The position numbers and the translations under genes are program-made. The notes under the pieces were generated by a model that had not been told where the DNA came from, did no database searches, and saw nothing but the letters and a program-made list of their open reading frames with translations. From the IMG/VR virus record IMGVR_UViG_3300020187_000025, positions 1 through 64,000 of that record: a stretch of DNA of 64,000 nt; one strand, given 5' to 3'. Origin of the DNA: a virus. Below, piece by piece: positions 1-64,000 of this stretch (positions are counted from its first letter, which is position 1; each line of letters starts with the position of its first letter).

Positions 1-2
1 CA

Positions 3-404
3 CCTGATGGGTATCTAGCTACAGTAGATGGTGAATACGATTTTCAAATCGGACCTGCTAAAACAGTAGAAGAGCTAATTAAGATGTTAGCTGATGAAGG
101 TTTTACAAATAAAATATTTGAAGCCGAATTTAAAGGTAAAGACGTTCCACTAAACAAACCAAAACGTGGTGGTTCAAAAGCATACTATGTTTACGTTAAA
201 GACGGGGACAAAGTTAAAAAAGTATCATTCGGGTCTGGTGGCCTAAGAGCAAAAATTAACAACCCAGAAGCACGTAGAGCTTTTGCGGCACGACACAATT
301 GCGACAAAAAGAAAGATAGAACAAAAGCAGGTTATTGGTCATGCAATTTACCACGTTACGCGAAGGCCCTAGGATTAGGTGCTAACAAAAACACATTTTG
401 GTAG
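3..404 (+). CDS. Conserved phage protein with FAARHxC...YWxC domain (5' partial)
   Basis: The reading frame is open to the left edge (it reads PDGYLATVDGEYDFQ before the first ATG at 84), so this is the C-terminal part of a longer gene and not a small ORF starting at 84. The last 60 residues hold a compact signature: KKVSFGSGGL, then FAARHNC, then GYWSCNLPRYAKALGL. I remember this domain from many marine T4-like phage proteins, often near capsid or protease genes, but know no function. The two cysteines and the histidine could bind a metal (inference). It ends in a basic stretch and abuts the next gene by one base. Confidence 0.8.
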   Translation, partial: PDGYLATVDGEYDFQIGPAKTVEELIKMLADEGFTNKIFEAEFKGKDVPLNKPKRGGSKAYYVYVKDGDKVKKVSFGSGGLRAKINNPEARRAFAARHNCDKKKDRTKAGYWSCNLPRYAKALGLGANKNTFW

Positions 405-405
405 A

Positions 406-861
406 ATGGAAAATTTTAATTTAAAAAAATATTTAGCTGAAGGTCGCTTACTAAAAGAAATTGACGGAGATTTTGGTGTTAATTTAAATACACCTGAAAA
501 TGCAGTTAAATTTAAAGATCTCCTATCCCAAATGGGTATACCAGCTGAAGTTGATGGTATTTTTGTACAATTTGATGGTAGTATTGATGATATGCGAAAA
601 GTAAGTGTTTTAGCCGATAAATTTTTAGGCGCATCACAAGATTCTTCACCATTTAAAGATGAAAGACCAAGTGACACTATAACACTAGCTGTAGATAAAG
701 CATATTATGATGACGATAAAGGTGAGTTTACTCTAACACCTACAGATGTTATAGTAACAGCTGATAACTTTGAAGATATTATATTTGACGAAGTAGGAGA
801 TGAAGAGGTAGATTTTACAAGTTATGTTCGCACATATCCTAAAATCTTTAAAAGAGTTTAA
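406..861 (+). CDS. Acidic hypothetical protein with capsid-targeting-like leader
   Basis: I prefer ATG 406 (MENFNLKKYLAEGRLLKE) over ATG 379, because 379 lies inside the upstream gene and the 406 product has the leader seen on other genes here (2929, 8773). The 151-residue product has no recognised domain; it is acidic with alternating short beta-like and charged segments. The leader contains LLKE (residues 15-18), which fits the T4 prohead protease rule L/I-x-x-E. T4 internal head proteins carry a similar short N-terminal targeting peptide. That it is packaged in the head is inference only. Confidence 0.7.
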   Translation: MENFNLKKYLAEGRLLKEIDGDFGVNLNTPENAVKFKDLLSQMGIPAEVDGIFVQFDGSIDDMRKVSVLADKFLGASQDSSPFKDERPSDTITLAVDKAYYDDDKGEFTLTPTDVIVTADNFEDIIFDEVGDEEVDFTSYVRTYPKIFKRV

Positions 862-862
862 A

Positions 863-1123
863 ATGGCAACTTACACCGACTACGAATATAAAGGATACCA
901 CGTTAGACATTTTTCACACGATACAGAAAGTGCTGATCTAGTATGGCATCGTGATAGAAAAGATAGAGACATTACTCCAATAGGAAAAACAGATTGGCAA
1001 ATACAATTTGACAACGAGTTGCCTAGGCCAATAGATGATTGTATCTTTATACCAGAAGGTAAATGGCACAGAGTAATTAAAGGTAGTGGGTGCCTAAAAA
1101 TATTAATAAACGAATATGCTTGA
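863..1123 (+). CDS. Small cupin-like protein
   Basis: ATG 863 follows the previous stop by one base; an upstream in-frame ATG at 824 lies inside that gene and is disfavoured. The 86-residue product ends in a typical small cupin strand pattern: WHRDRKDRDI, then WQIQFDNELP, then IFIPEGKWHRVIKG and LKILI. Histidines in WHRD and KWHR are in positions where cupins bind metal. Similar short proteins recur in marine T4-like phages; enzymatic activity is not predictable. The stop overlaps the start of the next small gene by 8 bases. Confidence 0.65.
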   Translation: MATYTDYEYKGYHVRHFSHDTESADLVWHRDRKDRDITPIGKTDWQIQFDNELPRPIDDCIFIPEGKWHRVIKGSGCLKILINEYA

Positions 1124-1250
1124 GTTAATCATTATATTTAGTTTTTCAGTAGCCGCAGTAGGTTACTTAGTTGTATCTACAAGAAATAAAATAAAACAGC
1201 CAGGATGCTGTGGACAAAATTGTAATTGCCATGAAAATAAGTCAAGTTAA
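1116..1250 (+). CDS. Tiny membrane protein with Cys-rich tail (44 aa)
   Basis: This short frame begins at ATG 1116 inside the end of the cupin-like gene and runs over the start of the next gene. It would encode one hydrophobic helix (LELIIIFSFSVAAVGYLVV) followed by a short basic linker and a C-terminal CCGQNCNCHENKSS tail. Four cysteines and a histidine within nine residues look like a metal or redox site on the face of the membrane reached by the tail. The topology (N-terminal anchor, STRNK basic stretch after it) suggests the tail faces the cytoplasm. No family is recognised; the coding call rests on the coherent membrane-plus-Cys design and the stop/start overlaps. Confidence 0.5.
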   Translation: MLELIIIFSFSVAAVGYLVVSTRNKIKQPGCCGQNCNCHENKSS

Positions 1251-2040
1251 AGAAGTACTTAATTCAATATTTGAAGAGGACGAAAGTCTAAAATACGCTT
1301 TAGCTACTAACCTAGCTAAATATGGTCGTCCTCAATCTAAAAAATCAGATCAACCTTCTAAACTAACTAAAGGTTTAGAGAAGGGTAGAGAAAAATACGT
1401 TAAAGATTTAAAGAAATCTATGTCTGAATTAGATGATAGTGGTTTAAGCAAAGGATATCTTGAAGCTAGAAAACTTATTGATAATTTAAGAGCAACTACA
1501 TTCAGAAAACTAAATGACGACGAATTAGAAGAGTTTAGAAAAACAATTGCGGATGCGTTTGATTTTGATTTAAAAGAAGGTTTAAGTGAAGATAAGGCAG
1601 ATGCTACGAGATGGTTTAGTAATCTAAAATATTTCTATCAAAAAGCATTTAGAGAGTTAAAAGGTGAAGATAGAGAAACGTACAAACAGTTAGCTAAAGA
1701 TTTCTTTTCTAAATTAGAAATAGACGATAAAGTACGTCCTGTAGGCTTAGACGAAGACGAAGGCACATTAAATAAAATAGCAGATATGCTATCTCGTAAA
1801 TTTGACGATTTACGTTTTGATGTAAACACAATGGCTGATCGTATTGATGTTCGTGGCTCACAACAAGATTTAATGAATTTTGGAACTGAATTATCGGGTA
1901 AAAAAATATTCGACTATGAAGTGTTCCATACAGATGATGACGATAGAGGAGAAATAGTTCGCATTGTTAAATCAGATTCTATATCTAGAGGTGGTGTAAA
2001 CGAAGAAGAAAAAAAAAAGCTGACCGCTGCCTTAGAATAG
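1231..2040 (+). CDS. Charged hypothetical protein, probable frameshift partner
   Basis: ATG 1231 is preferred to GTG 1210. The 269-residue zero-frame product is highly charged and mostly helical, with no recognised catalytic motif. The N-terminus (MKISQVKEVLNSIFEE) again offers an I-x-x-E site. Near the end it reads EEEKKK across a run of ten A (2009-2018), then a short LTAALE tail and a stop. In the -1 frame the same run leads into a well-formed basic Cys-containing C-terminus (separate entry), so the zero-frame end is probably not the only or main product. Confidence 0.75.
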   Translation: MKISQVKEVLNSIFEEDESLKYALATNLAKYGRPQSKKSDQPSKLTKGLEKGREKYVKDLKKSMSELDDSGLSKGYLEARKLIDNLRATTFRKLNDDELEEFRKTIADAFDFDLKEGLSEDKADATRWFSNLKYFYQKAFRELKGEDRETYKQLAKDFFSKLEIDDKVRPVGLDEDEGTLNKIADMLSRKFDDLRFDVNTMADRIDVRGSQQDLMNFGTELSGKKIFDYEVFHTDDDDRGEIVRIVKSDSISRGGVNEEEKKKLTAALE

Positions 2041-2129
2041 CACGTAGAAAAATGCCACAATCATCTGCTTATCGTTCTGGATTGATCGTAAAATGTAGAA
2101 AAGGAATGATATGGAAAAAGGAGAAATAA
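2009..2129 (+). other. Probable -1 frameshift site (A10) and 36-codon extension
   Basis: Ten A at 2009-2018 are followed in the -1 frame by ADRCLRIARRKMPQSS, then AYRSGLIVKCRKGMIWKK and a stop at 2127-2129. The pattern RIARRK...SAYRSGLIVKCRKG.IWK matches a short basic module that I remember at the C-terminus of many marine phage proteins. An A11 tract would join both frames without slippage. So this is either programmed slippage or a homopolymer error in the assembly. The extension overlaps the start of the next gene (ATG 2111). Confidence 0.65.
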
Positions 2130-2383
2130 AAAAATTAATTCGAGAAGTCCTATTAAGCGAGAAAGAAACCTTACGTACTTGGTTTTCTCGTAAAGGGTCG
2201 CCTGGTAAAAAAGGTGGTTGGGTTGATTGTAATTCTCCAATCCGTAAAGACGGCAAAATCACAGGTTACAAACCTTGTGGAAGACAAAAAGGCGAAAAAC
2301 GAGCAAAATACCCATCTTGTAGACCTACACCAGCGGGGTGTAAAGACAAAGGTAAAGGTAAATCATGGGGAAAAAAGAAATGA
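2111..2383 (+). CDS. Basic Gly/Lys/Cys-rich conserved phage protein
   Basis: A 90-residue, strongly basic protein. After a helical leader (MEKGEIKKLIREVLLSE, with LIRE and LLSE both fitting L-x-x-E) comes a low-complexity but distinctive module: WFSRKGSPGKKGGWVDC, PCGRQKGEKRAKYP, CRPTPAGCKDKGKGKSWGKK. I remember this module, with its four spaced cysteines, as a widespread small domain of marine phages with unknown function. The charge suggests nucleic acid binding, perhaps inside the capsid (inference). It overlaps the frameshift extension upstream and shares ATGA with the lipoprotein gene downstream. Confidence 0.75.
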   Translation: MEKGEIKKLIREVLLSEKETLRTWFSRKGSPGKKGGWVDCNSPIRKDGKITGYKPCGRQKGEKRAKYPSCRPTPAGCKDKGKGKSWGKKK

Positions 2384-2904
2384 GATATTTAATAGTTTTA
2401 TTGGCATTTTCATTAATGAGCTGTGGCTCATTCACACACACTTCGTATCGTGTTGAAAGCGTATTAGCAATTACCGAAAAAGGTGATACAATTGCTGTAC
2501 CATTACGCGAATTTGAAAGACAAAAGTATAACACTTATACAAGATTTAACTACAATAACAACTGGTACTGGAACAACTGGCGCTACGATTTTAATTGGAG
2601 ATGGCAACAACCCTTCTTTGCTTACCCAAATCAATTTTGGTGGGGTAATAATCTTCGCTATACTAATCCTAGCAGGGGTTATCGCGCACCTAGTAGACCG
2701 CAGGTTAAACCACAAACAAGACCACGGACAAGACCTCAAAGACCAAGAGTAGCTACACCTAGAGGTAGCAGATCAGAATATACCCCTAGAACACCTCAAC
2801 GCATTCAACGAAATACAACCCCAACTAGAACAAGAACTACACCAAATGTGCAAACACGTGTAAATGTAGGTCGCAACTCTAGTGGAGGTAGACGAAATAA
2901 TTAA
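2380..2904 (+). CDS. Phage-encoded lipoprotein, aromatic and Pro/Arg-rich
   Basis: The start is set at ATG 2380 (4-base ATGA overlap), which gives a textbook lipoprotein signal: MRYLIVLLAFSLMSC, lipobox LMSC with Cys15. An upstream ATG at 2365 would prepend charged residues and lies in the previous gene. Mature residues 50-90 are rich in Trp, Tyr and Asn (NNWYWNNWRYDFNWRW); the rest is Pro/Arg/Thr/Gln-rich and very basic, probably disordered. It is predicted to be lipid-anchored in the cell envelope during infection. Possible roles are superinfection exclusion or lysis; neither is shown by the sequence. Confidence 0.75.
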   Translation: MRYLIVLLAFSLMSCGSFTHTSYRVESVLAITEKGDTIAVPLREFERQKYNTYTRFNYNNNWYWNNWRYDFNWRWQQPFFAYPNQFWWGNNLRYTNPSRGYRAPSRPQVKPQTRPRTRPQRPRVATPRGSRSEYTPRTPQRIQRNTTPTRTRTTPNVQTRVNVGRNSSGGRRNN

Positions 2905-2911
2905 TATTTAT
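2903..2911 (+). promoter_or_regulatory. AATATTTAT box before 2929
   Basis: Exact AATATTTAT in the 24-base gap; it ends 17 bases before the start codon. Confidence 0.55.
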
Positions 2912-2928
2912 ATTAAAATATACCTACA

Positions 2929-3942
2929 ATGGATAACTTCAACTTAAAAATTTTCATCAACGAAAATAACCTTGGTGCTTATTCTAAACTAGAAGGCCAA
3001 AAACGCGACATTGATGGAGACGGAGATATAGATTCAGACGATTACAGGGCTGCAAAAGATGCTGCTATTAAAAAAGCAACTGGTAAAACCGAAGCCATCG
3101 CTGACCCAGATTCACTTACCTCAATCATTATGGGAGGTTTAGCCGCGGTTGGTGCTGTTAAAGCATTACCTAAACTAGTTGATCTATTAGGAGACGAGAC
3201 TGGAGATATCACTGTCGATAGCTTAAAAAAAGCATTGTCTAAAAAAGATACAAACGAGGCATCTAAAGAAGAAGAAGAAACATTCCATAAAAAATTAGAT
3301 ACTTTAGTTCACAAAACATTTGGTCCAAGCAGTGATGAAAAGGACATGAAAGAAGATAGATTTGTAGCTTCATCTATGGAAGATCTAGAGCAAGTAATCA
3401 GAAATCTAGCCCATACTGCTAACATATCAGAAGACGAAGCATTAGAAATGGCTATTAAAAAGCTAGAAAATATGCTAGATGGTAGAGATGATATGGATGA
3501 AGATTTAGACGTAGGACATCAGGATGATGAACCAAACATGTTAAAGAAAAAAATGTATAGAGCAGCTAAAATGGCAGCTATGTTATACAAAGAACTAGAC
3601 AAATTTGATTCATTACCTAACGAAGTTGACTTCCCAGATTGGTGGCAAGCTAAATTAACCAAAGCAGCTGACTATTTAAACTCAGCATTCGATTATCTAG
3701 ATGGCGAACAACAAACAGCTAAGCTAGATGCTATGGGTGAAGAAGTAGAGGAAATGAAAAACCCAGGATATTCTTCATCTAGCCAGAAAAACCAATATGC
3801 TAACAGAGTATCTAGACCAACTAAATTTGGTAATGCTCCTGAATTAGATAAAGAATTAGGAGATACAGCTCAAAGAGCAATGGATATTCTAAAAAGAAAA
3901 GGATTAGCTGAAGACAACATCAAACTCTCAGACGCACTTTAA
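2929..3942 (+). CDS. EF-hand-containing probable virion protein
   Basis: A 337-residue acidic protein. It has the leader MDNFNLKIFINEN at the N-terminus, then a canonical calcium-binding EF-hand/dockerin loop DIDGDGDIDSDDY at about residues 28-40. A Gly/Ala-rich helical stretch (IIMGGLAAVGAVKAL) and long acidic helices follow. Around residues 205-265 is a helical module (MYRAAKMAAMLYKEL...WWQAKLTKAADYLNSAFDYLD) of a kind common in marine T4-like structural genes. The function is unknown; leader and context suggest a head-associated protein. The stop overlaps the next start (TAATG). Confidence 0.75.
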   Translation: MDNFNLKIFINENNLGAYSKLEGQKRDIDGDGDIDSDDYRAAKDAAIKKATGKTEAIADPDSLTSIIMGGLAAVGAVKALPKLVDLLGDETGDITVDSLKKALSKKDTNEASKEEEETFHKKLDTLVHKTFGPSSDEKDMKEDRFVASSMEDLEQVIRNLAHTANISEDEALEMAIKKLENMLDGRDDMDEDLDVGHQDDEPNMLKKKMYRAAKMAAMLYKELDKFDSLPNEVDFPDWWQAKLTKAADYLNSAFDYLDGEQQTAKLDAMGEEVEEMKNPGYSSSSQKNQYANRVSRPTKFGNAPELDKELGDTAQRAMDILKRKGLAEDNIKLSDAL

Positions 3943-5546
3943 TGAATAGCAAACAATTAATACAACTTTTAGAGCAAGAAGTAGAAGACTTCATGCAAAC
4001 TCAAGCCGAAAAGATCGTTAAATTCGAAGACGATCCTAAGGAATACATTCTACAAAAATATCCTTCACTAAAGGCTACTCTAGAAGATTTAATGACAAAT
4101 AGTTTTGACGAGTACATTACTGGAATCTATGTAATGGCTCCTAAACCAACTACATTCAAAATATTACTTCACAATGGTCAACATTTTTTCCTTATCTATG
4201 CTAGAGATTCTTACATAGCAAAAATACAAGGAAAAAAATATTACCTACTTAACTTAGGTGAAGAAGAATATGCTATTAAAGCAATAGCAGATCTACTTAC
4301 AATGGGTATGCCTCCTGGAGCAAAAGGACCAGAAGGTGAAGAAGAAAATGATACGACAGCAGGCGCAGATGAAACACCAGATGAGGCACCAGCTGACGAT
4401 GCAGGAGGAGACGATGAAGAATTGGCTGAAACTAAAGAGGAAACTAAGGAAGAAAAGCCAAAACGTAAAACTCCACTTAAGTTTAAGATTTTAAAAGAGG
4501 ACATAGAAAAAAAAAAGTCACCTCTTAAATTTAAAATTTTAAAAGAAGCCCTATCTCCCGAGGCTCAACAAGCAAAAGACATTCTAAAACAAAACTTTGA
4601 TCTAGAAGATAAAAATTTTCTAGAAATGACATCTACTAGTTTTAAAGTTTTAATGGACAATAGCGAACGTAGAGATTTCCTTAAAAAAGCATCTGAACTA
4701 GACGATTTTGAATTTGAATTAAAAGGTGCTTCTGTAGGTAGATTAAAATATCAACCTGAAGATCAAGCTAAACCTATCTTAATTTATGCTAAACCAGCAA
4801 ATGTTCAAGGTTTAGGTTCAGCAGGTAAACAAAACGAGGATAATTTCATTAGAAATATTAATGAAAAAATAGCAGAGGCTGGAGGATCAGCAGATATTGA
4901 TATTGTTGCCCCAAACTCCGAAACATTAACTACTAAAGGTATAACTGAAGTAAGAGATTCTTCAACAGCAGGTGCTGGTAAAGGAGACAAATCAGATGCT
5001 CAATTTTTAGCGGACGGTAAAGTACTCCAAAACATATCTTTAAAACAAGCCGAAGGATTTAGATGGGCTTCTGTAAAATCGGACCCTGAATTTGCTCCTT
5101 TTATTAAAACATTCATTGATAAAGCCTTGGCTGGTAACATAAAGGGTCTTAAATTAGAACGTAATACAGAAGTAGCAGGAGAAAAATATCTCATGTTTAA
5201 CGATGAAGGTGAAAGAATCACCTTAGTTGTTATAGATGACTTCCCAGAAGGATTCGAAGAAAGAGTAGTATTTGGACCTGAAACACCCAAAACAGTAGTA
5301 GTAGGTGGTACTTTCAGTAAAGACGATAAAGATTTTAAATTAAATGGTAATAAAATTACTGTTCAAGCTGCTGGGATCTATAGAACACTAGAAGACATTG
5401 AAAAAACAGGACAAGAACCTGTATTTGTTATAGCACAACACGCTAAAATGTCTTATGGTTTAGATTTTAGAATCTTCCCAGCTAATAAAGCAAAATTAGG
5501 TCCTAGATCTAGAGGGGTAAAATTATCATATAACGACGTAGTATAA
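3942..5546 (+). CDS. Probable protease-processed virion protein with nuclease-like C-terminal domain
   Basis: A 534-residue protein in three parts. The N-terminal ~125 residues are a compact domain. An acidic linker (~125-175) leads to two copies of PLKFKILKE (residues 178-186 and 194-202), each with ILKE, which fits the prohead protease rule I-x-x-E. The C-terminal ~330 residues include EVRDSS, then KSDAQFLADGKVLQNISLKQ near residues 330-380, which resembles the D...(S)xK core of PD-(D/E)xK nucleases; this is a weak match by eye. The design suggests cleavage in the prohead to release a packaged C-terminal domain (inference). Confidence 0.7.
   Translation: MNSKQLIQLLEQEVEDFMQTQAEKIVKFEDDPKEYILQKYPSLKATLEDLMTNSFDEYITGIYVMAPKPTTFKILLHNGQHFFLIYARDSYIAKIQGKKYYLLNLGEEEYAIKAIADLLTMGMPPGAKGPEGEEENDTTAGADETPDEAPADDAGGDDEELAETKEETKEEKPKRKTPLKFKILKEDIEKKKSPLKFKILKEALSPEAQQAKDILKQNFDLEDKNFLEMTSTSFKVLMDNSERRDFLKKASELDDFEFELKGASVGRLKYQPEDQAKPILIYAKPANVQGLGSAGKQNEDNFIRNINEKIAEAGGSADIDIVAPNSETLTTKGITEVRDSSTAGAGKGDKSDAQFLADGKVLQNISLKQAEGFRWASVKSDPEFAPFIKTFIDKALAGNIKGLKLERNTEVAGEKYLMFNDEGERITLVVIDDFPEGFEERVVFGPETPKTVVVGGTFSKDDKDFKLNGNKITVQAAGIYRTLEDIEKTGQEPVFVIAQHAKMSYGLDFRIFPANKAKLGPRSRGVKLSYNDVV
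4473..4547 (+). repeat. Twin PLKFKILKE peptide repeat
   Basis: Two 27-base copies (4473-4499 and 4521-4547) encode identical nonapeptides. The four differences I count between the copies are all synonymous, so the peptide itself seems to be under selection. Confidence 0.8.
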
Positions 5547-5590
5547 CATTTAGACTGATTCATAGCCAGTCGATTTTAAAAATTATATAG

Positions 5591-5628
5591 GAGCTGTGGC
5601 CCATTTATTGGAGCCACAGCTCTTTTTT
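5591..5628 (+). terminator. Rho-independent terminator
   Basis: A perfect 10-bp stem (gagctgtggc at 5591-5600 with gccacagctc at 5613-5622), a 12-base loop and six T. It ends the 2929-5546 transcription unit. The loop carries the TTG of the next promoter. Confidence 0.9.
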
Positions 5629-5638
5629 CGTATATTTA
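5608..5638 (+). promoter_or_regulatory. Host-like promoter TTG-N20-TATATTTA, fused to terminator
   Basis: TTG 5608-5610 lies in the terminator loop, the T tract forms the 20-base spacer and TATATTTA occupies 5631-5638, 19 bases before the oxidoreductase start. It fits the Bacteroidetes -33/-7 layout. Confidence 0.6.
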
Positions 5639-5657
5639 ACAGTTAAATAAATAGTAA

Positions 5658-6977
5658 ATGTCTAAAAACGTAGTAATTATTGGAGCAGGAGTAGCGGGTG
5701 TAAACGCTGCCACTAAACTAATTGACAACAATTTTAAAGGTAAAATCACCATCATTGATATGGGAAAAAACCCATACGAAAGACCATACGAAGACGTAAT
5801 GACCGGATTCTTAGGAGCAGGTGGTTGGTCTGATGGTAAATTAACTTACCATACAGCAATTGGTGGTCAACTCTCAAAGTACACAGGCGAAGATAAAGCC
5901 ATGGAATTGATGGATCAGGTGATCACTAACTTTAAACGTTTTCACCCTAAACCAGAAGAAGTACAATGTTCAAACCCAGTAGAAGAACCAGATTTTATTA
6001 AACCATACTTTGGTTTACGTTTGTTTCCTGTATGGCATGTAGGTACAGATTACCTACATGAGATAGGTAAAAATTGGTACGATTTTCTAGTAGAAAATGG
6101 TGTAGAATTTCATTGGGAAACTAAAGTTACAGATATTGATTTTAAATTATCATTAATTACAATGCGTTCTGTAAAACCTGAATTTTCCCAAATGGATGAT
6201 GATAATATTTTTTATGATCAACTTATATTTGGTGTAGGAAAATCAGGTATCGACTTTGGAAAACAACTAGCAGAAAAATATGAGCTACCTACTGAACCAA
6301 AATCAGTACAAATTGGGGTACGCTTTGAAGCACCACAAAAACACTTCCAAAAACTAATCGATGTATCATATGATTTCAAACTTTATCGCAAATTTGAAGA
6401 TGCTGGCGTATCGCTTCGCTCTTTTTGTACAAACAATAATGCAGCTTATGTGGCCGTAGAGCAAACATATGGAGACCATAGTTACAATGGACACGCTAAG
6501 AAAGACGAGGCGTTTAGAAACGATATGACCAATTTTGGTATCTTAATGGAAATTAATGGTATTGAAAAACCATTTGACTGGTCAAGAAATGTAGTACAAT
6601 CTGTAAACAAAGAAGGTACAGGTTTATATTATAGCCCATCTCGTAGACCATCAACCACATCTGAAGGTGTAGATGTATCCGCTATTCAAATTAATAGCAA
6701 AGAGCTAGAAACCGTTAGAGAACAATTTGAAGGATACTTTCAATATATAGACGATTTTATTGCTGATATGAAAAAAGTATTCCCAACATTACAACACGAT
6801 TGGGGTATTTACATACCCGAAGTTAAATATTTATCACCAGAACCATTAGTTAATTATAACAATTTAAGTCTAACAAAGTATGAAAATGTCCACTTCGTCG
6901 GAGACGCTCTCTCAGCTCGAGGAATTACTGTCAGTGGAGCACAAGGAATCTACGTTGCCGAAGACCTTATCAAATAA
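5658..6977 (+). CDS. FAD-dependent oxidoreductase, COG2509-like
   Basis: A 439-residue flavoprotein. Residues 5-20 form the FAD Rossmann motif (VVIIGAGVAGVNAA). GFLGAGGWSDGKLT near residue 50 matches the GGAGTFSDGKLT signature of the uncharacterised COG2509 FAD-dependent dehydrogenases. IGVRFEAP in mid-protein and the C-terminal NVHFVGDALSARGITVSGAQ (second FAD motif) agree. The substrate is unknown. It is monocistronic or nearly so, with its own terminator-coupled promoter, which separates it from the structural operons. It looks like an auxiliary metabolic gene acquired from a host; all expected FAD motifs are intact. Confidence 0.85.
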   Translation: MSKNVVIIGAGVAGVNAATKLIDNNFKGKITIIDMGKNPYERPYEDVMTGFLGAGGWSDGKLTYHTAIGGQLSKYTGEDKAMELMDQVITNFKRFHPKPEEVQCSNPVEEPDFIKPYFGLRLFPVWHVGTDYLHEIGKNWYDFLVENGVEFHWETKVTDIDFKLSLITMRSVKPEFSQMDDDNIFYDQLIFGVGKSGIDFGKQLAEKYELPTEPKSVQIGVRFEAPQKHFQKLIDVSYDFKLYRKFEDAGVSLRSFCTNNNAAYVAVEQTYGDHSYNGHAKKDEAFRNDMTNFGILMEINGIEKPFDWSRNVVQSVNKEGTGLYYSPSRRPSTTSEGVDVSAIQINSKELETVREQFEGYFQYIDDFIADMKKVFPTLQHDWGIYIPEVKYLSPEPLVNYNNLSLTKYENVHFVGDALSARGITVSGAQGIYVAEDLIK

Positions 6978-7134
6978 GGAACTTGGCGATTTGTTAGAGG
7001 CTATTGATTTATATTTTCTAATGAATTATGATGTAATGTCTTTCTATGAGAAAGGTACACAAGATGAAATAAAATTATTTTTAGATCTGCGTAGTGAGGT
7101 TTTAAGTAAATATAAAGGCCCGGTTCAAGCCTAA
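6880..7134 (+). CDS. Small helical hypothetical protein
   Basis: The part after the upstream stop (about residue 33 on) reads as a coherent amphipathic helical protein: LSNKELGDLLEAIDLYFLMN, then EIKLFLDLRSEVLSKYKG. The start is uncertain: ATG 6880 or 6886 lies 90-98 bases inside the oxidoreductase gene in another frame, and no good ATG exists between there and 7021. Similar short helical proteins occur in T4-like phages, with no known role. The stop is followed directly by an AATATTTAT box. Confidence 0.5.
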   Translation: MKMSTSSETLSQLEELLSVEHKESTLPKTLSNKELGDLLEAIDLYFLMNYDVMSFYEKGTQDEIKLFLDLRSEVLSKYKGPVQA

Positions 7135-7141
7135 TATTTAT
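7133..7141 (+). promoter_or_regulatory. AATATTTAT box before 7167
   Basis: Exact match overlapping the previous stop codon; it ends 25 bases before the start codon. Confidence 0.5.
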
Positions 7142-7166
7142 ATGTACAATAACAAAACCCTCTACA

Positions 7167-7487
7167 ATGGACGAAAACATAATACACGTTCTATTAACCT
7201 TGATTTCAGCACTTGGTAGTGTTGGGGCTTGGAGGTTCTATGAGACTAAATTAAAATCTAAAGCTGCTAGATTTCAAAATCCACAAAAGGCAAACGAAAA
7301 CTTTATAGCTGATTTACAAGCTAGAGTAGCAAAATTAGAGACTTTATTAATCGAATCATCTGAAGAAAAAGATGAAATGCGTAACATTATTACGGGTTTA
7401 TCCTCAGAGGTATCTGCTTTAAAGGTAAAAATAGAATATCTTGAAGAAGAAAATGCGTACCTTAAGGGAAAAAGATCGCGAAAATAG
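7167..7487 (+). CDS. Membrane-anchored coiled-coil protein
   Basis: A 106-residue protein with an N-terminal hydrophobic helix (IIHVLLTLISALGSVGAW), a short basic turn, and then a long heptad-patterned helix (LQARVAKLETLLIESSEEKDEM to the end) finishing in KGKRSRK. The architecture resembles inner-membrane spanins or small phage envelope proteins, but no outer-membrane partner overlaps it, so I leave the function open. Confidence 0.65.
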   Translation: MDENIIHVLLTLISALGSVGAWRFYETKLKSKAARFQNPQKANENFIADLQARVAKLETLLIESSEEKDEMRNIITGLSSEVSALKVKIEYLEEENAYLKGKRSRK

Positions 7488-7518
7488 TTGGATGTTTAAA
7501 AAAGCATTCGTATATTTA
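7488..7518 (+). promoter_or_regulatory. Host-like promoter TTG-N20-TATATTTA
   Basis: TTG 7488-7490 overlaps the 3' stop region of the coiled-coil gene; a 20-base spacer ends in cg, then TATATTTA 7511-7518, 23 bases before the start at 7542. No terminator is attached, unlike three other members of the class. Confidence 0.6.
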
Positions 7519-7541
7519 CGCCTAATTTAAATGTTATATAT

Positions 7542-7790
7542 ATGCCTAAAGTAAAAGAAGATTGGTCAACAAGATCAATTACAACCCCCGAAGGAATTAA
7601 AATTACCTTTTTCAACAACAAACTTCACAATTGGAATGGTCCTGCTATAGTTTACAATGATGGCAGTAGAAGAAAATCTGAATACTATCTATATGGTATC
7701 CAAAGAACTAAAGACGATTGGTTAGAATTTAGACGAGATCGTAATGGTGTCCCTCCGGACAAGAATCCACAAGTACAATCAAGATTTTAA
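7542..7790 (+). CDS. Single-repeat MORN-like protein
   Basis: An 82-residue protein built around one copy of the pattern KLHNWNGPAIVYNDGSR..EYYLYG, the ~23-residue element that is repeated in phage and bacterial MORN-variant proteins (LHxxxGPA..x.DGS..yw.nG). Only one repeat is present, so it may be a minimal or trimmed version. The function is unknown. It leads an operon-like run with the nucleotidyltransferase one base downstream. Confidence 0.6.
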   Translation: MPKVKEDWSTRSITTPEGIKITFFNNKLHNWNGPAIVYNDGSRRKSEYYLYGIQRTKDDWLEFRRDRNGVPPDKNPQVQSRF

Positions 7791-7791
7791 T

Positions 7792-8211
7792 ATGAGAAAA
7801 GCCGTTATAGTGAGTGGGTACTTCAACCCACTCCATAAGGGCCATCTAGAGTTATTTAGAACGGCCCGAGAATTTAGTGATGATTATTTAATTGTAATTG
7901 TAAATTCTGATTTACAAAGAGAATTAAAAGGTTCTAAAGAATTCCAAGACGAGAATGAAAGACTAGAAATAGTCAAATCAATCAAATACGTTAGCGAAGC
8001 AAGAATCTCACAAGATTTAGATAAAACACAATGCGAAACCCTAAGACAAATTTACAATGATTATGGTAAAATTTGGGACTTACATTTCGCAAATGGTGGT
8101 GATCAAGATAACAAATCTATACCAGAAAGCGTGGTTTGTGAAAAACTAGGTATTAAATTAATAGATGGGTTTGGTGATAAAATTCAAAGTAGTAGTTGGT
8201 TATTAAAATAG
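7792..8211 (+). CDS. Nucleotidyltransferase (cytidylyl/adenylyltransferase-like)
   Basis: ATG 7792 gives 139 residues with the whole HxGH nucleotidyltransferase fold: GYFNPLHKGHL at residues 8-18, VIVNSD, HFANGGD near residue 100 and the C-terminal KIQSSSWLL in place of the ISSTxxR motif. This is the family of TagD, RfaE C-domains and NMN adenylyltransferases, which transfer a CMP or AMP to a phosphorylated small molecule. I cannot fix the substrate. The adjoining P-loop kinase suggests a two-step activation (phosphorylate, then nucleotidylate), either of a sugar or, as in NadR, of nicotinamide riboside. Confidence 0.8.
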   Translation: MRKAVIVSGYFNPLHKGHLELFRTAREFSDDYLIVIVNSDLQRELKGSKEFQDENERLEIVKSIKYVSEARISQDLDKTQCETLRQIYNDYGKIWDLHFANGGDQDNKSIPESVVCEKLGIKLIDGFGDKIQSSSWLLK

Positions 8212-8217
8212 TAAAGT

Positions 8218-8748
8218 ATGAAAATAGGTTTATGTGGTACAATGAGTGTAGGTAAAACTACATTAGTTAATGAATTAAAGAAATTAGGTCAATTTAAAGG
8301 TTTTGAGTTTGCTACTGAACGTAGTGAATATTTGCGTGATTTAGGTATTCCATTGAATACTGATTCAACATTAAATGGTCAAACTATATTTTTAGCAGAA
8401 CGTGTTGCTGAATTAATAAAAGAAAATATTATAACTGATAGAACTGTATTAGATGTTATAGCATTTACTAATTTAGCTGAATCAATTGATTGGAAAGATA
8501 AAGAATATTTTGAAGATTATGCTAGAGTATTTGTAGGTCAATATGATTATATTTTCTATATTTCTCCTGAGGGTACTATTATGGAAGATAATGGTGTTAG
8601 AGAAACTGATTTAGAGTATAGAGAATTAATTGATCAGGCTATTATTAAAGCAATGAACACTTATGGACATAGATGTAAAAATGTACATATGTTAAAGGGT
8701 ACAACACTTGAGCGAATTGAGCAGATGCTTGGAGTAATTCAATTTTAA
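8218..8748 (+). CDS. P-loop kinase, NadR-kinase/AAA_28-like
   Basis: A 176-residue kinase. Walker A GTMSVGKTT is at residues 7-15, FATERSEYLRDLG follows, then TDRTVLDVIAFTN at about residues 74-86, the DRS/LID-type region of nucleoside and nicotinamide riboside kinases. The C-terminus ends in a short helical segment. It follows the nucleotidyltransferase by six bases. Together the two resemble NadR split in two (NMN adenylyltransferase plus ribosylnicotinamide kinase), but a deoxynucleoside kinase is an equal alternative. Confidence 0.7.
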   Translation: MKIGLCGTMSVGKTTLVNELKKLGQFKGFEFATERSEYLRDLGIPLNTDSTLNGQTIFLAERVAELIKENIITDRTVLDVIAFTNLAESIDWKDKEYFEDYARVFVGQYDYIFYISPEGTIMEDNGVRETDLEYRELIDQAIIKAMNTYGHRCKNVHMLKGTTLERIEQMLGVIQF

Positions 8749-8756
8749 ATATTTAT
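8748..8756 (+). promoter_or_regulatory. AATATTTAT box before 8773
   Basis: Exact match overlapping the kinase stop; it ends 16 bases before the start codon. Confidence 0.55.
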
Positions 8757-8772
8757 AATAAAATATTATATC

Positions 8773-9468
8773 ATGCAAGATAATTTTAGCATCCGTAATT
8801 GGAAAAATACAGTATTACACGAAGATGCCTTCAACGAAGGTGCAGGTGAAGTAGATGTATACGGATATAGAACCCAACATTTTGATATGTGCCCCGCTGC
8901 TACAACTTTATTTAAAAATATAATGGCGGGTCAATATACAGATGGTGTACCCTCAGCCAGAGAAGAAGCATCAGTTATAGCAATGGCTAAATTACATGAT
9001 GCTCTTTTTAATATGGAGAAAAAAGCTCTAGGATATGGTGAGGTAGACAAATCATACTTAGATCAAGCTGAAAGATTAGAGAACGAAATATATATGCAAG
9101 CAAGAAATCTCGATTTAGAAGATGAAGTTAAAGCATATATCCCTGGTCATATAGATAGAATTGCAAATGTTGTAGTTAATCCTGCAGATGTGTCTGAACA
9201 AGACGAGCTAGAAGATGACGATATTGAACTTGAAATCCCAGGTGAAACACCTACTGTAGATAAAAAATTACAAGCTAAAGCATCTAGACAAGATGTTAAA
9301 ATTAAAGCATATAAGGAAATTACTTCTAAAATGAAGGATGCTCTTGAAAAATTCAAATCAGCAGAAGGTGATGCTAAGGAAACGGCTAAAGAAGAACTTA
9401 AAGCATTAACCCCTGAATTTCAAGCAGCTAAGAAAGAATACGAAAAACTAAAAGGCGTTAAGCTTTGA
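8773..9468 (+). CDS. Conserved phage protein with HFDMCPAA domain
   Basis: A 231-residue protein. After the leader MQDNFSIRNWKN there is a domain at residues 25-130 with VYGYRTQHFDMCPAATTLFK, AKLHDALFNMEKKAL, MQARNLDLEDEVKAYIPGHIDRI. I remember this helical domain from numerous marine phage and bacterial proteins of unknown function. A strongly acidic linker and a helical Lys/Glu-rich tail (residues 165-231) follow. The leader and tail resemble other presumed head-associated proteins in this region. Confidence 0.7.
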   Translation: MQDNFSIRNWKNTVLHEDAFNEGAGEVDVYGYRTQHFDMCPAATTLFKNIMAGQYTDGVPSAREEASVIAMAKLHDALFNMEKKALGYGEVDKSYLDQAERLENEIYMQARNLDLEDEVKAYIPGHIDRIANVVVNPADVSEQDELEDDDIELEIPGETPTVDKKLQAKASRQDVKIKAYKEITSKMKDALEKFKSAEGDAKETAKEELKALTPEFQAAKKEYEKLKGVKL

Positions 9469-9836
9469 ACAGAATAAATACAGTTATAATTTGTATTGCG
9501 GCTATTGCTATATTCTATATCTTAAATAAAGAATCGGATATAGACATAACCCAATATGAAACTGAAATTAACCTTTTACAAATTCAATTAAATGAATTAC
9601 AAGAGGTTAACGACAGTTTACAAACTGTAGAAAAGGAATTAGAAGCCAAAATGGCTTCTTATGATAATACCATTAGAAATTTAAAAGGTCAAATAAATGT
9701 TATCAAAAAAGAAACTAAACGCAAACTTGATTCTGTTGATCAGTTTGGTGATGATGAGCTGGAACAGTTTTTCGCAAAGCGATACAAGCAGCTCAACGAT
9801 TCAATTAATAAAACCAGTAGCGAAACTGGTAATTAA
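9465..9836 (+). CDS. Membrane-anchored coiled coil, inner-spanin-like
   Basis: It starts at TTG 9465 with a 4-base overlap of the upstream stop (TTGA). The 123-residue product has a very short N-terminus, one transmembrane helix (INTVIICIAAIAIFYIL) and a long periplasmic coiled coil (INLLQIQLNELQEVNDSLQ and on). This is the layout of Rz-type inner-membrane spanins. A second envelope protein starts inside its 3' third in another frame, as in Rz/Rz1 pairs. No endolysin or holin is adjacent, so the lysis role is inferred from architecture alone. Confidence 0.6.
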   Translation: MNRINTVIICIAAIAIFYILNKESDIDITQYETEINLLQIQLNELQEVNDSLQTVEKELEAKMASYDNTIRNLKGQINVIKKETKRKLDSVDQFGDDELEQFFAKRYKQLNDSINKTSSETGN

Positions 9837-10125
9837 AGACTTAATTCAGTTCGATGGTTTAACTCAAGAAATGCAATCAATGCAAACCATCCTATCTGAG
9901 ACAAATCAAAAATTAATTATTCAAGGAGAATTGGTATCTAATTTAAGAATACAGGTATTAAATACCCAAAGCATGTTAGAGAAAAAAGATAACCAATTAA
10001 ATTCTCAAAAAAACGCTACTATTTCTCTACAAAAGTCATTAAAAAAAGAAAGACGAAAAACCAAATTATATAAAATCACCTCTACAATTGGAGGTGCGGC
10101 TATTCTTCTACTTTTAGTACAATAA
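9697..10125 (+). CDS. Exported coiled-coil protein with C-terminal membrane helix
   Basis: The gene begins 140 bases inside the previous gene, in a different frame. The product (142 residues) has a signal-like N-terminus (KKKLNANLILLISLVMMSWNSFSQ), a coiled-coil body and a C-terminal hydrophobic segment (ITSTIGGAAILLLLV). The signal sequence is encoded wholly within the overlap, so the overlap is functional if the start is right. A shorter start (ATG 9751) would remove the signal. No lipobox cysteine is present, so it is not a classical outer spanin. The gene ends four bases before terminase. Confidence 0.6.
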   Translation: MLSKKKLNANLILLISLVMMSWNSFSQSDTSSSTIQLIKPVAKLVIKDLIQFDGLTQEMQSMQTILSETNQKLIIQGELVSNLRIQVLNTQSMLEKKDNQLNSQKNATISLQKSLKKERRKTKLYKITSTIGGAAILLLLVQ

Positions 10126-10129
10126 ACAC

Positions 10130-11713
10130 ATGGCTGAAAATTTAAAAAGTATAATTAAAAGTGAATTTATAAAATGTGCCAAAGATCCGGTATATTTTAT
10201 GAAAAAATATTATACGATTCAACACCCACAAAGAGGTAGAATTAAATTCAATCTATACCCTTTCCAAGAAAAAGTTCTTATGCACATGCATAATGAAGAC
10301 TATATTATTATTAATAAGTCTCGACAGTTAGGTATATCTACTTTATGTTCTGCATTTGCCTTATGGATGATGTTATTTCAAAAAGATAAAAACGTGCTGT
10401 GTATCGCTACAAAGCAAGAAACAGCCAAAAACATGGTAACAAAGGTACGCTTTGCCTACGATAATTTACCACAATGGTTGAGGATTAAAACAGTCGAACA
10501 CAACAAACTATCGCTACGCCTAGCAAATGGTTCACAAATTAAAGCAACATCCGCAAGTTCAGATGCTGGTCGATCAGAAGCAGTATCTTTGCTACTAATT
10601 GATGAGGCCGCCTTTATTGATGGAATTGATGAAATATTTGCCTCAGCTCAACAAACACTAGCCACTGGGGGTGGGTGTATCGCATTATCTACCCCATATG
10701 GTACTGGAAACTGGTTCCATTCTACATGGGTTAAAGCAGAAGCAAGAGAAAACACATTCTTACCAATTAGGTTACCATGGACTGTACATCCAGAGCGTAG
10801 CCAACCTTGGAGAGACGAGCAAGACGTTATATTAGGGCCTAGAATGGCAGCACAAGAATGTGATTGCGATTTTAGTACCTCCGGGGATACAGTAGTAGAA
10901 CCAGATATATTAAATTTTTATGAGAAAACATATATTCAAGAACCTGTTGAACGCAGGGGAATGGATGGTAACTTTTGGGTGTGGCAAATAGCAGACTATT
11001 CAAGAGACTATATGGTAGTAGCTGACGTTGCCCGTGGAGATGGAAACGATTATTCAGCATTCCACGTATTTGATATAGAGGAAGCAACTCAAGTTGCCGA
11101 ATATAAGGCACAAGTACAAACTAAAGACTATGGTAATTTACTATATGCCGTAGCTACAGAATATAACGATGCTCTACTAGTAGTAGAAAACGCTAATATT
11201 GGGTGGGCTGTAATACAACAATTAATTGATAGAGGTTACAGAAACCTATATTATTCACCTAAAATGGATGTATCAATGACCAATGCTGATCAATATCTTT
11301 CAAGATATGAAAATGGTCAAGGTATGGTTCCTGGATTTACTACATCAATGAAGACAAGACCACTTGTTGTCTCCAAATTAGTTTCGTATCTTCATGAAAA
11401 ATCTGTAACAGTTCGTTCTAAACGATTGTTAGAGGAATTAAGAACATTTATTTGGAAACATGGTAAAGCACAAGCACTATCAGGATATAACGATGATTTA
11501 ACTATGGCCTTTGGTATATCAATGTTTTTAAGAGATACAGCACTACACTTTAGACAACAAGGTGTAGATATGGTTCGTGCAACATTAGGAGGAATACATT
11601 CTACTAATCACGAAGCTCCTAGAATTTATAGTGGAAACCCACAAATAAAAAATCCTTATGAAATGGAAAACCCACGTGGAGGTAAAGAGGACATCTCCTG
11701 GTTATTAGGGTAA
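10130..11713 (+). CDS. terL: Terminase large subunit (T4 gp17-like)
   Basis: A 527-residue packaging motor and headful nuclease. The ATPase domain shows Walker A SRQLGIST (residues 64-71), Walker B LLLIDEA (154-160, D158/E159) and the coupling motif ALSTPYGTGN (185-194). The RNase H-like nuclease has its three acidic positions at D299 (VVADVARGDGND), E353 (LVVENANIGW) and D455/D456 (GYNDDLTMA). Length and order fit T4 gp17. No small terminase is recognisable next to it. It opens the head module, with the portal gene 28 bases downstream. Confidence 0.95.
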   Translation: MAENLKSIIKSEFIKCAKDPVYFMKKYYTIQHPQRGRIKFNLYPFQEKVLMHMHNEDYIIINKSRQLGISTLCSAFALWMMLFQKDKNVLCIATKQETAKNMVTKVRFAYDNLPQWLRIKTVEHNKLSLRLANGSQIKATSASSDAGRSEAVSLLLIDEAAFIDGIDEIFASAQQTLATGGGCIALSTPYGTGNWFHSTWVKAEARENTFLPIRLPWTVHPERSQPWRDEQDVILGPRMAAQECDCDFSTSGDTVVEPDILNFYEKTYIQEPVERRGMDGNFWVWQIADYSRDYMVVADVARGDGNDYSAFHVFDIEEATQVAEYKAQVQTKDYGNLLYAVATEYNDALLVVENANIGWAVIQQLIDRGYRNLYYSPKMDVSMTNADQYLSRYENGQGMVPGFTTSMKTRPLVVSKLVSYLHEKSVTVRSKRLLEELRTFIWKHGKAQALSGYNDDLTMAFGISMFLRDTALHFRQQGVDMVRATLGGIHSTNHEAPRIYSGNPQIKNPYEMENPRGGKEDISWLLG

Positions 11714-11715
11714 TT

Positions 11716-11724
11716 AATATTTAT
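11716..11724 (+). promoter_or_regulatory. AATATTTAT box before portal gene
   Basis: Exact match just after the terminase stop; it ends 17 bases before the portal start. Confidence 0.55.
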
Positions 11725-11741
11725 ATACATATACAATAAAA

Positions 11742-13664
11742 ATGGCAGATACTTCATTATTTGGTAGATTAAGGAGATTATTCTCTACGGATGTAGTAAT
11801 CCGAAATGTAGGAGGAAATCAACTTAAAGTAGTCGATTCTAACCAAATACAATCTCTCGGACAATTACAAACAAATTCACTATATGACCGATTTAACAAG
11901 TTATATAGTACAGTTGGTGGTCTAAACTTCACAAACCAACAACAAATTAATTTCCCATCTACCCGTATTCAGCTATATACTGATTATGAAGCGATGGATA
12001 CAGATTCAATTGTTGCTTCTGCCTTGGATATTGTTTCAGATGAATCATGCTTACGAAATGATATGGGCGAGGTATTACAGATTCGCTCTGCAGATGAAAC
12101 TGTACAAAAAATATTATATAACCTATTTTACGATGTTTTAAATATCGAGTTTAACCTATGGTCTTGGACTCGTAACATGTTAAAATATGGTGATTTTTAT
12201 CTTAAATTAGAAATATCTGAAAAATTTGGTGTATATAATGTTGTACCGTTTTCTTCTTATACTATTATTAGAGTAGAAGGTAGCGATCCTCAAAACCCAT
12301 CAGATGTAAAATTCAAATATGATCCTAGCTATTCAGTATCTGAAAACCCACTAGGATTCCAACAAATATCACCTTCAATGGGTGTAAATACAGGCGAAGA
12401 AGTATTTTTCGATAATTACGAGATGGCTCACTTCCGCCTACTTTCAGACTTTAACTATCTACCTTACGGAAGATCATATCTTGAACCGGGTAGAAAAGTA
12501 TGGAAACAAATGACATTGATGGAAGATGCAATGTTAATCCACCGTATTGTAAGAGCGCCTGAAAAACGTACTTTCTTCGTGAATGTCGGTAATATCCCAC
12601 CAAATGAGGTAGAGACCTACATGCAAAGAATGATCAACAAAATGAAGAAAACACCTTATGTTGATCCAAATACAGGTGATTACAATTTAAAATTCAATAT
12701 GCAAAACATCTTAGAGGATTTCTATATTCCTGTTAGAGGTGGAGATGCAACTACAAGAATCGAGACCACAAAAGGTCTAGATTACGCTGCTATTGAAGAC
12801 GTTACATATCTAAGAGACAAATTATTTTCAGCACTTAAAGTACCGAAAGCCTATTTAGGATATGAAGGTGATTTAGAGGGTAAAGCAACATTAGCTGCTG
12901 AAGATATTAGATTTGCTCGTACAGTAGAACGTATTCAAAAAATATTAATATCTGAATTAACTAAAATTGCTTTAGTACACTTATATGCTCAGGGGTATGA
13001 TGGAGCTTCACTTACAAACTTTGAATTATCATTAACTACTCCTTCTATCATTTATGACCAAGAAAGAATAGCATTATTGAAAGAAAAAGTTGATTTAGCT
13101 CAACAAATGACAGATAGTAAATTAGTTCCTTCTGATTGGATTTACGATAACATCTTCCACTTTAGTGAAGACCAATATCAAGAATATAGAGATCTAATTA
13201 TTGAAGATCAAAAACGTGCATTTAGAAGAAATCAAATTTCTGAAGAAGGAAACGATCCTGCAGAATCAGGTGAAGCATATGGAACACCACATGCACTAGC
13301 CTCATTATACGGAGCAGGTAGATACCCAGGCAGTAAAGGAGTGCCACAAGGATATGATGTAAACGATTCTGAATATCCAGATGATGCACTTGGTCGCCCC
13401 GGAGAAAATGCTTCAGACTACAATACCCAAGACAGTAATTTAGGTAGAGATACCTTAGGTAAAGACAGAATGAAAGGTAGAATGGGAGATGAAGAAAGAC
13501 CTGGATTATCTAATACTGGTTTAACGATTGAGAATTTAAACACTAAAGCTGTATTCGCTAAAAACGAAAGAAGTCTAAAATCAATGTTTCCTAAACAAAA
13601 AGTATCACTTTTTGAAGGTGAAAATTTACTAGATGAGGACCAAATTCGTGAAGAAGTTGAATAG
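11742..13664 (+). CDS. gp20: Portal protein (T4 gp20-like)
   Basis: A 640-residue portal-ring subunit through which DNA enters and leaves the head. Family features include TRIQLYTDYEAMDTDSIVASALDIVSDE near the N-terminus, FRLLSDFNYLPYGRSYLEPGRKVWKQ at mid-protein, MLIHRIVRAPEKRTFFVNVGNIPP, and LKVPKAYLGYEGDLEGKATLAAED in the stem/clip region. It is longer than T4 gp20 (524) because of a C-terminal acidic, Gly-rich tail from about residue 500. It is placed directly after terminase, as in T4-like phages. Confidence 0.95.
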   Translation: MADTSLFGRLRRLFSTDVVIRNVGGNQLKVVDSNQIQSLGQLQTNSLYDRFNKLYSTVGGLNFTNQQQINFPSTRIQLYTDYEAMDTDSIVASALDIVSDESCLRNDMGEVLQIRSADETVQKILYNLFYDVLNIEFNLWSWTRNMLKYGDFYLKLEISEKFGVYNVVPFSSYTIIRVEGSDPQNPSDVKFKYDPSYSVSENPLGFQQISPSMGVNTGEEVFFDNYEMAHFRLLSDFNYLPYGRSYLEPGRKVWKQMTLMEDAMLIHRIVRAPEKRTFFVNVGNIPPNEVETYMQRMINKMKKTPYVDPNTGDYNLKFNMQNILEDFYIPVRGGDATTRIETTKGLDYAAIEDVTYLRDKLFSALKVPKAYLGYEGDLEGKATLAAEDIRFARTVERIQKILISELTKIALVHLYAQGYDGASLTNFELSLTTPSIIYDQERIALLKEKVDLAQQMTDSKLVPSDWIYDNIFHFSEDQYQEYRDLIIEDQKRAFRRNQISEEGNDPAESGEAYGTPHALASLYGAGRYPGSKGVPQGYDVNDSEYPDDALGRPGENASDYNTQDSNLGRDTLGKDRMKGRMGDEERPGLSNTGLTIENLNTKAVFAKNERSLKSMFPKQKVSLFEGENLLDEDQIREEVE

Positions 13665-13668
13665 CTTT

Positions 13669-13677
13669 AATATTTAT
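13669..13677 (+). promoter_or_regulatory. AATATTTAT box before 13697
   Basis: Exact match; it ends 19 bases before the start codon. Confidence 0.5.
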
Positions 13678-13696
13678 TGATAGTAGCGCACTACTT

Positions 13697-14545
13697 ATGA
13701 AAATAAAACATAACAAGTACAAGAATACTGGAATTCTGTTTGAACTGTTAGTAAGAAAAATTACTGCAGATACTCTATCAAGCGGTAATTCTAAAGCAGC
13801 CTCGCTAGTAAAAAAATATTTTACTAAAAGCGAGTTAGCTAATGAAAATAAACTTTATCAGACTATCAACAATTCAATCTCTTTATCGGAAGGTAAAGCA
13901 GAGACTGTATTATCTACAGTACTTGAACTATCTAAAAAATTAGATAGAGATAGATTAGCAAAAGAAAAATACAATTTAATTAAAGAAATTAAAGAAAATT
14001 TCGATTTAAATGACTTCTTTCAAGCTAAAATTAAAAATTATAAGCTACTAGCTTCTACTTATGTTCTGTTTGAATCATCAAACAATAAAGGCTTCGGAAA
14101 CCCCGAATCAATTATTACCTCAAAAATTACCATTTTAGAACACATCACATCTACCCCAGATTCTAAAATGTCTTTATCTCCATTAGTAGAAGAACTAATG
14201 GCCTTAGATAAAGGTACACGTGCGCTTACCTACAAAATAATGCTCGAAAAATACAACACAAAATTTGACGGGCTATCTAAAGAACAAAAAGAAGTATTAA
14301 AAGAATATATAAATAGTGCTACGGATGCTCCAAAGCTTAAAGAATTTTTGAATTCTAAGTTTAAAAGTATATCTACTACGCTGAAAGAAAACGTAGATAA
14401 AATAGAGGAGCCGGCACTTAAAATAAAAATTCAAGAAGTTATAAATCTTATCGATCCTATCCTAGAGACTAGAAAGTTAAAAGACGATCATTTAGTTGCG
14501 CTACTACAATATCTCGATCTTTCTAATGAAATAGTGACAGTATGA
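13697..14545 (+). CDS. Conserved head-module protein, function unknown
   Basis: A 282-residue helical, basic protein. The N-terminus KYKNTGILFELLVRKITADTLS and the following KKYFTKSELANENKLYQT are a signature that I have seen in marine T4-like phages at this same position between portal and protease. No enzymatic motif is visible. The location argues for a head assembly or head-completion function. Its stop overlaps the next start (ATGA), so the two are translationally coupled. Confidence 0.7.
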   Translation: MKIKHNKYKNTGILFELLVRKITADTLSSGNSKAASLVKKYFTKSELANENKLYQTINNSISLSEGKAETVLSTVLELSKKLDRDRLAKEKYNLIKEIKENFDLNDFFQAKIKNYKLLASTYVLFESSNNKGFGNPESIITSKITILEHITSTPDSKMSLSPLVEELMALDKGTRALTYKIMLEKYNTKFDGLSKEQKEVLKEYINSATDAPKLKEFLNSKFKSISTTLKENVDKIEEPALKIKIQEVINLIDPILETRKLKDDHLVALLQYLDLSNEIVTV

Positions 14546-15420
14546 AACTAAAAGTAACAGGTTTAAAGCAAGAGATGAGCACCACTGGAACTGGTGCTTC
14601 CTTTGCAGCTGGCTCCGGCGAGCAATATGCCTCACCTAAAGCGTTTAAAATACGCAAAGATGAAATAGGCGAACCTTTTACTGACCCCAATCCTTCTATT
14701 CCAAACCGACCTTCGAAATTCATTGACTACAAACAATTGTTTGAAAAAGCGATTGAAGAATTATATAGCCCTATTAAAGACATGACCAGTAGTCAATCAA
14801 ACATAGGCGATAATTCAGGATACGATATGGATACTCAAGACGCAGCATCTGTATTAGAATTATCTCAATTTTCAAAAGGAGAATATACTGTAGGAGATAC
14901 TGAAACTGAAAAGGGTACAAAATATACTGTAACAGATATCGATCCTGAAACAGGAAGAATATCTTGGGATGTAGAATATGTTCCCGCATTCGATTCTGTC
15001 TATAAAGAATTTGACGATTTACGTAAAGTAATTGCTAAACTCGATCAAAAAACAGACGACAAAGTGGTAGACGATATTGCTGCTAGAATCAAAACTGAAT
15101 TCAACAGATATCGCACCCACATCAGAAAAAATTACCCTGAAGAATACAAAAAATTCACTATAAACGAAGCTCGTTATAGTCAATTCAAAAAGAAATCTCA
15201 ATTCCGTACACCTACACAACAATTACATTCAGCTGTACGTGAAATTAGACGTAAAATTGACGAAATGACCAAAGTAGTGGCGTTTACTGAAAGAATGCGC
15301 ACAGAATTAAAAGCAAGTAATGAAGGCATGTCATATCTAAATCGTACTCGTGAAGCCATTTCTAAAATAAACGAAAAATTACAAGAATTAAATAATAGAA
15401 TAAAAGGTTTAACTGAATAA
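14542..15420 (+). CDS. Probable protease-processed capsid protein with MCP-like N-terminus
   Basis: A 292-residue protein. Residues 8-11 are LKQE, a prohead protease site; residues 15-30 read TGTGASFAAGSGEQYA. The major capsid protein has LVVE (58-61) and then, at the same spacing, TGTGASFTPGTGEQYA. After processing both would share nearly the same N-terminus. The rest is acidic to residue 170 and then a long basic helical/coiled-coil region (RRKIDEMTKVVAF to KINEKLQELNNRIKGL). It is likely a head component that binds the same partner as the capsid N-arm. It shares TAATG with the next gene. Confidence 0.75.
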   Translation: MKLKVTGLKQEMSTTGTGASFAAGSGEQYASPKAFKIRKDEIGEPFTDPNPSIPNRPSKFIDYKQLFEKAIEELYSPIKDMTSSQSNIGDNSGYDMDTQDAASVLELSQFSKGEYTVGDTETEKGTKYTVTDIDPETGRISWDVEYVPAFDSVYKEFDDLRKVIAKLDQKTDDKVVDDIAARIKTEFNRYRTHIRKNYPEEYKKFTINEARYSQFKKKSQFRTPTQQLHSAVREIRRKIDEMTKVVAFTERMRTELKASNEGMSYLNRTREAISKINEKLQELNNRIKGLTE

Positions 15421-15557
15421 TGGCAAAAGGTTTAACGCTTGGTAACTATTTATCCAAGCCAAAGAAAAAACGTCCAGGTGTACACGCTAAAAGCAAAACA
15501 TCAAAAATAAAAAATAGTAAAAATTACGTTAAGACCTACAGAGGTCAAGGTAAATAA
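15420..15557 (+). CDS. Small basic conserved phage protein (45 aa)
   Basis: ATG 15420 overlaps the previous stop (TAATG). The 45-residue product is almost wholly Lys/Arg/Ser/Gly: MAKGLTLGNYLSKPKKKRPG, then VHAKSKTSKIKNSKNYVKTY and RGQGK. The segment RPGVHAKSKTSK.K.SKNY.K.YRGQG is a recognisable small conserved protein of T4-like marine phages. Its charge points to DNA binding or a role in the core; no function is known. It is too short for default gene callers but well supported by the conserved pattern and the overlap. Confidence 0.8.
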   Translation: MAKGLTLGNYLSKPKKKRPGVHAKSKTSKIKNSKNYVKTYRGQGK

Positions 15558-15565
15558 ATATTTAT
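15557..15565 (+). promoter_or_regulatory. AATATTTAT box before 15570
   Basis: Exact match, but it ends only 4 bases before the start codon, so if it is a -7 element the transcript would be leaderless. It is a weak case for a promoter. Confidence 0.3.
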
Positions 15566-15569
15566 ATAC

Positions 15570-16376
15570 ATGACAACACAAGACTTATATACCAAACTGG
15601 TAACTGGTGAAATTACAGAACAAAAGTTCTTGTATGAAGTGCGTCGTGACGCTAGATTGCCCTGGATTACCTCATCTAATAATTTTACAGATACAGTAAA
15701 GATCCTTAAAAATAAGGGTATGATATCTGAAAAACAAACAAAAGAATCTACAGGAAAGCAAGAAGTAGATATTATTGCTAAAACTATTGATATGGTTAAC
15801 CCATATGAATACGCTAGAGGTATGGATATTGAACTAGGTCTTGAAAACGAAGCTGTTGGTAATGTAGATATTACAGAAGACGACGTTAAAAAAGCACAGA
15901 AAAAAGTACTTAAAAATCTTACTAAAGACCCTAACTATTACTCTAAAAAGAGAATAGCATCTATGGGTGATAGCGAATACGAAGTAGAAGTAAACGCAAA
16001 ATCTATTGCTGCTTTAGAAAAGCAAAAAGGCAAAATTATCCGTGAAGGAGATGATGATGGATTCGCATCAGAAGACGAAAGAGAAAACTATTACTTAGAT
16101 TTAGACGATGTAAATGAACACGGAGAAGAATACGATAGAGTAGCTGATGTAAACGCTGATTCAACTCCACTAGAAGAAGAAAGTGTTGAAGAACTAGGTA
16201 GAACTAGAGATGCTATCTACGAAAAATACGCTAAAAAATATGGTGTTGATGTAGATGAACTTAAAGATAAAGTTGAAGCACTTAGATTAGAAGCAATCGA
16301 GGTAGACAATGAACAAGATGCAATTAATGTTCAAAAGAAAGCCCCCGATGCTGACGTTCGTATAGTAAAAAAGTAA
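15570..16376 (+). CDS. Conserved phage protein upstream of prohead protease
   Basis: A 268-residue acidic protein. The N-terminal 50 residues (LYTKLVTGEITEQKFLYEVRRD...LPWIT..NNFTDTVKILKNKGMI) and the segment VNPYEYARGMDIELG...KAQKKVLKNLTKDPNYYSKK are two conserved modules that I recall in marine T4-like phages next to the protease gene. The acidic C-terminus is probably flexible. One base separates it from the protease start, indicating coupling. It may be an internal core protein (inference). Confidence 0.7.
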   Translation: MTTQDLYTKLVTGEITEQKFLYEVRRDARLPWITSSNNFTDTVKILKNKGMISEKQTKESTGKQEVDIIAKTIDMVNPYEYARGMDIELGLENEAVGNVDITEDDVKKAQKKVLKNLTKDPNYYSKKRIASMGDSEYEVEVNAKSIAALEKQKGKIIREGDDDGFASEDERENYYLDLDDVNEHGEEYDRVADVNADSTPLEEESVEELGRTRDAIYEKYAKKYGVDVDELKDKVEALRLEAIEVDNEQDAINVQKKAPDADVRIVKK

Positions 16377-16377
16377 G

Positions 16378-16995
16378 ATGGCTCAAAAACTATTAATAGA
16401 ATATTCCGTATTTACACCTAAAAATACCCAAATTACAGAGGGTATTTCTGGTAATAAAAATATGATGGTTGAAGGTGTTGTTCAGCGTGCTGAAGAATTT
16501 AACCATAACGGAAGACGCTATCCATTTGATATACTAAAAAGAGAAGTAGACAAATATATAGGTGGCCCTATCGCTGAAAATAGAGCACTAGGTGAATTAG
16601 ATCACCCAGAATCATCTGTCATTAATTTAAAAAATGCTTCTCACAATATTAAAGAGTTATATTGGGATGGAAACGATTTAATGGGTAAAATTGAAGTTTT
16701 ACCAACCCCATCAGGCAATATATTAAAAGAATTATTCAATAATAATATTACTGTTGGTATTTCATCTCGTGGTATGGGTTCTGTTAAACCTTTAGGTGAA
16801 GGTAGAGTAGAAGTAGACGATGATTTCGAACTATTATGTTGGGATTTTGTTTCTACCCCTTCTACACATGGTGCTTTTATGAAACCTACAGGATTAAACG
16901 AAAGTAGAAAATATACTACTAACAAATACACAAAACTACACGAGATAGTTTCAGATATTATCTGCACCCAGTCAGGTATTTGTTGCCTACGCTAA
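16378..16995 (+). CDS. gp21: Prohead core protease (T4 gp21-like)
   Basis: A 205-residue serine protease that matures the prohead by cutting capsid and core proteins after L/I-x-x-E. The herpesvirus-assemblin-like fold is marked by ALGELDHPESSVINLKNASH with His76, GISSRGMGSV with Ser129 or Ser130, and LCWDFVSTPSTHGAFM with Asp156. Length is close to T4 gp21 (212). The last residues (ICTQSGICCLR) add three cysteines, not typical of the family. It is followed by scaffold and capsid genes as in T4. Confidence 0.92.
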   Translation: MAQKLLIEYSVFTPKNTQITEGISGNKNMMVEGVVQRAEEFNHNGRRYPFDILKREVDKYIGGPIAENRALGELDHPESSVINLKNASHNIKELYWDGNDLMGKIEVLPTPSGNILKELFNNNITVGISSRGMGSVKPLGEGRVEVDDDFELLCWDFVSTPSTHGAFMKPTGLNESRKYTTNKYTKLHEIVSDIICTQSGICCLR

Positions 16996-17022
16996 ATTTC
17001 CTTATTTTTTTATACTCCCTAT

Positions 17023-17030
17023 ATATTTAT
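17023..17030 (+). promoter_or_regulatory. ATATTTAT box in scaffold leader
   Basis: It lies in the longest gene-free gap (16996-17127), 97 bases before the scaffold start, and overlaps an inverted repeat at 17027-17040. I see no other feature in the gap beyond AT-rich leader sequence. Confidence 0.5.
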
Positions 17031-17040
17031 CTACAGATAA
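17027..17040 (+). other. Inverted repeat TTATCT-ac-AGATAA
   Basis: A perfect 6-bp palindrome arm with a 2-base centre that overlaps the end of the ATATTTAT box. It could be an operator or a 5'-end hairpin of the scaffold mRNA. Confidence 0.4.
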
Positions 17041-17127
17041 GATAGATATTCCCAATAATATCTCACTCAAGATATAAACTCTTATATTACTTCCCTTAAT
17101 AAGTAATCCCGACAAAATTTTATTACA

Positions 17128-18291
17128 ATGTCAAACACAAAGTTTTTCAACGATGCTATCGCTGAAGCTAAAGCTATTCGTGAGACTGCTCTAGCCAATG
17201 CCAAACTCGCTCTTGAAGAGGCTTTTACTCCACAAATCCAATCTATGCTTGAAAAGAAGCTTTCAGAAGAAGCAGACGAGCTAGATGAGGAAAAAGATCT
17301 TGACGAATCTACTGTAGAAGAAACTACAAATGTAGATGAGAAAAAAGATATGGATGAAGCTAAAAAAGACGATATGGACGAGGCTAAGAAGGACGTTGAC
17401 GAAGCCAAAAAAGATGACATGGATGAAGCAAAATCTGATGTAGATGAAGCTAAAGACATGGAAGAGGCTAAGAAAGACGTAGACGAAGCTAAAGCTGACG
17501 TAGATGAAGCAAAAGTTGACGAGAAAAAAGACATGGAAGAAGCTGCTGTAGAAGAAGCATCTGACATGGAAGAAGGTTCAATTGAAGAAATTGACCTAGA
17601 TGAATTATTAGCTGAACTTGAAGCTGCTGAAAGCCAAGTATCAGAAGAAACTGTAGAAGAAACAGCACCTGTTGCTGAAGAGCCTGTAGCTGAAGAAGAA
17701 GTTGCCCTTGGGGAAGCTGAAGCTGAAGACGAAGTAGGTGAAATTACAGTAGATGAGCTTAAAGACATTATCCGTGACGTCCTTGCTGATGTAATGGGTG
17801 GTGGTGCTGGTGAAGGCGAAGATATGGAAGTTGACGTAGATGGAGATGGTGACATGGATGTTGCTATTGACGGAGACGAAGACGGAGATATTGAAATTGA
17901 CGAAACAAAAGTTGAAGAGAAAAAAGAAGTTGAAGAAGTTAAAGCTGAATTAAACGAAGCTATTACTGTAATCAACACTTTGAAATCAGAACTTAACGAA
18001 GTTAACCTTCTAAACGCTAAGCTATTATACGTGAACAAATTGTTCCGTAGCAAAACCTTAACTGAATCACAGAAAGTAAAAGTAATCAATGCATTTGATA
18101 GAGCTGAATCTGTGAAAGAAGTTAAAAACATTTTTGAAACAATCAAGGATGCTGTAACAACAGAAGCTAAAAAGCCTGTAAACGAATCTCGTTCATTCGC
18201 TTCTAAAGCTGCTGGAGTTGCACCTAAGAAACCTATTGTTGAAAGTAACGATTTCGTAGCTAGAATGCAAAAACTAGCCGGAATTATTTAA
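17128..18291 (+). CDS. gp22: Prohead scaffold/core protein (T4 gp22-like)
   Basis: A 387-residue, extremely acidic scaffold. The N-terminal helix (FFNDAIAEAKAIRETALANAKLALEEAF) and the C-terminal gp22-type region (LNEVNLLNAKLLYVNKLFRS.TL.ESQKVKVINAFDRAESVKEVKNI) are the family marks. Between them, residues 68-135 carry tandem heptad-like DEAKKDV/MDEAKKD repeats, and residues 228-255 hold Asp-rich DVDGDGDMDV...DGDEDGDIEID stretches like calcium loops. It is expected to form the prohead core and be degraded by gp21. It precedes the capsid gene. Confidence 0.9.
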   Translation: MSNTKFFNDAIAEAKAIRETALANAKLALEEAFTPQIQSMLEKKLSEEADELDEEKDLDESTVEETTNVDEKKDMDEAKKDDMDEAKKDVDEAKKDDMDEAKSDVDEAKDMEEAKKDVDEAKADVDEAKVDEKKDMEEAAVEEASDMEEGSIEEIDLDELLAELEAAESQVSEETVEETAPVAEEPVAEEEVALGEAEAEDEVGEITVDELKDIIRDVLADVMGGGAGEGEDMEVDVDGDGDMDVAIDGDEDGDIEIDETKVEEKKEVEEVKAELNEAITVINTLKSELNEVNLLNAKLLYVNKLFRSKTLTESQKVKVINAFDRAESVKEVKNIFETIKDAVTTEAKKPVNESRSFASKAAGVAPKKPIVESNDFVARMQKLAGII

Positions 18292-18314
18292 TAACGACTT
18301 AAAATTTATTTAAA

Positions 18315-19949
18315 ATGTCAAACGTAGTAAACCAACTATTAGAGACCGCTAACCCATACAAGTCAGTACAAAAAGATGCTGCTAGACTTGCTGGAAAGTG
18401 GGACAAGTCAGGGTTACTAGAAGGAATTTCTGGTGACACTGATAAAGCTAACATGGCAATCATGTTAGAAAACCAAGCTAAACAACTTGTTGTTGAAGCA
18501 AACCAAACTGGAACTGGCGCAAGCTTTACTCCCGGAACTGGTGAGCAGTATGCTGCAGTAGCTCTACCCCTAGTACGTAAAGTATTCGGACAAATCGCTG
18601 CTAAAGAATTTGTTTCTGTTCAACCAATGAGCCTTCCTGCTGGACTAGTATTTTATCTAGACTTCCAATACGGAACAACTCAAAAACCATTTACAGATGG
18701 TAATTCAATGTACGGTACTCCAACTGAGCACTTCGGTAACACAAACGAAGGTGGACTTTATGGAGCTGGAAGATTTGGATACTCTATCAATGAGCACACT
18801 GCTTCTGCTGCTGGTGTATTTGCTACAGCTTCTTGGGCTGACGCAAACTTTGATTCAAACTTCTCAGAATCTGTAGCTCAAGCTGCTGGATCTGATTATT
18901 TGAAAACTCTTACATTCACTACAGCTTCTATTTCTGCTGATATCGATACTGATGCAGTACGTTCATTCGTACCTTCTTCAGGATCTTGGCTAGAGGCTAA
19001 TACTTTATCTCAATTTACTAAACTTAGTGGTGGTAACTTAGTATTTGTAGTATCTGGATCTGCTACTAACCTATTAGATGATACTATATCTGTATACTAT
19101 TCTAAGAAAACTGCTGATAATGCACGTGGTGATTATGAAGATGGTTCAACACTAGCTACAACTGACCCAGCAAGAACTGAGATCTCTATCCCAGAAATTG
19201 ATGTACAGTTAAGAAGTGAAACTATTGCTGCTAAAACACGTAAGTTAAAAGCACAATGGACACCAGAATTTTCTCAAGACCTTAACGCTTTCCATTCACT
19301 AGATGCTGAAGCTGAATTGACTAATATCCTTTCAGAATACATCTCATTGGAAATCGATCTTGAAATTCTTGATATGTTAGTACAAAATGTACCTACTTCT
19401 CAAGTTGCTAACTGGTCTGCGAGAGTAGGCGAGGAAATCAACTCTGCAGGAACAGGATTCAATTCTAACACTAACGGTGTATATTATACTCAAATGAGCT
19501 GGTTCCAAACACTTGGAATTAAATTACAGAAAATCTCTAACTTGATTCACCAGAAAACTCTACGTGGTGGTGCTAACTTTATGGTAGTATCTCCAACTGT
19601 AGCAACTGTACTAGAATCAATTCCAGGATTTGCTGCTGATACTGATGGTGATGTAACTAAAGCTACTTATGCTTTCGGTGTACAGAAAATCGGTGCTTTA
19701 AACAGCCGTTACAAAGTTTACAAGAACCCATACATGAACGAATCAACAATCTTGATGGGCTTCAGAGGAAATCAATTCCTAGAAAGTGGTGCAGTTTACG
19801 CTCCATATATTCCATTAATCATGACACCTCTAGTGTACGATCCAAATACCTTCACTCCAAGAAAAGGTATCATGACTCGTTATGCTAAGAAAATGGTACG
19901 TCCTGAATTCTATGGTAAAGTAAATGTATCTGGATTAAACGTAATCTAA
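18315..19949 (+). CDS. gp23: Major capsid protein (T4 gp23-like)
   Basis: A 544-residue capsid subunit. The N-terminal propeptide ends at LVVE (58-61), giving a predicted mature start at Ala62, close to T4 gp23 (after Glu65). MLENQAKQLVVEANQTG matches the T4 cleavage region in layout. The HK97-fold body shows LPLVRKVFGQIAAKEFVSVQPMSLPAGLVFYLDF, the long insertion domain, and a C-terminus with MTPLVYDPNTFTPRKGIMTRYAKKMVRPEFYGK, typical of the family. A strong terminator follows. Confidence 0.96.
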   Translation: MSNVVNQLLETANPYKSVQKDAARLAGKWDKSGLLEGISGDTDKANMAIMLENQAKQLVVEANQTGTGASFTPGTGEQYAAVALPLVRKVFGQIAAKEFVSVQPMSLPAGLVFYLDFQYGTTQKPFTDGNSMYGTPTEHFGNTNEGGLYGAGRFGYSINEHTASAAGVFATASWADANFDSNFSESVAQAAGSDYLKTLTFTTASISADIDTDAVRSFVPSSGSWLEANTLSQFTKLSGGNLVFVVSGSATNLLDDTISVYYSKKTADNARGDYEDGSTLATTDPARTEISIPEIDVQLRSETIAAKTRKLKAQWTPEFSQDLNAFHSLDAEAELTNILSEYISLEIDLEILDMLVQNVPTSQVANWSARVGEEINSAGTGFNSNTNGVYYTQMSWFQTLGIKLQKISNLIHQKTLRGGANFMVVSPTVATVLESIPGFAADTDGDVTKATYAFGVQKIGALNSRYKVYKNPYMNESTILMGFRGNQFLESGAVYAPYIPLIMTPLVYDPNTFTPRKGIMTRYAKKMVRPEFYGKVNVSGLNVI

Positions 19950-19976
19950 GACTAGATAATTTTACTTATTTAAAAG

Positions 19977-20003
19977 AACCCGCCCCGTAAGGCGGGTTTT
20001 TTT
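19977..20003 (+). terminator. Rho-independent terminator after capsid gene
   Basis: Stem aacccgcc (19977-19984) with ggcgggtt (19991-19998), 6-base loop, seven T. The only strongly GC-rich hairpin here; it ends the head operon. Confidence 0.92.
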
Positions 20004-20012
20004 ATTTTAAAA

Positions 20013-20021
20013 TATATTTAT
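20013..20021 (+). promoter_or_regulatory. TATATTTAT box before 20029
   Basis: It sits 10 bases after the terminator T tract and ends 7 bases before the start codon. No TTG lies 20 bases upstream, unlike the host-like class. Confidence 0.45.
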
Positions 20022-20028
20022 AGTATAT

Positions 20029-20298
20029 ATGTTAATAGAAGAAGTACCATTTAAAGTCTTCCTTGAAAGGAACCCACATCTAAAGAATCGACCTATTAAC
20101 GAGCAGTCGTTTCATTATCACGATTATATATCTAAATGTCAAATGCAACTAAGATATATGATAGAGTGTGGAGGTCAAGGAGCATCTTCTACTACAAGTG
20201 AGGGTGGAGGACCAGTAACTGATACTTATTTTATATTACAAGAAAACGCTGACTATGTGTTACAAGAAGATGGCGATAAACTAATTTGGACAATCTAA
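20029..20298 (+). CDS. Small hypothetical virion-type protein
   Basis: An 89-residue protein. Its C-terminal end TDTYFILQENADYVLQEDGDKLIW is a short LQE..DY.LQEDGDK motif that I recall at the ends of fibre-type or structural proteins in marine phages. The N-terminal half (FKVFLERNPHLKNRPINEQSF) is helical. The Gly/Ser/Thr linker in the middle suggests two small modules. The next gene starts five bases downstream. Function unknown. Confidence 0.6.
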   Translation: MLIEEVPFKVFLERNPHLKNRPINEQSFHYHDYISKCQMQLRYMIECGGQGASSTTSEGGGPVTDTYFILQENADYVLQEDGDKLIWTI

Positions 20299-20302
20299 TA
20301 CC

Positions 20303-21370
20303 ATGGCTGACAAGAAAATAACAGAATTAAACGAACTCTCCTCAGCATCTTTAAATGACATATTTGCTGTAGTAGATATAGCTGGGAGTGAAACTAAAAA
20401 AATTACTAACGAAAGCTATATCACAAATGTTAGAAATCACGAATCTCCTTTAACCGCCTCTGGTGTGGTAATATCAGGTGATTTAATTCCAAAATTTCCT
20501 TCTGGCTCAACTTTAGGTACAGCAGACAAACCATTCGCCGAACTATATCTACAATCAGGCTCTATCTACGTAGAATCTGATACACCTGGGGATCCACCAG
20601 CTGTTATTTCAAATGTAAGTGGTAACTTAGAGATATCAGTCGGTGGTATGTTACTAATAGAACCCGGCAACTCATTTATAGCAGATACAGGCTCATTTAA
20701 ATATCTTTCTGGTAGCTTAGAACATATTGGATCACTTATCCGATCAGGTTCAACTGATATATCAGGATCACTTACAGCATCTTTAACAAATGAACACGTT
20801 TGGATAGGAGATGAAAATAATAGAAGCACCGAAATATCGGCCTCGGCATTAGCTACCTACCTTACTTCCTCATTTGTTACACCAGAACAGACAGGCTCAT
20901 TTGTTGAATCAGCTTATATATCACTTTACTCTTCAGCATCTCAACAATTAGCAGTATCTGGAGCAGCACAACCAGTTACTTTTAATAGTGTGTGGGCACA
21001 AGATGGAGTAAGTCTATCGGGGGGTTCTCAACTAGTAATGGAAAAAGCAGGGACTTATCAATTTAATTTTGTTGCTCAAGTTCAAAATACAGAAAACGCA
21101 GTACATGATTCGTACTTTTGGATAAAATACAATGGAAATAATTTTCCAAACTCAGCAACTCAAATGTCTTTACAGCCAAGAAAGAATGAAAGTACTCCAT
21201 CTGCTCAATTGATGACTGTGAATATAGTAGGTGTTGCACAAAACGATGATGATTATATTGAATTATATTGGACAGGTGATAGTAATACTATACAGTTAAA
21301 TGAAACTCCAGGTAATGGAGTTAAACCAGAAACACCTTCGGTAATTGCAAACATAATAAGGGTAGGTTAA
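20303..21370 (+). CDS. Fibre-like structural protein with C1q-like end
   Basis: A 355-residue protein. The N-terminus KITELNELSSASLNDIFAVVDIAGSETKKIT is a fibre attachment motif common in phage tail and head fibres. The middle is Ser/Gly-rich with SGSL repeats. The C-terminal ~140 residues (SLSGGSQLVMEKAGTYQFNFVAQV...SYFWIKYNGNNFPNS...YIELYWTGDS) look like a C1q/TNF-type jelly roll that often trimerises and binds receptors. Its position between capsid and PhoH, away from the main fibre region, may indicate a head fibre or neck whisker (inference). Confidence 0.7.
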   Translation: MADKKITELNELSSASLNDIFAVVDIAGSETKKITNESYITNVRNHESPLTASGVVISGDLIPKFPSGSTLGTADKPFAELYLQSGSIYVESDTPGDPPAVISNVSGNLEISVGGMLLIEPGNSFIADTGSFKYLSGSLEHIGSLIRSGSTDISGSLTASLTNEHVWIGDENNRSTEISASALATYLTSSFVTPEQTGSFVESAYISLYSSASQQLAVSGAAQPVTFNSVWAQDGVSLSGGSQLVMEKAGTYQFNFVAQVQNTENAVHDSYFWIKYNGNNFPNSATQMSLQPRKNESTPSAQLMTVNIVGVAQNDDDYIELYWTGDSNTIQLNETPGNGVKPETPSVIANIIRVG

Positions 21371-21377
21371 TATTTAT
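21369..21377 (+). promoter_or_regulatory. AATATTTAT box before phoH
   Basis: Overlaps the stop of the fibre-like gene; it ends 45 bases before phoH. A 7-bp hairpin (21378-21397, loop cgttct) lies between the box and the gene. Confidence 0.5.
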
Positions 21378-21422
21378 ATGTGAACGTTCTTTCACATGTA
21401 TTAACCCTTTAACAAACCGTTT

Positions 21423-22157
21423 ATGGCAAGTAAACCCCATACGGACGAAGTATATCGTCCAAAGAGGATACCTAAAAACCCAATTAATTTTAAATTACAA
21501 TTAAACGAAGAGCAAAAAGAAGCAAAAGCTAAAATATTAGACAATACAATAACCCTCCTAGCAGGGCAAGCAGGTTCTGGAAAAACGTTATTAGCATGTA
21601 ATGTCGCACTCGATGGTCTATTCAGACGAATGTATGATAAAGTAATCATAACCAGACCAACTGTATCAAAAGAAGAAATCGGATTTTTACCCGGAGATTT
21701 AAGAGAAAAAATGGACCCTTGGGTTCAACCCATATATCAAAATATGTTTTTACTATATGACAAAGTCAAAATAGAAAAATGTATTGAAGATGGTACTATA
21801 GAAATTGTACCTGTATCGTTTATGCGAGGTAGAACATTTCTAGATTCTGTTATTATAGTAGATGAAGCACAAAACGTTACACACGATCAAATGGAAATGA
21901 TCGCAACACGTATTGGAAAACGATCCAAAATGATAGTGTGTGGTGATACACATCAAGTAGACCTTAAAAATAAAGGTGATTCAGGATTCAAATTCCTATA
22001 TAATGCTGCTAAAAAGGTCAAAAATATGGAATCCATTACTTTGATGACAAACAATAGAGACGAAGTAGTTCAAGACCTTATTGATTACTATAACGAAGCA
22101 TACGACAAAAAACAAATTGTAGGTACCGCGGGTAGCAGTGGAACAACAAGAAGGTAA
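21423..22157 (+). CDS. phoH: PhoH-like P-loop ATPase
   Basis: A 244-residue PhoH-family ATPase/putative RNA helicase. Walker A GQAGSGKT is at residues 48-55, ITRPTVSKEEIGFLPGD follows, Walker B VIIVDEAQ is at 143-150 and a sensor-like MIVCGDTHQVDL comes after it. The family is one of the commonest auxiliary genes in marine phages; its role in infection is unsettled (RNA handling or phosphate stress have been proposed). It is placed among neck genes under its own AATATTTAT box. Confidence 0.93.
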   Translation: MASKPHTDEVYRPKRIPKNPINFKLQLNEEQKEAKAKILDNTITLLAGQAGSGKTLLACNVALDGLFRRMYDKVIITRPTVSKEEIGFLPGDLREKMDPWVQPIYQNMFLLYDKVKIEKCIEDGTIEIVPVSFMRGRTFLDSVIIVDEAQNVTHDQMEMIATRIGKRSKMIVCGDTHQVDLKNKGDSGFKFLYNAAKKVKNMESITLMTNNRDEVVQDLIDYYNEAYDKKQIVGTAGSSGTTRR

Positions 22158-22165
22158 ATATTTAT
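22157..22165 (+). promoter_or_regulatory. AATATTTAT box before neck gene 22180
   Basis: Begins at the last base of the phoH stop; it ends 14 bases before the start codon. Confidence 0.5.
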
Positions 22166-22179
22166 AACAAAATCTAATT

Positions 22180-23331
22180 ATGTCTCAAACCCCTATTATA
22201 TGGACGGGTGCTTCCACATTCGCAGGTGGTCAAACTCCATTTGGCTTTTATGATAGTGATACTCAATTTTCTACAGATGCTGATAAAGTAGCACAATTTT
22301 GTGCTTCACGTTTAGGATATCCTACAGTTGATGTTGAAATGGGTAGTGGTTCGTTTTATGCTTGTTTTGAAGAAGCTGTAACTACATATGGTAACGAGCT
22401 TTATTTATATCAAATACGAAATAACTTTATAAATTTAGAAGCCTCTAATACAGGTTCTGAATTAAATCAATCTGTAATTAACCCTAACTTAGGAAACGTT
22501 ATTAGATTAGCTGAAAATTATGGGTCAGAGGCAGGTTCAGGTGGTAATGTAACTTGGTATTCAGGCTCAATCCCACTAACAGCATCAGTTCAAGAATACG
22601 ATTTAAATGCTTGGAAAGATACCCAAGGTATTACAGGTTCAATTGAAGTAAAACAAGTATTTTATCAAAATACTCCTGCAATTGTTAGATATTTTGATCC
22701 TTATGCTGGTACAGGATATGGATCTCAACAATTACTTGATGTATTTGGGTTTGGAAACTATTCTCCTGCAATTAACTTTTTGTTAATGCCAATCTATTAT
22801 GATATTTCTGTAATTCAAGCAATTGAACTAAATGATCAAATTAGAAAATCAGCATTCTCATTTGAATTAGTTAATAACAAATTAAGAGTATTCCCTATCC
22901 CAAACTTACCAGGACAATTATTCATTCAGTACATTAAAGTAGATGAAAGAAATGCCCCTACATCATCTAATTTCTCAGGTGGCGATATGGTAACAGACAT
23001 TTCAAATGTTCCTTATGAAAACCCAACATATGAATATATCAATGCACCTGGTAGATATTGGGTATTTGAATATACTTTAGCATTAGCAAAAGAACTATTA
23101 GGATACATAAGAGGTAAATACTCTCAGGTACCAGTACCAGGAGCTGAAGTAACATTAAATCAAGCTGATTTAATTGCTGCTGCAAATACAGAAAAAGCAG
23201 CATTAATTGAAAAACTAAGATTAGATCTAGATGAAAACTCTAGAAAAATGCAATTACAACGTAAAGCAGAAGAAGCAGATGCAATGGGCAGAACATTAGA
23301 ACAAGTTCCCCTACCAATTTATATAGCATAA
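22180..23331 (+). CDS. gp13: Neck protein (T4 gp13-like)
   Basis: A 383-residue head-completion/neck protein. The segments QFCASRLGYPTVDVEMGSGSFYACFEEAVTTYGNELYLYQIRNN and, later, PGRYWVFEYTLALAKELLGYIRGKYSQVPVPGAEVTLNQADLI are typical of the gp13 family in T4-like phages. It plugs the portal with gp14 after packaging and accepts the tail. A one-base gap to the next gene fits the gp13-gp14 pairing. Confidence 0.85.
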   Translation: MSQTPIIWTGASTFAGGQTPFGFYDSDTQFSTDADKVAQFCASRLGYPTVDVEMGSGSFYACFEEAVTTYGNELYLYQIRNNFINLEASNTGSELNQSVINPNLGNVIRLAENYGSEAGSGGNVTWYSGSIPLTASVQEYDLNAWKDTQGITGSIEVKQVFYQNTPAIVRYFDPYAGTGYGSQQLLDVFGFGNYSPAINFLLMPIYYDISVIQAIELNDQIRKSAFSFELVNNKLRVFPIPNLPGQLFIQYIKVDERNAPTSSNFSGGDMVTDISNVPYENPTYEYINAPGRYWVFEYTLALAKELLGYIRGKYSQVPVPGAEVTLNQADLIAAANTEKAALIEKLRLDLDENSRKMQLQRKAEEADAMGRTLEQVPLPIYIA

Positions 23332-23332
23332 T

Positions 23333-23824
23333 ATGGCCCTATACGGAAAAAATAGAGATGTATTACTATTTCAGGGGCTCAATACAGAACTCCTACATAA
23401 AATCATCGAACAACAGGTTGGATACTACAAGCCTGTTTTAGACGATACACCTGCCAATCTATATGGCGAAGCGCAAAATAAAACGTGGTTAGGCCCTGTT
23501 TTAATTAAATGTTTGCTCGATAGAGGCGAACAAGAAGTAGTAAACGATGAATTTGGTGTAGATAGAAATAGACCATTATCAGTTCGTTTCTTTAGAAAAG
23601 ATTTAGTTGACGCTAATATTGTTCCTGAAATAGGAGATGCGATACTTTGGAATGAAGATTACTATGAAGTTGATAATCTAGTAGAAAATCAATTAATATT
23701 AGGTAAAGATCCATCATATCCATACAGTGATACAGTAGACGATTTTGGTTCAAGTCACTCAATCATATTAACATGCCACTATACAAGACCAGAACGTTTA
23801 GGAATTAAAGAAGAAAGAATGTAA
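23333..23824 (+). CDS. Neck/head-completion protein (gp14-like)
   Basis: A 163-residue protein that follows the gp13-like gene by one base. Features such as NLYGEAQNKTWLGPVLIKCLLDR, RPLSVRFFRKDLVDANIVPEIGDAILWNEDYYEVDNL are typical of the small neck proteins called gp14 in T4-like relatives. It is shorter than T4 gp14 (256), so the assignment leans on position and on the beta-rich GD.I.WN..YYEVDN segment shared with head-tail connectors. The stop overlaps the next start by one base. Confidence 0.65.
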   Translation: MALYGKNRDVLLFQGLNTELLHKIIEQQVGYYKPVLDDTPANLYGEAQNKTWLGPVLIKCLLDRGEQEVVNDEFGVDRNRPLSVRFFRKDLVDANIVPEIGDAILWNEDYYEVDNLVENQLILGKDPSYPYSDTVDDFGSSHSIILTCHYTRPERLGIKEERM

Positions 23825-24699
23825 TGGAGTTTAAACCGAGACCATATACAAAACGAGAATTTTTATCTAAGTTACAGGAACCTTATGTTAACCCTGCAAC
23901 TCAAGAAGAAGTTCTACCTAAACAAGCTCCTGCATCTATAGAAGTTAAACCTGGCCAACCAGAATTTAATAGAGCAAAAGAAGTATCGATGAAAGACGAT
24001 ACTAAAAACAAAACTATATCAATTGGTTTAAAAGATATAGATAGCTCTATAATGTACTATCTTGAAAACGTAATTAAACCTACAGTAACCCAAAACGATA
24101 GACAAATATCTGTACCCATTATATATGGTTCTCCTGAAAGATGGAAATCAATGCAAGCAGATGGTTTCTATAGAGACAAAAATGGTAAAACAATGGTACC
24201 TCTTGTAATGTTTAAAAGAGACAGTTTTACAAAAAATAATACTTTAGGTAATAAATTAGATGGTAATAGAGTTCAAAACGTACAATATTTTGAAACAGGA
24301 TACTCTAAACGAAACGTTTACGATAATTTTAATCTTTTAAGAGATCAAAAACCTCAAAAAGAATATATTTTAGGTATCATCCCAGATTATATAGATATAA
24401 CTTATAGTTTATCTATTTTTACAGATTATGTAGAACAAGCAAACGAGATAACGGAAGCAATTGAATTTGCTGCTCGTTCATATTGGGGTGATCCTGAAAG
24501 ATTTATGTTTAGAGCAGATATTCAAACATTTAACACACCTGTTTTATTAGAAAACGGAAGTGATAGAGCAAATAGAACAACAATGAATGTTTTAGTTAAC
24601 GGATATATTATACCATCGGGTATAAATGTAGCTATGGCTGGACCTAGCCCCAAATCATATAACGTTACTAAAACTGTATTTAAAGAAACAGTAGTATAA
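23824..24699 (+). CDS. Tail sheath stabiliser/completion protein (gp15-like)
   Basis: A 291-residue protein with the layout of T4 gp15: an early ISVPIIYGSPERWKSMQADG (T4 has a VPITYASKEHF segment), then VPLVMFKRDSF, an N-rich loop, and a YILGIIPDYIDITYSLSIFTDYVEQANEITEAIEFAA helix-strand block like the T4 YELSIFTRYEDDMFQI region. T4 gp15 forms the terminal ring of the tail that binds the neck. The first ~60 residues are a divergent extension. Confidence 0.75.
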   Translation: MEFKPRPYTKREFLSKLQEPYVNPATQEEVLPKQAPASIEVKPGQPEFNRAKEVSMKDDTKNKTISIGLKDIDSSIMYYLENVIKPTVTQNDRQISVPIIYGSPERWKSMQADGFYRDKNGKTMVPLVMFKRDSFTKNNTLGNKLDGNRVQNVQYFETGYSKRNVYDNFNLLRDQKPQKEYILGIIPDYIDITYSLSIFTDYVEQANEITEAIEFAARSYWGDPERFMFRADIQTFNTPVLLENGSDRANRTTMNVLVNGYIIPSGINVAMAGPSPKSYNVTKTVFKETVV

Positions 24700-24701
24700 T
24701 A

Positions 24702-24710
24702 TATATTTAT
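24702..24710 (+). promoter_or_regulatory. TATATTTAT box before fibre operon
   Basis: It ends 20 bases before the first large fibre gene (24731); probably opens the fibre transcription unit. Confidence 0.55.
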
Positions 24711-24730
24711 TATAGAAATAGTCTAGCCAG

Positions 24731-26860
24731 ATGAGCAACCATAGAAAAATAAGCACCCAAGGAATTGATAGTGGTAGTATTATCTACCCAGAACACGTTT
24801 TAAGAGCAATTGACGCCTTAAATGGTGATGCTGGACCTTATGATCTTGTTATATCTGGTTCATTAACTTCAACGGGTCCACAATTTATTTCTTCAGGTAG
24901 TTTAATTGAAAATAATAATGCTCCTGCCGCTTTAATGTATAACACCTCTTCAGGTGACATTTATTATAGTACAGGTAGTTTAGGTGGAGGAAGTGGTGTA
25001 GTAGGTACAAATGGTACCTCTGGAACCTCTGGAACCTCTGGTATAGATGGAACCTCTGGAACTTCTGGAAACACAGGTACATCTGGTACATCAGGTACAG
25101 ACGGAACTTCTGGAACAAGTGGTACAAACGGTACTTCTGGTACTTCTGGAGCAGATGGAAATTTATTTACAACAACTTCATCCACTTCAATATCAATTGC
25201 TACAGGAGCCCAATCCCTTAATGTAGCTACAGGATTAGCTTATATTAATGGTCATGGTATATTAATAGCATCTGCAGCAAACTCAGCTAATTTTATGCTA
25301 GGTAAAGTTACAGGATACAATTCCAATACTGGTGCTATGTCCGTATCTATACAAACCATTGGTGGTAGTGGAACTTACTCAAATTGGAATGTAAGTTTAG
25401 AATCAGCCCCTGGTACTTCTGGTACAAGCGGAACAAGCGGGACTTCAGGAACAAATGGTACTTCAGGTACAAATGGAACATCAGGTACCGATGGTAGTTC
25501 AGGTAGCTCAGGAAGTTCAGGATCAAGTGGTACATCAGGTACATCAGGTACTAGTGGTACTTACTCAGGTACTTCAAGTACATCTTTAGCAATTGGAACT
25601 GGATCTACTTCATTAACCGTAGAAACTGGTTTATCATTTGCTGCAGGACAATCAGTAATAATCCAAGAAAATGGAAATACTGCTAATTATATGATTGGTA
25701 AAGTCACCACATATAATAGCGGAACAGGTGCCTTAACAGTTAACATTACAAGTACAGGAGGAACCGGAACAATTTCATCTTGGACAATAGAATTAGGTTC
25801 AGGAGATGGTACTTCAGGTACATCTGGTTCTTCAGGAAATTCAGGAACATCCGGCACTTCAGGTACAAACGGTACTTCAGGAACAGATGGTTCATCAGGT
25901 ACTAGTGGAGAAAATGGAACTAACGGAACTAGTGGTACTTCAGGAACAAACGGAACATCTGGTACAAATGGTACAGATGGCACTTCAGGAACAAATGGTA
26001 CTTCTGGTACAGACGGGACTTCAGGAACAACACCTGAAGCACAATTTACAGGATCATATACTGGTTCATTTACAGGAGATGGTACAGGTTTAACCGGCGT
26101 GGCTTCATCCACAGGTTCTTATACAGGATCATTTACAGGTAGTATATTAGTAGACGATGCTTCTGGTTCATTTAGTGGATCATTTGAAGGAGATGGATCT
26201 AATTTAACAGGACTTGTAGCTGGTATAAGTACAATATATAACACACAAGTAAGATACGAGGCATTAAACGCTGGAAACAGTGGTGCTGATGGTAGAGTAG
26301 AAATTTTATCTACAGGTACTGTATATGGTGGTTTAACTTGGTCTAGATCAGGTACTACCCTAACTATTACAAAAACTAATCATGGTTTATCCACAGGAGA
26401 TTATATTGTAATAAGAAACATGAATTCAGATTATACTTATGTTTCTGTAACAGCAACTAATTCTAATACATTAACTTGTACTGTAGCCGATAGTGGAGGA
26501 ACATCTGGAACTGAAGGAGCGTATGTACCCGCATTTAAAGCAAGTTCATATACACAAAACGGTGTAACCATTACATCACCTAATACCGGAGATTGCCAAG
26601 TAGATTCTATTCAAATTACTACACCTACTAAAACAAACAGTAACTTTAATTTGATAATGCCTAGTTCAGTATCAAATGGTGCTGGTGGTAATAATAGTTT
26701 ATACTATCAAAACCCTCCATTAATACAAGTATGGGCTTTAAGTAATGGTAACCAAAATTCATCCGCAGTAATAACATTAAATACTTCAAGTAATTTTAAT
26801 CAATTTGAAGTAGGTGGTTTAGCATCACTTGTAAAAAGTTTAATTAGATTAACATTCTAG
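24731..26860 (+). CDS. Tail fibre with collagen-like Gly-Thr-Ser blocks
   Basis: A 709-residue fibre. The N-terminus ([24 protein letters not shown]) is paralogous to that of the fibre at 32068 and probably binds the virion. Three collagen-like Gly-X-Y blocks, mostly Gly-Thr-Ser/Asn/Asp, alternate with two copies of a ~75-residue beta-rich module ([22 protein letters not shown] and [22 protein letters not shown]). Then come [18 protein letters not shown] repeats and a C-terminal globular domain. It has no S74 chaperone. It is Ser/Thr-rich enough to be a glycosylation substrate for the enzyme at 29725 (inference). Confidence 0.85.
25004..25159 (+). repeat. Collagen-like GXY block 1
   Basis: About 17 Gly-X-Y triplets, mainly Gly-Thr-Ser, with Asn/Asp/Ile variants, encoded by degenerate 9-base DNA units. 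Confidence 0.9.
25412..25558 (+). repeat. Collagen-like GXY block 2
   Basis: About 16 triplets: Gly-Thr-Ser, then four Gly-Ser-Ser, then Gly-Thr-Ser again. Confidence 0.9.
25802..26029 (+). repeat. Collagen-like GXY block 3
   Basis: The longest block of this gene, about 25 triplets, with interspersed Gly-Thr-Asn, Gly-Thr-Asp and Gly-Glu-Asn. Confidence 0.9.
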
Positions 26861-26861
26861 A

Positions 26862-28814
26862 ATGGCATATAGAGACCAACCATTTATAGGTGCAGTTAGT
26901 GCCGATAGCATATTAAAAGAAAACTTTATAATTGCTACTGGTAATTTTGCTAGTGCTTCTAACCAAATTGCTGATTTTAGTGTTTCATCTGGTGATGAAA
27001 ATTTATTAAGAGTAGGTCAAACTATTTACTCTGTAGGAGGTGCTGTTCCTACAAGTGCTACTATTACAAACATAAATGGTAGTTTAATTACTTTAGACAC
27101 CCCATCAGTTGGAACTATTACGTCGGATACAATTGGTATATCTCTACCCTCAGGATCTTATTTATTTCAATCTGCTTCTTTTACTGATCCTAATAATGAA
27201 ATTACTGTAGGAGATATTACAGGTAGTAACACTGATCCCTCATATGATTATGCTATTTTAGGTGTAGCTAAACGAAATAATGCTACTAGAAAAGGTGTAT
27301 TTCATATCTATAAAATTTCTGAAGTAGTACAAACTAATATAGGTGGTTCTGAATTATCATTTTTTGTAGAATGGGGAGAAGAAGGAACCGAAGCTGATTC
27401 AGGAGATATTTTACAAACTTCTGAAGAAACTGTTGCAATTGTAAATTTAACCGATTCAGGTTCAATAGCACCTGGATTTTCAAGAGCAATTGCTGGTTTA
27501 GAAAATATTAAAGATGGCTCAGAATATGCTGGATTTAATGTAGCAATATCCCAATATCTATCTGATATATCAGGTTCATCAGGAGGTACTTCAGCAACAG
27601 GTTCATTTACAGGATCATTTACAGGTTCAATTTTAGGAGATGTTTTAGGTACTGCTTCTATAGCAGATTTTGCTACTACTGCTTCTTATATATCAACTGC
27701 TAGTTTTTCAGATAGTGCTACAAGTGCTTCATATGCTGAAACCTCATCTATCCAATACGATTCAGGTTCAGGTACTATTACAGGATTAGACGAGATAAAA
27801 ATTAATGATTTTGATGATAACGTAGGTGTTACATTTCAAGATAGTAAATTAACACTAACATTTGGCTCACCAACTGTACCTTCTATCTCAAGTTTTTTTA
27901 ATAGTGGGTTTGATACAAATAGATTTAATTTAGTAGAAGACGATTCTACTGTTACTGCTAACTGGAGTAATGGTGGTTATACTTTTTTAAGTGCTTCTAT
28001 CTACACAGGAAGTATAGAATTAACTCATAGTTTAGATGCTGGTGATACTAATTTAACATTAGCTTTAACTACATCAGGTTCACAAAGGTATTTCTTATAT
28101 TATACTGCTTCAAGTCCCTTAGACAATACAGAATATTACTTATCACAAACTTTAACTAGTAACTTAAGTAAAACAAACCCAACGAATCCATCAATATCAC
28201 CTACCCCAGCAGTACAATTAGGTGCTTCATCTAATCAAATAGAACAAGGGGGTACAGGTAGTATAGCATTTACAAGTGCATACGGAAGTTCAAATGGATG
28301 GGATCAAGTATCATTAGTAAATACCCCAGTTGCAACACCTTTAGAAGTAACAGGTTCAGCTACTGGTTCAAATAGTTTAAGTATTCAAGCAGTAGCAAGT
28401 TATGAATCACCCGATGGAGATAATAATCCACAATTAACTACGAATAGAACAGCAACAACTACCTATAGTAAAATACGTAGTGTAAGATATGGTGCTTCAG
28501 CAACAACAGCATTTACACAAACTCAATACGAAGATTTAGGAGCTTGGGATACAACATTAGGAGGAAATATAGGTACTATAGATAAAGGTAACACTTCCCC
28601 ATCAGGAGATAGTTTAACTATTACTTGGAGTGGAGATAAATACCATTATATAGTATATGATAGTAATAGAAGTGATTTAACTAATATTTCTACAGGAGGA
28701 TTTGGAGTAATAGGACAGTTTACTAAAACTACAGTAGGAGACTATACAGTATATAGAACTAATGACTTACAAGCAGGAGGTGGTAGTACTAGTATAACCT
28801 ATGATTTAACATAA
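26862..28814 (+). CDS. Large fibre/adhesin protein
   Basis: A 650-residue protein starting one base after the previous stop. The first ~235 residues form a beta-rich domain (YRDQPFIGAVSADSILKENF onward). [33 protein letters not shown] stretch (beta-helix-like repeat shared by the fibres here) leads to a C-terminal ~350-residue Ser/Thr/Asn-rich domain, ending in TTVGDYTVYRTNDLQAGGGS. This end may be the receptor-binding tip. I recognise no enzyme motif and no S74 end. Confidence 0.75.
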   Translation: MAYRDQPFIGAVSADSILKENFIIATGNFASASNQIADFSVSSGDENLLRVGQTIYSVGGAVPTSATITNINGSLITLDTPSVGTITSDTIGISLPSGSYLFQSASFTDPNNEITVGDITGSNTDPSYDYAILGVAKRNNATRKGVFHIYKISEVVQTNIGGSELSFFVEWGEEGTEADSGDILQTSEETVAIVNLTDSGSIAPGFSRAIAGLENIKDGSEYAGFNVAISQYLSDISGSSGGTSATGSFTGSFTGSILGDVLGTASIADFATTASYISTASFSDSATSASYAETSSIQYDSGSGTITGLDEIKINDFDDNVGVTFQDSKLTLTFGSPTVPSISSFFNSGFDTNRFNLVEDDSTVTANWSNGGYTFLSASIYTGSIELTHSLDAGDTNLTLALTTSGSQRYFLYYTASSPLDNTEYYLSQTLTSNLSKTNPTNPSISPTPAVQLGASSNQIEQGGTGSIAFTSAYGSSNGWDQVSLVNTPVATPLEVTGSATGSNSLSIQAVASYESPDGDNNPQLTTNRTATTTYSKIRSVRYGASATTAFTQTQYEDLGAWDTTLGGNIGTIDKGNTSPSGDSLTITWSGDKYHYIVYDSNRSDLTNISTGGFGVIGQFTKTTVGDYTVYRTNDLQAGGGSTSITYDLT

Positions 28815-28824
28815 TATATAGCAG

Positions 28825-29694
28825 ATGGCAATTACTTTACCTGGTGGCTTTAGGATAACGAATAACGAAGCAGTTGATTCTAGAATAAGTGTAGCTGACC
28901 AATCAGCACGTTTAGGATTTTCTGCTGCTAACGTATATGAAGGTTTACTTGTTTATCAACAAGATACAGATGAAATATACGTTTTAACTGATACTTCCGA
29001 TCCTACAGATAATGATAATTGGAAAAAGATATATCCTGTAGCATCAATGACAGGATCATTTAGTGGATCATTTACTGGTTCATTTGATGGTTTAATAGAT
29101 AGTGCTTCATTTGCTGAAACAGCATCTTACGCTATGTATGCTGTATCTGCTTCACATGAAATAGTTCACGAAACATCCTCTTCATTTGCTGAAACAGCTT
29201 CATTTGCACAAGGTGGAGATGGTGAATTTACTGGTTCCTTTACTGGTTCCTTTTCAGGTTCAAACTATTCTACAGACTTTACATTTGATGGTGATACTTT
29301 AATTGTATCAGGTAACGTGTTTGTAGATGGAACATTAGATGCTGCAACTAAAAACTTTAAAATACAACACCCTACAATGGAAGGGTATTATCTACTCCAC
29401 TCATCATTAGAAGGACCTGAACGTGGAATTTACCATAGAGGTAAATTAAGTGTCAGTAATATTATCCACTTACCAGACTATTGGAAAGAATTACCTGTAG
29501 ATGATACTGATATTACAGTACAACTTACTCCAATTGGTAATGCTTGCCATCATTGGGTTAAAAGAGTTACTAAAGAAGAAATTGAAATAGAATGTGAGTG
29601 TGGTAAACCAAGTTGTTTTTATATTGTACATGCCCAACGTTATAATGAGGGTAAATTTGAAATATTAGAACCAAAACGCAACAAAAGCTTGTAA
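28825..29694 (+). CDS. Short fibre with LHSSLEGPERGIYHRGK C-terminal domain
   Basis: A 289-residue protein. The N-terminal ~65 residues read like a phage collar/fibre N-domain (LGFSAANVYEGLLVYQQDTDEIYVLTDTS). GSFSGSFTGSFDGLIDSASFAETASYA repeats follow. The C-terminal domain (HPTMEGYYLLHSSLEGPERGIYHRGKL...LPDYWKELP...ITVQLTPIG) is a known phage structural ending. It adds a CECGKPSC cysteine cluster near residue 260 that could bind metal. It is the last gene before the glycosyltransferase. Confidence 0.75.
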   Translation: MAITLPGGFRITNNEAVDSRISVADQSARLGFSAANVYEGLLVYQQDTDEIYVLTDTSDPTDNDNWKKIYPVASMTGSFSGSFTGSFDGLIDSASFAETASYAMYAVSASHEIVHETSSSFAETASFAQGGDGEFTGSFTGSFSGSNYSTDFTFDGDTLIVSGNVFVDGTLDAATKNFKIQHPTMEGYYLLHSSLEGPERGIYHRGKLSVSNIIHLPDYWKELPVDDTDITVQLTPIGNACHHWVKRVTKEEIEIECECGKPSCFYIVHAQRYNEGKFEILEPKRNKSL

Positions 29695-29719
29695 AATGTA
29701 CTAAAGGTTATTATATTAA
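29688..29719 (+). promoter_or_regulatory. Host-like promoter CTTG-N20-TATATTAA before glycosyltransferase
   Basis: CTTG 29688-29691, 20 bases, TATATTAA 29712-29719. The 16-mer aggttattatattaaa (29705-29720) recurs exactly before the SSB gene (59470-59485). The start codon lies only 5 bases beyond the -7 box. Confidence 0.6.
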
Positions 29720-29724
29720 ATGTT

Positions 29725-32028
29725 ATGAAGGTTCAAGCTCACACGAGTTTTATAGGTACTACTGGCTACGCAAATCATGCGCAGTCATTTTTTACTGAAC
29801 TTGATAAATTAACCCCAACTAAAGTACGAAATTTTACAGTAGGTAAATCTTGGCAAGGACCTAACCATACACCTCACGATAAAGAACCCTATATTACACC
29901 TCAAATGAAGAAGATGCTTCATCTTCAAACATTATTTAATAATGATGGTTCTAGAAGCAATTTACCAATATACTCTTATAAAGACGGCTATCGTGCTGAC
30001 ATTGATATTATACTTGAAGAACACGACCACCATTACTTCTACGATGCATATGATGGTTATAAAATAGGATATAACGTTTGGGAATCAACTCGCTACTCCG
30101 AACAATTTTTTCAACAACTACTTACTTTAGATGAACTTTGGGTGCCAACTAAATGGCAAAAACAAATCTCTATAGAACAAGGATACCCAGAAGATAAAAT
30201 ATTTGTTATACCTGAAGGAGTAGACGGTAGAGTATTTAAACCTACTTCTAAACCTAAGAAAAAAGATAAATTTCAATTTGTTATAGTTGGAAGATGGGAC
30301 TATAGAAAAGGTATAAAAGAAAGCATAGAAGGTTTCCTCAAAGCATTCCCAGATAACCAAAGTGTTGAATTATTATTAAACGTTGAAAATCCATACCCTG
30401 TAGATGGTATGAACTCTACAGAAGAACGTTTAAAATATTATGGGTTAGAAGATGATAGAATAAAAATATTAAAGTTTTTAGATAGAAAACAATATATTTC
30501 ATTACTACAAAACGCTAATGTGATAATATCTTGTGCCCGTGCTGAAGGATGGAATTTACCCTTAATTGAATCTTTAGCTTGTGGTATCCCTTCAATTTAT
30601 ACTAAATGTTCAGGTCAACTCGAATTTACTAAAAGTGAAGGATTAGGAATAGATATATTAGGTGAAGAACCTGCTACAAATGGTAAAAATCTAACATATG
30701 AACACAATATACCAGGTAACTTTTATACACCTGATTTAGACCATTTAGTGGATCAAATTAGAGATTCATATGAAAATTATGCTTATTGGAAAGATTGGTA
30801 TTTGAAACGTTCTAAAGAAATACGACAAAAATTTTCTTGGAAAAATCAAGCTAAAAAAGCATACGAACGTTTACAACAAATCGATATTAAACCAAAGAAA
30901 AAATTACCTAGATTAGAGGTAAATTTTGCAGATGGTCCCTATGCCTGTTTAAGAGATGCAGAACAAGAATATTTAATAGATTTTGTAAATCAGGATACAG
31001 GTAAAAGCGAATATTCTGTTAATTTACAAAATAACCATTGGGGTAAATCATTCCACAAATTTTTTATAAATTGGGATATTCAAGTTAAAGATAAATTTGG
31101 AGAAGTAGTTACATCTCACAAATATAATGCTGCTGGTAAACGCGTTTATATTGCTTGTGGTTCAAAATCATTAGGAGATACATTAGCTTGGTTCCCTTAT
31201 GCCTTAGAATTTCAAAATAAACATAAATGTCACGTTATAGTATCTACCTTTTGGAATAAATTTTTTAAAAATAAATACCCTGAATTAACATTTGTAGAAC
31301 CAGGTGAAACTGTACCTAACATATACGCAATGTATGAGTTAGGATGGTTTTACGATGACAATAAATTAAATGGTTTTAAACAACCCTATGATCCTAAACA
31401 ATTTACTTTACAACAAACTGCAACTAATATATTAGGATTAGAATATAAAGAGGTTTTACCTAAACTAGATTATCAAGTTAAAGAACGTCCTTGGAAAGAA
31501 AAATATGTTTGTATCTCACCACACGCTTCAGCAGGTGCAAAATACTGGCAACACCCTACAGGATGGCAAGATATAATAAACCACTTAAATAGTAAAGGTT
31601 ATAAAGTAGTTCAAATATCAAAAGAAAAACACAACGATAGTTGGGAAAATAGAAAATTACCCCAAAATAAATCCTTTGAAAATATTATAGATGCAACAGG
31701 AGACCATCCTATAGAAGATATAATCAATATTATTCACCATTCAGAATTATATATAGGAGTATCAAGTGGTTTAGCTTGGTTATCGTGGGCAATACAAAAA
31801 CCCGTAGTAATGGTATCTGGATTTAGTTCAGAATGGACTGAATTTAGTACAAAAATCCAACGTATTATAAACAAAAATGTTTGTAATTCTTGTTTTAATA
31901 ACTTTAAATTAGATGCTGGGGATTGGGATTGGTGTCCAATACATAAAGATACTTCTAGACAATTCGAATGTACTAAAAAAATATTACCCGAAAGTGTAAT
32001 AGAGGGCATTACTCGCAGCCTTAGTTAA
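29725..32028 (+). CDS. Double glycosyltransferase: GT4 fused to TibC/Aah-like protein O-heptosyltransferase
   Basis: A 767-residue fusion. Residues 1-385 are a GT4-type GT-B enzyme: GTTGYANHAQSFFTEL (11-26), VIVGRWDYRKG (186-196), and E274-x7-E282 in AEGWNLPLIESLACGIPS. Residues ~398-767 match the autotransporter O-heptosyltransferase family: NFADGPYACL, SKSLGDTLAWFPYALEF (Asp485 in the catalytic region), SPHASAGAKYW, GVSSGLAWLSWA, MVSGFSSEWTEF, then Cys720, Cys723, Cys737 and Cys749 in the arrangement of the TibC iron finger. TibC adds heptose to Ser of adhesins. Lying among Ser/Thr-rich fibres, it probably glycosylates them; acting on host glycans is the alternative. Confidence 0.85.
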   Translation: MKVQAHTSFIGTTGYANHAQSFFTELDKLTPTKVRNFTVGKSWQGPNHTPHDKEPYITPQMKKMLHLQTLFNNDGSRSNLPIYSYKDGYRADIDIILEEHDHHYFYDAYDGYKIGYNVWESTRYSEQFFQQLLTLDELWVPTKWQKQISIEQGYPEDKIFVIPEGVDGRVFKPTSKPKKKDKFQFVIVGRWDYRKGIKESIEGFLKAFPDNQSVELLLNVENPYPVDGMNSTEERLKYYGLEDDRIKILKFLDRKQYISLLQNANVIISCARAEGWNLPLIESLACGIPSIYTKCSGQLEFTKSEGLGIDILGEEPATNGKNLTYEHNIPGNFYTPDLDHLVDQIRDSYENYAYWKDWYLKRSKEIRQKFSWKNQAKKAYERLQQIDIKPKKKLPRLEVNFADGPYACLRDAEQEYLIDFVNQDTGKSEYSVNLQNNHWGKSFHKFFINWDIQVKDKFGEVVTSHKYNAAGKRVYIACGSKSLGDTLAWFPYALEFQNKHKCHVIVSTFWNKFFKNKYPELTFVEPGETVPNIYAMYELGWFYDDNKLNGFKQPYDPKQFTLQQTATNILGLEYKEVLPKLDYQVKERPWKEKYVCISPHASAGAKYWQHPTGWQDIINHLNSKGYKVVQISKEKHNDSWENRKLPQNKSFENIIDATGDHPIEDIINIIHHSELYIGVSSGLAWLSWAIQKPVVMVSGFSSEWTEFSTKIQRIINKNVCNSCFNNFKLDAGDWDWCPIHKDTSRQFECTKKILPESVIEGITRSLS

Positions 32029-32035
32029 TATTTAT
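32027..32035 (+). promoter_or_regulatory. AATATTTAT box before fibre gene 32068
   Basis: Overlaps the glycosyltransferase stop; it ends 32 bases before the start codon. Confidence 0.5.
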
Positions 32036-32067
32036 TAAGGAATAATCCTAGGTAAATTCATTAATTA

Positions 32068-34176
32068 ATGGCTAATACAATAAGCACATCGGGCATTCAG
32101 AGTGGTAGCGTAATTCACGCCGAGAATGTAACTCGAATTATAGATGCTCTTTCTGGAACAGCAAACAACAATATCCAAATCTCAGGTTCTTTAGGAATTA
32201 CAGGAAGTTTTGACATTGGTAGCGGAAGTATAGCAGAAACAGGAGTAGGAGATGCTCCTCAATTACTTGCTTATAACACAGCTAGTGGAGAAATAACATT
32301 TACAAATAGACAATCAACCTCGGGTACCTCTGGTACATCTGGTACTAGTGGTACATCTGGAACATCTGGTTCTTCAGGTACTTCTGGTACATCTGGTACA
32401 TCTGGTTCATCAGGCTCTTCAGGAAGTTCAGGTACTTCAGGAACAAACGGTACAAATGGTACTTCTGGTACATCAGGTACATCTGGTACTTCAGGAACAA
32501 GTGGAGAAAAAGGAGGAGTTGAATATAATTTTGACGATTCTACTGGAGATGCCGATCCCGGAAATGGAAATATTAGATATAATACAGCTACTATAGGTAC
32601 TGTTACTTTTTTATATATAGATAATGTAGATCAAAGATCTACAGATCAAACCCAATGGTTTGCTGCTTGGGATGATTCAACTAATACTAATCCCTATGGG
32701 TATGTTACTATTACTAGTAGAGATACTGGTAATATTGTTAATATATTTGAAGTTCAAGGCACAGTAACAGCATCCTCAGGATATTATAAAATTCCTGTTA
32801 TAAATTTAACAGGTACTTTACCTTCAAATGGAGATAAATTATCGATCCAATTTTCTAGAACCGGAGATGTAGGTACTTCCGGAACCTCAGGTACCTCTGG
32901 TACTTCAGGCCCACTTTCAATAAATGGTGGAACCACAGGATCCATATTACTATTTTCAGGTAGTACAGGTACTTTAAATGCAAGTAATTTTTTAAATTAT
33001 GATGCTGATCAATTACAAATTACTTCTTCAAATTCATCATACTTAGGTTCAGTTAACATAACTGGATCTTTAGATGTATCTGGTTCAGTAATATTAAGTG
33101 GTTCATTTAGCGGTTCATTTGAAGGGTTAATTGATTCTGCTTCTAATGCTATAAATGCATTAACATCTTCTCATACTTTAGGTACAGCCTCATTTGCAAA
33201 TAACGCTACTACTGCCTCCCACACTTTTGGAACAGCTAGTATAGCAGACCGTGCTACAACAGCCTCTATAGCAGACAATATAAAATCAGGCTTAATTATT
33301 TCAGCCTCTTCGATTGCTGTATCAAATAATTTAAGTGTAGAAGGTACAGCATCATTTGGATATTTAGAAAGTATTACAGGTTCAGCTAAAATAATTGGAG
33401 ACGCCTTTATTATATTAAATAATAATACACCTGCAGAACGATACGCTGGTTTAGTAGTACAAGATTCAGGTTCAAATAACAATACAGCTTCTATACAGTT
33501 TGATGGTCAAACAAATGACTGGTTTTATGAATATACAGATGATGGAGGAGCAACAGTAGATCATGCATCAATAATGTTTGGCCCTGCATTTCCTACAAAA
33601 GGATCCCCAGTTTTCCCTGCAAGTGAATCTGTACTAGTATCAGAAGGTGGGCATCATATTACTAGCTCTGCAATGTTTATTAAGAGTGATATTGTAGATA
33701 TACAATTATCAACCAAAACCACAGGCTCAGTGTTAATATCAGGTAGTGATCATATCACTACTGGTAGTTTATCTATATCTGGAAGTTTAGGTGTTGGAAC
33801 TGAAGCATCCGGTGTAGTAGGAGCAATATTGGCAACAAACGATGTTGTAGCGTTTGCTTCTTCAGATTTAAGATTAAAATCTAACTTAAATAAAATAGAA
33901 AATCCATTAGAGAAAATAAATCAACTTTCGGGATATGAATTTGATTGGATTCCTATGGAAGGTATTCACATTCACTCAGGACACGATATTGGAGTAATAG
34001 CCCAAGAAGTAGAAAAAGTATTTCCTGAAGTCGTTGCTGATAGAGAAAATGGATATAAAGCTGTAAAATACGAAAAATTAGTATCGGTTCTAATAGAAGG
34101 AATAAAAGAATTAAAAACAGAGCTTGATCAATTAAAAACTGAACATGCTATTATAAAAGATAGATTTAATATATAA
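32068..34176 (+). CDS. Tail fibre with GXY repeats and S74 chaperone end
   Basis: A 702-residue fibre. The N-terminal [24 protein letters not shown] is paralogous to the 24731 fibre. A 65-residue Gly-Thr-Ser block (from residue 86), a globular module, a short second GXY block, [18 protein letters not shown] repeats and a globular domain follow. The C-terminus ([16 protein letters not shown] near residue 595, then [18 protein letters not shown] and [20 protein letters not shown]) is the S74 intramolecular chaperone, which trimerises the fibre and then cuts itself off near the SSD site. The stop shares TAATG with the next gene. Confidence 0.9.
32323..32517 (+). repeat. Collagen-like GXY block
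   Basis: About 21 triplets of Gly-Thr-Ser with Gly-Ser-Ser and Gly-Thr-Asn variants, ending Gly-Glu-Lys-Gly-Gly; a shorter block of four Gly-Thr-Ser lies at 32872-32910. Confidence 0.9.
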
Positions 34177-34550
34177 TGGCTAAAAATGTAAGAATAGTTC
34201 CCGCCTCCGGTTCTATTTACTTTACAGCTGATGGATATGATATAACCGGATCTGTAGTATTAAGAACATTAGGAGATACCGAAGATTTGGAATTCTCCAC
34301 TGGAGGAGACCAACCTGCATTACTTATATCTAAAGAATCAGGCAGAATTGGAGTAGGAACAGTTTCTTCATCAGCAAAATTAGAAGTTTCTTCTTCAGTA
34401 GATGAAGATCTTTTACTTATAAAAAATGCAAGTGGTAGTATTAAAGTAAACCAAGAAGGTGTACTAGTACTATCCCCCTATCAAGGAGAAGTAACCGCGG
34501 TAAGTGGTGCACTTATATATAGTGCTTCTAATCTCTTTGTAGGTGGTTAA
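34176..34550 (+). CDS. Small fibre-associated protein
   Basis: A 124-residue protein coupled to the S74 fibre (TAATG overlap). It has beta-rich, fibre-like sequence (VRIVPASGSIYFTADGYDITGSVVLRTLGD, RIGVGTVSSSAKLEVSSSVDEDLLLIKNASGSIKV), similar to head/tail fibre shaft segments with ALLIS....RIGVGT. It has no repeats or known tip domain; it could be a fibre adaptor. Confidence 0.65.
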   Translation: MAKNVRIVPASGSIYFTADGYDITGSVVLRTLGDTEDLEFSTGGDQPALLISKESGRIGVGTVSSSAKLEVSSSVDEDLLLIKNASGSIKVNQEGVLVLSPYQGEVTAVSGALIYSASNLFVGG

Positions 34551-34558
34551 ATATTTAT
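34550..34558 (+). promoter_or_regulatory. AATATTTAT box before giant fibre gene
   Basis: Overlaps the previous stop; it ends 44 bases before 34603. The leader holds a cataataaccc element also found before the 40989 fibre. Confidence 0.5.
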
Positions 34559-34602
34559 AGTAGATTAATATCATAATAACCCTTAATTAAAAACAATATA
34601 CA

Positions 34603-37600
34603 ATGGCAGAATGGAAAAAGATAGTCGTCTCTGGTAGCGACATATCCCAATTAAACAACGACAGCGGATATTTAGTTGCTGGTGGAACAATCGATTCCGC
34701 TTCAGTCGCTGATAGAGCTACCTTACTATCCCCAGATGCCACAGCATCTTTTGCTGATAGTGCTTCCTTTGCTCGAATGGCCCTCGAAGGATCTGGATCT
34801 TTCAGTGGTTCATTTGAAGGAGATGGATCAGGATTAACAGGATTAGCAACAAACTTAACAGTTGATGGTGATACCGGTACACAAGATGTAGATCTTATTA
34901 CAGATGATTTACAAATTCTTGGTACTACAAACGAAATTGAAACTGCTGTAACTAAAGTTGGTAACGATGTAAAAGTTACACTTGGTTTACCTGATAATAT
35001 TACAGTAACAGCTTCCTTTGCTGATTTAGCAGGAACTGTTCATGATGGTAATATTACAACTGCAAAACTTGCAGATGGTGCCGTAACAACAGCTAAGATT
35101 ACTGATGCTAACATTACTACCGCAAAAATTGCGGATGCTAATGTAACAGATGCCAAATTAGCCTCAGATTCAGTAACAACTGTAAAAATTGTAGATGCTA
35201 ACGTAACAGCTGCTAAATTAGCAACTGATTCTGTTGAAACTGCCAAAATTGTTGATGCAAACGTAACAACTGCAAAACTTGCAGATGACGCTGTAACAAC
35301 AGTAAAAATTACAGATGCAAATGTTACCGCAGCCAAATTAGCAACAAACTCTGTTGAAACAGCTAAGATTGTAGACGGTAATGTAACAACAGCTAAAATT
35401 GCAGATGCAAACGTAACAGATGCTAAACTAGCTTCTAACTCTGTAACAACTGATAAAATTGTAGACGCTAATGTTACTACAGGTAAATTAGCAGATAGTG
35501 CCGTTACAACAGCTAAAATCAATGATGGTGCTGTAACAAATGACAAAATTACAGATGGTACAATTGCCAACGTAAAATTAGTAAATGATAGTGTTACACT
35601 AGGTAGCACAGAAATAGATTTAGGACAAACTGTAACTGAAATTTCTGGATTAACCAGTATTTCTGCTACAACTGGTAGCTTCGTATTACAAGTATTCGAA
35701 TCCTCTTCTACAATTATTACCTCTGGTTCAAACATCTTTGGTGATAAACAAGACGATATACAACAAATTACAGGTTCATTAAAACAATCTGGTAGTTTTA
35801 CACTCTCAGGTAGTTTACTTCAATCAAACGGTGTAATTAGTGGTTCATTCCAAGGTGACGGTTCAGGATTAACTGGAGTTACTGTAGATACACTAAATAA
35901 TGCTCTTACGGATGGTAATGGTATTACAGACTTTACATTTGATGGTTCAGCTACTGCAACAGTAGCAGTAGAAGCAGATGGAGCTACTTTAACAGTAGGT
36001 GCCAATGGAGTTAAAGTTTCAGACAGTGGAATTGATACTACTCAATTAGCTGATGATGCTGTAACGACAGTTAAAATCACTGACGCAAATGTAACAACTG
36101 CAAAAATTGCAGATTCTAATGTTACTACTGCTAAAATTGCAGATTCTAATGTTACTACTGCTAAAATAGCTGATTTAAACGTAACTACAGAAAAACTCGC
36201 AGCTAATGCAGTAACTACTGCTAAAATTACAGACGCAAATGTAACAGCTGCTAAATTAGCAACCAACTCAGTAGAAACTGCAAAAATTGTAGACGCTAAC
36301 GTTACAACAGCTAAAATTGCTGATGCCAATGTTACTACAGGTAAACTTGCAGACAATGCTGTAACAACAGCTAAAATTACAGATGCAAACGTTACTGCGG
36401 CTAAACTTGCAAGCAATTCAGTTGAAACTGCAAAAATTGTAGACGCTAACGTAACAGCTGCTAAATTAGCAACGGATTCAGTTGAAACAGCTAAAATCGT
36501 AGACGGTAATGTTACCACTGCAAAACTTGCAGACGATGCTGTAACTACAATTAAGATTACAGACGCTAATGTTACTGCAGCTAAATTAGCTACAGATTCA
36601 GTTGAAACAGCAAAAATTGTTGATGCAAATGTAACAACTGCAAAAATTGCAGATAGTGCTGTAACAACAGCTAAAATCGCTGATGGTGATGTAACAAATG
36701 CTAAATTAGCTAACGATAGTGTAATATTAGGTACTACAGAAATTGATTTAGGTCAAACTGTAACAGAAATCTCAGGATTAACTAGTATTTCAGCTGTAAC
36801 AGGTAGCTTTGTATTACAGGTTTACGAATCCTCTTCTACGATTATTACTTCAGGATCAAACATCTTTGGTAATGATCAAAACGATATTCAACAAGTAACA
36901 GGATCATTAAAACAATCAGGAAGTTATACACTTTCAGGAAGCTTATTACAATCAAACGGTGTAATTAGCGGTTCATTTATTGGTGATGGTTCAGGATTAA
37001 CAGGAGTTGCTGTAGATCAATTAAATAATTCTCTTACAGACGGAAATGGTATTGCAGATTTCACATTCGATGGAAGTGGTGCTGCTACTGTAGCTGTTGA
37101 AGCAGATGGATCTACCTTAACAGTAGGTGCTAGTGGTGTAAAAGTTTCTGATGCAGGAATTGACACTACTCAATTAGCCGACAATGCTGTAACAACTGCT
37201 AAAATTACCGACTTAAATGTAACAACTGGTAAACTTGCAGACGGTGCAGTAACAACAGCAAAAATCACTGATGCTAACGTTACAACAGCTAAAATTGCTG
37301 ATGCTAACGTTACAACAGCTAAAATTGCTGATGCAAATGTAACAGTTGACAAATTAGCAACTGATTCAGTAACTACAGCTAAAATTGTAGATGCCAATGT
37401 TACAACTGCCAAAATTGCAGACGCTAACGTTACTACAGGTAAATTAGCTGATGATGCTGTAACGACAGTTAAAATCACAGATGCAAACGTAACAGCTGCT
37501 AAATTAGCAACAGATTCTGTTGAAACAGCTAAGATCGTTGATGCAAATGTTACTACTGCCAAACTCGCTGACAATGCCGTAACAACGGTTAAAATCACTG

Positions 37601-39450
37601 ATGCTAACGTAACTACCGCAAAAATTGCTGATAGTAATGTTACAACTGCAAAAATTGCAGATAGTGCAGTAACAAACGATAAAATTACAGACGGTACGAT
37701 TGCTAATGCTAAATTAGTAAACGATAGTCTTACATTTGGTGTAACAGAACAAGCACTTGGTTCAACTATAACAGAAATTAAAGGTTTAACTTTAATTAGT
37801 GCTGATACAGGTACATTTGTTCACCAAATTTTCGAATCCTCTTCTACAATTATTACTTCCGGATCAAACGTATTTGGTAATGATGCAGGAGATATTCAAC
37901 AAATTACTGGTTCATTAAAACAATCAGGTAGTATTACATTATCTGGTAGTTTATTACAATCACATGGTGTAATTAGTGGTTCATTTATTGGAGATGGTTC
38001 AGGATTAACTGGATTAGCTACAATATTAACCATTGATGGTGATTCAGGAGGTACCTCAACAGTAGATTTACAAACACAAAATCTAGATATTGCTGGTACA
38101 GCAAACGAAATTGAAACTTCAGTTTCAGGTCAAACTATTACTATTGGTTTACCTACTAATATTACAGTAACAGCTTCATATGCTGATACAGCAAGTATTG
38201 CTAGAACTGCAGATTCAGCTTCAAACTCAACAAATGCTATTTCAGCCTCAGCTACAGTAGCGGGTCAATTATTCCCAACAACAGAGGGATTAAATGGTCA
38301 AGCTCTTGTAACAGATGGTGCTGGTCAATTAATATATGCTGATGCATTCGGAACTGGTTCAACTAAGAAATTAAACCAAACCGTAGCAGCAGAAACTTGG
38401 TCGTTTGTTCACAATTTAGATGAAGAATATCCTATAGTACAAATTTGGGATACTACTGGAGATATGATTCTCCCAGACAGAATTGTAACTATAAATGCCA
38501 ATACTGTTGAAATTATATTCCCTGTGCCTGTTGCCGGTATCGCCGCTGCAATGGTAGGTGGAATGGGAATTTCAGCTTCTGAAGCAATACATGCTAGTAC
38601 AGCCTCAGTTGCTGATCGTGCTACAGAATTAAGCGTAGATGCAACAGCTTCATTTGCTGATGTAGCAGGAACAGTTCACGCTGGTAATATTACTACTACT
38701 GAATTAGCTGATAATGCAGTAACAAATGCTAAAATTACAGATGGTACAATTGCCAACGTAAAATTAGTAAATGATAGTGTTATTCTTGGTACAACAGAAG
38801 TAGATTTAGGTGCCACTTCAACCACTTTAGTAGGATTAACTAACGTAGAAAGTACTATGTTCAGTGGTTCCTTCAAAGGTGATGGTTCCTTATTAACTGG
38901 ATTAGTAACAGAATTAGATATTGCTGGTGATACAGGTACAGATGCTTTAGATCTTAAAGTTGATACATTAAATGTAGTCGGTACTACTGGTGAAATTGAA
39001 ACCGCTGTAACAAATAATCAAATTCAAATTGGATTACCTAGTAACGTAACAGTTGGAAACGACTTAACTGTAACAGGTGATGCAACTATTGCTGGAGATT
39101 TAGTAGTAGGTGGTGCTATAGTAAGTGCTTCTTCGTTGGAAGTTGCAGATCAATTTATTATATTAGCATCCGGTTCAAATGGTGCGATTGATGGTGGTAT
39201 CATTATTAATCAAGTCGATGATGATCCAGATGGTAGAGGTAAAGCATTTGCTTACGATTCTAGTGCAAACAGATGGGCATTACAATCAGAATTGGTTGAT
39301 TCTGCCACAACAATTACACCAGATGCGTATATGGGTGTTATTCAAGAAAGTGCAGGTGCTCCAAGTTCCGATCCAACATATGGTGGAACAAATGGTAAAG
39401 GTACGATTTTTGTAGATACCTCAAATAACGAAGCTTATATTTACATATAA
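34603..39450 (+). CDS. Giant fibre protein with decapeptide repeats (1615 aa)
   Basis: The largest gene in the window. The N-terminus MAEWKKIVVSGSDISQLNN matches that of the 39780 protein. Three large blocks of a 10-residue repeat (consensus DANVTTAKIA) alternate with a ~95-residue module (DLGQTVTEISGLTSISA...SGSLLQSNGVISGSF.GDGSGLTG) present three times, and a GD.GT..VDL...NEIET......IGLP module also present three times. Near residue 1260-1320 is WSFVHNLDEEYPIVQIWDTTGD...ILPDRI, a domain shared with 40611. The repeats suggest a long beta-solenoid trimer. No S74 end is present. Confidence 0.85.
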   Translation: MAEWKKIVVSGSDISQLNNDSGYLVAGGTIDSASVADRATLLSPDATASFADSASFARMALEGSGSFSGSFEGDGSGLTGLATNLTVDGDTGTQDVDLITDDLQILGTTNEIETAVTKVGNDVKVTLGLPDNITVTASFADLAGTVHDGNITTAKLADGAVTTAKITDANITTAKIADANVTDAKLASDSVTTVKIVDANVTAAKLATDSVETAKIVDANVTTAKLADDAVTTVKITDANVTAAKLATNSVETAKIVDGNVTTAKIADANVTDAKLASNSVTTDKIVDANVTTGKLADSAVTTAKINDGAVTNDKITDGTIANVKLVNDSVTLGSTEIDLGQTVTEISGLTSISATTGSFVLQVFESSSTIITSGSNIFGDKQDDIQQITGSLKQSGSFTLSGSLLQSNGVISGSFQGDGSGLTGVTVDTLNNALTDGNGITDFTFDGSATATVAVEADGATLTVGANGVKVSDSGIDTTQLADDAVTTVKITDANVTTAKIADSNVTTAKIADSNVTTAKIADLNVTTEKLAANAVTTAKITDANVTAAKLATNSVETAKIVDANVTTAKIADANVTTGKLADNAVTTAKITDANVTAAKLASNSVETAKIVDANVTAAKLATDSVETAKIVDGNVTTAKLADDAVTTIKITDANVTAAKLATDSVETAKIVDANVTTAKIADSAVTTAKIADGDVTNAKLANDSVILGTTEIDLGQTVTEISGLTSISAVTGSFVLQVYESSSTIITSGSNIFGNDQNDIQQVTGSLKQSGSYTLSGSLLQSNGVISGSFIGDGSGLTGVAVDQLNNSLTDGNGIADFTFDGSGAATVAVEADGSTLTVGASGVKVSDAGIDTTQLADNAVTTAKITDLNVTTGKLADGAVTTAKITDANVTTAKIADANVTTAKIADANVTVDKLATDSVTTAKIVDANVTTAKIADANVTTGKLADDAVTTVKITDANVTAAKLATDSVETAKIVDANVTTAKLADNAVTTVKITDANVTTAKIADSNVTTAKIADSAVTNDKITDGTIANAKLVNDSLTFGVTEQALGSTITEIKGLTLISADTGTFVHQIFESSSTIITSGSNVFGNDAGDIQQITGSLKQSGSITLSGSLLQSHGVISGSFIGDGSGLTGLATILTIDGDSGGTSTVDLQTQNLDIAGTANEIETSVSGQTITIGLPTNITVTASYADTASIARTADSASNSTNAISASATVAGQLFPTTEGLNGQALVTDGAGQLIYADAFGTGSTKKLNQTVAAETWSFVHNLDEEYPIVQIWDTTGDMILPDRIVTINANTVEIIFPVPVAGIAAAMVGGMGISASEAIHASTASVADRATELSVDATASFADVAGTVHAGNITTTELADNAVTNAKITDGTIANVKLVNDSVILGTTEVDLGATSTTLVGLTNVESTMFSGSFKGDGSLLTGLVTELDIAGDTGTDALDLKVDTLNVVGTTGEIETAVTNNQIQIGLPSNVTVGNDLTVTGDATIAGDLVVGGAIVSASSLEVADQFIILASGSNGAIDGGIIINQVDDDPDGRGKAFAYDSSANRWALQSELVDSATTITPDAYMGVIQESAGAPSSDPTYGGTNGKGTIFVDTSNNEAYIYI
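35050..35602 (+). repeat. Decapeptide repeat block A (30-base units)
   Basis: About 18 copies of a 10-residue unit (DANVTTAKIA-like), approximate limits. DNA copies differ mostly at third positions. Confidence 0.85.
36052..36720 (+). repeat. Decapeptide repeat block B
   Basis: About 22 copies of the same 10-residue unit, including a perfect-looking local duplication of gattctaatgttactactgc at 36112-36165. Confidence 0.85.
37180..37728 (+). repeat. Decapeptide repeat block C
   Basis: About 18 copies; a short fourth stretch of about three copies lies at 38686-38780. Confidence 0.85.
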
Positions 39451-39456
39451 TAGACA

Positions 39457-39696
39457 ATGTTTAAAAAAGTTATGGGATTATTAGATAAAATCAGAGAAAA
39501 GGAAGCTGCCCAGGAGGCGGCTTCCTCTGTCTCTAAAAAAGAAAAAAAGACTTCTAAAGAAGATTTATCATTAAATGCTGAAGAAACAAAAATTCTTTTA
39601 CATTTAATTAAAAATTCAAATTTTAAAGGAGAAAGTGTAGAATTAGTATACAATCTTACTTTAAAACTCCAAAAAGTTCTAAATATTTTAGGTTAA
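39457..39696 (+). CDS. Small charged helical protein
   Basis: A 79-residue protein six bases after the giant fibre stop. The N-terminal half is Lys/Glu/Ala-rich (MFKKVMGLLDKIREKEAAQEAASS) and the C-terminal half a likely helical hairpin (LNAEETKILLHLIKNSNFKGESVELVYNLTLKLQKVL). I remember similar short C-terminal modules in marine phage genomes but no function. The position suggests a fibre assembly helper (inference). Confidence 0.6.
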   Translation: MFKKVMGLLDKIREKEAAQEAASSVSKKEKKTSKEDLSLNAEETKILLHLIKNSNFKGESVELVYNLTLKLQKVLNILG

Positions 39697-39702
39697 ATAA
39701 TA

Positions 39703-39711
39703 TATATTTAT
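39703..39711 (+). promoter_or_regulatory. TATATTTAT box before 39780
   Basis: It ends 68 bases before the start codon. The leader contains a cccgaaaggg GNRA-type mini hairpin at about 39728-39737. Confidence 0.4.
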
Positions 39712-39779
39712 ACTAGAGCATTATTGGCCCGAAAGGGAAGTGGGCATCCTATGATGTAACCAACCGTAATAGAGTATAT

Positions 39780-40586
39780 ATGCCAAACTGGAAAAAAATA
39801 GTCGTTGGAGATTCCAACGCATCCTTAGCGTCACTTAATATAAGTGGTAATTTAACTGCATCCGCAGCATACCTAGAATCTGCCTCAATTGGTCATTTAC
39901 AGACCATATACGAGACAGCTTCCGTTATTTATAGTTCAGGCTCAACCAAATTTGGTGATACATCCGATGATACTCATGAATACACCGGTTCTCTTTCAAT
40001 ATCAGGTTCAATATCAATTGTTGAAGGAGCCCAATTAACAGGTACTTCAAGTTTTGCTATAACAGCATCGCATGCCCTAAACGTACCTGACACGGCTTCC
40101 CACGCTTTAACAGCGGTAACAGCCTCACACACATCAGGTACTGCCTCATTCGCAAATAACGCTACTACATCGTCTTATACGCTAACTGGTGACGGGGTGT
40201 TTAGTGGTTCATTTAGTGGATCATTTCAAGGAAATGCAGCCGAACTAAATGTAATCCCCTTCCCGTTCACTGGTTCAGGTGAAATGCAAGGTGATTTAAC
40301 AGTTCACTCTTTACAAGATTATACTGACGAAGATTACGTAGAAAGTTATTTCGCAGGTACCGCAATATACTCAGATGGAGATATAGCATTAACAGGTAGT
40401 ATTTTTAGTGCTTATATTAATGCAAATACCTTTACAGGATCATTCTTAAATGATACAGGATATGTTGTGTTAACACAAGTATCTCAAAGTTTAAACTTTA
40501 CTGACGATTCTGCTGCACAAGCTGGTGGGGTGCCGTTAGGAGGATTGTATAGAAACGGAAATACCATACAAATTAGAATAAGTTAA
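39780..40586 (+). CDS. Fibre protein with VPLGGLYRNGN end
   Basis: A 268-residue protein. Its N-terminus (MPNWKKIVVGDSNASLASLN) is paralogous to the giant fibre's. The middle has [22 protein letters not shown] beta-helix-like repeats and [17 protein letters not shown]. The C-terminal DDSAAQAGGVPLGGLYRNGNTIQIRIS is a motif that I recall at the end of several phage tail proteins. It is probably a short fibre. Confidence 0.7.
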   Translation: MPNWKKIVVGDSNASLASLNISGNLTASAAYLESASIGHLQTIYETASVIYSSGSTKFGDTSDDTHEYTGSLSISGSISIVEGAQLTGTSSFAITASHALNVPDTASHALTAVTASHTSGTASFANNATTSSYTLTGDGVFSGSFSGSFQGNAAELNVIPFPFTGSGEMQGDLTVHSLQDYTDEDYVESYFAGTAIYSDGDIALTGSIFSAYINANTFTGSFLNDTGYVVLTQVSQSLNFTDDSAAQAGGVPLGGLYRNGNTIQIRIS

Positions 40587-40587
40587 C

Positions 40588-40596
40588 AATATTTAT
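40588..40596 (+). promoter_or_regulatory. AATATTTAT box before 40611
   Basis: Exact match; it ends 14 bases before the start codon. Confidence 0.5.
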
Positions 40597-40610
40597 AATA
40601 TATAATAGAC

Positions 40611-40919
40611 ATGCCAAACGGAAGTTTAACATTACGCTCAGGATTAGGTAGAAAATTAACTACCGGAGAAATGGATGATAACTTAATATTTTTAAGTGCA
40701 TCCTATTCTCATCGCCAAGATTTATTAGATAGTACAGGATCATACGTTGTATCACATTCATTAAATGAAAATTATCCTGTAGTAACAGTATGGGATACTG
40801 GTAGTGGAGGAGTTAATCCTGAAGTAGTATTACCTAATAGCATAATTTCAAACAATACCAATACTATAACAGTAAATTTTGGTGAGCCTTTTAATGGACA
40901 TATTATAATTAAAGTATAA
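40611..40919 (+). CDS. Small fibre-type protein
   Basis: A 102-residue protein. The N-terminus LTTGEMDDNLIFLSASYSHR resembles the LTxxEMDxNF attachment motif of phage fibres. The rest (SYVVSHSLNENYPVVTVWDTGSG...VVLPNSIISNNTNTITVNFGEP.NGHI) is a compact beta domain also embedded in the giant fibre near its residue 1260. It is a stand-alone copy of that domain, likely a fibre component. Confidence 0.7.
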   Translation: MPNGSLTLRSGLGRKLTTGEMDDNLIFLSASYSHRQDLLDSTGSYVVSHSLNENYPVVTVWDTGSGGVNPEVVLPNSIISNNTNTITVNFGEPFNGHIIIKV

Positions 40920-40935
40920 GTTTTAAATAAAACTC

Positions 40936-40944
40936 AATATTTAT
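40936..40944 (+). promoter_or_regulatory. AATATTTAT box before 40989
   Basis: Exact match; it ends 44 bases before the start codon and is followed by an imperfect palindrome TTTATC-atc-GATTAAA. Confidence 0.5.
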
Positions 40945-40988
40945 CATCGATTAAAACAACATAATAACCCCCTAAGAAAAAATAAAAT

Positions 40989-43916
40989 ATGAAATCATAC
41001 GGTATAGCAATGGTAGCCGGTACCTTAGCGATGGATGGAAATGCATCCTCTAATCTATCCGGATCATTTACGGGATCTTTTTCAGGTAGTACAACAGATG
41101 AGTTTTATGCTTCTGGTGCTTTTAGTGGATCCTATGAAGGTGATGGAGCCTTATTAACGGGAATCGTAGCTACTGATCTAGATATTGATGCCTTTGGAGA
41201 TGATTTAACCGGTACTACCATTACGGGGGCAGATAGACTAATTGTATCCGATGCTTCAGAAGGAGGTTCTGAAGGTAGAATGAATATATCCCAGTTAGCC
41301 CCAGCTTTAGTTGGAGCGGGTTTAGATGCAAGTCAAGGTAGTCTTAGAATTAATGCTACTGCAGCAGGAAATGGATTATCTGGAGGTGATGGTTCAGCTT
41401 TAGCAGTAAATGTAGATGATTCTTCTATTGAAATTGATACGGATTCATTAAGAGTTAAAGCAAGTGGTATTACCAATGCTATGTTAAATGGTTCAATTGC
41501 TAATGATAAACTAGCAAATGATGGTATTACTATTGCAGGAGTTGATACTTCACTAGGTGGAACCATTACCGCAGATACAATTGCAGGTCAAATCTCTGCT
41601 GATACAATCACAAACTCTCAACTAGCTAATGATAACATCACAATTGCTGGTGCTTCAACTGCACTAGGGGGCACTATTACCGCAGATACAATTGCAGGAG
41701 CAATTTCCAATGATACTATTACTAATGCACAATTAGCAAATGATTCTATAACAATTAATGGAACTTCTACTGCATTAGGTACTTCTTATAGTGTAACAAA
41801 AGCAGATGTAGGATTAGGAAATGCAGATAACACATCAGATGCTAGTAAACCAGTATCAACTGCTACTCAAACTGCATTAGACCTAAAAGCACCATTAGCT
41901 TCACCAACATTTACTGGAACAGTAAGTGGTGTAACTAAAGCACACGTAGGACTTGGAAACGTTGATAACACTGCAGATTCTGCTAAACCAGTATCTACTG
42001 CACAACAAACCGCATTGAACTTGAAAGCTAATTTAGCTTCTCCAACATTTACTGGAACTGTTATAGCACCAACACCTTCAAATGGTGATGATTCTACTAA
42101 AGTTGCTACTACTGCATTTGTAATGCAAGAAGTATCTGATTTATTAGGTGGTGCACCAGCAGCGTATGATACATTAATTGAACTCTCTGCTTCTCTTGCA
42201 AATGGAGATTCTGATGTGGTTGCTTTAACAGCTGAAGTAGCTACTAAAGCTACAAAAGCAAATAACTTAAGTGATTTAACTAACGCATCTACAGCAAGAA
42301 CAAACTTAGGGTTAGGTTCAATTGCAACATTAAGTAGTATTGACATTTCAACTAATACAAACTTAGCTGCTAGTACAGGTATTACCTTAACAGGAGATAC
42401 ATTAACAACAAATGATGGACAAATTGTTCACGATAATTTAAGTGGATTTGTAGCAGATGAACATATTGCCCATAGTGGGGTAACACTAACAGCAGGAAAT
42501 GGTTTAACAGGAGGAGGTACTATAGCTGCAAGTAGAACATTTGCAGTAGGAGCAGGTACACTTATAGATGTAGCAGCAGATACCGTAAATGTAGATCTAT
42601 CAGAACTATCAACTTCAACAACTAATGGGGATGGAGATTATTTTGTAGTAGTAGATACATCAAATGCTCAAAGAAAATTAACAAAAGCAAATATTGCTTT
42701 ATCTGAATTTAATAACGATTCTGGATGGACATCGAATGTAGGAGACATTACAGGTGTAACAGCAGGTAACGGTTTAACAGGAGGTGGCTCATCAGGAGCT
42801 GTAACAGTTAATGTTGTTGCGGGTACAGGTATTAGTGTTGCTGCAGATTCAGTGTCTACAAATGATGGGCAAATTGTCCACGATAACTTATCAGGATTTG
42901 TAGCTAACGAACACATTGATCACTCTGGAGTATCAATTACCGCAGGTAATGGTTTAACAGGTGGTGGTACAATTAATTCTACTAGAACATTAAACATTGG
43001 TGAAGGAACAGGTATCACAGTCGCAGCAGACACTATATCTACAAATGATGGAGAAATTGTCCACGATAACTTATCAGGATTTGTAGCTAACGAACACATT
43101 GATCACTCTGGAGTATCAATTACCGCAGGTAATGGTTTAACAGGTGGTGGTACAATTAATTCTACTAGAACATTAAACATTGGTGAAGGAACAGGTATCA
43201 CAGTCGCAGCAGACACTATATCTACAAATGATGGAGAAATTGTCCACGATAACTTATCAGGATTCGTAGCTAACGAACACATTGACCACTCAGGTGTATC
43301 AATTTTAGCAGGTAATGGTTTAACAGGTGGTGGTACAATTAATTCTACTAGAACATTAAACATTGGAGCTGGTACAGGTATTGATGTAGCAGCGGATGCT
43401 ATTTCAGTAGACGTATCAGATTTTATGTCTAATGGTGCAAATAATCGTATTCTTACAGCAACTGGTACGGATGCAATGAATGCTGAAGCAAACCTAACAT
43501 TTGATGGTACAACTTTTCTAGTTTCTGCTGCAAAATCCCGAACAGATGGTCTTGGGGTAGGTATTGCACCATCATCAACTGTAGGGGTAATTCAAGCTTC
43601 AAATGATGTTATAGCATTCGCTTCTTCAGATGAAAGATTAAAAGAAAACGTAACATCTATTGAAAGTGCTTTAAATAAAGTAGAATCTTTAAGAGGTGTT
43701 GAATTTGATTGGATCGCTAATAAAGAAATCCACCCTAACGAGGGACATGATTTAGGAGTAATTGCTCAAGAAGTTGAAGCAGTGCTACCAGAATTAGTTC
43801 AAACTAGAGAAAACGGATATAAAGCAGTTAAATACGATAAATTAACAGCCGTATTAATTGAGGCAGTAAAAGAATTATCTGCTAGAGTAAAAACTTTAGA
43901 AGGATATCATAATTAA
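40989..43916 (+). CDS. Long tail fibre with S74 chaperone end
   Basis: A 975-residue fibre. Classic shaft repeats occur at residues ~260-385: VTKADVGLGNADNTSDASKP, then ASPTFTGTV twice, then GDDSTKVATTAFVM, as in T4/P2-type fibres. From residue ~475 a ~61-residue unit (VHDNLSGFVANEHIDHSGVS, AGNGLTGGGTIN) repeats, including two DNA-identical copies. The C-terminus (FASSDERLKENVTSIE near residue 875, [38 protein letters not shown]) is an S74 self-cleaving chaperone. It is probably the principal receptor-binding fibre. Confidence 0.9.
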   Translation: MKSYGIAMVAGTLAMDGNASSNLSGSFTGSFSGSTTDEFYASGAFSGSYEGDGALLTGIVATDLDIDAFGDDLTGTTITGADRLIVSDASEGGSEGRMNISQLAPALVGAGLDASQGSLRINATAAGNGLSGGDGSALAVNVDDSSIEIDTDSLRVKASGITNAMLNGSIANDKLANDGITIAGVDTSLGGTITADTIAGQISADTITNSQLANDNITIAGASTALGGTITADTIAGAISNDTITNAQLANDSITINGTSTALGTSYSVTKADVGLGNADNTSDASKPVSTATQTALDLKAPLASPTFTGTVSGVTKAHVGLGNVDNTADSAKPVSTAQQTALNLKANLASPTFTGTVIAPTPSNGDDSTKVATTAFVMQEVSDLLGGAPAAYDTLIELSASLANGDSDVVALTAEVATKATKANNLSDLTNASTARTNLGLGSIATLSSIDISTNTNLAASTGITLTGDTLTTNDGQIVHDNLSGFVADEHIAHSGVTLTAGNGLTGGGTIAASRTFAVGAGTLIDVAADTVNVDLSELSTSTTNGDGDYFVVVDTSNAQRKLTKANIALSEFNNDSGWTSNVGDITGVTAGNGLTGGGSSGAVTVNVVAGTGISVAADSVSTNDGQIVHDNLSGFVANEHIDHSGVSITAGNGLTGGGTINSTRTLNIGEGTGITVAADTISTNDGEIVHDNLSGFVANEHIDHSGVSITAGNGLTGGGTINSTRTLNIGEGTGITVAADTISTNDGEIVHDNLSGFVANEHIDHSGVSILAGNGLTGGGTINSTRTLNIGAGTGIDVAADAISVDVSDFMSNGANNRILTATGTDAMNAEANLTFDGTTFLVSAAKSRTDGLGVGIAPSSTVGVIQASNDVIAFASSDERLKENVTSIESALNKVESLRGVEFDWIANKEIHPNEGHDLGVIAQEVEAVLPELVQTRENGYKAVKYDKLTAVLIEAVKELSARVKTLEGYHN
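42871..43419 (+). repeat. 183-bp tandem repeat, two identical copies plus a diverged third
   Basis: Copies at 42871-43053 and 43054-43236 look identical over all 183 bases; the third (43237 to about 43419) differs at many sites. Confidence 0.9.
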
Positions 43917-43932
43917 AATAAATTTATAAAAA

Positions 43933-44358
43933 ATGGCATTAACCGGAACATTTGAAACTTATACCCCTGTCTTCTCAGAAACAGAATATACTTATACTTC
44001 TTTATCAGTACCTAATGATATTAGTGTAGATGATCCTTATTATGTTCATAGAGGAACTACTATTATACAATCTCAATCTGCGGTAGAATCTGTAGAAACT
44101 TCTTCTGTTAGTGGATATATAAGTGTTTACCAATTCACATCTTTTAAATCTGAAATTACAGGTGATACATATGACTCCTTAGCAGTTTGGTATAATGTTT
44201 ATAATAATGAAGCCTCTAGAAGTGCTGATTGGAATAATTGGTCATCTCAAGGAGAAATAACTTTTTCAACAACTTTAGCCCCTGAAGATGATGTAAGATC
44301 AAAGGGATATGAATTACTTAAATCTCAAGACGGATGGGGTAATTTAACAGACGCATAA
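43933..44358 (+). CDS. Hypothetical structural protein after S74 fibre
   Basis: A 141-residue beta-rich, Tyr/Ser/Thr-rich protein (TGTFETYTPVFSETEYTYTSLSV). The C-terminal VRSKGYELLKSQDGWGNLTDA resembles a short ending that I have seen on marine phage structural proteins (Y.yLK....f....da). Its promoter-like box is a weaker AAATTTAT variant upstream. It may be a fibre adaptor or chaperone; no function is assigned. Confidence 0.6.
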   Translation: MALTGTFETYTPVFSETEYTYTSLSVPNDISVDDPYYVHRGTTIIQSQSAVESVETSSVSGYISVYQFTSFKSEITGDTYDSLAVWYNVYNNEASRSADWNNWSSQGEITFSTTLAPEDDVRSKGYELLKSQDGWGNLTDA

Positions 44359-44377
44359 TAAATAAAACTAAAATAAA

Positions 44378-45142
44378 ATGGCAGTACCAAGTTCAGGACA
44401 GTTAGGATTATACGAAGATATTTTTACAGCTTTTAATGAACATTCTCAAGGAGATAATTCATTGCACAATGCTTCCACATACGCCGGGTTTTCTACCCCA
44501 GACGCTATGTCTGATTTTTATGGGTATGTAGATGCAGTTGCACCTTCAGTTACAACAAATGCTGCTACTAGTGTTGGAAGTACTAGTATGACAATAAATG
44601 GTAATGTAACTAGCGATGGTGGTGGAACAATTACAGAAAGGGGATTCTATTTTGGAACCTCTACTACTGCTACCAGTAATACAAAATATGTAGTATCAGG
44701 CACCACAGGAGCTTTTTCAAATAGTAGAGGAGGATTATCAGCTGGTACTTTATATAGAATATTTGCCTTTGCAACTAATGTTGCAGGAACCACAATAGCT
44801 GGTAGAGTTGATCAATATACTACATTTACAGCTACTTTTTCCCCATCATCCTTTTATGTAAGAATAGGAGGATATCATACTGATAGACACTATTGGTATA
44901 ATCCAACTTCAGGATGGGTAAATAATTCTACTACTACTAGAAGGCATGCTAACCATGGTGGAGTAACTGTTCAATCTGCAACTAATACCCCTAATTTAGG
45001 ACAAGGTCAACTTACAAATCATCCCCAAGCCCAAGGTGGATCACCATTTGCATGGGGATGTGTGAATAGAAATAAAACACAACTTTTTTCCACTCAATTT
45101 ATCTATAATGGTCAAACTAGAGGAGGTACTTACTCTTGGTAG
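44378..45142 (+). CDS. Adhesin-like protein with Fn3/Ig-like domain
   Basis: A 254-residue protein. The N-terminal ~50 residues (SGQLGLYEDIFTAFNEHSQG...AGFSTPDAMSDFYGY) match a T4-like phage module ending in MSDFYG. Residues ~55-150 form a Bacteroidetes-style Fn3/Ig-like domain (VTTNAATSVGSTSMTINGNV, TSDGGGTITERGFYFGTS, LSAGTLYRIFAFATN). The C-terminal ~100 residues are Asn/Thr/His-rich and may be the binding tip. It closes the fibre region, before a terminator. Confidence 0.7.
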   Translation: MAVPSSGQLGLYEDIFTAFNEHSQGDNSLHNASTYAGFSTPDAMSDFYGYVDAVAPSVTTNAATSVGSTSMTINGNVTSDGGGTITERGFYFGTSTTATSNTKYVVSGTTGAFSNSRGGLSAGTLYRIFAFATNVAGTTIAGRVDQYTTFTATFSPSSFYVRIGGYHTDRHYWYNPTSGWVNNSTTTRRHANHGGVTVQSATNTPNLGQGQLTNHPQAQGGSPFAWGCVNRNKTQLFSTQFIYNGQTRGGTYSW

Positions 45143-45162
45143 TTTATTAAATAGTAAAAATA

Positions 45163-45187
45163 GGGAACGCTTGCGTTCCCTTTTTTT
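45163..45187 (+). terminator. Rho-independent terminator at end of fibre region
   Basis: Stem gggaacg/cgttccc with a cttg loop (45163-45180) followed by seven T. Confidence 0.92.
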
Positions 45188-45202
45188 GTTCTCGTATATA
45201 TT
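45171..45202 (+). promoter_or_regulatory. Host-like promoter TTG-N21-TATATATT, fused to terminator
   Basis: TTG 45171-45173 is the terminator loop; the T tract plus gttctcg make a 21-base spacer; TATATATT 45195-45202 follows. An AATATTTAT box begins four bases later. Confidence 0.5.
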
Positions 45203-45205
45203 TTA

Positions 45206-45214
45206 AATATTTAT
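45206..45214 (+). promoter_or_regulatory. AATATTTAT box before 45239
   Basis: Exact match; it ends 24 bases before the start codon. Confidence 0.5.
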
Positions 45215-45238
45215 ATTAAATAATTAATTAAATTCGTT

Positions 45239-45496
45239 ATGGCAATAAAACAAACAAAGGTAACAGAGGAGGAATTAAAGGAACTAGAAAACTTTCAACA
45301 AAACATTAACGTTATAACATACCAATTAGGACAGTTAGCGTTAAGAAAGTTAAATTTAGAAAAAGAAGAAGAAAATTTGGAAATACGATATGACCAAATA
45401 CTTCTACAAGAAAAAGAATTGGGCGATCGTTTAAAAGAAAAATATGGTAGTGCCCAAATCGATTTAAAAACAGGTGAGATCATACAATCGGAATAA
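45239..45496 (+). CDS. Small coiled-coil protein
   Basis: An 85-residue, almost wholly helical protein with a long heptad region (EEELKELENFQQNINVITYQLGQLALRKLNLEKEEENLEIRYDQI) and a short end EKYGSAQIDLKTGEI. Prefoldin-like proteins with a KYG.g.I.l.tGe end are common in marine T4-like phages next to structural genes. It may be a tail assembly chaperone or a spacer protein; not determinable here. Confidence 0.7.
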   Translation: MAIKQTKVTEEELKELENFQQNINVITYQLGQLALRKLNLEKEEENLEIRYDQILLQEKELGDRLKEKYGSAQIDLKTGEIIQSE

Positions 45497-45515
45497 TGTT
45501 TTTGAACTCCCCTTA

Positions 45516-45524
45516 CATATTTAT
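45516..45524 (+). promoter_or_regulatory. CATATTTAT box before tail sheath
   Basis: It ends 23 bases before the sheath start and overlaps the palindrome at 45520-45534. Confidence 0.5.
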
Positions 45525-45534
45525 CATTGATAAA
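45520..45534 (+). other. Inverted repeat TTTATC-att-GATAAA
   Basis: A perfect 6-bp arm, 3-base centre, overlapping the promoter-like box; the same arrangement occurs before the scaffold gene. Confidence 0.4.
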
Positions 45535-45547
45535 ATAACTAATAACA

Positions 45548-47284
45548 ATGGCTGAAACTTTATTATCCCCAGGAGTATTAACACGTGAGAACGATCAATC
45601 ACTAGTTACTCAAGGACCTATTGTTGCAGGTTTGGCTTTAGTAGGCCCAACTGTAAAAGGACCTGTTAATGTTCCAACAGTAGTTACTTCATATAGTGAC
45701 TTCAAAAATAAATTTGGTGGTGCATTCGAAAGTGCTAGTATTCGATATGAATATTTAACTTCAATCGCTGTAAACAATTACTTCCAACAAGGTGGTGAGA
45801 CTGCTTTAATAACTAGAGTTGCATCTGGTTCTTACACTCCCTCAACCGCTGACGTTAGAGCAATTATGCATGCTGATTCTTCTTCATTCACATTAGAGAC
45901 AATTTCTCAAGGTGAAATCATGAACAACTCAGGTAGTGTATCTACAAGTGGTTCATTAGTAAGTGGTTCAGGTGATAACGTACGTTGGGAAATTGCAGGA
46001 ATTGATTCAGGAAGTGGTACGTTTAATCTACTAGTTCGTGGTGGAAATGACAATTCTAAATCAAAAACAATATTAGAAAGCTGGAATGATTTATCATTAG
46101 ATCCAAATTCAGACAACTATATCGAAGCTGTAATTGGTAACCAAACAAGAAACTTCGATACCGATAGTGATGGTAATCAATTTATCCAAACAACTGGATC
46201 TTACGTTAATAACAGCCGTTACGTAAGAGTATCTTCAGTAGGGTTACCAACATTAAACTACTTAGATAACGACGGAAACTTTAAAGCAGAATACACTTCA
46301 TCTCTACCACAAGTAGGAAGTGGATCTTTAGAAGGAGCATTTGCAAATGGTACTGGTAAAATTTATGGAGATGGTGCTAATGCAAACACTAGATTAAAAA
46401 TGTTTGATGAAATTGATGTTTCATCTATCCAAGGTCTAGAACCATCTCACTATACAGCCTCACTAGCTCTTCTACAAAATCAAGACGAATACGATTATGA
46501 AATCTTATCTATTCCCGGTGTAACAATTCAAAACGGATTAGTTGCTGTAAATACAGCGATTGATACGGTTACAGAAAGAGGAGATGCGATTGCCGTAGTT
46601 GATACAAGAAATTATGGTTCAACACTTAACCAAGCCGTAACTTCCGCTGGAGCTGTTGATTCAAGCTACGCTGCTACATACTGGCCTTGGGTTCAAGTAC
46701 AATCAGGTGAAACTGGAAAACTAGTTTGGGCACCTGCTTCTACAGTAATTCCTGGAGTATATGCTACTAACGATAGATTAGGAGCTGAATGGTTCGCACC
46801 TGCTGGATTTAACAGAGGTGGTGTAGGTGGTGTAATCCAAGCTGAAAGAAAATTATCACCAGCTGATCGTGATAAACTGTATTTAGCTAAAGTTAACCCA
46901 TTAGCTACATTCCCAGGAAATGGAACAGTAGCATTTGGACAGAAAACATTACAAACTAAAGCAACTGCCTTAGATAGAGTAAATGTAAGAAGATTGTTAA
47001 TTGAATTGAAACGTACTATTGGAAACATTGGTAAAACGTTACTATTCGAACAAAACACAGCTGCAACTAGAAATAGATTTTTATCACAAGTTAACCCATA
47101 TCTAGAATCAATACAACAACGTCAAGGATTGTACACTTATAGAGTGGTAATGGATGATACAAACAACACAGCTGATGTGATTGACAGAAATCAAATGGTA
47201 GGACAAATATTCATCCAACCAACTAAAACAGCTGAATATATAATCTTAGACTTTAATGTAACGCCTACTGGTGTAACATTCTAA
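45548..47284 (+). CDS. gp18: Tail sheath protein (T4 gp18-like)
   Basis: A 578-residue contractile sheath subunit. Family features: LLSPGVLTRENDQSLVTQGPIVAGLALVGPTVKGPVNVPTVVTSYSDFKNKFG at the N-terminus, YDYEILSIPGV in the middle, AATYWPWVQV.....GKLVWAPASTVIPGVYATNDRL, and the C-terminal handshake region with VNVRRLLIELKRTIGNIGKTLLFEQN and NPYLESIQQRQGLYTYRVVMDDTNN. Length is near the family norm (T4: 659). It proves a myovirus tail. Confidence 0.96.
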   Translation: MAETLLSPGVLTRENDQSLVTQGPIVAGLALVGPTVKGPVNVPTVVTSYSDFKNKFGGAFESASIRYEYLTSIAVNNYFQQGGETALITRVASGSYTPSTADVRAIMHADSSSFTLETISQGEIMNNSGSVSTSGSLVSGSGDNVRWEIAGIDSGSGTFNLLVRGGNDNSKSKTILESWNDLSLDPNSDNYIEAVIGNQTRNFDTDSDGNQFIQTTGSYVNNSRYVRVSSVGLPTLNYLDNDGNFKAEYTSSLPQVGSGSLEGAFANGTGKIYGDGANANTRLKMFDEIDVSSIQGLEPSHYTASLALLQNQDEYDYEILSIPGVTIQNGLVAVNTAIDTVTERGDAIAVVDTRNYGSTLNQAVTSAGAVDSSYAATYWPWVQVQSGETGKLVWAPASTVIPGVYATNDRLGAEWFAPAGFNRGGVGGVIQAERKLSPADRDKLYLAKVNPLATFPGNGTVAFGQKTLQTKATALDRVNVRRLLIELKRTIGNIGKTLLFEQNTAATRNRFLSQVNPYLESIQQRQGLYTYRVVMDDTNNTADVIDRNQMVGQIFIQPTKTAEYIILDFNVTPTGVTF

Positions 47285-47298
47285 AAGTTTAAAAATAC

Positions 47299-47307
47299 AA
47301 TATTTAT
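47299..47307 (+). promoter_or_regulatory. AATATTTAT box before tail tube
   Basis: Exact match; it ends 17 bases before the tail tube start. Confidence 0.55.
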
Positions 47308-47324
47308 AATAAACATAAATTAAA

Positions 47325-47810
47325 ATGGCAGTATTAGATCCCAATGAAATAATGTTCACCGCCTTTGAACCCAAAGTGCAAAACAGGTTCATTCTATATG
47401 TAGACGGTATTCCCGCTTACTTAATCAAGAACGCAACTGCACCTGGATTCGACGCTGGTGAAATCACCTTAGATCATATTAACACTTACCGTAAAGTAAA
47501 AGGTAAAGTTCGTTGGAACGATATGACTTTAGGTTTATATGATCCTGTAACCCCATCAGGAGCTCAAGCCGTAATGGAATGGGCACGTTTAGCTCACGAA
47601 TCAGTAACTGGTCGTGACGGATATTCAGATTTCTACAAGAAAGACTTAACATTAGATATATTAGGTCCTGTAGGAGATGTAGTATCAGAATGGGTGATCA
47701 AAGGAGCATACGTTAAAACTGCCAGTTTCGGTGAATACGATTGGAGTGCAGATGCTGCTATCAATTTAGATATCACCATTGCAATGGATTATTGTATCCT
47801 AAACTTCTAA
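47325..47810 (+). CDS. gp19: Tail tube protein (T4 gp19-like)
   Basis: A 161-residue tube subunit (T4 gp19: 163). Typical segments: FEPKVQNRFILYVDGIPAYLIKNATAPGFDAGEITLDHINTYRKVKGKVRWNDMTLGLYDPVTPSGAQAVMEW, and DVVSEWVIKGAYVKTASFGEYDWSADAAINLDITIAMDYCIL at the end. It is directly after the sheath gene, as in T4-like genomes. Confidence 0.95.
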   Translation: MAVLDPNEIMFTAFEPKVQNRFILYVDGIPAYLIKNATAPGFDAGEITLDHINTYRKVKGKVRWNDMTLGLYDPVTPSGAQAVMEWARLAHESVTGRDGYSDFYKKDLTLDILGPVGDVVSEWVIKGAYVKTASFGEYDWSADAAINLDITIAMDYCILNF

Positions 47811-47838
47811 AAATACCCCAACCCTCCAACCCTGAATT

Positions 47839-47864
47839 AGGTGTTCCATTTGGAACACCTTTTT
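47839..47864 (+). terminator. Rho-independent terminator after tail tube
   Basis: Stem aggtgttcc (47839-47847) with ggaacacct (47852-47860), loop attt, T tract to 47864. Confidence 0.9.
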
Positions 47865-47880
47865 CTATTTCGTATATTTA
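47849..47880 (+). promoter_or_regulatory. Host-like promoter TTTG-N20-TATATTTA, fused to terminator
   Basis: TTTG 47849-47852 spans the terminator loop and first stem base; a 20-base spacer includes the T tract and ends in cg; TATATTTA is at 47873-47880, 25 bases before 47906. The best match of the class. Confidence 0.65.
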
Positions 47881-47905
47881 TATACACAAATAAGTTATTT
47901 ATAGT

Positions 47906-48679
47906 ATGGAACAACAAGTTACAGAAAACAAATTTAAATTTCCCACTGAAGTCGTTGAGTTACCATCTAAAGGATTAATATATCCTAAGGACAACCCACT
48001 ATCATCCGGCAAGATAGAAATGAAATACATGACAGCTAAGGAAGAAGATATCCTTACCAACCAGAATTATATTTCAAAAGGTATAGTGTTGGATAAACTC
48101 ATTGAATCGCTGATTGTCTCTAAAATTAATTATAGAGATTTAATTACAGGAGATAAAAATGCCTTATTAATAGCATCTCGTGTATTAGGTTATGGTAAAG
48201 ACTATACCTTTAAATCCTTTAATTCTTCAACAAGTCAAATGGAAGATTTTACAATTGATTTAACAACCCTAGAAGATAAACTATTAGATCCTAATGATCT
48301 TAAAGAAAACGGAGTAAATGAATTTGAATTTACATTACCACATTCAAAAACCACCATTACTTACAAGTTATTAACACATGGTGATGAAAAGGATATAGAA
48401 AGGGAAATTAAAGGATTACAAAAAATTAATAAAGAAACTTCACCGGAATCCTCAACCCGTTTAAAATACTTAATTACATCAGTAGATGGTGATAGAGAAA
48501 AGAAAACAATTAGAGAATTTGTAGATACCTACTTATTAGCTAGAGATTCTAGGTCTTTGCGTGAAGAAATTAAACGCATAGCCCCAGATGTAAATTTAAT
48601 ATATACCGGGGAAGATGACGAGGAGGACATCGTTATCCCCATCAATCTTAACTTTTTTTGGCCTGACGCCCGAATATAG
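47906..48679 (+). CDS. Baseplate protein (T4 gp26-like)
   Basis: A 257-residue protein matching the T4-type baseplate protein family: FPTEVVELPSKGLIYPKDNPLSSGKIEMKYMTAKEEDILTNQNYISKGIVLDKLIESLIV at residues 9-70 is the signature, and DLITGDKNALLIASRVLGYGKDY follows. It ends in IPINLNFFWPDARI, a usual-looking end for the family. It lies before the tape measure gene. A second reading frame starts inside the last 65 bases (next entry), near a run of seven T at 48653-48659. Confidence 0.85.
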   Translation: MEQQVTENKFKFPTEVVELPSKGLIYPKDNPLSSGKIEMKYMTAKEEDILTNQNYISKGIVLDKLIESLIVSKINYRDLITGDKNALLIASRVLGYGKDYTFKSFNSSTSQMEDFTIDLTTLEDKLLDPNDLKENGVNEFEFTLPHSKTTITYKLLTHGDEKDIEREIKGLQKINKETSPESSTRLKYLITSVDGDREKKTIREFVDTYLLARDSRSLREEIKRIAPDVNLIYTGEDDEEDIVIPINLNFFWPDARI

Positions 48680-48929
48680 GCAAAATCTATTTTCTCAAAT
48701 ACATGAAATTGTATTTCATGGTAATGGGGGATATGATTGGCATACCCTATATAATATGCCTATTTGGCTTCGTAATTTTACCTTTAAAAAAATTGAAGAA
48801 TATTACGAAAAACAAAACGAAGCTAATGATAAGCAAAATAATATGCTTAAAAATAATAGCAAAGAAATAGCAAGACCTAATATTAATCCTGCTAATGTAT
48901 ATAATGCATCAGTGCCTACTAAAAAGTAG
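48615..48929 (+). CDS. Overlapping protein upstream of tape measure, possible assembly chaperone
   Basis: A 104-residue product in the +1 frame relative to the gp26-like gene; the start ATG 48615 lies inside that gene, or the frame is entered by slippage at T7 (48653-48659), after which it reads FGLTPEYRQNLFSQIHEIVF. The core has HGNGGYDWHTLYNMPIWLRNFTFKKIEEYYEKQ. The position between a baseplate/tail gene and the tape measure, and the overlap, recall G/GT tail assembly chaperones of other phages. The last codons are part of a terminator hairpin. Confidence 0.65.
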   Translation: MTRRTSLSPSILTFFGLTPEYRQNLFSQIHEIVFHGNGGYDWHTLYNMPIWLRNFTFKKIEEYYEKQNEANDKQNNMLKNNSKEIARPNINPANVYNASVPTKK

Positions 48930-48937
48930 GCACTTTT
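48911..48937 (+). terminator. Terminator overlapping gene end
   Basis: A perfect 10-bp stem (agtgcctact with agtaggcact), AAAA loop, short tttc tract. It includes the last codons and stop of the 48615 gene. Confidence 0.75.
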
Positions 48938-48946
48938 CATATTTAT
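48938..48946 (+). promoter_or_regulatory. CATATTTAT box before tape measure
   Basis: It sits directly after the terminator; it ends 15 bases before the tape measure start. Confidence 0.5.
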
Positions 48947-48961
48947 ATTATATACCCTTAT

Positions 48962-51136
48962 ATGGCTGACGAAGAAGATAATATTAAAAAGGAGTTTAGA
49001 TCTGCAGCAGAAGAAACAGCAGCGGTGTTTGGAAATACCCTAGCTAGTATCTCAGAAGAATATTCTAGAAAATTAAGAGAAGAAGCAGATAACCTTGATG
49101 ATTTAGGTAAATCTTTATTAAGAAATTTTAAAAATGATTTAGCTTCTTTAGGTAGATCTAGTTCAGCTTTATTAGATATCCAAACTAAATTATTAAATGG
49201 TAATTTAAAACAACAAGATATAGCTAAAGCTATTCAATCTATTGATTTAAAAATCAATAAAATTAGAAATGATAGAAATCAACTTGAACTCGAATTTGGT
49301 AAACTTTCTAAAAAACAAGAAGAAGACTTTACTAAAGCATTATCAATTGCCCAGGAACAGAAAAAATCAATTAAAGAACAAGGTCAAGAATTAGATAATG
49401 TTAATAAAAAATTAGGAGTAGCAGGAACTGCTCTAGGAATTGCTGGAGGAATCCTTAAAAAAATATCAGGCACTAATCCTTTTGAAAATATAGTCTCCTC
49501 AGCGGCCGCCGCAAATGCTCAAATTAAACTTAATAATGAAGAATTAAAAGATTCTTTAAACCTTACAGAAGAAAGAAGAGCAGAACTTACAAAAGAAAAT
49601 CAAGATTTAAAATCTCAAACAACTGTTAGAGGTCAAATTGGAAAAAAACTTAAAGAATCCTTAACAGTTACTAACCTAGTAATGGTAGCGGGTGCCGCTA
49701 TTTTAAAATCTGCACTTGAATTAAATAAAGTTCAAACTGAATTTAGAAGATTAACAGGAGAATCAGCATCAAATTTTACAAGTTTTAATGACGCTTTAAT
49801 TAGTGGTATTGATCAAATTAAAACCCTAACAGCACTAACAGAACAATTTGGGTTTAATGCTAATGCTGCTTTTGATCAAATTAATATCCAAGAAGCAGCT
49901 GAACTAGAAGTATTACTTGGCCTATCAGCTGAAGAAGCAGGTTTACTAGCATTTAATGCCCAAGTAAGTGGTGAAAATTTAAAAGATGGAGCTGCTAATG
50001 CCTTTAAAGGAGTAAGTCCTTTATTATCTCAAAGAAAAATTTTACAAGAAATTGCTAAAGTTTCTCCTTCTATAGCTATGTCTTTTGGTAATAGTAATGA
50101 AGAACTAGCTAAGGCTGCTTCTAATGCTAAATTATTAGGATTAAATTTAAGCCAAGTAGATAAAATAGCAGGAGGTTTATTAGACATAGAACAATCCCTT
50201 ACAGCTGAATTTGAAGCTGAAGTTATTACTGGAAAACAGTTAAATTTAGAAAGAGCAAGAATGTTTGCTTTAACTAACGATTTAGCAGGGGTAACAAAAG
50301 AATTAACTAAACAGGGTATTACCCAAGAAAGTTTTGCAAAGTCTAATAGAATTGAGCAAGAAGCAGTAGCTGCAGCACTTGGTTTAAGTAGAGATGAATT
50401 ATCTAAATCTTTACAAGAACAAGCTATCCTTAGTGGAATGAGTGCTGAAGAAATTAAAGCTAAAGAAATAGCAGATGCTAAAAGATTAACAGCACAACAA
50501 CAACTTAATAAAGCAATAGAAAAAATGACTGTTGCTCTAGCAGGGCCTGTAGAATTAATGGCTAGTTTGCTTAGTAATTCGGTAGTATTATATACTACTA
50601 TGGGAATGATTGGAGTTATTATGACCCAGTCTATTTTAGGTAGCATGGTTAAGCTTGGTGCAGCACTAATTCCCGTAATTGCAAGAATGGGGTTTCTAGT
50701 TGGGTTAAGTGTAGCTGATGCTACTGCTAAATTAACAGCTTTGTCTGCTGCTACTTTAGGTATAGGAACCATAGTTGCACTTGCAGCGGCAGGTGCTGGT
50801 ATAGCTTATTTATATAATAAAGTAAGTGAAGCTAAGTCACAAGGTGTCAATGATGGTATAGCACCATCCTCAAAAGGTCCATTTACTATTACAGATAGCT
50901 ATGGAGCAACGGCAATCACAGCTAAAGGAGATGGATTAGCAGTATCACCAAACATCAGAAGAGAGGGTAGAAACGATAGTGCCCCAATCGATTACGAAAA
51001 ACTAGCAAACGCAATCGCTAAAGGTGCTGAAAGAGGTACTTCACGTGCTACTGTAGTTACAAATTTAGATGGTGATAGAATATCCACTCGATTACAACCA
51101 TCACTAGCAGTTAATACTAGAAGATATTCAGTTTAA
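48962..51136 (+). CDS. Tail tape measure protein
   Basis: A 724-residue protein. Residues ~1-250 are charged, Gln/Lys/Glu-rich helices (coiled coil). Residues ~260-510 are helical with SASNFTSFNDALISGIDQI and NAAFDQINIQEAAELEVLL. From ~520 to 610 lie several hydrophobic segments (MASLLSNSVVLYTTMGMIGVIMTQSILG, LGAALIPVIARMGFLVGL, LSAATLGIGTIVALAAAGAGIAYLY). The C-terminus (~650-724) is polar. Order, length and hydrophobic cluster fit a tape measure (T4 gp29 is 590). It sets tail length and is extruded before DNA ejection. Confidence 0.85.
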   Translation: MADEEDNIKKEFRSAAEETAAVFGNTLASISEEYSRKLREEADNLDDLGKSLLRNFKNDLASLGRSSSALLDIQTKLLNGNLKQQDIAKAIQSIDLKINKIRNDRNQLELEFGKLSKKQEEDFTKALSIAQEQKKSIKEQGQELDNVNKKLGVAGTALGIAGGILKKISGTNPFENIVSSAAAANAQIKLNNEELKDSLNLTEERRAELTKENQDLKSQTTVRGQIGKKLKESLTVTNLVMVAGAAILKSALELNKVQTEFRRLTGESASNFTSFNDALISGIDQIKTLTALTEQFGFNANAAFDQINIQEAAELEVLLGLSAEEAGLLAFNAQVSGENLKDGAANAFKGVSPLLSQRKILQEIAKVSPSIAMSFGNSNEELAKAASNAKLLGLNLSQVDKIAGGLLDIEQSLTAEFEAEVITGKQLNLERARMFALTNDLAGVTKELTKQGITQESFAKSNRIEQEAVAAALGLSRDELSKSLQEQAILSGMSAEEIKAKEIADAKRLTAQQQLNKAIEKMTVALAGPVELMASLLSNSVVLYTTMGMIGVIMTQSILGSMVKLGAALIPVIARMGFLVGLSVADATAKLTALSAATLGIGTIVALAAAGAGIAYLYNKVSEAKSQGVNDGIAPSSKGPFTITDSYGATAITAKGDGLAVSPNIRREGRNDSAPIDYEKLANAIAKGAERGTSRATVVTNLDGDRISTRLQPSLAVNTRRYSV

Positions 51137-51138
51137 AA

Positions 51139-51147
51139 TATTTATAA
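51139..51147 (+). promoter_or_regulatory. AATATTTAT box before 51165
   Basis: Exact match; it ends 17 bases before the start codon and probably serves the baseplate operon. Confidence 0.55.
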
Positions 51148-51164
51148 TAAATAAAATTAAAATT

Positions 51165-51410
51165 ATGGCGATCCTAGGAACAGAAAAAACATCCAATTTA
51201 AGTACAGGAGGAGTAAAACCTGATAATCTTGATATTTTAAGAGATTCAAACTTACATGATGTAGCTTCTTTAAGTGGTCAAGGTTTACCACAAGTAAATC
51301 CTGCAATAACAAAGCTACAACCTGCTAACCCATCAGATCTTGATTTAAATGGTGGTTTACCTAAAACAGGTACTTATAGAGATAACGCACCTGAGGGGGC
51401 ATCATTCTAA
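51165..51410 (+). CDS. Small baseplate-operon protein
   Basis: An 81-residue, low-complexity polar protein rich in Asn, Leu, Asp and Gly (NLSTGGVKPDNLDILRDSNLHDVASLSGQGLPQVNP). It starts an uninterrupted run of baseplate genes with 0-10 base gaps. No family is recognised; probably a flexible virion linker or an assembly factor. Confidence 0.6.
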   Translation: MAILGTEKTSNLSTGGVKPDNLDILRDSNLHDVASLSGQGLPQVNPAITKLQPANPSDLDLNGGLPKTGTYRDNAPEGASF

Positions 51411-51413
51411 AAA

Positions 51414-53243
51414 ATGGCTATAAAAGATCTATATAACGATCCTGATAGCTTTAAGTATAATTCAAAAGGTAATAAGTATACAAAAGATATTAGAGGTGGT
51501 GGTTCTTCAGGTCAACCTTTTATAAAGGCACCTGTACCTGATACCATTGACCAACTTAATAACTTAACTACCGAGGCATTAAGCTTAGACTATCCAATTC
51601 GTGGTGGTTCCTATGAGGAGCTAGCCGCTAGAACGGACTTTGCTCGTATAGATCGTTTTTTATTATCTTACCCTCAAGGTAAAGCATTTTTAGATAAACA
51701 AGCCGGGTTAAATTTATCTAACCCTTTAATGGAATCCCGTCAACAAGGTGGAAGACCAAACACTATGCAATATAGTGATGGTAGAAACCTAATGAAACAA
51801 ATAGCTGAGGGTGGTACTGGATTCAGGTACCCACAAGCGGGATTAAATGAGAATGAACTTGGTTACATTGAAAACACATATCAATATGTTGTATCACATA
51901 AACCAAAAGATAGAAATAGATTAGTTGCTTTATATAATTTTAAAGTAAACCCTTCACCTACAGATACATTTGAAGGAGGAGCCATTGCTCGTGAACTAGG
52001 AATAAATGATTTAATTGATTCAGAATTATTTTTCTACCAAAATGGTCCTGGTTCATTATATGGTTTAGGTAGTACTACAATCCGTACTGCTACAGATGCT
52101 AAAAATCGACCCTTACTAACTAAAAACGCTCCTAATTTTACTGGTCCCTATTATCAAACTAATTTAGATAATATAGAAGTCCAAGCTAGACCAGTAACCA
52201 CGTATCAATATTTTAGCACTTTAGGAGCAAGTAGAATATATCAGTTAGGAGATACTTTAACTGGTGTAAGTCAAGATAATCAAATCCAAAATACTTATCA
52301 ACAATCTAGTAAAGATTTTATTAGAGTAGAAAAGGTACCTGAAGTACCCACTACTACACAATACACCCAGCTTGGATATACAATGGGGTATACTACTTTA
52401 CTAAATCAAAAACCCCAAGGTGAAACTAATTCATCCCTTCCTTCTGAAGATTTTAGAAAAAATATTTTAGAACCACAAAAAGTTTTTTCTAGAGATTATA
52501 GAAATCGTAATGTAAACATAGCTACTAGAGTAGGAATAGGAAACCCTGGCAGTTCTTTACTAGACAGAACTGATATAGCAAATACAAACCCAACTACCCA
52601 GGATAAGGTAAATATGTCTCCTTTAGTAACTAGAGGAAATGATGTCCCTGTTGAAAATGATGGTGAAGTAAGAGATTTAATAAAATTCGCTTTTGAAACA
52701 TTATCAAATAATAATGATGTAACCACCAGAGCTCATTTTAGAGCATTTTTAACTGGATTTAGTGATAGCCATAGTGCACAATGGGATTCAAAACGTTATG
52801 CTGGTAGAGGGGAAAATTTCTATACATACCAGGGATTTGATCGTGATGTAAGTTTTAATTTTAAAATTGCACCTCAATCACGTCCTGAATTAAAAGTGTT
52901 ATATCAAAAATTTAACTTTTTAGTCTCTTCTCTTTATCCTGATTATACTGGTAATGGATTTATGAGAGGAAACATTACCAAATTAACCATAGGTGAATAT
53001 TTTTATAGAGTACCTGGAATTATTACAGGATTAAATATAACTGTAAATGATGAATATCCTTGGGAAATAAAAATGACCCAACCCGAAGATGGGGCTGATG
53101 TAGATATGATGGAATTACCTCAAATTTTAGATGTAGCTGTTTCATTTAAACCTATTTTAGATGTTTTACCTAAAAAAGGTAGAAAAGTTCCAATAATAAT
53201 GACTAACCTTGTTGAAAATAACTTCTTATCTCAAACATTTTAA
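51414..53243 (+). CDS. Baseplate/tube-initiator-type structural protein
   Basis: A 609-residue protein, three bases after the previous gene. The N-terminal ~200 residues include repeated Gly/Asn-rich strands; the C-terminal third (FLTGFSDSHSAQWDSKRYAGRGENFYTYQGFDRDVSFNFKIAP, then LYQKFNFLVSSLYPDYTGNGFMRGNITKLTIGEYFYRVPGIITGLNITVNDEYPWEI) has the pattern of tube-type folds found in baseplate-tube junction proteins (T4 gp48/gp54) and injection-system baseplates. The exact counterpart is not fixed by sequence alone. The stop overlaps the next start by one base. Confidence 0.7.
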   Translation: MAIKDLYNDPDSFKYNSKGNKYTKDIRGGGSSGQPFIKAPVPDTIDQLNNLTTEALSLDYPIRGGSYEELAARTDFARIDRFLLSYPQGKAFLDKQAGLNLSNPLMESRQQGGRPNTMQYSDGRNLMKQIAEGGTGFRYPQAGLNENELGYIENTYQYVVSHKPKDRNRLVALYNFKVNPSPTDTFEGGAIARELGINDLIDSELFFYQNGPGSLYGLGSTTIRTATDAKNRPLLTKNAPNFTGPYYQTNLDNIEVQARPVTTYQYFSTLGASRIYQLGDTLTGVSQDNQIQNTYQQSSKDFIRVEKVPEVPTTTQYTQLGYTMGYTTLLNQKPQGETNSSLPSEDFRKNILEPQKVFSRDYRNRNVNIATRVGIGNPGSSLLDRTDIANTNPTTQDKVNMSPLVTRGNDVPVENDGEVRDLIKFAFETLSNNNDVTTRAHFRAFLTGFSDSHSAQWDSKRYAGRGENFYTYQGFDRDVSFNFKIAPQSRPELKVLYQKFNFLVSSLYPDYTGNGFMRGNITKLTIGEYFYRVPGIITGLNITVNDEYPWEIKMTQPEDGADVDMMELPQILDVAVSFKPILDVLPKKGRKVPIIMTNLVENNFLSQTF

Positions 53244-53542
53244 TGGCAAGAAGATACGAAAATATAGGAACATATAAAGGAATTGGTGGTAAAGTAATTT
53301 ATTTACCAACCCAATACCCTAACCTTGTACCTTCAAATGAAGATTATTATATTATATCGAGAGATCAAGATAGATTAGATTTAATAGCATACGATTTTTA
53401 CGGTGATGCTACTTTATGGTGGGTTATAGCTATGGCAAACGATTTACCTGGAGATTCAATGTTTCCTCCACTTGGTTTTCAATTAAGAGTACCTGCTAAT
53501 ATAGATGCAGCATTAAATGCTTTTGATGGCGCTAATAGTTAA
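53243..53542 (+). CDS. LysM-like baseplate wedge protein (gp53-like)
   Basis: A 99-residue protein. YYIISRDQDRLDLIAYDFYGDATLWWVIAMANDLPG is a LysM-type fold (Y.I...DRLDLIA...YGD..LWWVI...N) as found in T4 gp53 and in phage baseplate LysM proteins; QLRVPANID follows as the usual LysM final strand. It probably joins wedge to hub. Eight bases separate it from the hub gene. Confidence 0.8.
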   Translation: MARRYENIGTYKGIGGKVIYLPTQYPNLVPSNEDYYIISRDQDRLDLIAYDFYGDATLWWVIAMANDLPGDSMFPPLGFQLRVPANIDAALNAFDGANS

Positions 53543-53550
53543 AAAATGTT

Positions 53551-56500
53551 ATGGCTAAATATAAAAATATTGTTGGTACTGGTTTATTAGATTACGTTCA
53601 AACACAAATTACAGAACGTGAACAAATAGTTAACCAACCAACCCGCACCCCAGACCAATTACAATGGTTAACTAATAGAACAGGATGGTTTCGTCTTAGT
53701 TCAGGAGTTGACTTTAACCCCGCTCCTAAACCTCCAATAACTACTCTAGAAGGCCCAGGTAGAGGTAAAGAAGGTCCTGCTAATCTTGTAGAAGTTTTTA
53801 ATCCTGAAGGATATTCTGATAATTTAGCTAAACAATATGTTTTACAAAGTGGAACTGTTTCAACTACAGATGGAAATGATATAAATTTAAAAAAAGGTTT
53901 TAGTGAAACTTATTCTCAAGGTGAAACTGATAAATTAGGTTATAAACCTATGCCTGGTATTACAGGTGTTAAAGTAGGCACCGGAGGTAGATGGCAAACC
54001 TTAATGCAAGCCGATATAGATTTTGTCTGTTATGACCTAGACCAGTTGGATATAATGACTAAACTTTATATGAGTTTAGGAACTAGTTTATTTTTAGAAT
54101 GGGGACATACCCCTTATATTGATAATAATGGAACATTACAGAAAAACATTCGCCCAATTAATTTCTTTAGTTTTGATGATAAAGATGAATTGTTACAAGC
54201 TATAACTAAAAAACGTCAAGATACTTTTGGTAACTATGATGGTATGGTAGGTACAGTTTATAATTTTGATTATAAATCAAATAATGATGGTTCCTATAAT
54301 TGTAGTGTTAAACTTATGGGGCCTGGGGGTATGTTAGAATCATTAAAAATTAATGGATCTATTAATATTGATTTTGATGCCGGGAAAAATATAGAAGCAG
54401 AAAAGTATTCTTCTACATTAGGAAATGCTTTATACGCTTTGCATAATTATTTATCTAAAAGAGATGATTTATTTAAAACTGAAAGAATAGCTTATTCTTC
54501 GGTTGGTCCCTCTTTAGTAAAAAGTGATTTTTCAACTGCTAAATTTGGTAAAATAGAACCCAAAGATTTCTTTAAAGGAGAACCTGAAAATAATGTTTGG
54601 GGTGGTATTGAAGAAACATTAGAAACTACTAATTGGGGTGAACTTTTAAATAGCATATATTCAGCAGCAACTTATAATAAAGTTTTTTTTAATAAAAATA
54701 ACTCTGAAGTAGAATACAAATTAGATGTACAACCTCCCGCTTTACCTTCTCCTTTATCTAATTTTTCTGCTTTTGGAAATGCCTATCAATTAGTAATGGG
54801 TCTAAAATCCCCAGAACTTAACGATGGTTTAAATACAATACCTACAGATTTTTATAGTGGTTATGCTAATATTTTAAAAACTGAAGAAAAAGAAAATCAA
54901 ATAGGTACTTATATTACTTTAGGTCATTTATTTGCTTTAATTCAACATATAGGAGTTTTTACTGAAACTAAAGAAGGTATAACTTTAGATGCATCCCCTG
55001 ATACTTCAACTTGTAAACCTATAGTATATCTTGATTACCACCCAGACAATACAGAAATTCTTACTGGTCCCTTAGAATGTAGTGTAGACCCAACTAAATG
55101 TTTAATACCATGGTCACCTACAGAAAAACCCTCTTCATTTTTTGCTCCACTAGATATTGATTCTGATTCTAAAGAAGAATGGTGGGGTGGTTTAGATAAA
55201 TTAGGAAATAAATTTAAAAACTTTGTAAATTATCCTGATAAAAATAAAGTAAATCCTGTATTAGGTGATAGTTTTATGGGGAAAGTATTTAATATTTTAG
55301 TTAATCTTAAATTTGCTTATACTACTTTAGAAAGTCTATCAAATAATGAAGATAAAAGTGTTAATTTAATAGAATATGTAAATGCTATATTAGATGGTAT
55401 TAATCTAAGTTTAGGTCAAGTTAATAATTTAAGAGCATTTGTTGGAGATGATGGTAAAGTATTAAGAATTATAGATGAAAATGTAGTAGAACCTTTAGTA
55501 CCTGAAAAAATGATATCTATTCCTAACTTCGGGTTAAAATCTACAGTTTATGATTATGGTTTTAGTTCTAAAATTACCCCTAAGTTAGCTTCCCAAATAG
55601 TAATAGCTGCTCAAGCTAGAGACACAGGAGGTGTAAAACAATTTTCTGAAGATGTTTTATCATATCAGAGTATGAATGTTGGTATTGTTGATAGATTTTC
55701 AACTACAAAACTCCCTGCTGTAATATCAAAATCAACCAAAGATAATACAGGTAAACTTAGAAAAACCTATCAAAAATTATACGATCACATTTATTATTGC
55801 TACTCAGCAGATGATTCAGCTAATTTAGGATTAAAAATTAATAGTATTTCATCTTTAATTAATACTTTTTCATCTTTACAAGGAATTAGAAAAAAAACAA
55901 ATTCAAAAACAGCTGGTACTGCTTTAATTCCTTTAGAATTTAATTTGACAATGGATGGATTAGCAGGGGTTTTACCTTACAATGCTTTTTTAGTACCTAA
56001 TAATAGATTACCTAAAAGTTATAGAAATAGAGTAGCGTTTTGTGTGTTTTCTATTAATCATAATTTAGACGATAATCGATGGACTACTACTTTACGTGGC
56101 CAAACAATATTATTAGATAAACCTATATACATTAATACAACACAAACAATAAAAGCTACAGGAGGACCCGCTTTATCTCCTAATTCTAATCTTATTGGTA
56201 TAGATTTTCCTGAACAAGAATTAATCGGTTCAGAAGTTACTATAGGTAGTTCTAATATTTCTAATAATGAATATTCTCCTAAGAGACTACCCCCTTCAGA
56301 TACTACAACAATATCAGATCAAACCACTACAGAAACATCCACCCAAACTACTACCACTCAATCCACTTCTACCCCAGACTTAGATATTTTAGCTGCTATA
56401 CCTTTTATAAAAGACCAAGAAGGATTTGAATCAGAACCTTATCCTGATCCTAAAGATGACCCTAATGGAAGACTTTCTATTGGATATGGTAGTGATACTA

Positions 56501-56856
56501 TAACAAAACCTGATGGTAGTTTTTATAAAATTACTAGAAAAAGTAGAGTAACTGAACAGGATGCTGAGCGTGATCTAATTCGTAGGATAAAAACAGAATT
56601 TAGACCTAGAGTAATTCAAAGATTAAGAGATAGAGGGGTAGATTATAATACTGTAGACACTAAAATACAAGTAGTATTTATAGATCTAGCCTATAATTAC
56701 GGTACCTTATTTTATGATTTTGTAGAAGCATATAAAGCAAATGGAAAACAAGGTGTGATAGAAGAGTTAAATAATAGGATTGAACGTTTTGATCGTGGTG
56801 AACGAGGACAAGTAAAAACAAGAAGAATAGCTGAAAAAAGATACTTAGGAGGATAA
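53551..56856 (+). CDS. Baseplate hub protein fused to GH24-type lysozyme
   Basis: An 1101-residue hub/spike protein. The N-terminal ~850 residues are structural (FRLSSGVDFNPAPKPP, YDLDQLDIMTKLYMSLGTSLFLEWGHTPYID). A Thr/Ser linker at ~905-940 leads to a lysozyme domain at ~945-1101: QEGFESEPYPDP with E957 and D966 keeping the T4 lysozyme E-x8-D spacing, then RLSIGYGSDTI with Ser976 in place of the catalytic Thr after a longer loop, and VFIDLAYNYGTLF. It should puncture and digest peptidoglycan at infection, like T4 gp5, but the enzyme is at the C-terminal end. Confidence 0.85.
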   Translation: MAKYKNIVGTGLLDYVQTQITEREQIVNQPTRTPDQLQWLTNRTGWFRLSSGVDFNPAPKPPITTLEGPGRGKEGPANLVEVFNPEGYSDNLAKQYVLQSGTVSTTDGNDINLKKGFSETYSQGETDKLGYKPMPGITGVKVGTGGRWQTLMQADIDFVCYDLDQLDIMTKLYMSLGTSLFLEWGHTPYIDNNGTLQKNIRPINFFSFDDKDELLQAITKKRQDTFGNYDGMVGTVYNFDYKSNNDGSYNCSVKLMGPGGMLESLKINGSINIDFDAGKNIEAEKYSSTLGNALYALHNYLSKRDDLFKTERIAYSSVGPSLVKSDFSTAKFGKIEPKDFFKGEPENNVWGGIEETLETTNWGELLNSIYSAATYNKVFFNKNNSEVEYKLDVQPPALPSPLSNFSAFGNAYQLVMGLKSPELNDGLNTIPTDFYSGYANILKTEEKENQIGTYITLGHLFALIQHIGVFTETKEGITLDASPDTSTCKPIVYLDYHPDNTEILTGPLECSVDPTKCLIPWSPTEKPSSFFAPLDIDSDSKEEWWGGLDKLGNKFKNFVNYPDKNKVNPVLGDSFMGKVFNILVNLKFAYTTLESLSNNEDKSVNLIEYVNAILDGINLSLGQVNNLRAFVGDDGKVLRIIDENVVEPLVPEKMISIPNFGLKSTVYDYGFSSKITPKLASQIVIAAQARDTGGVKQFSEDVLSYQSMNVGIVDRFSTTKLPAVISKSTKDNTGKLRKTYQKLYDHIYYCYSADDSANLGLKINSISSLINTFSSLQGIRKKTNSKTAGTALIPLEFNLTMDGLAGVLPYNAFLVPNNRLPKSYRNRVAFCVFSINHNLDDNRWTTTLRGQTILLDKPIYINTTQTIKATGGPALSPNSNLIGIDFPEQELIGSEVTIGSSNISNNEYSPKRLPPSDTTTISDQTTTETSTQTTTTQSTSTPDLDILAAIPFIKDQEGFESEPYPDPKDDPNGRLSIGYGSDTITKPDGSFYKITRKSRVTEQDAERDLIRRIKTEFRPRVIQRLRDRGVDYNTVDTKIQVVFIDLAYNYGTLFYDFVEAYKANGKQGVIEELNNRIERFDRGERGQVKTRRIAEKRYLGG

Positions 56857-57710
56857 TGGCATACGTACCAAAAAATATGGTTAACCAAAACCTGTACACT
56901 AATGGTGGAGAATTTATAGACCCATCAACAGGTAAATACTATCAAGGATATTATCACCAATATTTTTCAGGTGAAATATTCTCTGGTAAAGGACCTACTG
57001 ATGCTAATCGCAAAAGTTTAAGTAGTGCTCCTCCTGTTTCTAAACAAGCTCAAAATAATGTTCCAAACACTAAACAAAGTATAGATTACCAAAGAGCTAA
57101 ACCAACAGACCAAGAAATATACAAATTTGGTTTAACCCCTGAACCTTATTATCCTGTCCCTACTAGTCAGGATTATAAAAAGGGAGCATTTGTAAGATAT
57201 TTTGCTAAAAAACGTAATCAATCTCCTCCTACTATTATAGAGATTGATAAAGTAACTCACGATGATTTAAGATCACAAAGAGGTAAATATAATTATGCTC
57301 TATGGACTGTAACTTCTTTATATTGGAAAATTACAGGGCCAATTTATGATTCTAAAGATAAATTTGGAGTATTAAAAGCAGGTATTTATAATACTAATGA
57401 AAGAATAGTTAACGCCTCAAATGAACAATTTAGAGGTATAAAAGGTTACTTATCTGATCTAATACAATTTGCTCCTAAAGCAGATTTAGAATTAGTATCT
57501 AACTTATATTCTGATAAAGGTCAATTAATTGTAAAATTAGATAATAGCAAATATGAAGGTTATTACCATTTAATGGCTGATGGTACTATAATGGATGGTA
57601 CAACACACAGTCAATCAAAAGGTATAACACTTTTAGCAGGAGACGTGTTAATTCAAAATCAAATTAGTACATTGATAAACACAGCATTAGGAAATCTTGG
57701 TGCAACATAA
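56856..57710 (+). CDS. Baseplate/virion structural protein
   Basis: A 284-residue protein overlapping the hub stop by one base. Two similar segments stand out: YTNGGEFIDPSTGKYYQGYYHQYFSGEIFSGKGP near residue 14 and KYEGYYHLMADGTIMDGTTHS near residue 235, a Y.GYYH...G....G motif that I recall in T4-like virion proteins. The middle is Pro/Tyr-rich. It is the last gene of the tail module and is followed 18 bases later by the polymerase gene. Confidence 0.75.
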   Translation: MAYVPKNMVNQNLYTNGGEFIDPSTGKYYQGYYHQYFSGEIFSGKGPTDANRKSLSSAPPVSKQAQNNVPNTKQSIDYQRAKPTDQEIYKFGLTPEPYYPVPTSQDYKKGAFVRYFAKKRNQSPPTIIEIDKVTHDDLRSQRGKYNYALWTVTSLYWKITGPIYDSKDKFGVLKAGIYNTNERIVNASNEQFRGIKGYLSDLIQFAPKADLELVSNLYSDKGQLIVKLDNSKYEGYYHLMADGTIMDGTTHSQSKGITLLAGDVLIQNQISTLINTALGNLGAT

Positions 57711-57728
57711 AGTTATGAATAAAAGGTT

Positions 57729-59027
57729 ATGTATTATATTGTCGAAACAGAAGAGCAGTTAAATAGACTGCATTGCAAAGGAACAGACTGCTATATTCGA
57801 ATCATTCCAATGAATGACGAGTACCATTCTGCTTTGACTTCACCTTGTCTTATATACTTTAAAACATTTGAAAGCAAAGGATATATTTTCCCTATTAACC
57901 ATTCAGAGGCATTTAAATTGCCTTTAGATAAAGTTAAAGAATGGATAGAATCCAAATACGAGAAAATATACACTACAAATAAAAAGGAGTGTTTATATCA
58001 CTTCGATTTACCAAAATTAATTGATATAGGTTATGATGATAATAATGTGGATCATTCTCTTATTAGGTCCCGTACTTTTGATAGGTATGGACATTTACCA
58101 TTCTGCAATTCCTTGGTTCCGATCTCGAAGATATACGAGACGGAAGAAAAAATATTTGAAGAGATTAGAGAAACAATCCCAGAACAAGTAAACGAATTTT
58201 ATAACGATACTTTCCCTAGAGTATTTAAATCAATTGAAGAGCAGGGGTTAAGAGTACATCCTGATTATTTTGATAAACACTTTAAATATCATGAAAAACC
58301 ATGGTTTTATCACGCAGATACAGTGTATTCTAAATACAACCTATATAATCTCACCACCCGCCCCACAAACTCATTTAACGGTGTTAACTTTGCTGCTTTA
58401 AATAAAAATGATGGTTCAAGAACAGCATTTATCCCTAAAAATGATATGTTCTTTGAATTCGATTACGATGCTTATCACGTGAGAATCATGGCTAAACTAA
58501 TTGATTTTCCATTAGACAGGGGCTCTGTCCATACCCAATTAGGGCGCATGTATTTCGGTAAAGATGAGCTGACTGAAGAAGAATATGCACAATCTAAAGA
58601 ACTGACATTCAAACAGTTATATGGGGGTGTATTTAAAGAATATAAAGAGATACCTTTCTTTAAAGCAATGAATGAATACATAGATAAACTATGGGCCCTA
58701 TTTAATGCTACAGGAAAATTAGAGCTAGTAGGAGGTAAAATATTAGACAAAGAACAAATCCACAACCCTACACCAAATAAAATACTAAACTATGTAATTC
58801 AGTCCGCAGAAACGCATAATAATGTAGTTTCTGTAAAACAAGTTATAGAATATTTGGAGGATAAACAAAGTAAGGTTATATTATACACATACGATTCATT
58901 CTTAATCGATTATGCAGTTGGAGATGGGAAGGAAGTATTAAAAGAAATCAAACGGTTATTAGAAATAAATGGTTTTGTAGTAAAGGTTGCGTATGGTCCT
59001 AACTACAATTCTTTAAAAGATATATAA
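57729..59027 (+). CDS. Divergent family A DNA polymerase (compact)
   Basis: A 432-residue protein. Residues 160-432 follow the PolA palm/fingers order: FKSIEEQGLRVHPDYF, RPTNSFNGVNFAAL (the usual RPS.PN.Q position), motif A FEFDYDAYHVR with Asp245, motif B/O-helix K290-x3-F294 and LYGG (298-300), motif C LYTYDSFLID with Asp389. Both metal-binding Asp remain, but the motif A Glu is His250 and the motif C HDE is YDS. The N-terminal ~150 residues (IIPMNDEYHSALTSP, INHSEAFKL) resemble a degenerate exonuclease domain. Without a normal 3'-5' exo it is smaller than usual PolA. Confidence 0.75.
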   Translation: MYYIVETEEQLNRLHCKGTDCYIRIIPMNDEYHSALTSPCLIYFKTFESKGYIFPINHSEAFKLPLDKVKEWIESKYEKIYTTNKKECLYHFDLPKLIDIGYDDNNVDHSLIRSRTFDRYGHLPFCNSLVPISKIYETEEKIFEEIRETIPEQVNEFYNDTFPRVFKSIEEQGLRVHPDYFDKHFKYHEKPWFYHADTVYSKYNLYNLTTRPTNSFNGVNFAALNKNDGSRTAFIPKNDMFFEFDYDAYHVRIMAKLIDFPLDRGSVHTQLGRMYFGKDELTEEEYAQSKELTFKQLYGGVFKEYKEIPFFKAMNEYIDKLWALFNATGKLELVGGKILDKEQIHNPTPNKILNYVIQSAETHNNVVSVKQVIEYLEDKQSKVILYTYDSFLIDYAVGDGKEVLKEIKRLLEINGFVVKVAYGPNYNSLKDI

Positions 59028-59034
59028 TATTTAT
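59026..59034 (+). promoter_or_regulatory. AATATTTAT box at 59036 start
   Basis: Exact match, but it ends one base before the start codon; it may be chance or a leaderless promoter. Confidence 0.25.
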
Positions 59035-59035
59035 T

Positions 59036-59452
59036 ATGGATTACGATATTAATTTTGACGATTTGGCAAATAAACTATTTTGCACATTTACTAGCGAAGA
59101 ACAACTAGAATCCACTGTAGATACTATAAAAGAACAATATCAAATCTTGTTTAACAAGATATTTGTTTTGTATGTAGAATCAACTAACGAATATGTGTGC
59201 ACATATAACGTAGATTCTTTTAATATGTCTGATACTATATTAGATAATACTATTCTTTTGCATAGAAAAAAAGAATCTAACACTTTATATACGATAAATG
59301 CACTAAACGATTTAATCCGTTCTTTAAATGGAGGTAGTTTAGATAAGAATTATAGAGTAAATTGGCAAGATTATCGCAACTGTATTTTACTTACAACTAG
59401 TGGCGAGTTAAAAAAATTAGATACCAAAGTACACGAAATAATTAATTTCTAG
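59036..59452 (+). CDS. Conserved protein between polymerase and SSB
   Basis: A 138-residue protein. NKIFVLYVESTNEYVCTYNV, NTILLHRKKESNTLYTINALNDLI and WQDYRNCILLTTSGELKKLDTKVHEII form a pattern that I recall as a conserved small protein beside replication genes in marine T4-like phages. No catalytic residues are obvious. The position suggests a replication accessory or regulatory protein. Confidence 0.7.
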   Translation: MDYDINFDDLANKLFCTFTSEEQLESTVDTIKEQYQILFNKIFVLYVESTNEYVCTYNVDSFNMSDTILDNTILLHRKKESNTLYTINALNDLIRSLNGGSLDKNYRVNWQDYRNCILLTTSGELKKLDTKVHEIINF

Positions 59453-59484
59453 TTTGGTTATCTAAGAGTAGGTTATTATATTAA
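59453..59484 (+). promoter_or_regulatory. Host-like promoter TTTG-N20-TATATTAA before SSB gene
   Basis: TTTG 59453-59456, exactly 20 bases, TATATTAA 59477-59484; 26 bases before the SSB start. It shares a 16-base identity with the glycosyltransferase promoter. Confidence 0.65.
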
Positions 59485-59510
59485 ACAAGTTATAAAAAAA
59501 TAGTTATATT

Positions 59511-60317
59511 ATGAATTTAGATTTAATCTCAAGCAAGTTAGAAAAACTACAGGCCCCACAAGGTCAAAAATCAGACCAAAAGTTTGACAGAAGTCAGTAT
59601 TTTTGGAAAGCTCCTATGGGCAAATCACAAATCCGTTTTGTGCCCTACAAGGAAAACAAAGAAAACCCATTTTCCGAAGTATTTTTTCACTATGGAATTG
59701 GAAACAGAACGATGATTTCACCTATCAATTATGGTGAAAAAGATCCTATCGTAGAGTTCTCAAAAGAATTACGTAAAACATCTGAACCTGAAAACTGGCG
59801 TTTAGCTAAAAAGTTAGAGCCCAAAATGAGAGTATTTGCTCCCGTTGTAGTCAGAGGTGAAGAAAATAAAGGCGTACGTTTTTGGGAATTTGGAAAACAA
59901 GTATATCAAGAACTACTTAGTTATGCTGCAGACGAAGACTACGGAGACTTTACAGACGTAGTATCTGGTTTAGACATGACAGTAGAAGTAGTTCAAGGTA
60001 ATCCTTACCCACAAACTTCACTTAGAGTAAAACCAAAACAATCACCATTATCAGATGATAATGCTTCGGTTGAAAAATGGTTAGCTGACCAACCAGAATT
60101 GCTAAAATATTATAAGAAATATTCTTATGATGAAATGAAAACAGCACTTCAAGATTGGTTAAACCCAGAAGAATCTACTGGTGAAACAGCAACTGATACT
60201 CTATTAAATGATCCTTCAGATCTAGAGAAAAAATCTTCAGATCCTGGTTATACACTTAATGTCAAACAAAAAGAGACAGTAAGCGATAGCGATTTCGACG
60301 ACTTATTTAAAGATTAA
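59511..60317 (+). CDS. gp32: Single-stranded DNA-binding protein (T4 gp32-like)
   Basis: A 268-residue SSB. The OB-fold region (FWKAPMGKSQIRFVPYKENKENPFSEVFFHYGI near residues 30-65, then FAPVVVRGEENKGVRFWEFGKQVYQELLS) matches the gp32 family in T4-like phages. The C-terminus is acidic and ends SDSDFDDLFKD, the usual protein-interaction tail. The zinc-binding cysteines of T4 gp32 are absent: I see no Cys in the protein. It opens the replication operon SSB-UvsX-nuclease-helicase. Confidence 0.88.
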   Translation: MNLDLISSKLEKLQAPQGQKSDQKFDRSQYFWKAPMGKSQIRFVPYKENKENPFSEVFFHYGIGNRTMISPINYGEKDPIVEFSKELRKTSEPENWRLAKKLEPKMRVFAPVVVRGEENKGVRFWEFGKQVYQELLSYAADEDYGDFTDVVSGLDMTVEVVQGNPYPQTSLRVKPKQSPLSDDNASVEKWLADQPELLKYYKKYSYDEMKTALQDWLNPEESTGETATDTLLNDPSDLEKKSSDPGYTLNVKQKETVSDSDFDDLFKD

Positions 60318-60322
60318 TTTTT

Positions 60323-61402
60323 ATGGCTAAAAAGAAAGCTAGCCTTGGAGGCGATATTTCCAAGGCTGTTAAGGGAACATTCTCCCTTGATAAGTTTAAA
60401 GCCGCTAAAGGCTTAGGAACAGCAAATAATACCTTTAAGGAACAGGAATGGATACCATTATCACCTGCTTGGCAGGAAATGGTATCATTACCTGGTATTC
60501 CTCATGGTCACATTACATTATTACGTGGACACTCAGATTCAGGTAAAACAACTGCTTTATTAGAGGTAGCTGTTAACGCCCAAAAAATGGGAATTTTACC
60601 TGTGTTTATTGTTACTGAGATGAAATGGTCTTGGGAACATGCAATGATGATGGGCTTAGAAGTTGAGTTAACTAAAGACGAAAATGGTCAAGTTACAAGT
60701 GTAGATGGTAATTTTATTTATGCTGATAGAGGTCAATTAGGTACTGTTGAAGCCGTTGCAGGATTTATGGCAGATCTAATGAATGAACAAGCAAAAGGTA
60801 ATTTACCAATGGATATGGTATTTTTATGGGATTCCATTGGATCTGTGCCTTGTCAAATGTCAGTTGAAAAAGCTAAAAACAATAACGAGTGGAATGCTGG
60901 TGCAATGTCAACTCAATTTGGAAACTTTATCAACCAAGAAATTCTATTATCACGTAAAGAATCTTATCCATATACTAACTCGTTAGTTGCTGTTAATAAA
61001 ATTTGGGTTGAAAAACCCATTGGACCTATGTCACCACCTATTATGAAAAACAAAGGTGGAAATACAATGTTCTTTGATTCAACTTTAATTGTTACATTTG
61101 GTAATATCTCTAATTCAGGTACTTTAAAAGTAAATGCTGTAAAAGATGGTAAGAAAGTAGAATGGGCTAAAAAGGTAAAAGTAGCAGTAGAGAAAAACCA
61201 TATCTCAGGTGTTACAACTACAGGAAAAATTGTAGTTACCCCTCACGGATTTATATCTGATACTAAAAAAGATATAGACAATTATAAAAAAGATCACCAA
61301 TCAGAATGGGGAGCTATTTTAGGTGAAGGACCATTTGAAGTAGTATTAGAGGGATCAGACGAAGAAGACTTTAAAAATATAGCTTCTACGTCAGATGAAT
61401 AA
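60323..61402 (+). CDS. uvsX: UvsX/RecA-like recombinase
   Basis: A 359-residue recombinase. Walker A GHSDSGKTT is at residues 69-77, FIVTEMKWSWEHAMMMG follows, and Walker B lies in DMVFLWDSIGSVP near residue 165; GAMSTQFGNFINQEILLSRKE corresponds to the DNA-binding loop region. Close in length to T4 UvsX (391). It catalyses strand exchange in recombination-dependent replication with the SSB. The stop overlaps the next start by eight bases. Confidence 0.9.
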   Translation: MAKKKASLGGDISKAVKGTFSLDKFKAAKGLGTANNTFKEQEWIPLSPAWQEMVSLPGIPHGHITLLRGHSDSGKTTALLEVAVNAQKMGILPVFIVTEMKWSWEHAMMMGLEVELTKDENGQVTSVDGNFIYADRGQLGTVEAVAGFMADLMNEQAKGNLPMDMVFLWDSIGSVPCQMSVEKAKNNNEWNAGAMSTQFGNFINQEILLSRKESYPYTNSLVAVNKIWVEKPIGPMSPPIMKNKGGNTMFFDSTLIVTFGNISNSGTLKVNAVKDGKKVEWAKKVKVAVEKNHISGVTTTGKIVVTPHGFISDTKKDIDNYKKDHQSEWGAILGEGPFEVVLEGSDEEDFKNIASTSDE

Positions 61403-62426
61403 AACCTATCAAGATATTCTCAATAACTTGCATGAGGAGTCTAATCTGGAGCCCCTGCACTTAAACAGCAGGGTGCTCCTAATAGATTCAATGAACACAT
61501 TTTTACGTTCATTTGCTATGATACCAGCTATTAATCCACAAGGTAATCATATTGGAGGGTTAGTTGGTTTTATGAAATCATTAGGTTATGCTATTAAATT
61601 AATCCAACCAACACGAGTTATTTTAGTATTTGATGGTCAAGGGAATATTACAAATAGGAGAAATACATACTCTGAGTATAAAGCAAATCGTCAGATAAAA
61701 CGAATTACTAACTTTAATGTATTTTCCACATTAGAAGAAGAATCAGAATCGGTTTCTACTCAAATGATGCGTTTATTAGACTATCTAAAAACGTTACCTG
61801 TTAGTATTTCAATCATTGATAAAATTGAAGCAGATGATACAATAGCTTATTTGTCTCAGAAATTAAAGGACGATGTTATAATTTATTCTGCGGATCAGGA
61901 TTTTTTACAATTGGTAAATAAAAGAATTACAGTTTATTCACCAATTAAAAAGAAATTTTATAGACCTAATGATGTATTCGAACAATACGGAATGCACCCC
62001 TATAATTTTATTACAATGAAATGCTTAATGGGGGACAAATCAGATAATCTCCCAGGTGTTAAAGGTTTAGGTCCTAAAAAATTGATGAAGTATTTTCCTG
62101 AAATAGCAGGCAAAGAAAAATTTACATTACAGGAAGCATATCAAAAAGCAACTGATAAAGTAGATGAACATGGGATCTATGGTAATGTTCATTTGTTCAA
62201 AAATCAACTTGAGATAAATTATGAGTTGATGTGTTTAGAAGAAATTGAATTAGTTGAAAGAGACCAAAAAGAATTAGATGAACTTATAGAAACAAATCCC
62301 TATAACTTTAATAAATCTAAATTTTTAGGGATGTATGAAAAAGATTTATTAGGTCGTGGAATTCCTAATACAGAATTTTGGTTATCAGAAGTATTTTCTT
62401 ATCTTCAAAACTATAAGATTAAATAA
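61395..62426 (+). CDS. 5'-3' exonuclease/flap nuclease (T4 RNase H-like)
   Basis: A 343-residue FEN/PIN-type nuclease that removes RNA primers and flaps. Metal-binding acids are in order: Asp31 (LLIDSMN), Asp80 (LVFDGQG), Glu145/Asp147/Asp148 (KIEADDT), Asp167/Asp169 (SADQDF), Asp214/Asp217 (MGDKSDNLPGV). The helix-three-turn-helix GVKGLGPKKL is at 221-230. Family length and all key residues are intact. Confidence 0.9.
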   Translation: MNKTYQDILNNLHEESNLEPLHLNSRVLLIDSMNTFLRSFAMIPAINPQGNHIGGLVGFMKSLGYAIKLIQPTRVILVFDGQGNITNRRNTYSEYKANRQIKRITNFNVFSTLEEESESVSTQMMRLLDYLKTLPVSISIIDKIEADDTIAYLSQKLKDDVIIYSADQDFLQLVNKRITVYSPIKKKFYRPNDVFEQYGMHPYNFITMKCLMGDKSDNLPGVKGLGPKKLMKYFPEIAGKEKFTLQEAYQKATDKVDEHGIYGNVHLFKNQLEINYELMCLEEIELVERDQKELDELIETNPYNFNKSKFLGMYEKDLLGRGIPNTEFWLSEVFSYLQNYKIK

Positions 62427-62429
62427 GTT

Positions 62430-63809
62430 ATGACATTAAAGAGTTTATCTCAATACGGCCCTCATTTTCAAGTAAAGGTTATACATTCGTTATTAAAAAA
62501 TAAGAAATTTTTACTTAATATTAGGGATGTAATTATACCTTCTTATTTCGAAAACCAAGCTCACCAATGGCTTGTAAAGGAGACATTACAGTATTTTGAT
62601 GAATTTCATTCTACACCTACACTAGATTTTCTTAAGATCGAAGTTAAAAAGTTAGATAATGATGTTTTAAAAACAGCAATTGTTGATCAATTAAAAGAAG
62701 TTTACAAAATGGTAAACGATGATCAAGAATTTGTTGAACAAGAATTTCAAAATTTCTGTAAAAACCAAGCATTAAAATCCGCATTATTAAGATCAGTTGA
62801 TTTACTTCAAGATGGGATGTTTGATGACATTAGGTTTACAATTGATAATGCATTAAAAGCTGGACAAGACAAGAATATAGGGCACGAATATCTTAAAGAC
62901 GTAGCATCCCGTTATAAAGAAGAAGACCGTCAAGTAATACCTACTCCTTGGCCAATTATTAATGAAAGATTAATGGGTGGTTTAGGTGGAGGTGACTTTG
63001 GTCTAATATTTGGTTCTCCAGGCGGGGGTAAATCATGGACAATGGTTGCTTTAGGTGCCCACGCTGTAAAATTAGGATTAAATGTTGCTCACTATACATT
63101 AGAATTATCTGAAGGTTATGTTGGTAAAAGATATGATGCACATTTTGTAAACCAACCTGTAAATACAGTGCATCTACACCAAGATAAAGTCAAAACTTAT
63201 TTAGAAAACCTAAAAGGTAGTTTAACTATTAAAGAATATGCCCCGGGACATGCTTCAATTACTACAATTGAAGGTCACGTTCAAAAAATGACAGATTTAG
63301 GTTATCCACCTGATATGATTTTAATTGATTATGTTGATTTATTAAAAAGTAGTAGTAATTCTAAAGACGAAAAAGAACGTTTAGATAATACTTATGTTTC
63401 TACTAAAGCTTTAGCACGCACTTTAAATATTCCTGTATGGTCTGTATCTCAGGTTAATAGAGCAGGTGCAAAAGATGATGTAATTGAAGGGGATAAAGCA
63501 GCAGGTTCATATAATAAAATTATGATTACAGATTTCTGTATGTCTTTATCAAGATTACCTCAAGATAAAGTTAATGGTACAGGAAGATTTTTCTTAATGA
63601 AAAATAGATATGGTATGGATGGAATGACTTATCACGCAGATGTAGATGTTTCAACAGGTCATATAGAAATGGATGAAAATCCAAGAGAATTACCTGATCC
63701 TTCAACTAATCCCCAACCCGCATTTGCAAACGAGAAAACAGAACAAGATAGAAAGCAACTAGCTCCACTTGCTAATAATTTCTTTTCAAACCAATCAAAC
63801 CCTTCGTGA
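62430..63809 (+). CDS. gp41: Replicative DnaB-like helicase (T4 gp41-like)
   Basis: A 459-residue helicase. The N-terminal ~150 residues form the helical primase-interacting domain. The RecA core has Walker A GSPGGGKS (195-202), Walker B in DMILIDYVDLLKSS near residue 290, and VWSVSQVNRAGAKDD (Q and R finger region). NRYGMDGMTYHADVDVSTG near the end is typical of gp41-type enzymes. No primase is next to it in this window. It ends 41 bases before nrdB; that gap holds only AT-rich sequence. Confidence 0.92.
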   Translation: MTLKSLSQYGPHFQVKVIHSLLKNKKFLLNIRDVIIPSYFENQAHQWLVKETLQYFDEFHSTPTLDFLKIEVKKLDNDVLKTAIVDQLKEVYKMVNDDQEFVEQEFQNFCKNQALKSALLRSVDLLQDGMFDDIRFTIDNALKAGQDKNIGHEYLKDVASRYKEEDRQVIPTPWPIINERLMGGLGGGDFGLIFGSPGGGKSWTMVALGAHAVKLGLNVAHYTLELSEGYVGKRYDAHFVNQPVNTVHLHQDKVKTYLENLKGSLTIKEYAPGHASITTIEGHVQKMTDLGYPPDMILIDYVDLLKSSSNSKDEKERLDNTYVSTKALARTLNIPVWSVSQVNRAGAKDDVIEGDKAAGSYNKIMITDFCMSLSRLPQDKVNGTGRFFLMKNRYGMDGMTYHADVDVSTGHIEMDENPRELPDPSTNPQPAFANEKTEQDRKQLAPLANNFFSNQSNPS

Positions 63810-63850
63810 TATATACTATAGTTATTGACCCGTTTTTAAAAAAATAATTT

Positions 63851-64000
63851 ATGAGAGACATCAAACAAGAAAGAGTTGTATATAAGCCATTTGAATACCA
63901 AGAAGCATCAGATTATTGGCTAAAACAACAACAAGCACACTGGTTACATACTGAAGTGCCTATGATGTCAGATATAACAGATTGGAAACAAAACTTAAAT
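63851..64000 (+). CDS. nrdB: Ribonucleotide reductase small subunit, class I (3' partial)
   Basis: Only the first 50 codons are inside the window. They read VVYKPFEYQEASDYWLKQQQ and then AHWLHTEVPMMSDITDWKQN, which is the N-terminus of class Ia NrdB (the Y.PF.Y......W..QQ..HW...EV.M..D..DW pattern). It supplies deoxynucleotides together with NrdA, which is presumably beyond the window. The iron ligands lie downstream and cannot be checked. Confidence 0.85.
   Translation, partial: MRDIKQERVVYKPFEYQEASDYWLKQQQAHWLHTEVPMMSDITDWKQNLN

Follow-up and report, generated by a model that had tools for sequence, protein, structure and literature searches.

The window analysed here is a stretch of 64,000 nucleotides of viral DNA, positions 1 to 64,000 of IMG/VR record IMGVR_UViG_3300020187_000025. 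It contains a tail sheath gene at 45548..47284 (+ strand; phrog_23, 1.7e-78), so that the virus is taken to be a contractile-tailed phage; by this protein, the nearest isolate is Flavobacterium phage immuto, with 55.4% identity. Among the fibre genes of the window lies ORF 29725-32028, on the + strand and starting with ATG. It encodes, as the first-pass annotation stated, a single protein of 767 aa, which is a fusion of two glycosyltransferases. The opposite strand of this gene contains stops throughout in the single register inspected. At the DNA level, window positions 26000-40000 gave no megablast match to isolate phages.

Two fibre genes on the + strand, one on each side of the fusion gene, carry Gly-Thr-Ser (GTS) tracts, that is, collagen-like Gly-X-Y repeats in which X is mainly Thr or Ser, Y mainly Ser, and Pro occupies about 2% of the X positions. 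The upstream one (24731..26860, 709 aa; PF01391, 3e-22; tail fibre PHROGs) is the third gene up from the fusion gene, 2865 bases off. It has 126 Ser and 120 Thr, and 61 Gly-X-Y triplets over three tracts, at residues 89-145 (24995-25165), 228-278 (25412-25564) and 360-434 (25808-26032). The downstream one (32068..34176, 702 aa; PF13884, 5.1e-17; PF01391, 2.2e-8; tail PHROGs) starts 39 bases past the fusion gene and ends with an S74 chaperone domain. It has 108 Ser and 80 Thr, and 27 triplets over two tracts, at residues 86-148 (32323-32511) and 266-283 (32863-32916). We propose these two fibres as candidate acceptors of the enzyme.

Three other genes of the neighbourhood, all on the + strand, are devoid of such tracts. 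A protein of 650 aa (26862..28814; 28% Ser+Thr, no Gly-X-Y tract, no family match) is probably structural or fibre-like, given the position of its gene. It is followed by a fibre-like protein of 289 aa with TGSF/ASFA motifs (28825..29694; phrog_17490, 4.1e-29, unknown function), which adjoins the fusion gene upstream, with a 30-base gap, and contains TGSF-like repeats and no GTS repeats. Further downstream, a tail fibre of 1615 aa with pentapeptide/decapeptide-like repeats (34603..39450; phrog_28766 tail fibre, 5.5e-199) has no Gly-X-Y tract. TGSF-like motifs are scarce: a count over eight proteins gave 0 to 11 in each. The enzyme had been described as placed among Ser/Thr-rich repeat fibres: this holds for the GTS fibres on both sides, less so for the gene directly upstream, which lacks GTS repeats, and for the few TGSF-like motifs. 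The fusion gene is presumably expressed together with the fibre genes.

Two enzymes in one protein

The N-terminal half (residues 1-395, 29725..30909) matched PF00534 (1.4e-12, above the cut-off) and phrog_2170 (2.3e-38), and the C-terminal half (residues 396-767, 30910..32025) matched TIGR04414, the NCBIfam model for autotransporter O-heptosyltransferases (hepto_Aah_TibC), with 319.6 bits over residues 401-763 for a curated cut-off of 200. TibC sequences in the PDB were matched over residues 421-762, with E values of 5.9e-55 (4rb4) and 1e-54 (4rap). Kinship with LPS heptosyltransferases is much more distant: the NCBIfam models of these enzymes gave at most 40.9 bits with the fusion protein, and PF01075 gave 45.8 bits with the TibC-type half. 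The fusion protein was not reported by the Pfam barrel model PF21129 at E 0.1, and no DNA-glycosyltransferase family was among its profile matches. The motifs LGDTLAWFPY, GVSSGLAWLSWA and SGFSSEWTEF, on which the TibC/Aah assignment had been founded, were all found as written.

An AlphaFold2 model of the fusion, computed from an alignment of 21 fusions, had a mean pLDDT of 83.2 and a pTM of 0.54, a low value, so that the mutual arrangement of the two halves is not fixed by the model. In the structural comparison, TibC (4rb4_B, chain residues 21-388) aligned with model residues 394-767 over 359 residues with a Z score of 34.8, an rmsd of 3.4 and 31% identity, and a Foldseek search also returned the TibC fold. 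The C-terminal half is thus predicted to adopt the complete TibC fold, including its N-terminal beta-barrel, in agreement with the first-pass assignment. Model residues 1 to about 390 matched GT-B/GT4 folds, the best being 3oy2 (Z 32.6, residues 1-388). The E-x7-E motif noticed earlier is intact, with E274 at 30544-30546 and E282 at 30568-30570 (+ strand), and both residues are invariant in the alignment of 21 fusions. Judged by this motif and a predicted GT-B fold, the N-terminal half is a GT4 enzyme.

Aligning the sequence with TibC placed TibC D110 at D485 (31177-31179, + strand), K230 at K606 (31540-31542), W305 at W685 (31777-31779) and T226 at S602. The four iron-finger cysteines of TibC (C339, C342, C358 and C370) correspond to C720, C723, C737 and C749, all kept, as the first-pass annotation had listed. 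As the catalytic Asp, Lys and Trp are retained together with the cysteines, the TibC-type half is probably active. Conservation was surveyed over 90 unique domains from phages and 87 from genome contigs. The residues aligned with D110 and W305 were kept in 90/90 phage domains and in all genome-contig domains, and K230 in 88/90 and 87/87, respectively. The four cysteines were present in all 90 phage domains and were nearly universal in the whole survey. At the thumb tip (TibC F265 and V266), where the loop alignment is uncertain, phage domains have D, N, S or a gap at 265 and mostly a polar residue or a gap at 266.

The donor sugar is a separate matter. According to excerpts of PMC4358343, TibC R286 contacts adenine N1 of ADP-heptose, and its replacement by Ala removes all or most of the activity. 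The corresponding residue in the fusion protein is I666 (31720-31722, + strand), and the loss of the adenine-reading Arg makes the nucleotide donor uncertain. Arg was found at this position in 54 of the 90 phage domains, versus 79 of the 87 genome-contig domains. In raw counts, a residue other than Arg tracks the fusion to GT4 (29/30 fused phage forms versus 3/52 stand-alone ones). On the tree, however, about six changes of each kind were found, with only 4 supported pairs; the link follows the tree and may reflect descent. Fusion to GT4 as the cause of Arg loss is countered by two copies from strain-named Methylobacter genomes, L045 and L046, which are stand-alone and yet have a non-Arg residue.

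Genes for heptose synthesis were searched for in two sets of 14 phage records, which overlap only in part. No SIS_2/GmhA-type match was obtained (0/14). HldE domain II scored above the cut-off in 1/14 records (the contig of locus L343), and below it in 4 more. The searches revealed no general heptose pathway in phages. One of the matches below the cut-off, in G001, corresponds to a protein also encoded at window 7744-8211; G001 is a 166-kb relative nearly identical to the window. Considering Ile666 and the 0/14 result for SIS_2/GmhA, heptose, which the first-pass annotation had named as the sugar, is unsupported.

Co-occurrence of the enzyme with GTS-repeat proteins

At least 587 stretches in metagenomic phage contigs match the TibC-type enzyme. 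Among the best 60 of 131 isolate-phage records matching the fusion, 4 match in the TibC half, and Microcystis phage Mel-JY01 is an isolate that carries the enzyme, as a 1226-aa protein with GT4 and TibC-type parts and with a GTS ORF 1.7 kb from its gene. A quick tree was computed from 108 TibC-type domains after removal of column 286. A split with full SH-aLRT support set the phage forms, together with some genome-contig forms (63 rows in all), apart from TibC and 44 other bacterial domains, and the window enzyme grouped with four other fused phage forms. A sheath gene accompanies two of the genome-contig rows on the phage side (L041 and L056), and some members of this category are probably phage contigs in MAGs. 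The enzyme is not a lone oddity: its relatives form a phage clade of TibC-type enzymes that is widespread and probably acts on a new acceptor.

The TibC-type enzyme is accompanied by a GT4 enzyme in every one of the 43 unique phage loci for which 4 kb or more lie upstream: 15 are fusions, and 28 have the GT4 within 5 kb. In one of the 43, L160, the GT4 is present as two short ORF pieces only. Two GT4 types, GT4a and GT4b, occur as partners, and some loci have extra methyltransferase domains (FkbM and others), fused or adjacent. Among the stand-alone genome-contig forms (78 unique), a single one, the phage-like L041, had such a GT4 within 5 kb; the two profiles used were built from phage GT4s, so that other GT4 types may be missed, including on genome contigs.

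Identical sequences were merged before counting GTS ORFs around the enzyme. Where at least 5 kb is available on each side of the enzyme (25 unique phage loci), a GTS ORF was found in 23; over all unique phage loci, which are mostly truncated, the count is 40/91. Two loci with complete flanks, L131 and L190, carry the enzyme and no GTS ORF, L131 having a proline-rich Gly-X-Y tract in its place, and L255 has no GTS ORF although 10 kb are available upstream.

The association was then looked at from other genes. For the sheath-first control, 80 loci were collected, and 33 unique ones were left once 41 with less than 4 kb upstream and 6 duplicates had been dropped. Enzyme and GTS ORF were both present in 11, the enzyme only in 8, a GTS ORF only in 0, and neither in 14; 7 of the 8 enzyme-only loci have less than 7.5 kb upstream. 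None of the 14 enzyme-free loci thus had a GTS ORF. Fisher's test gave p 5e-4 without tree correction. Tree-corrected sign tests relied on 4 to 7 independent pairs (median p 0.25, no pair in the opposite direction), too few for these tests to have power. The adaptor-first control was seeded with the window gene at 22180-23328, and 27 unique loci with at least 5 kb downstream were counted: enzyme and GTS ORF in 10, enzyme only in 0, GTS ORF only in 1, neither in 16. The single GTS-only locus, L323, shares its contig with L153, which contains the enzyme just past the L323 stretch. Once this case is resolved, GTS ORFs are found in 0/16 adaptor-first loci without the enzyme. All ten positives are close kin and represent few independent events. 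Outside this count, L316, L318 and L319, which have less than 5 kb downstream, show GTS without enzyme in their short stretch.

Starting from the GTS pattern, we took the first 50 loci with contigs of at least 15 kb among 80 listed, and compared them with all 41 random loci with contigs of at least 15 kb among 80 listed, the latter being shorter on average. TIGR04414 matched 18/50 GTS-first contigs (17 above cut-off) and 0/41 random contigs. Random fragments contained neither GTS ORF (0/120) nor enzyme (0/120), and the enzyme was present in 8/99 short fragments with a real GTS ORF. The other 32 of the 50 GTS contigs, including 26 in which the tracts are long, were negative for TIGR04414, which indicates that GTS fibres can occur without the enzyme, with the caveat that contigs are fragments. 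The idea that another GT4 serves these enzyme-free contigs is unsupported (GT4 in 3/32, versus 4/41 random contigs). A proline-poor tract as a specific mark of the enzyme is ruled out, as enzyme-free GTS contigs are equally proline-poor.

Bacterial relatives provided a further comparison. Of the 16 genome-contig loci that fall with the phage forms in the tree, 8 have a GTS-type (GTS/GTA/GSS-repeat) ORF within 2 kb, and the other 8 do not; among the remaining 64 genome-contig loci, which are autotransporter-type, the count within 2 kb is 0/64. All 7 stand-alone copies judged chromosomal by eye, on contigs from a Polaromonas MAG, two Methylobacter genomes and four gammaproteobacterial MAGs, have a GTS-type ORF within 176 bases, whose product looks exported. 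Following a prediction made beforehand, 311 genomes around Methylobacter were searched, and 17 places scored above the cut-off. They fell into two score groups, split after the scores were known, and the clade of 14 loci was assigned by score rather than by tree. Seven new loci (L588-L594) scored 303-327 bits. In five of them an ORF at most 154 bases away satisfies the strict GTS motif, and a looser GTS repeat was recognised by eye in L592, giving 6/7 with GTS; the stretch of the remaining one, L590, contains a Ser-rich ORF. For the seven autotransporter-type loci (L581-L587, 653-663 bits), GTS was found in 0/7 within short flanks, about 0.1 to 1.5 kb on either side; by eye, at least 2 of their neighbours look AIDA-like. 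This bacterial pairing, as read from gene neighbourhoods, is the strongest single argument for the GTS tract as acceptor.

The AIDA-type acceptor repeat, TIGR04415, was also considered as a phage target and rejected: none of 15 phage records matched it, and the E. coli control was positive. If the glycosylation reading is right, the acceptor would then be of a new kind.

Proposed function and alternatives

As the relatives of the enzyme mostly adjoin GTS-repeat tail fibres, it probably sugar-coats these fibres. The explanation we favour, with fair though not high confidence, is a fused two-step protein glycosyltransferase that would act intracellularly on freshly synthesised fibre chains, before virion release. 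One half, the C-terminal one by analogy with TibC, would set a first sugar on Ser, perhaps Thr, of the GTS tracts of the phage's own fibres (TibC itself glycosylates Ser and not Thr, according to excerpts of PMC4358343), and the other half would extend this sugar or add a second one; both the acceptor and the order of the two steps are inferred here. On the virion, the sugars may shield the fibre, stabilise a nearly proline-free Gly-X-Y tract, or tune receptor binding. Of the glycosylation cassette put forward by the first-pass annotation, the GT4 and TibC-type pair for fibres is retained, tied to GTS fibres by comparison. Neither heptose as the sugar nor TGSFSGSF repeats as the target is supported; it is with GTS tracts that the enzyme is associated.

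The main rival, which we consider unlikely, is that the target is a polysaccharide of the host surface (LPS O-chain or capsule), which the two enzymes would remodel in the course of infection, for instance to block co-infection. Glycosyltransferases in the fibre islands of pelagimyophages are read in this way in excerpts of PMC7029224, and the distant kinship of the TibC-type half with LPS heptosyltransferases (PF01075) and the methyltransferases sometimes fused or adjacent would suit it. However, the best family of this half is by far a protein O-glycosyltransferase with an iron finger, the enzyme tracks GTS fibres in both the sheath-first and adaptor-first controls, and its bacterial relatives are paired with GTS proteins. 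We give a still smaller chance to a target elsewhere in the virion (capsid, tail tube, or TGSF/ASFA-repeat proteins), the GTS fibres being mere neighbours. Glycans have been reported on the capsid and tail tube of mycobacteriophages (Freeman et al. 2023, as cited in the part of PMC12619734 consulted), and TGSF/ASFA motifs are present in genes adjoining the fusion gene; but GTS tracts recur near the enzyme in settings as unlike as the Microcystis phage, opposite-strand arrangements and bacterial contigs, and phage immuto, which has TGSF motifs, showed no Gly-X-Y tract in the ten genes tested and no enzyme match. Finally, a moron sitting in the fibre island and inactive on phage proteins (a DNA-modifying or decayed enzyme, for example) is very improbable: DNA can be a substrate of phage glycosyltransferases (excerpts of PMC12619734) and the adenine-reading Arg is gone, but the catalytic residues are conserved over loci at 37-90% identity, no DNA-glycosyltransferase family was matched, and the gene lies among fibres.

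A wider reading, which we hold tentatively and think rather doubtful as a whole, would join the fibre-glycosylation proposal to the bacterial data. There would exist an O-glycosylation system for proline-poor GTS tracts in phages and bacteria, in which one TibC-type clade has swapped autotransporters for GTS repeats and acquired a GT4 partner in phages, the fused forms having shifted their donor away from ADP-heptose. Sugars would replace proline or hydroxyproline in stabilising long collagen-like fibres, and would yield sugar-coated host-recognition fibres. No title or abstract among the open-licence PMC matches listed connects phage fibres or GTS repeats to a TibC-type enzyme. If GTS fibres are glycosylated, then in many contractile-tailed environmental phages the stability of the fibres, adsorption and host range would depend on a sugar coat. 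The idea is directly testable with the isolate Mel-JY01 and the strain-named Methylobacter genomes, and the fusion may offer a compact tool for glycosylating repeats.

Relation to known glycosylation systems

SdgA and SdgB are GT4-like enzymes that glycosylate simple Ser repeats, the SD repeats of staphylococcal proteins. A match to their family was weak (E 7.5e-4) and limited to one relative, L023. Collagen-like proteins such as BclA have Gly-X-Y tracts with hydroxyl residues able to carry O-glycans; we know of no TibC-type enzyme in these systems, and the phage tracts differ from them in being nearly proline-free. Mycobacteriophages are reported to have glycans on virion proteins, as also proposed for the window phage, but there the targets are the capsid and tail tube, and no TibC-type enzyme or GTS fibre is described in the excerpts of PMC12619734.

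The closest known system is TibC/Aah (BAHT; TIGR04414; 4rap, 4rb4). These enzymes are known from bacterial autotransporter adhesins; in metagenomic phage contigs they are common, with a different partner protein. Unlike TibC, the window enzyme belongs to a separate clade, has Ile in place of Arg286 and is fused to a GT4. The hydrophobic thumb tip that the TibC dodecamer needs may not be kept in phage domains, and the neighbour is a GTS fibre instead of an autotransporter, with no match to the TIGR04415 target repeat. Like TibC, it scores above the family cut-off, has the predicted fold over its entire C-terminal half, keeps the catalytic Asp, Lys and Trp and the four iron-ligand cysteines, and has a Ser-rich repeat protein as neighbour.

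Arrangement of the genes in phage loci

A second GT4-like protein of 315 aa (MKICQV...) is encoded at L129:8998-9945, and in several of the phage loci viewed (L129, L140, L153, L185 and L173) its gene has the large GT4 gene on one side and the stand-alone gene for the TibC-type enzyme on the other. In phage locus L131, the Gly-X-Y tracts are proline-rich and GTS (Gly-Thr-Ser) repeats are absent, yet a TibC-type enzyme and a GT4 are present. One copy of the GT4-TibC fusion was found split into two ORFs of 487 and 234 aa (L005:6848-9160), and corresponds either to a broken gene or to a sequencing error.

The isolate Microcystis phage Mel-JY01 (PP395634) carries a plus-strand GTS ORF, open at the start of the record (L001:1-3052), most of which is covered by annotated minus-strand CDSs. 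Its TibC-type enzyme is annotated solely as methyltransferase FkbM.

Possible heptose and nucleotide-sugar genes

On the phage contig of L343, which carries a GTS fibre and a TibC-type enzyme, L568:1438-1926 encodes a domain of the ADP-heptose synthase type, HldE domain II, that scores above the curated cut-off. In the window, a cytidylyltransferase-like gene (7744-8211; PF01467, 8.9e-12) is followed by an AAA_28 ATPase gene (8218-8748); the pair possibly plays a role in nucleotide-sugar or NAD metabolism.

Bacterial neighbours of stand-alone enzymes

In Methylobacter and other proteobacteria, stand-alone TibC-type enzymes were directly adjoined by small GTS/GTA/GSS-repeat ORFs (bacterial loci L050, L051, L052, L053, L043, L045, L046, L588, L589 and L591-L594). 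By eye, these small ORFs have signal-like N-termini, with a lipobox-like Cys in some. Such a bacterial enzyme and its repeat ORF may be the cellular counterpart of the phage pair of TibC-type enzyme and GTS fibre.
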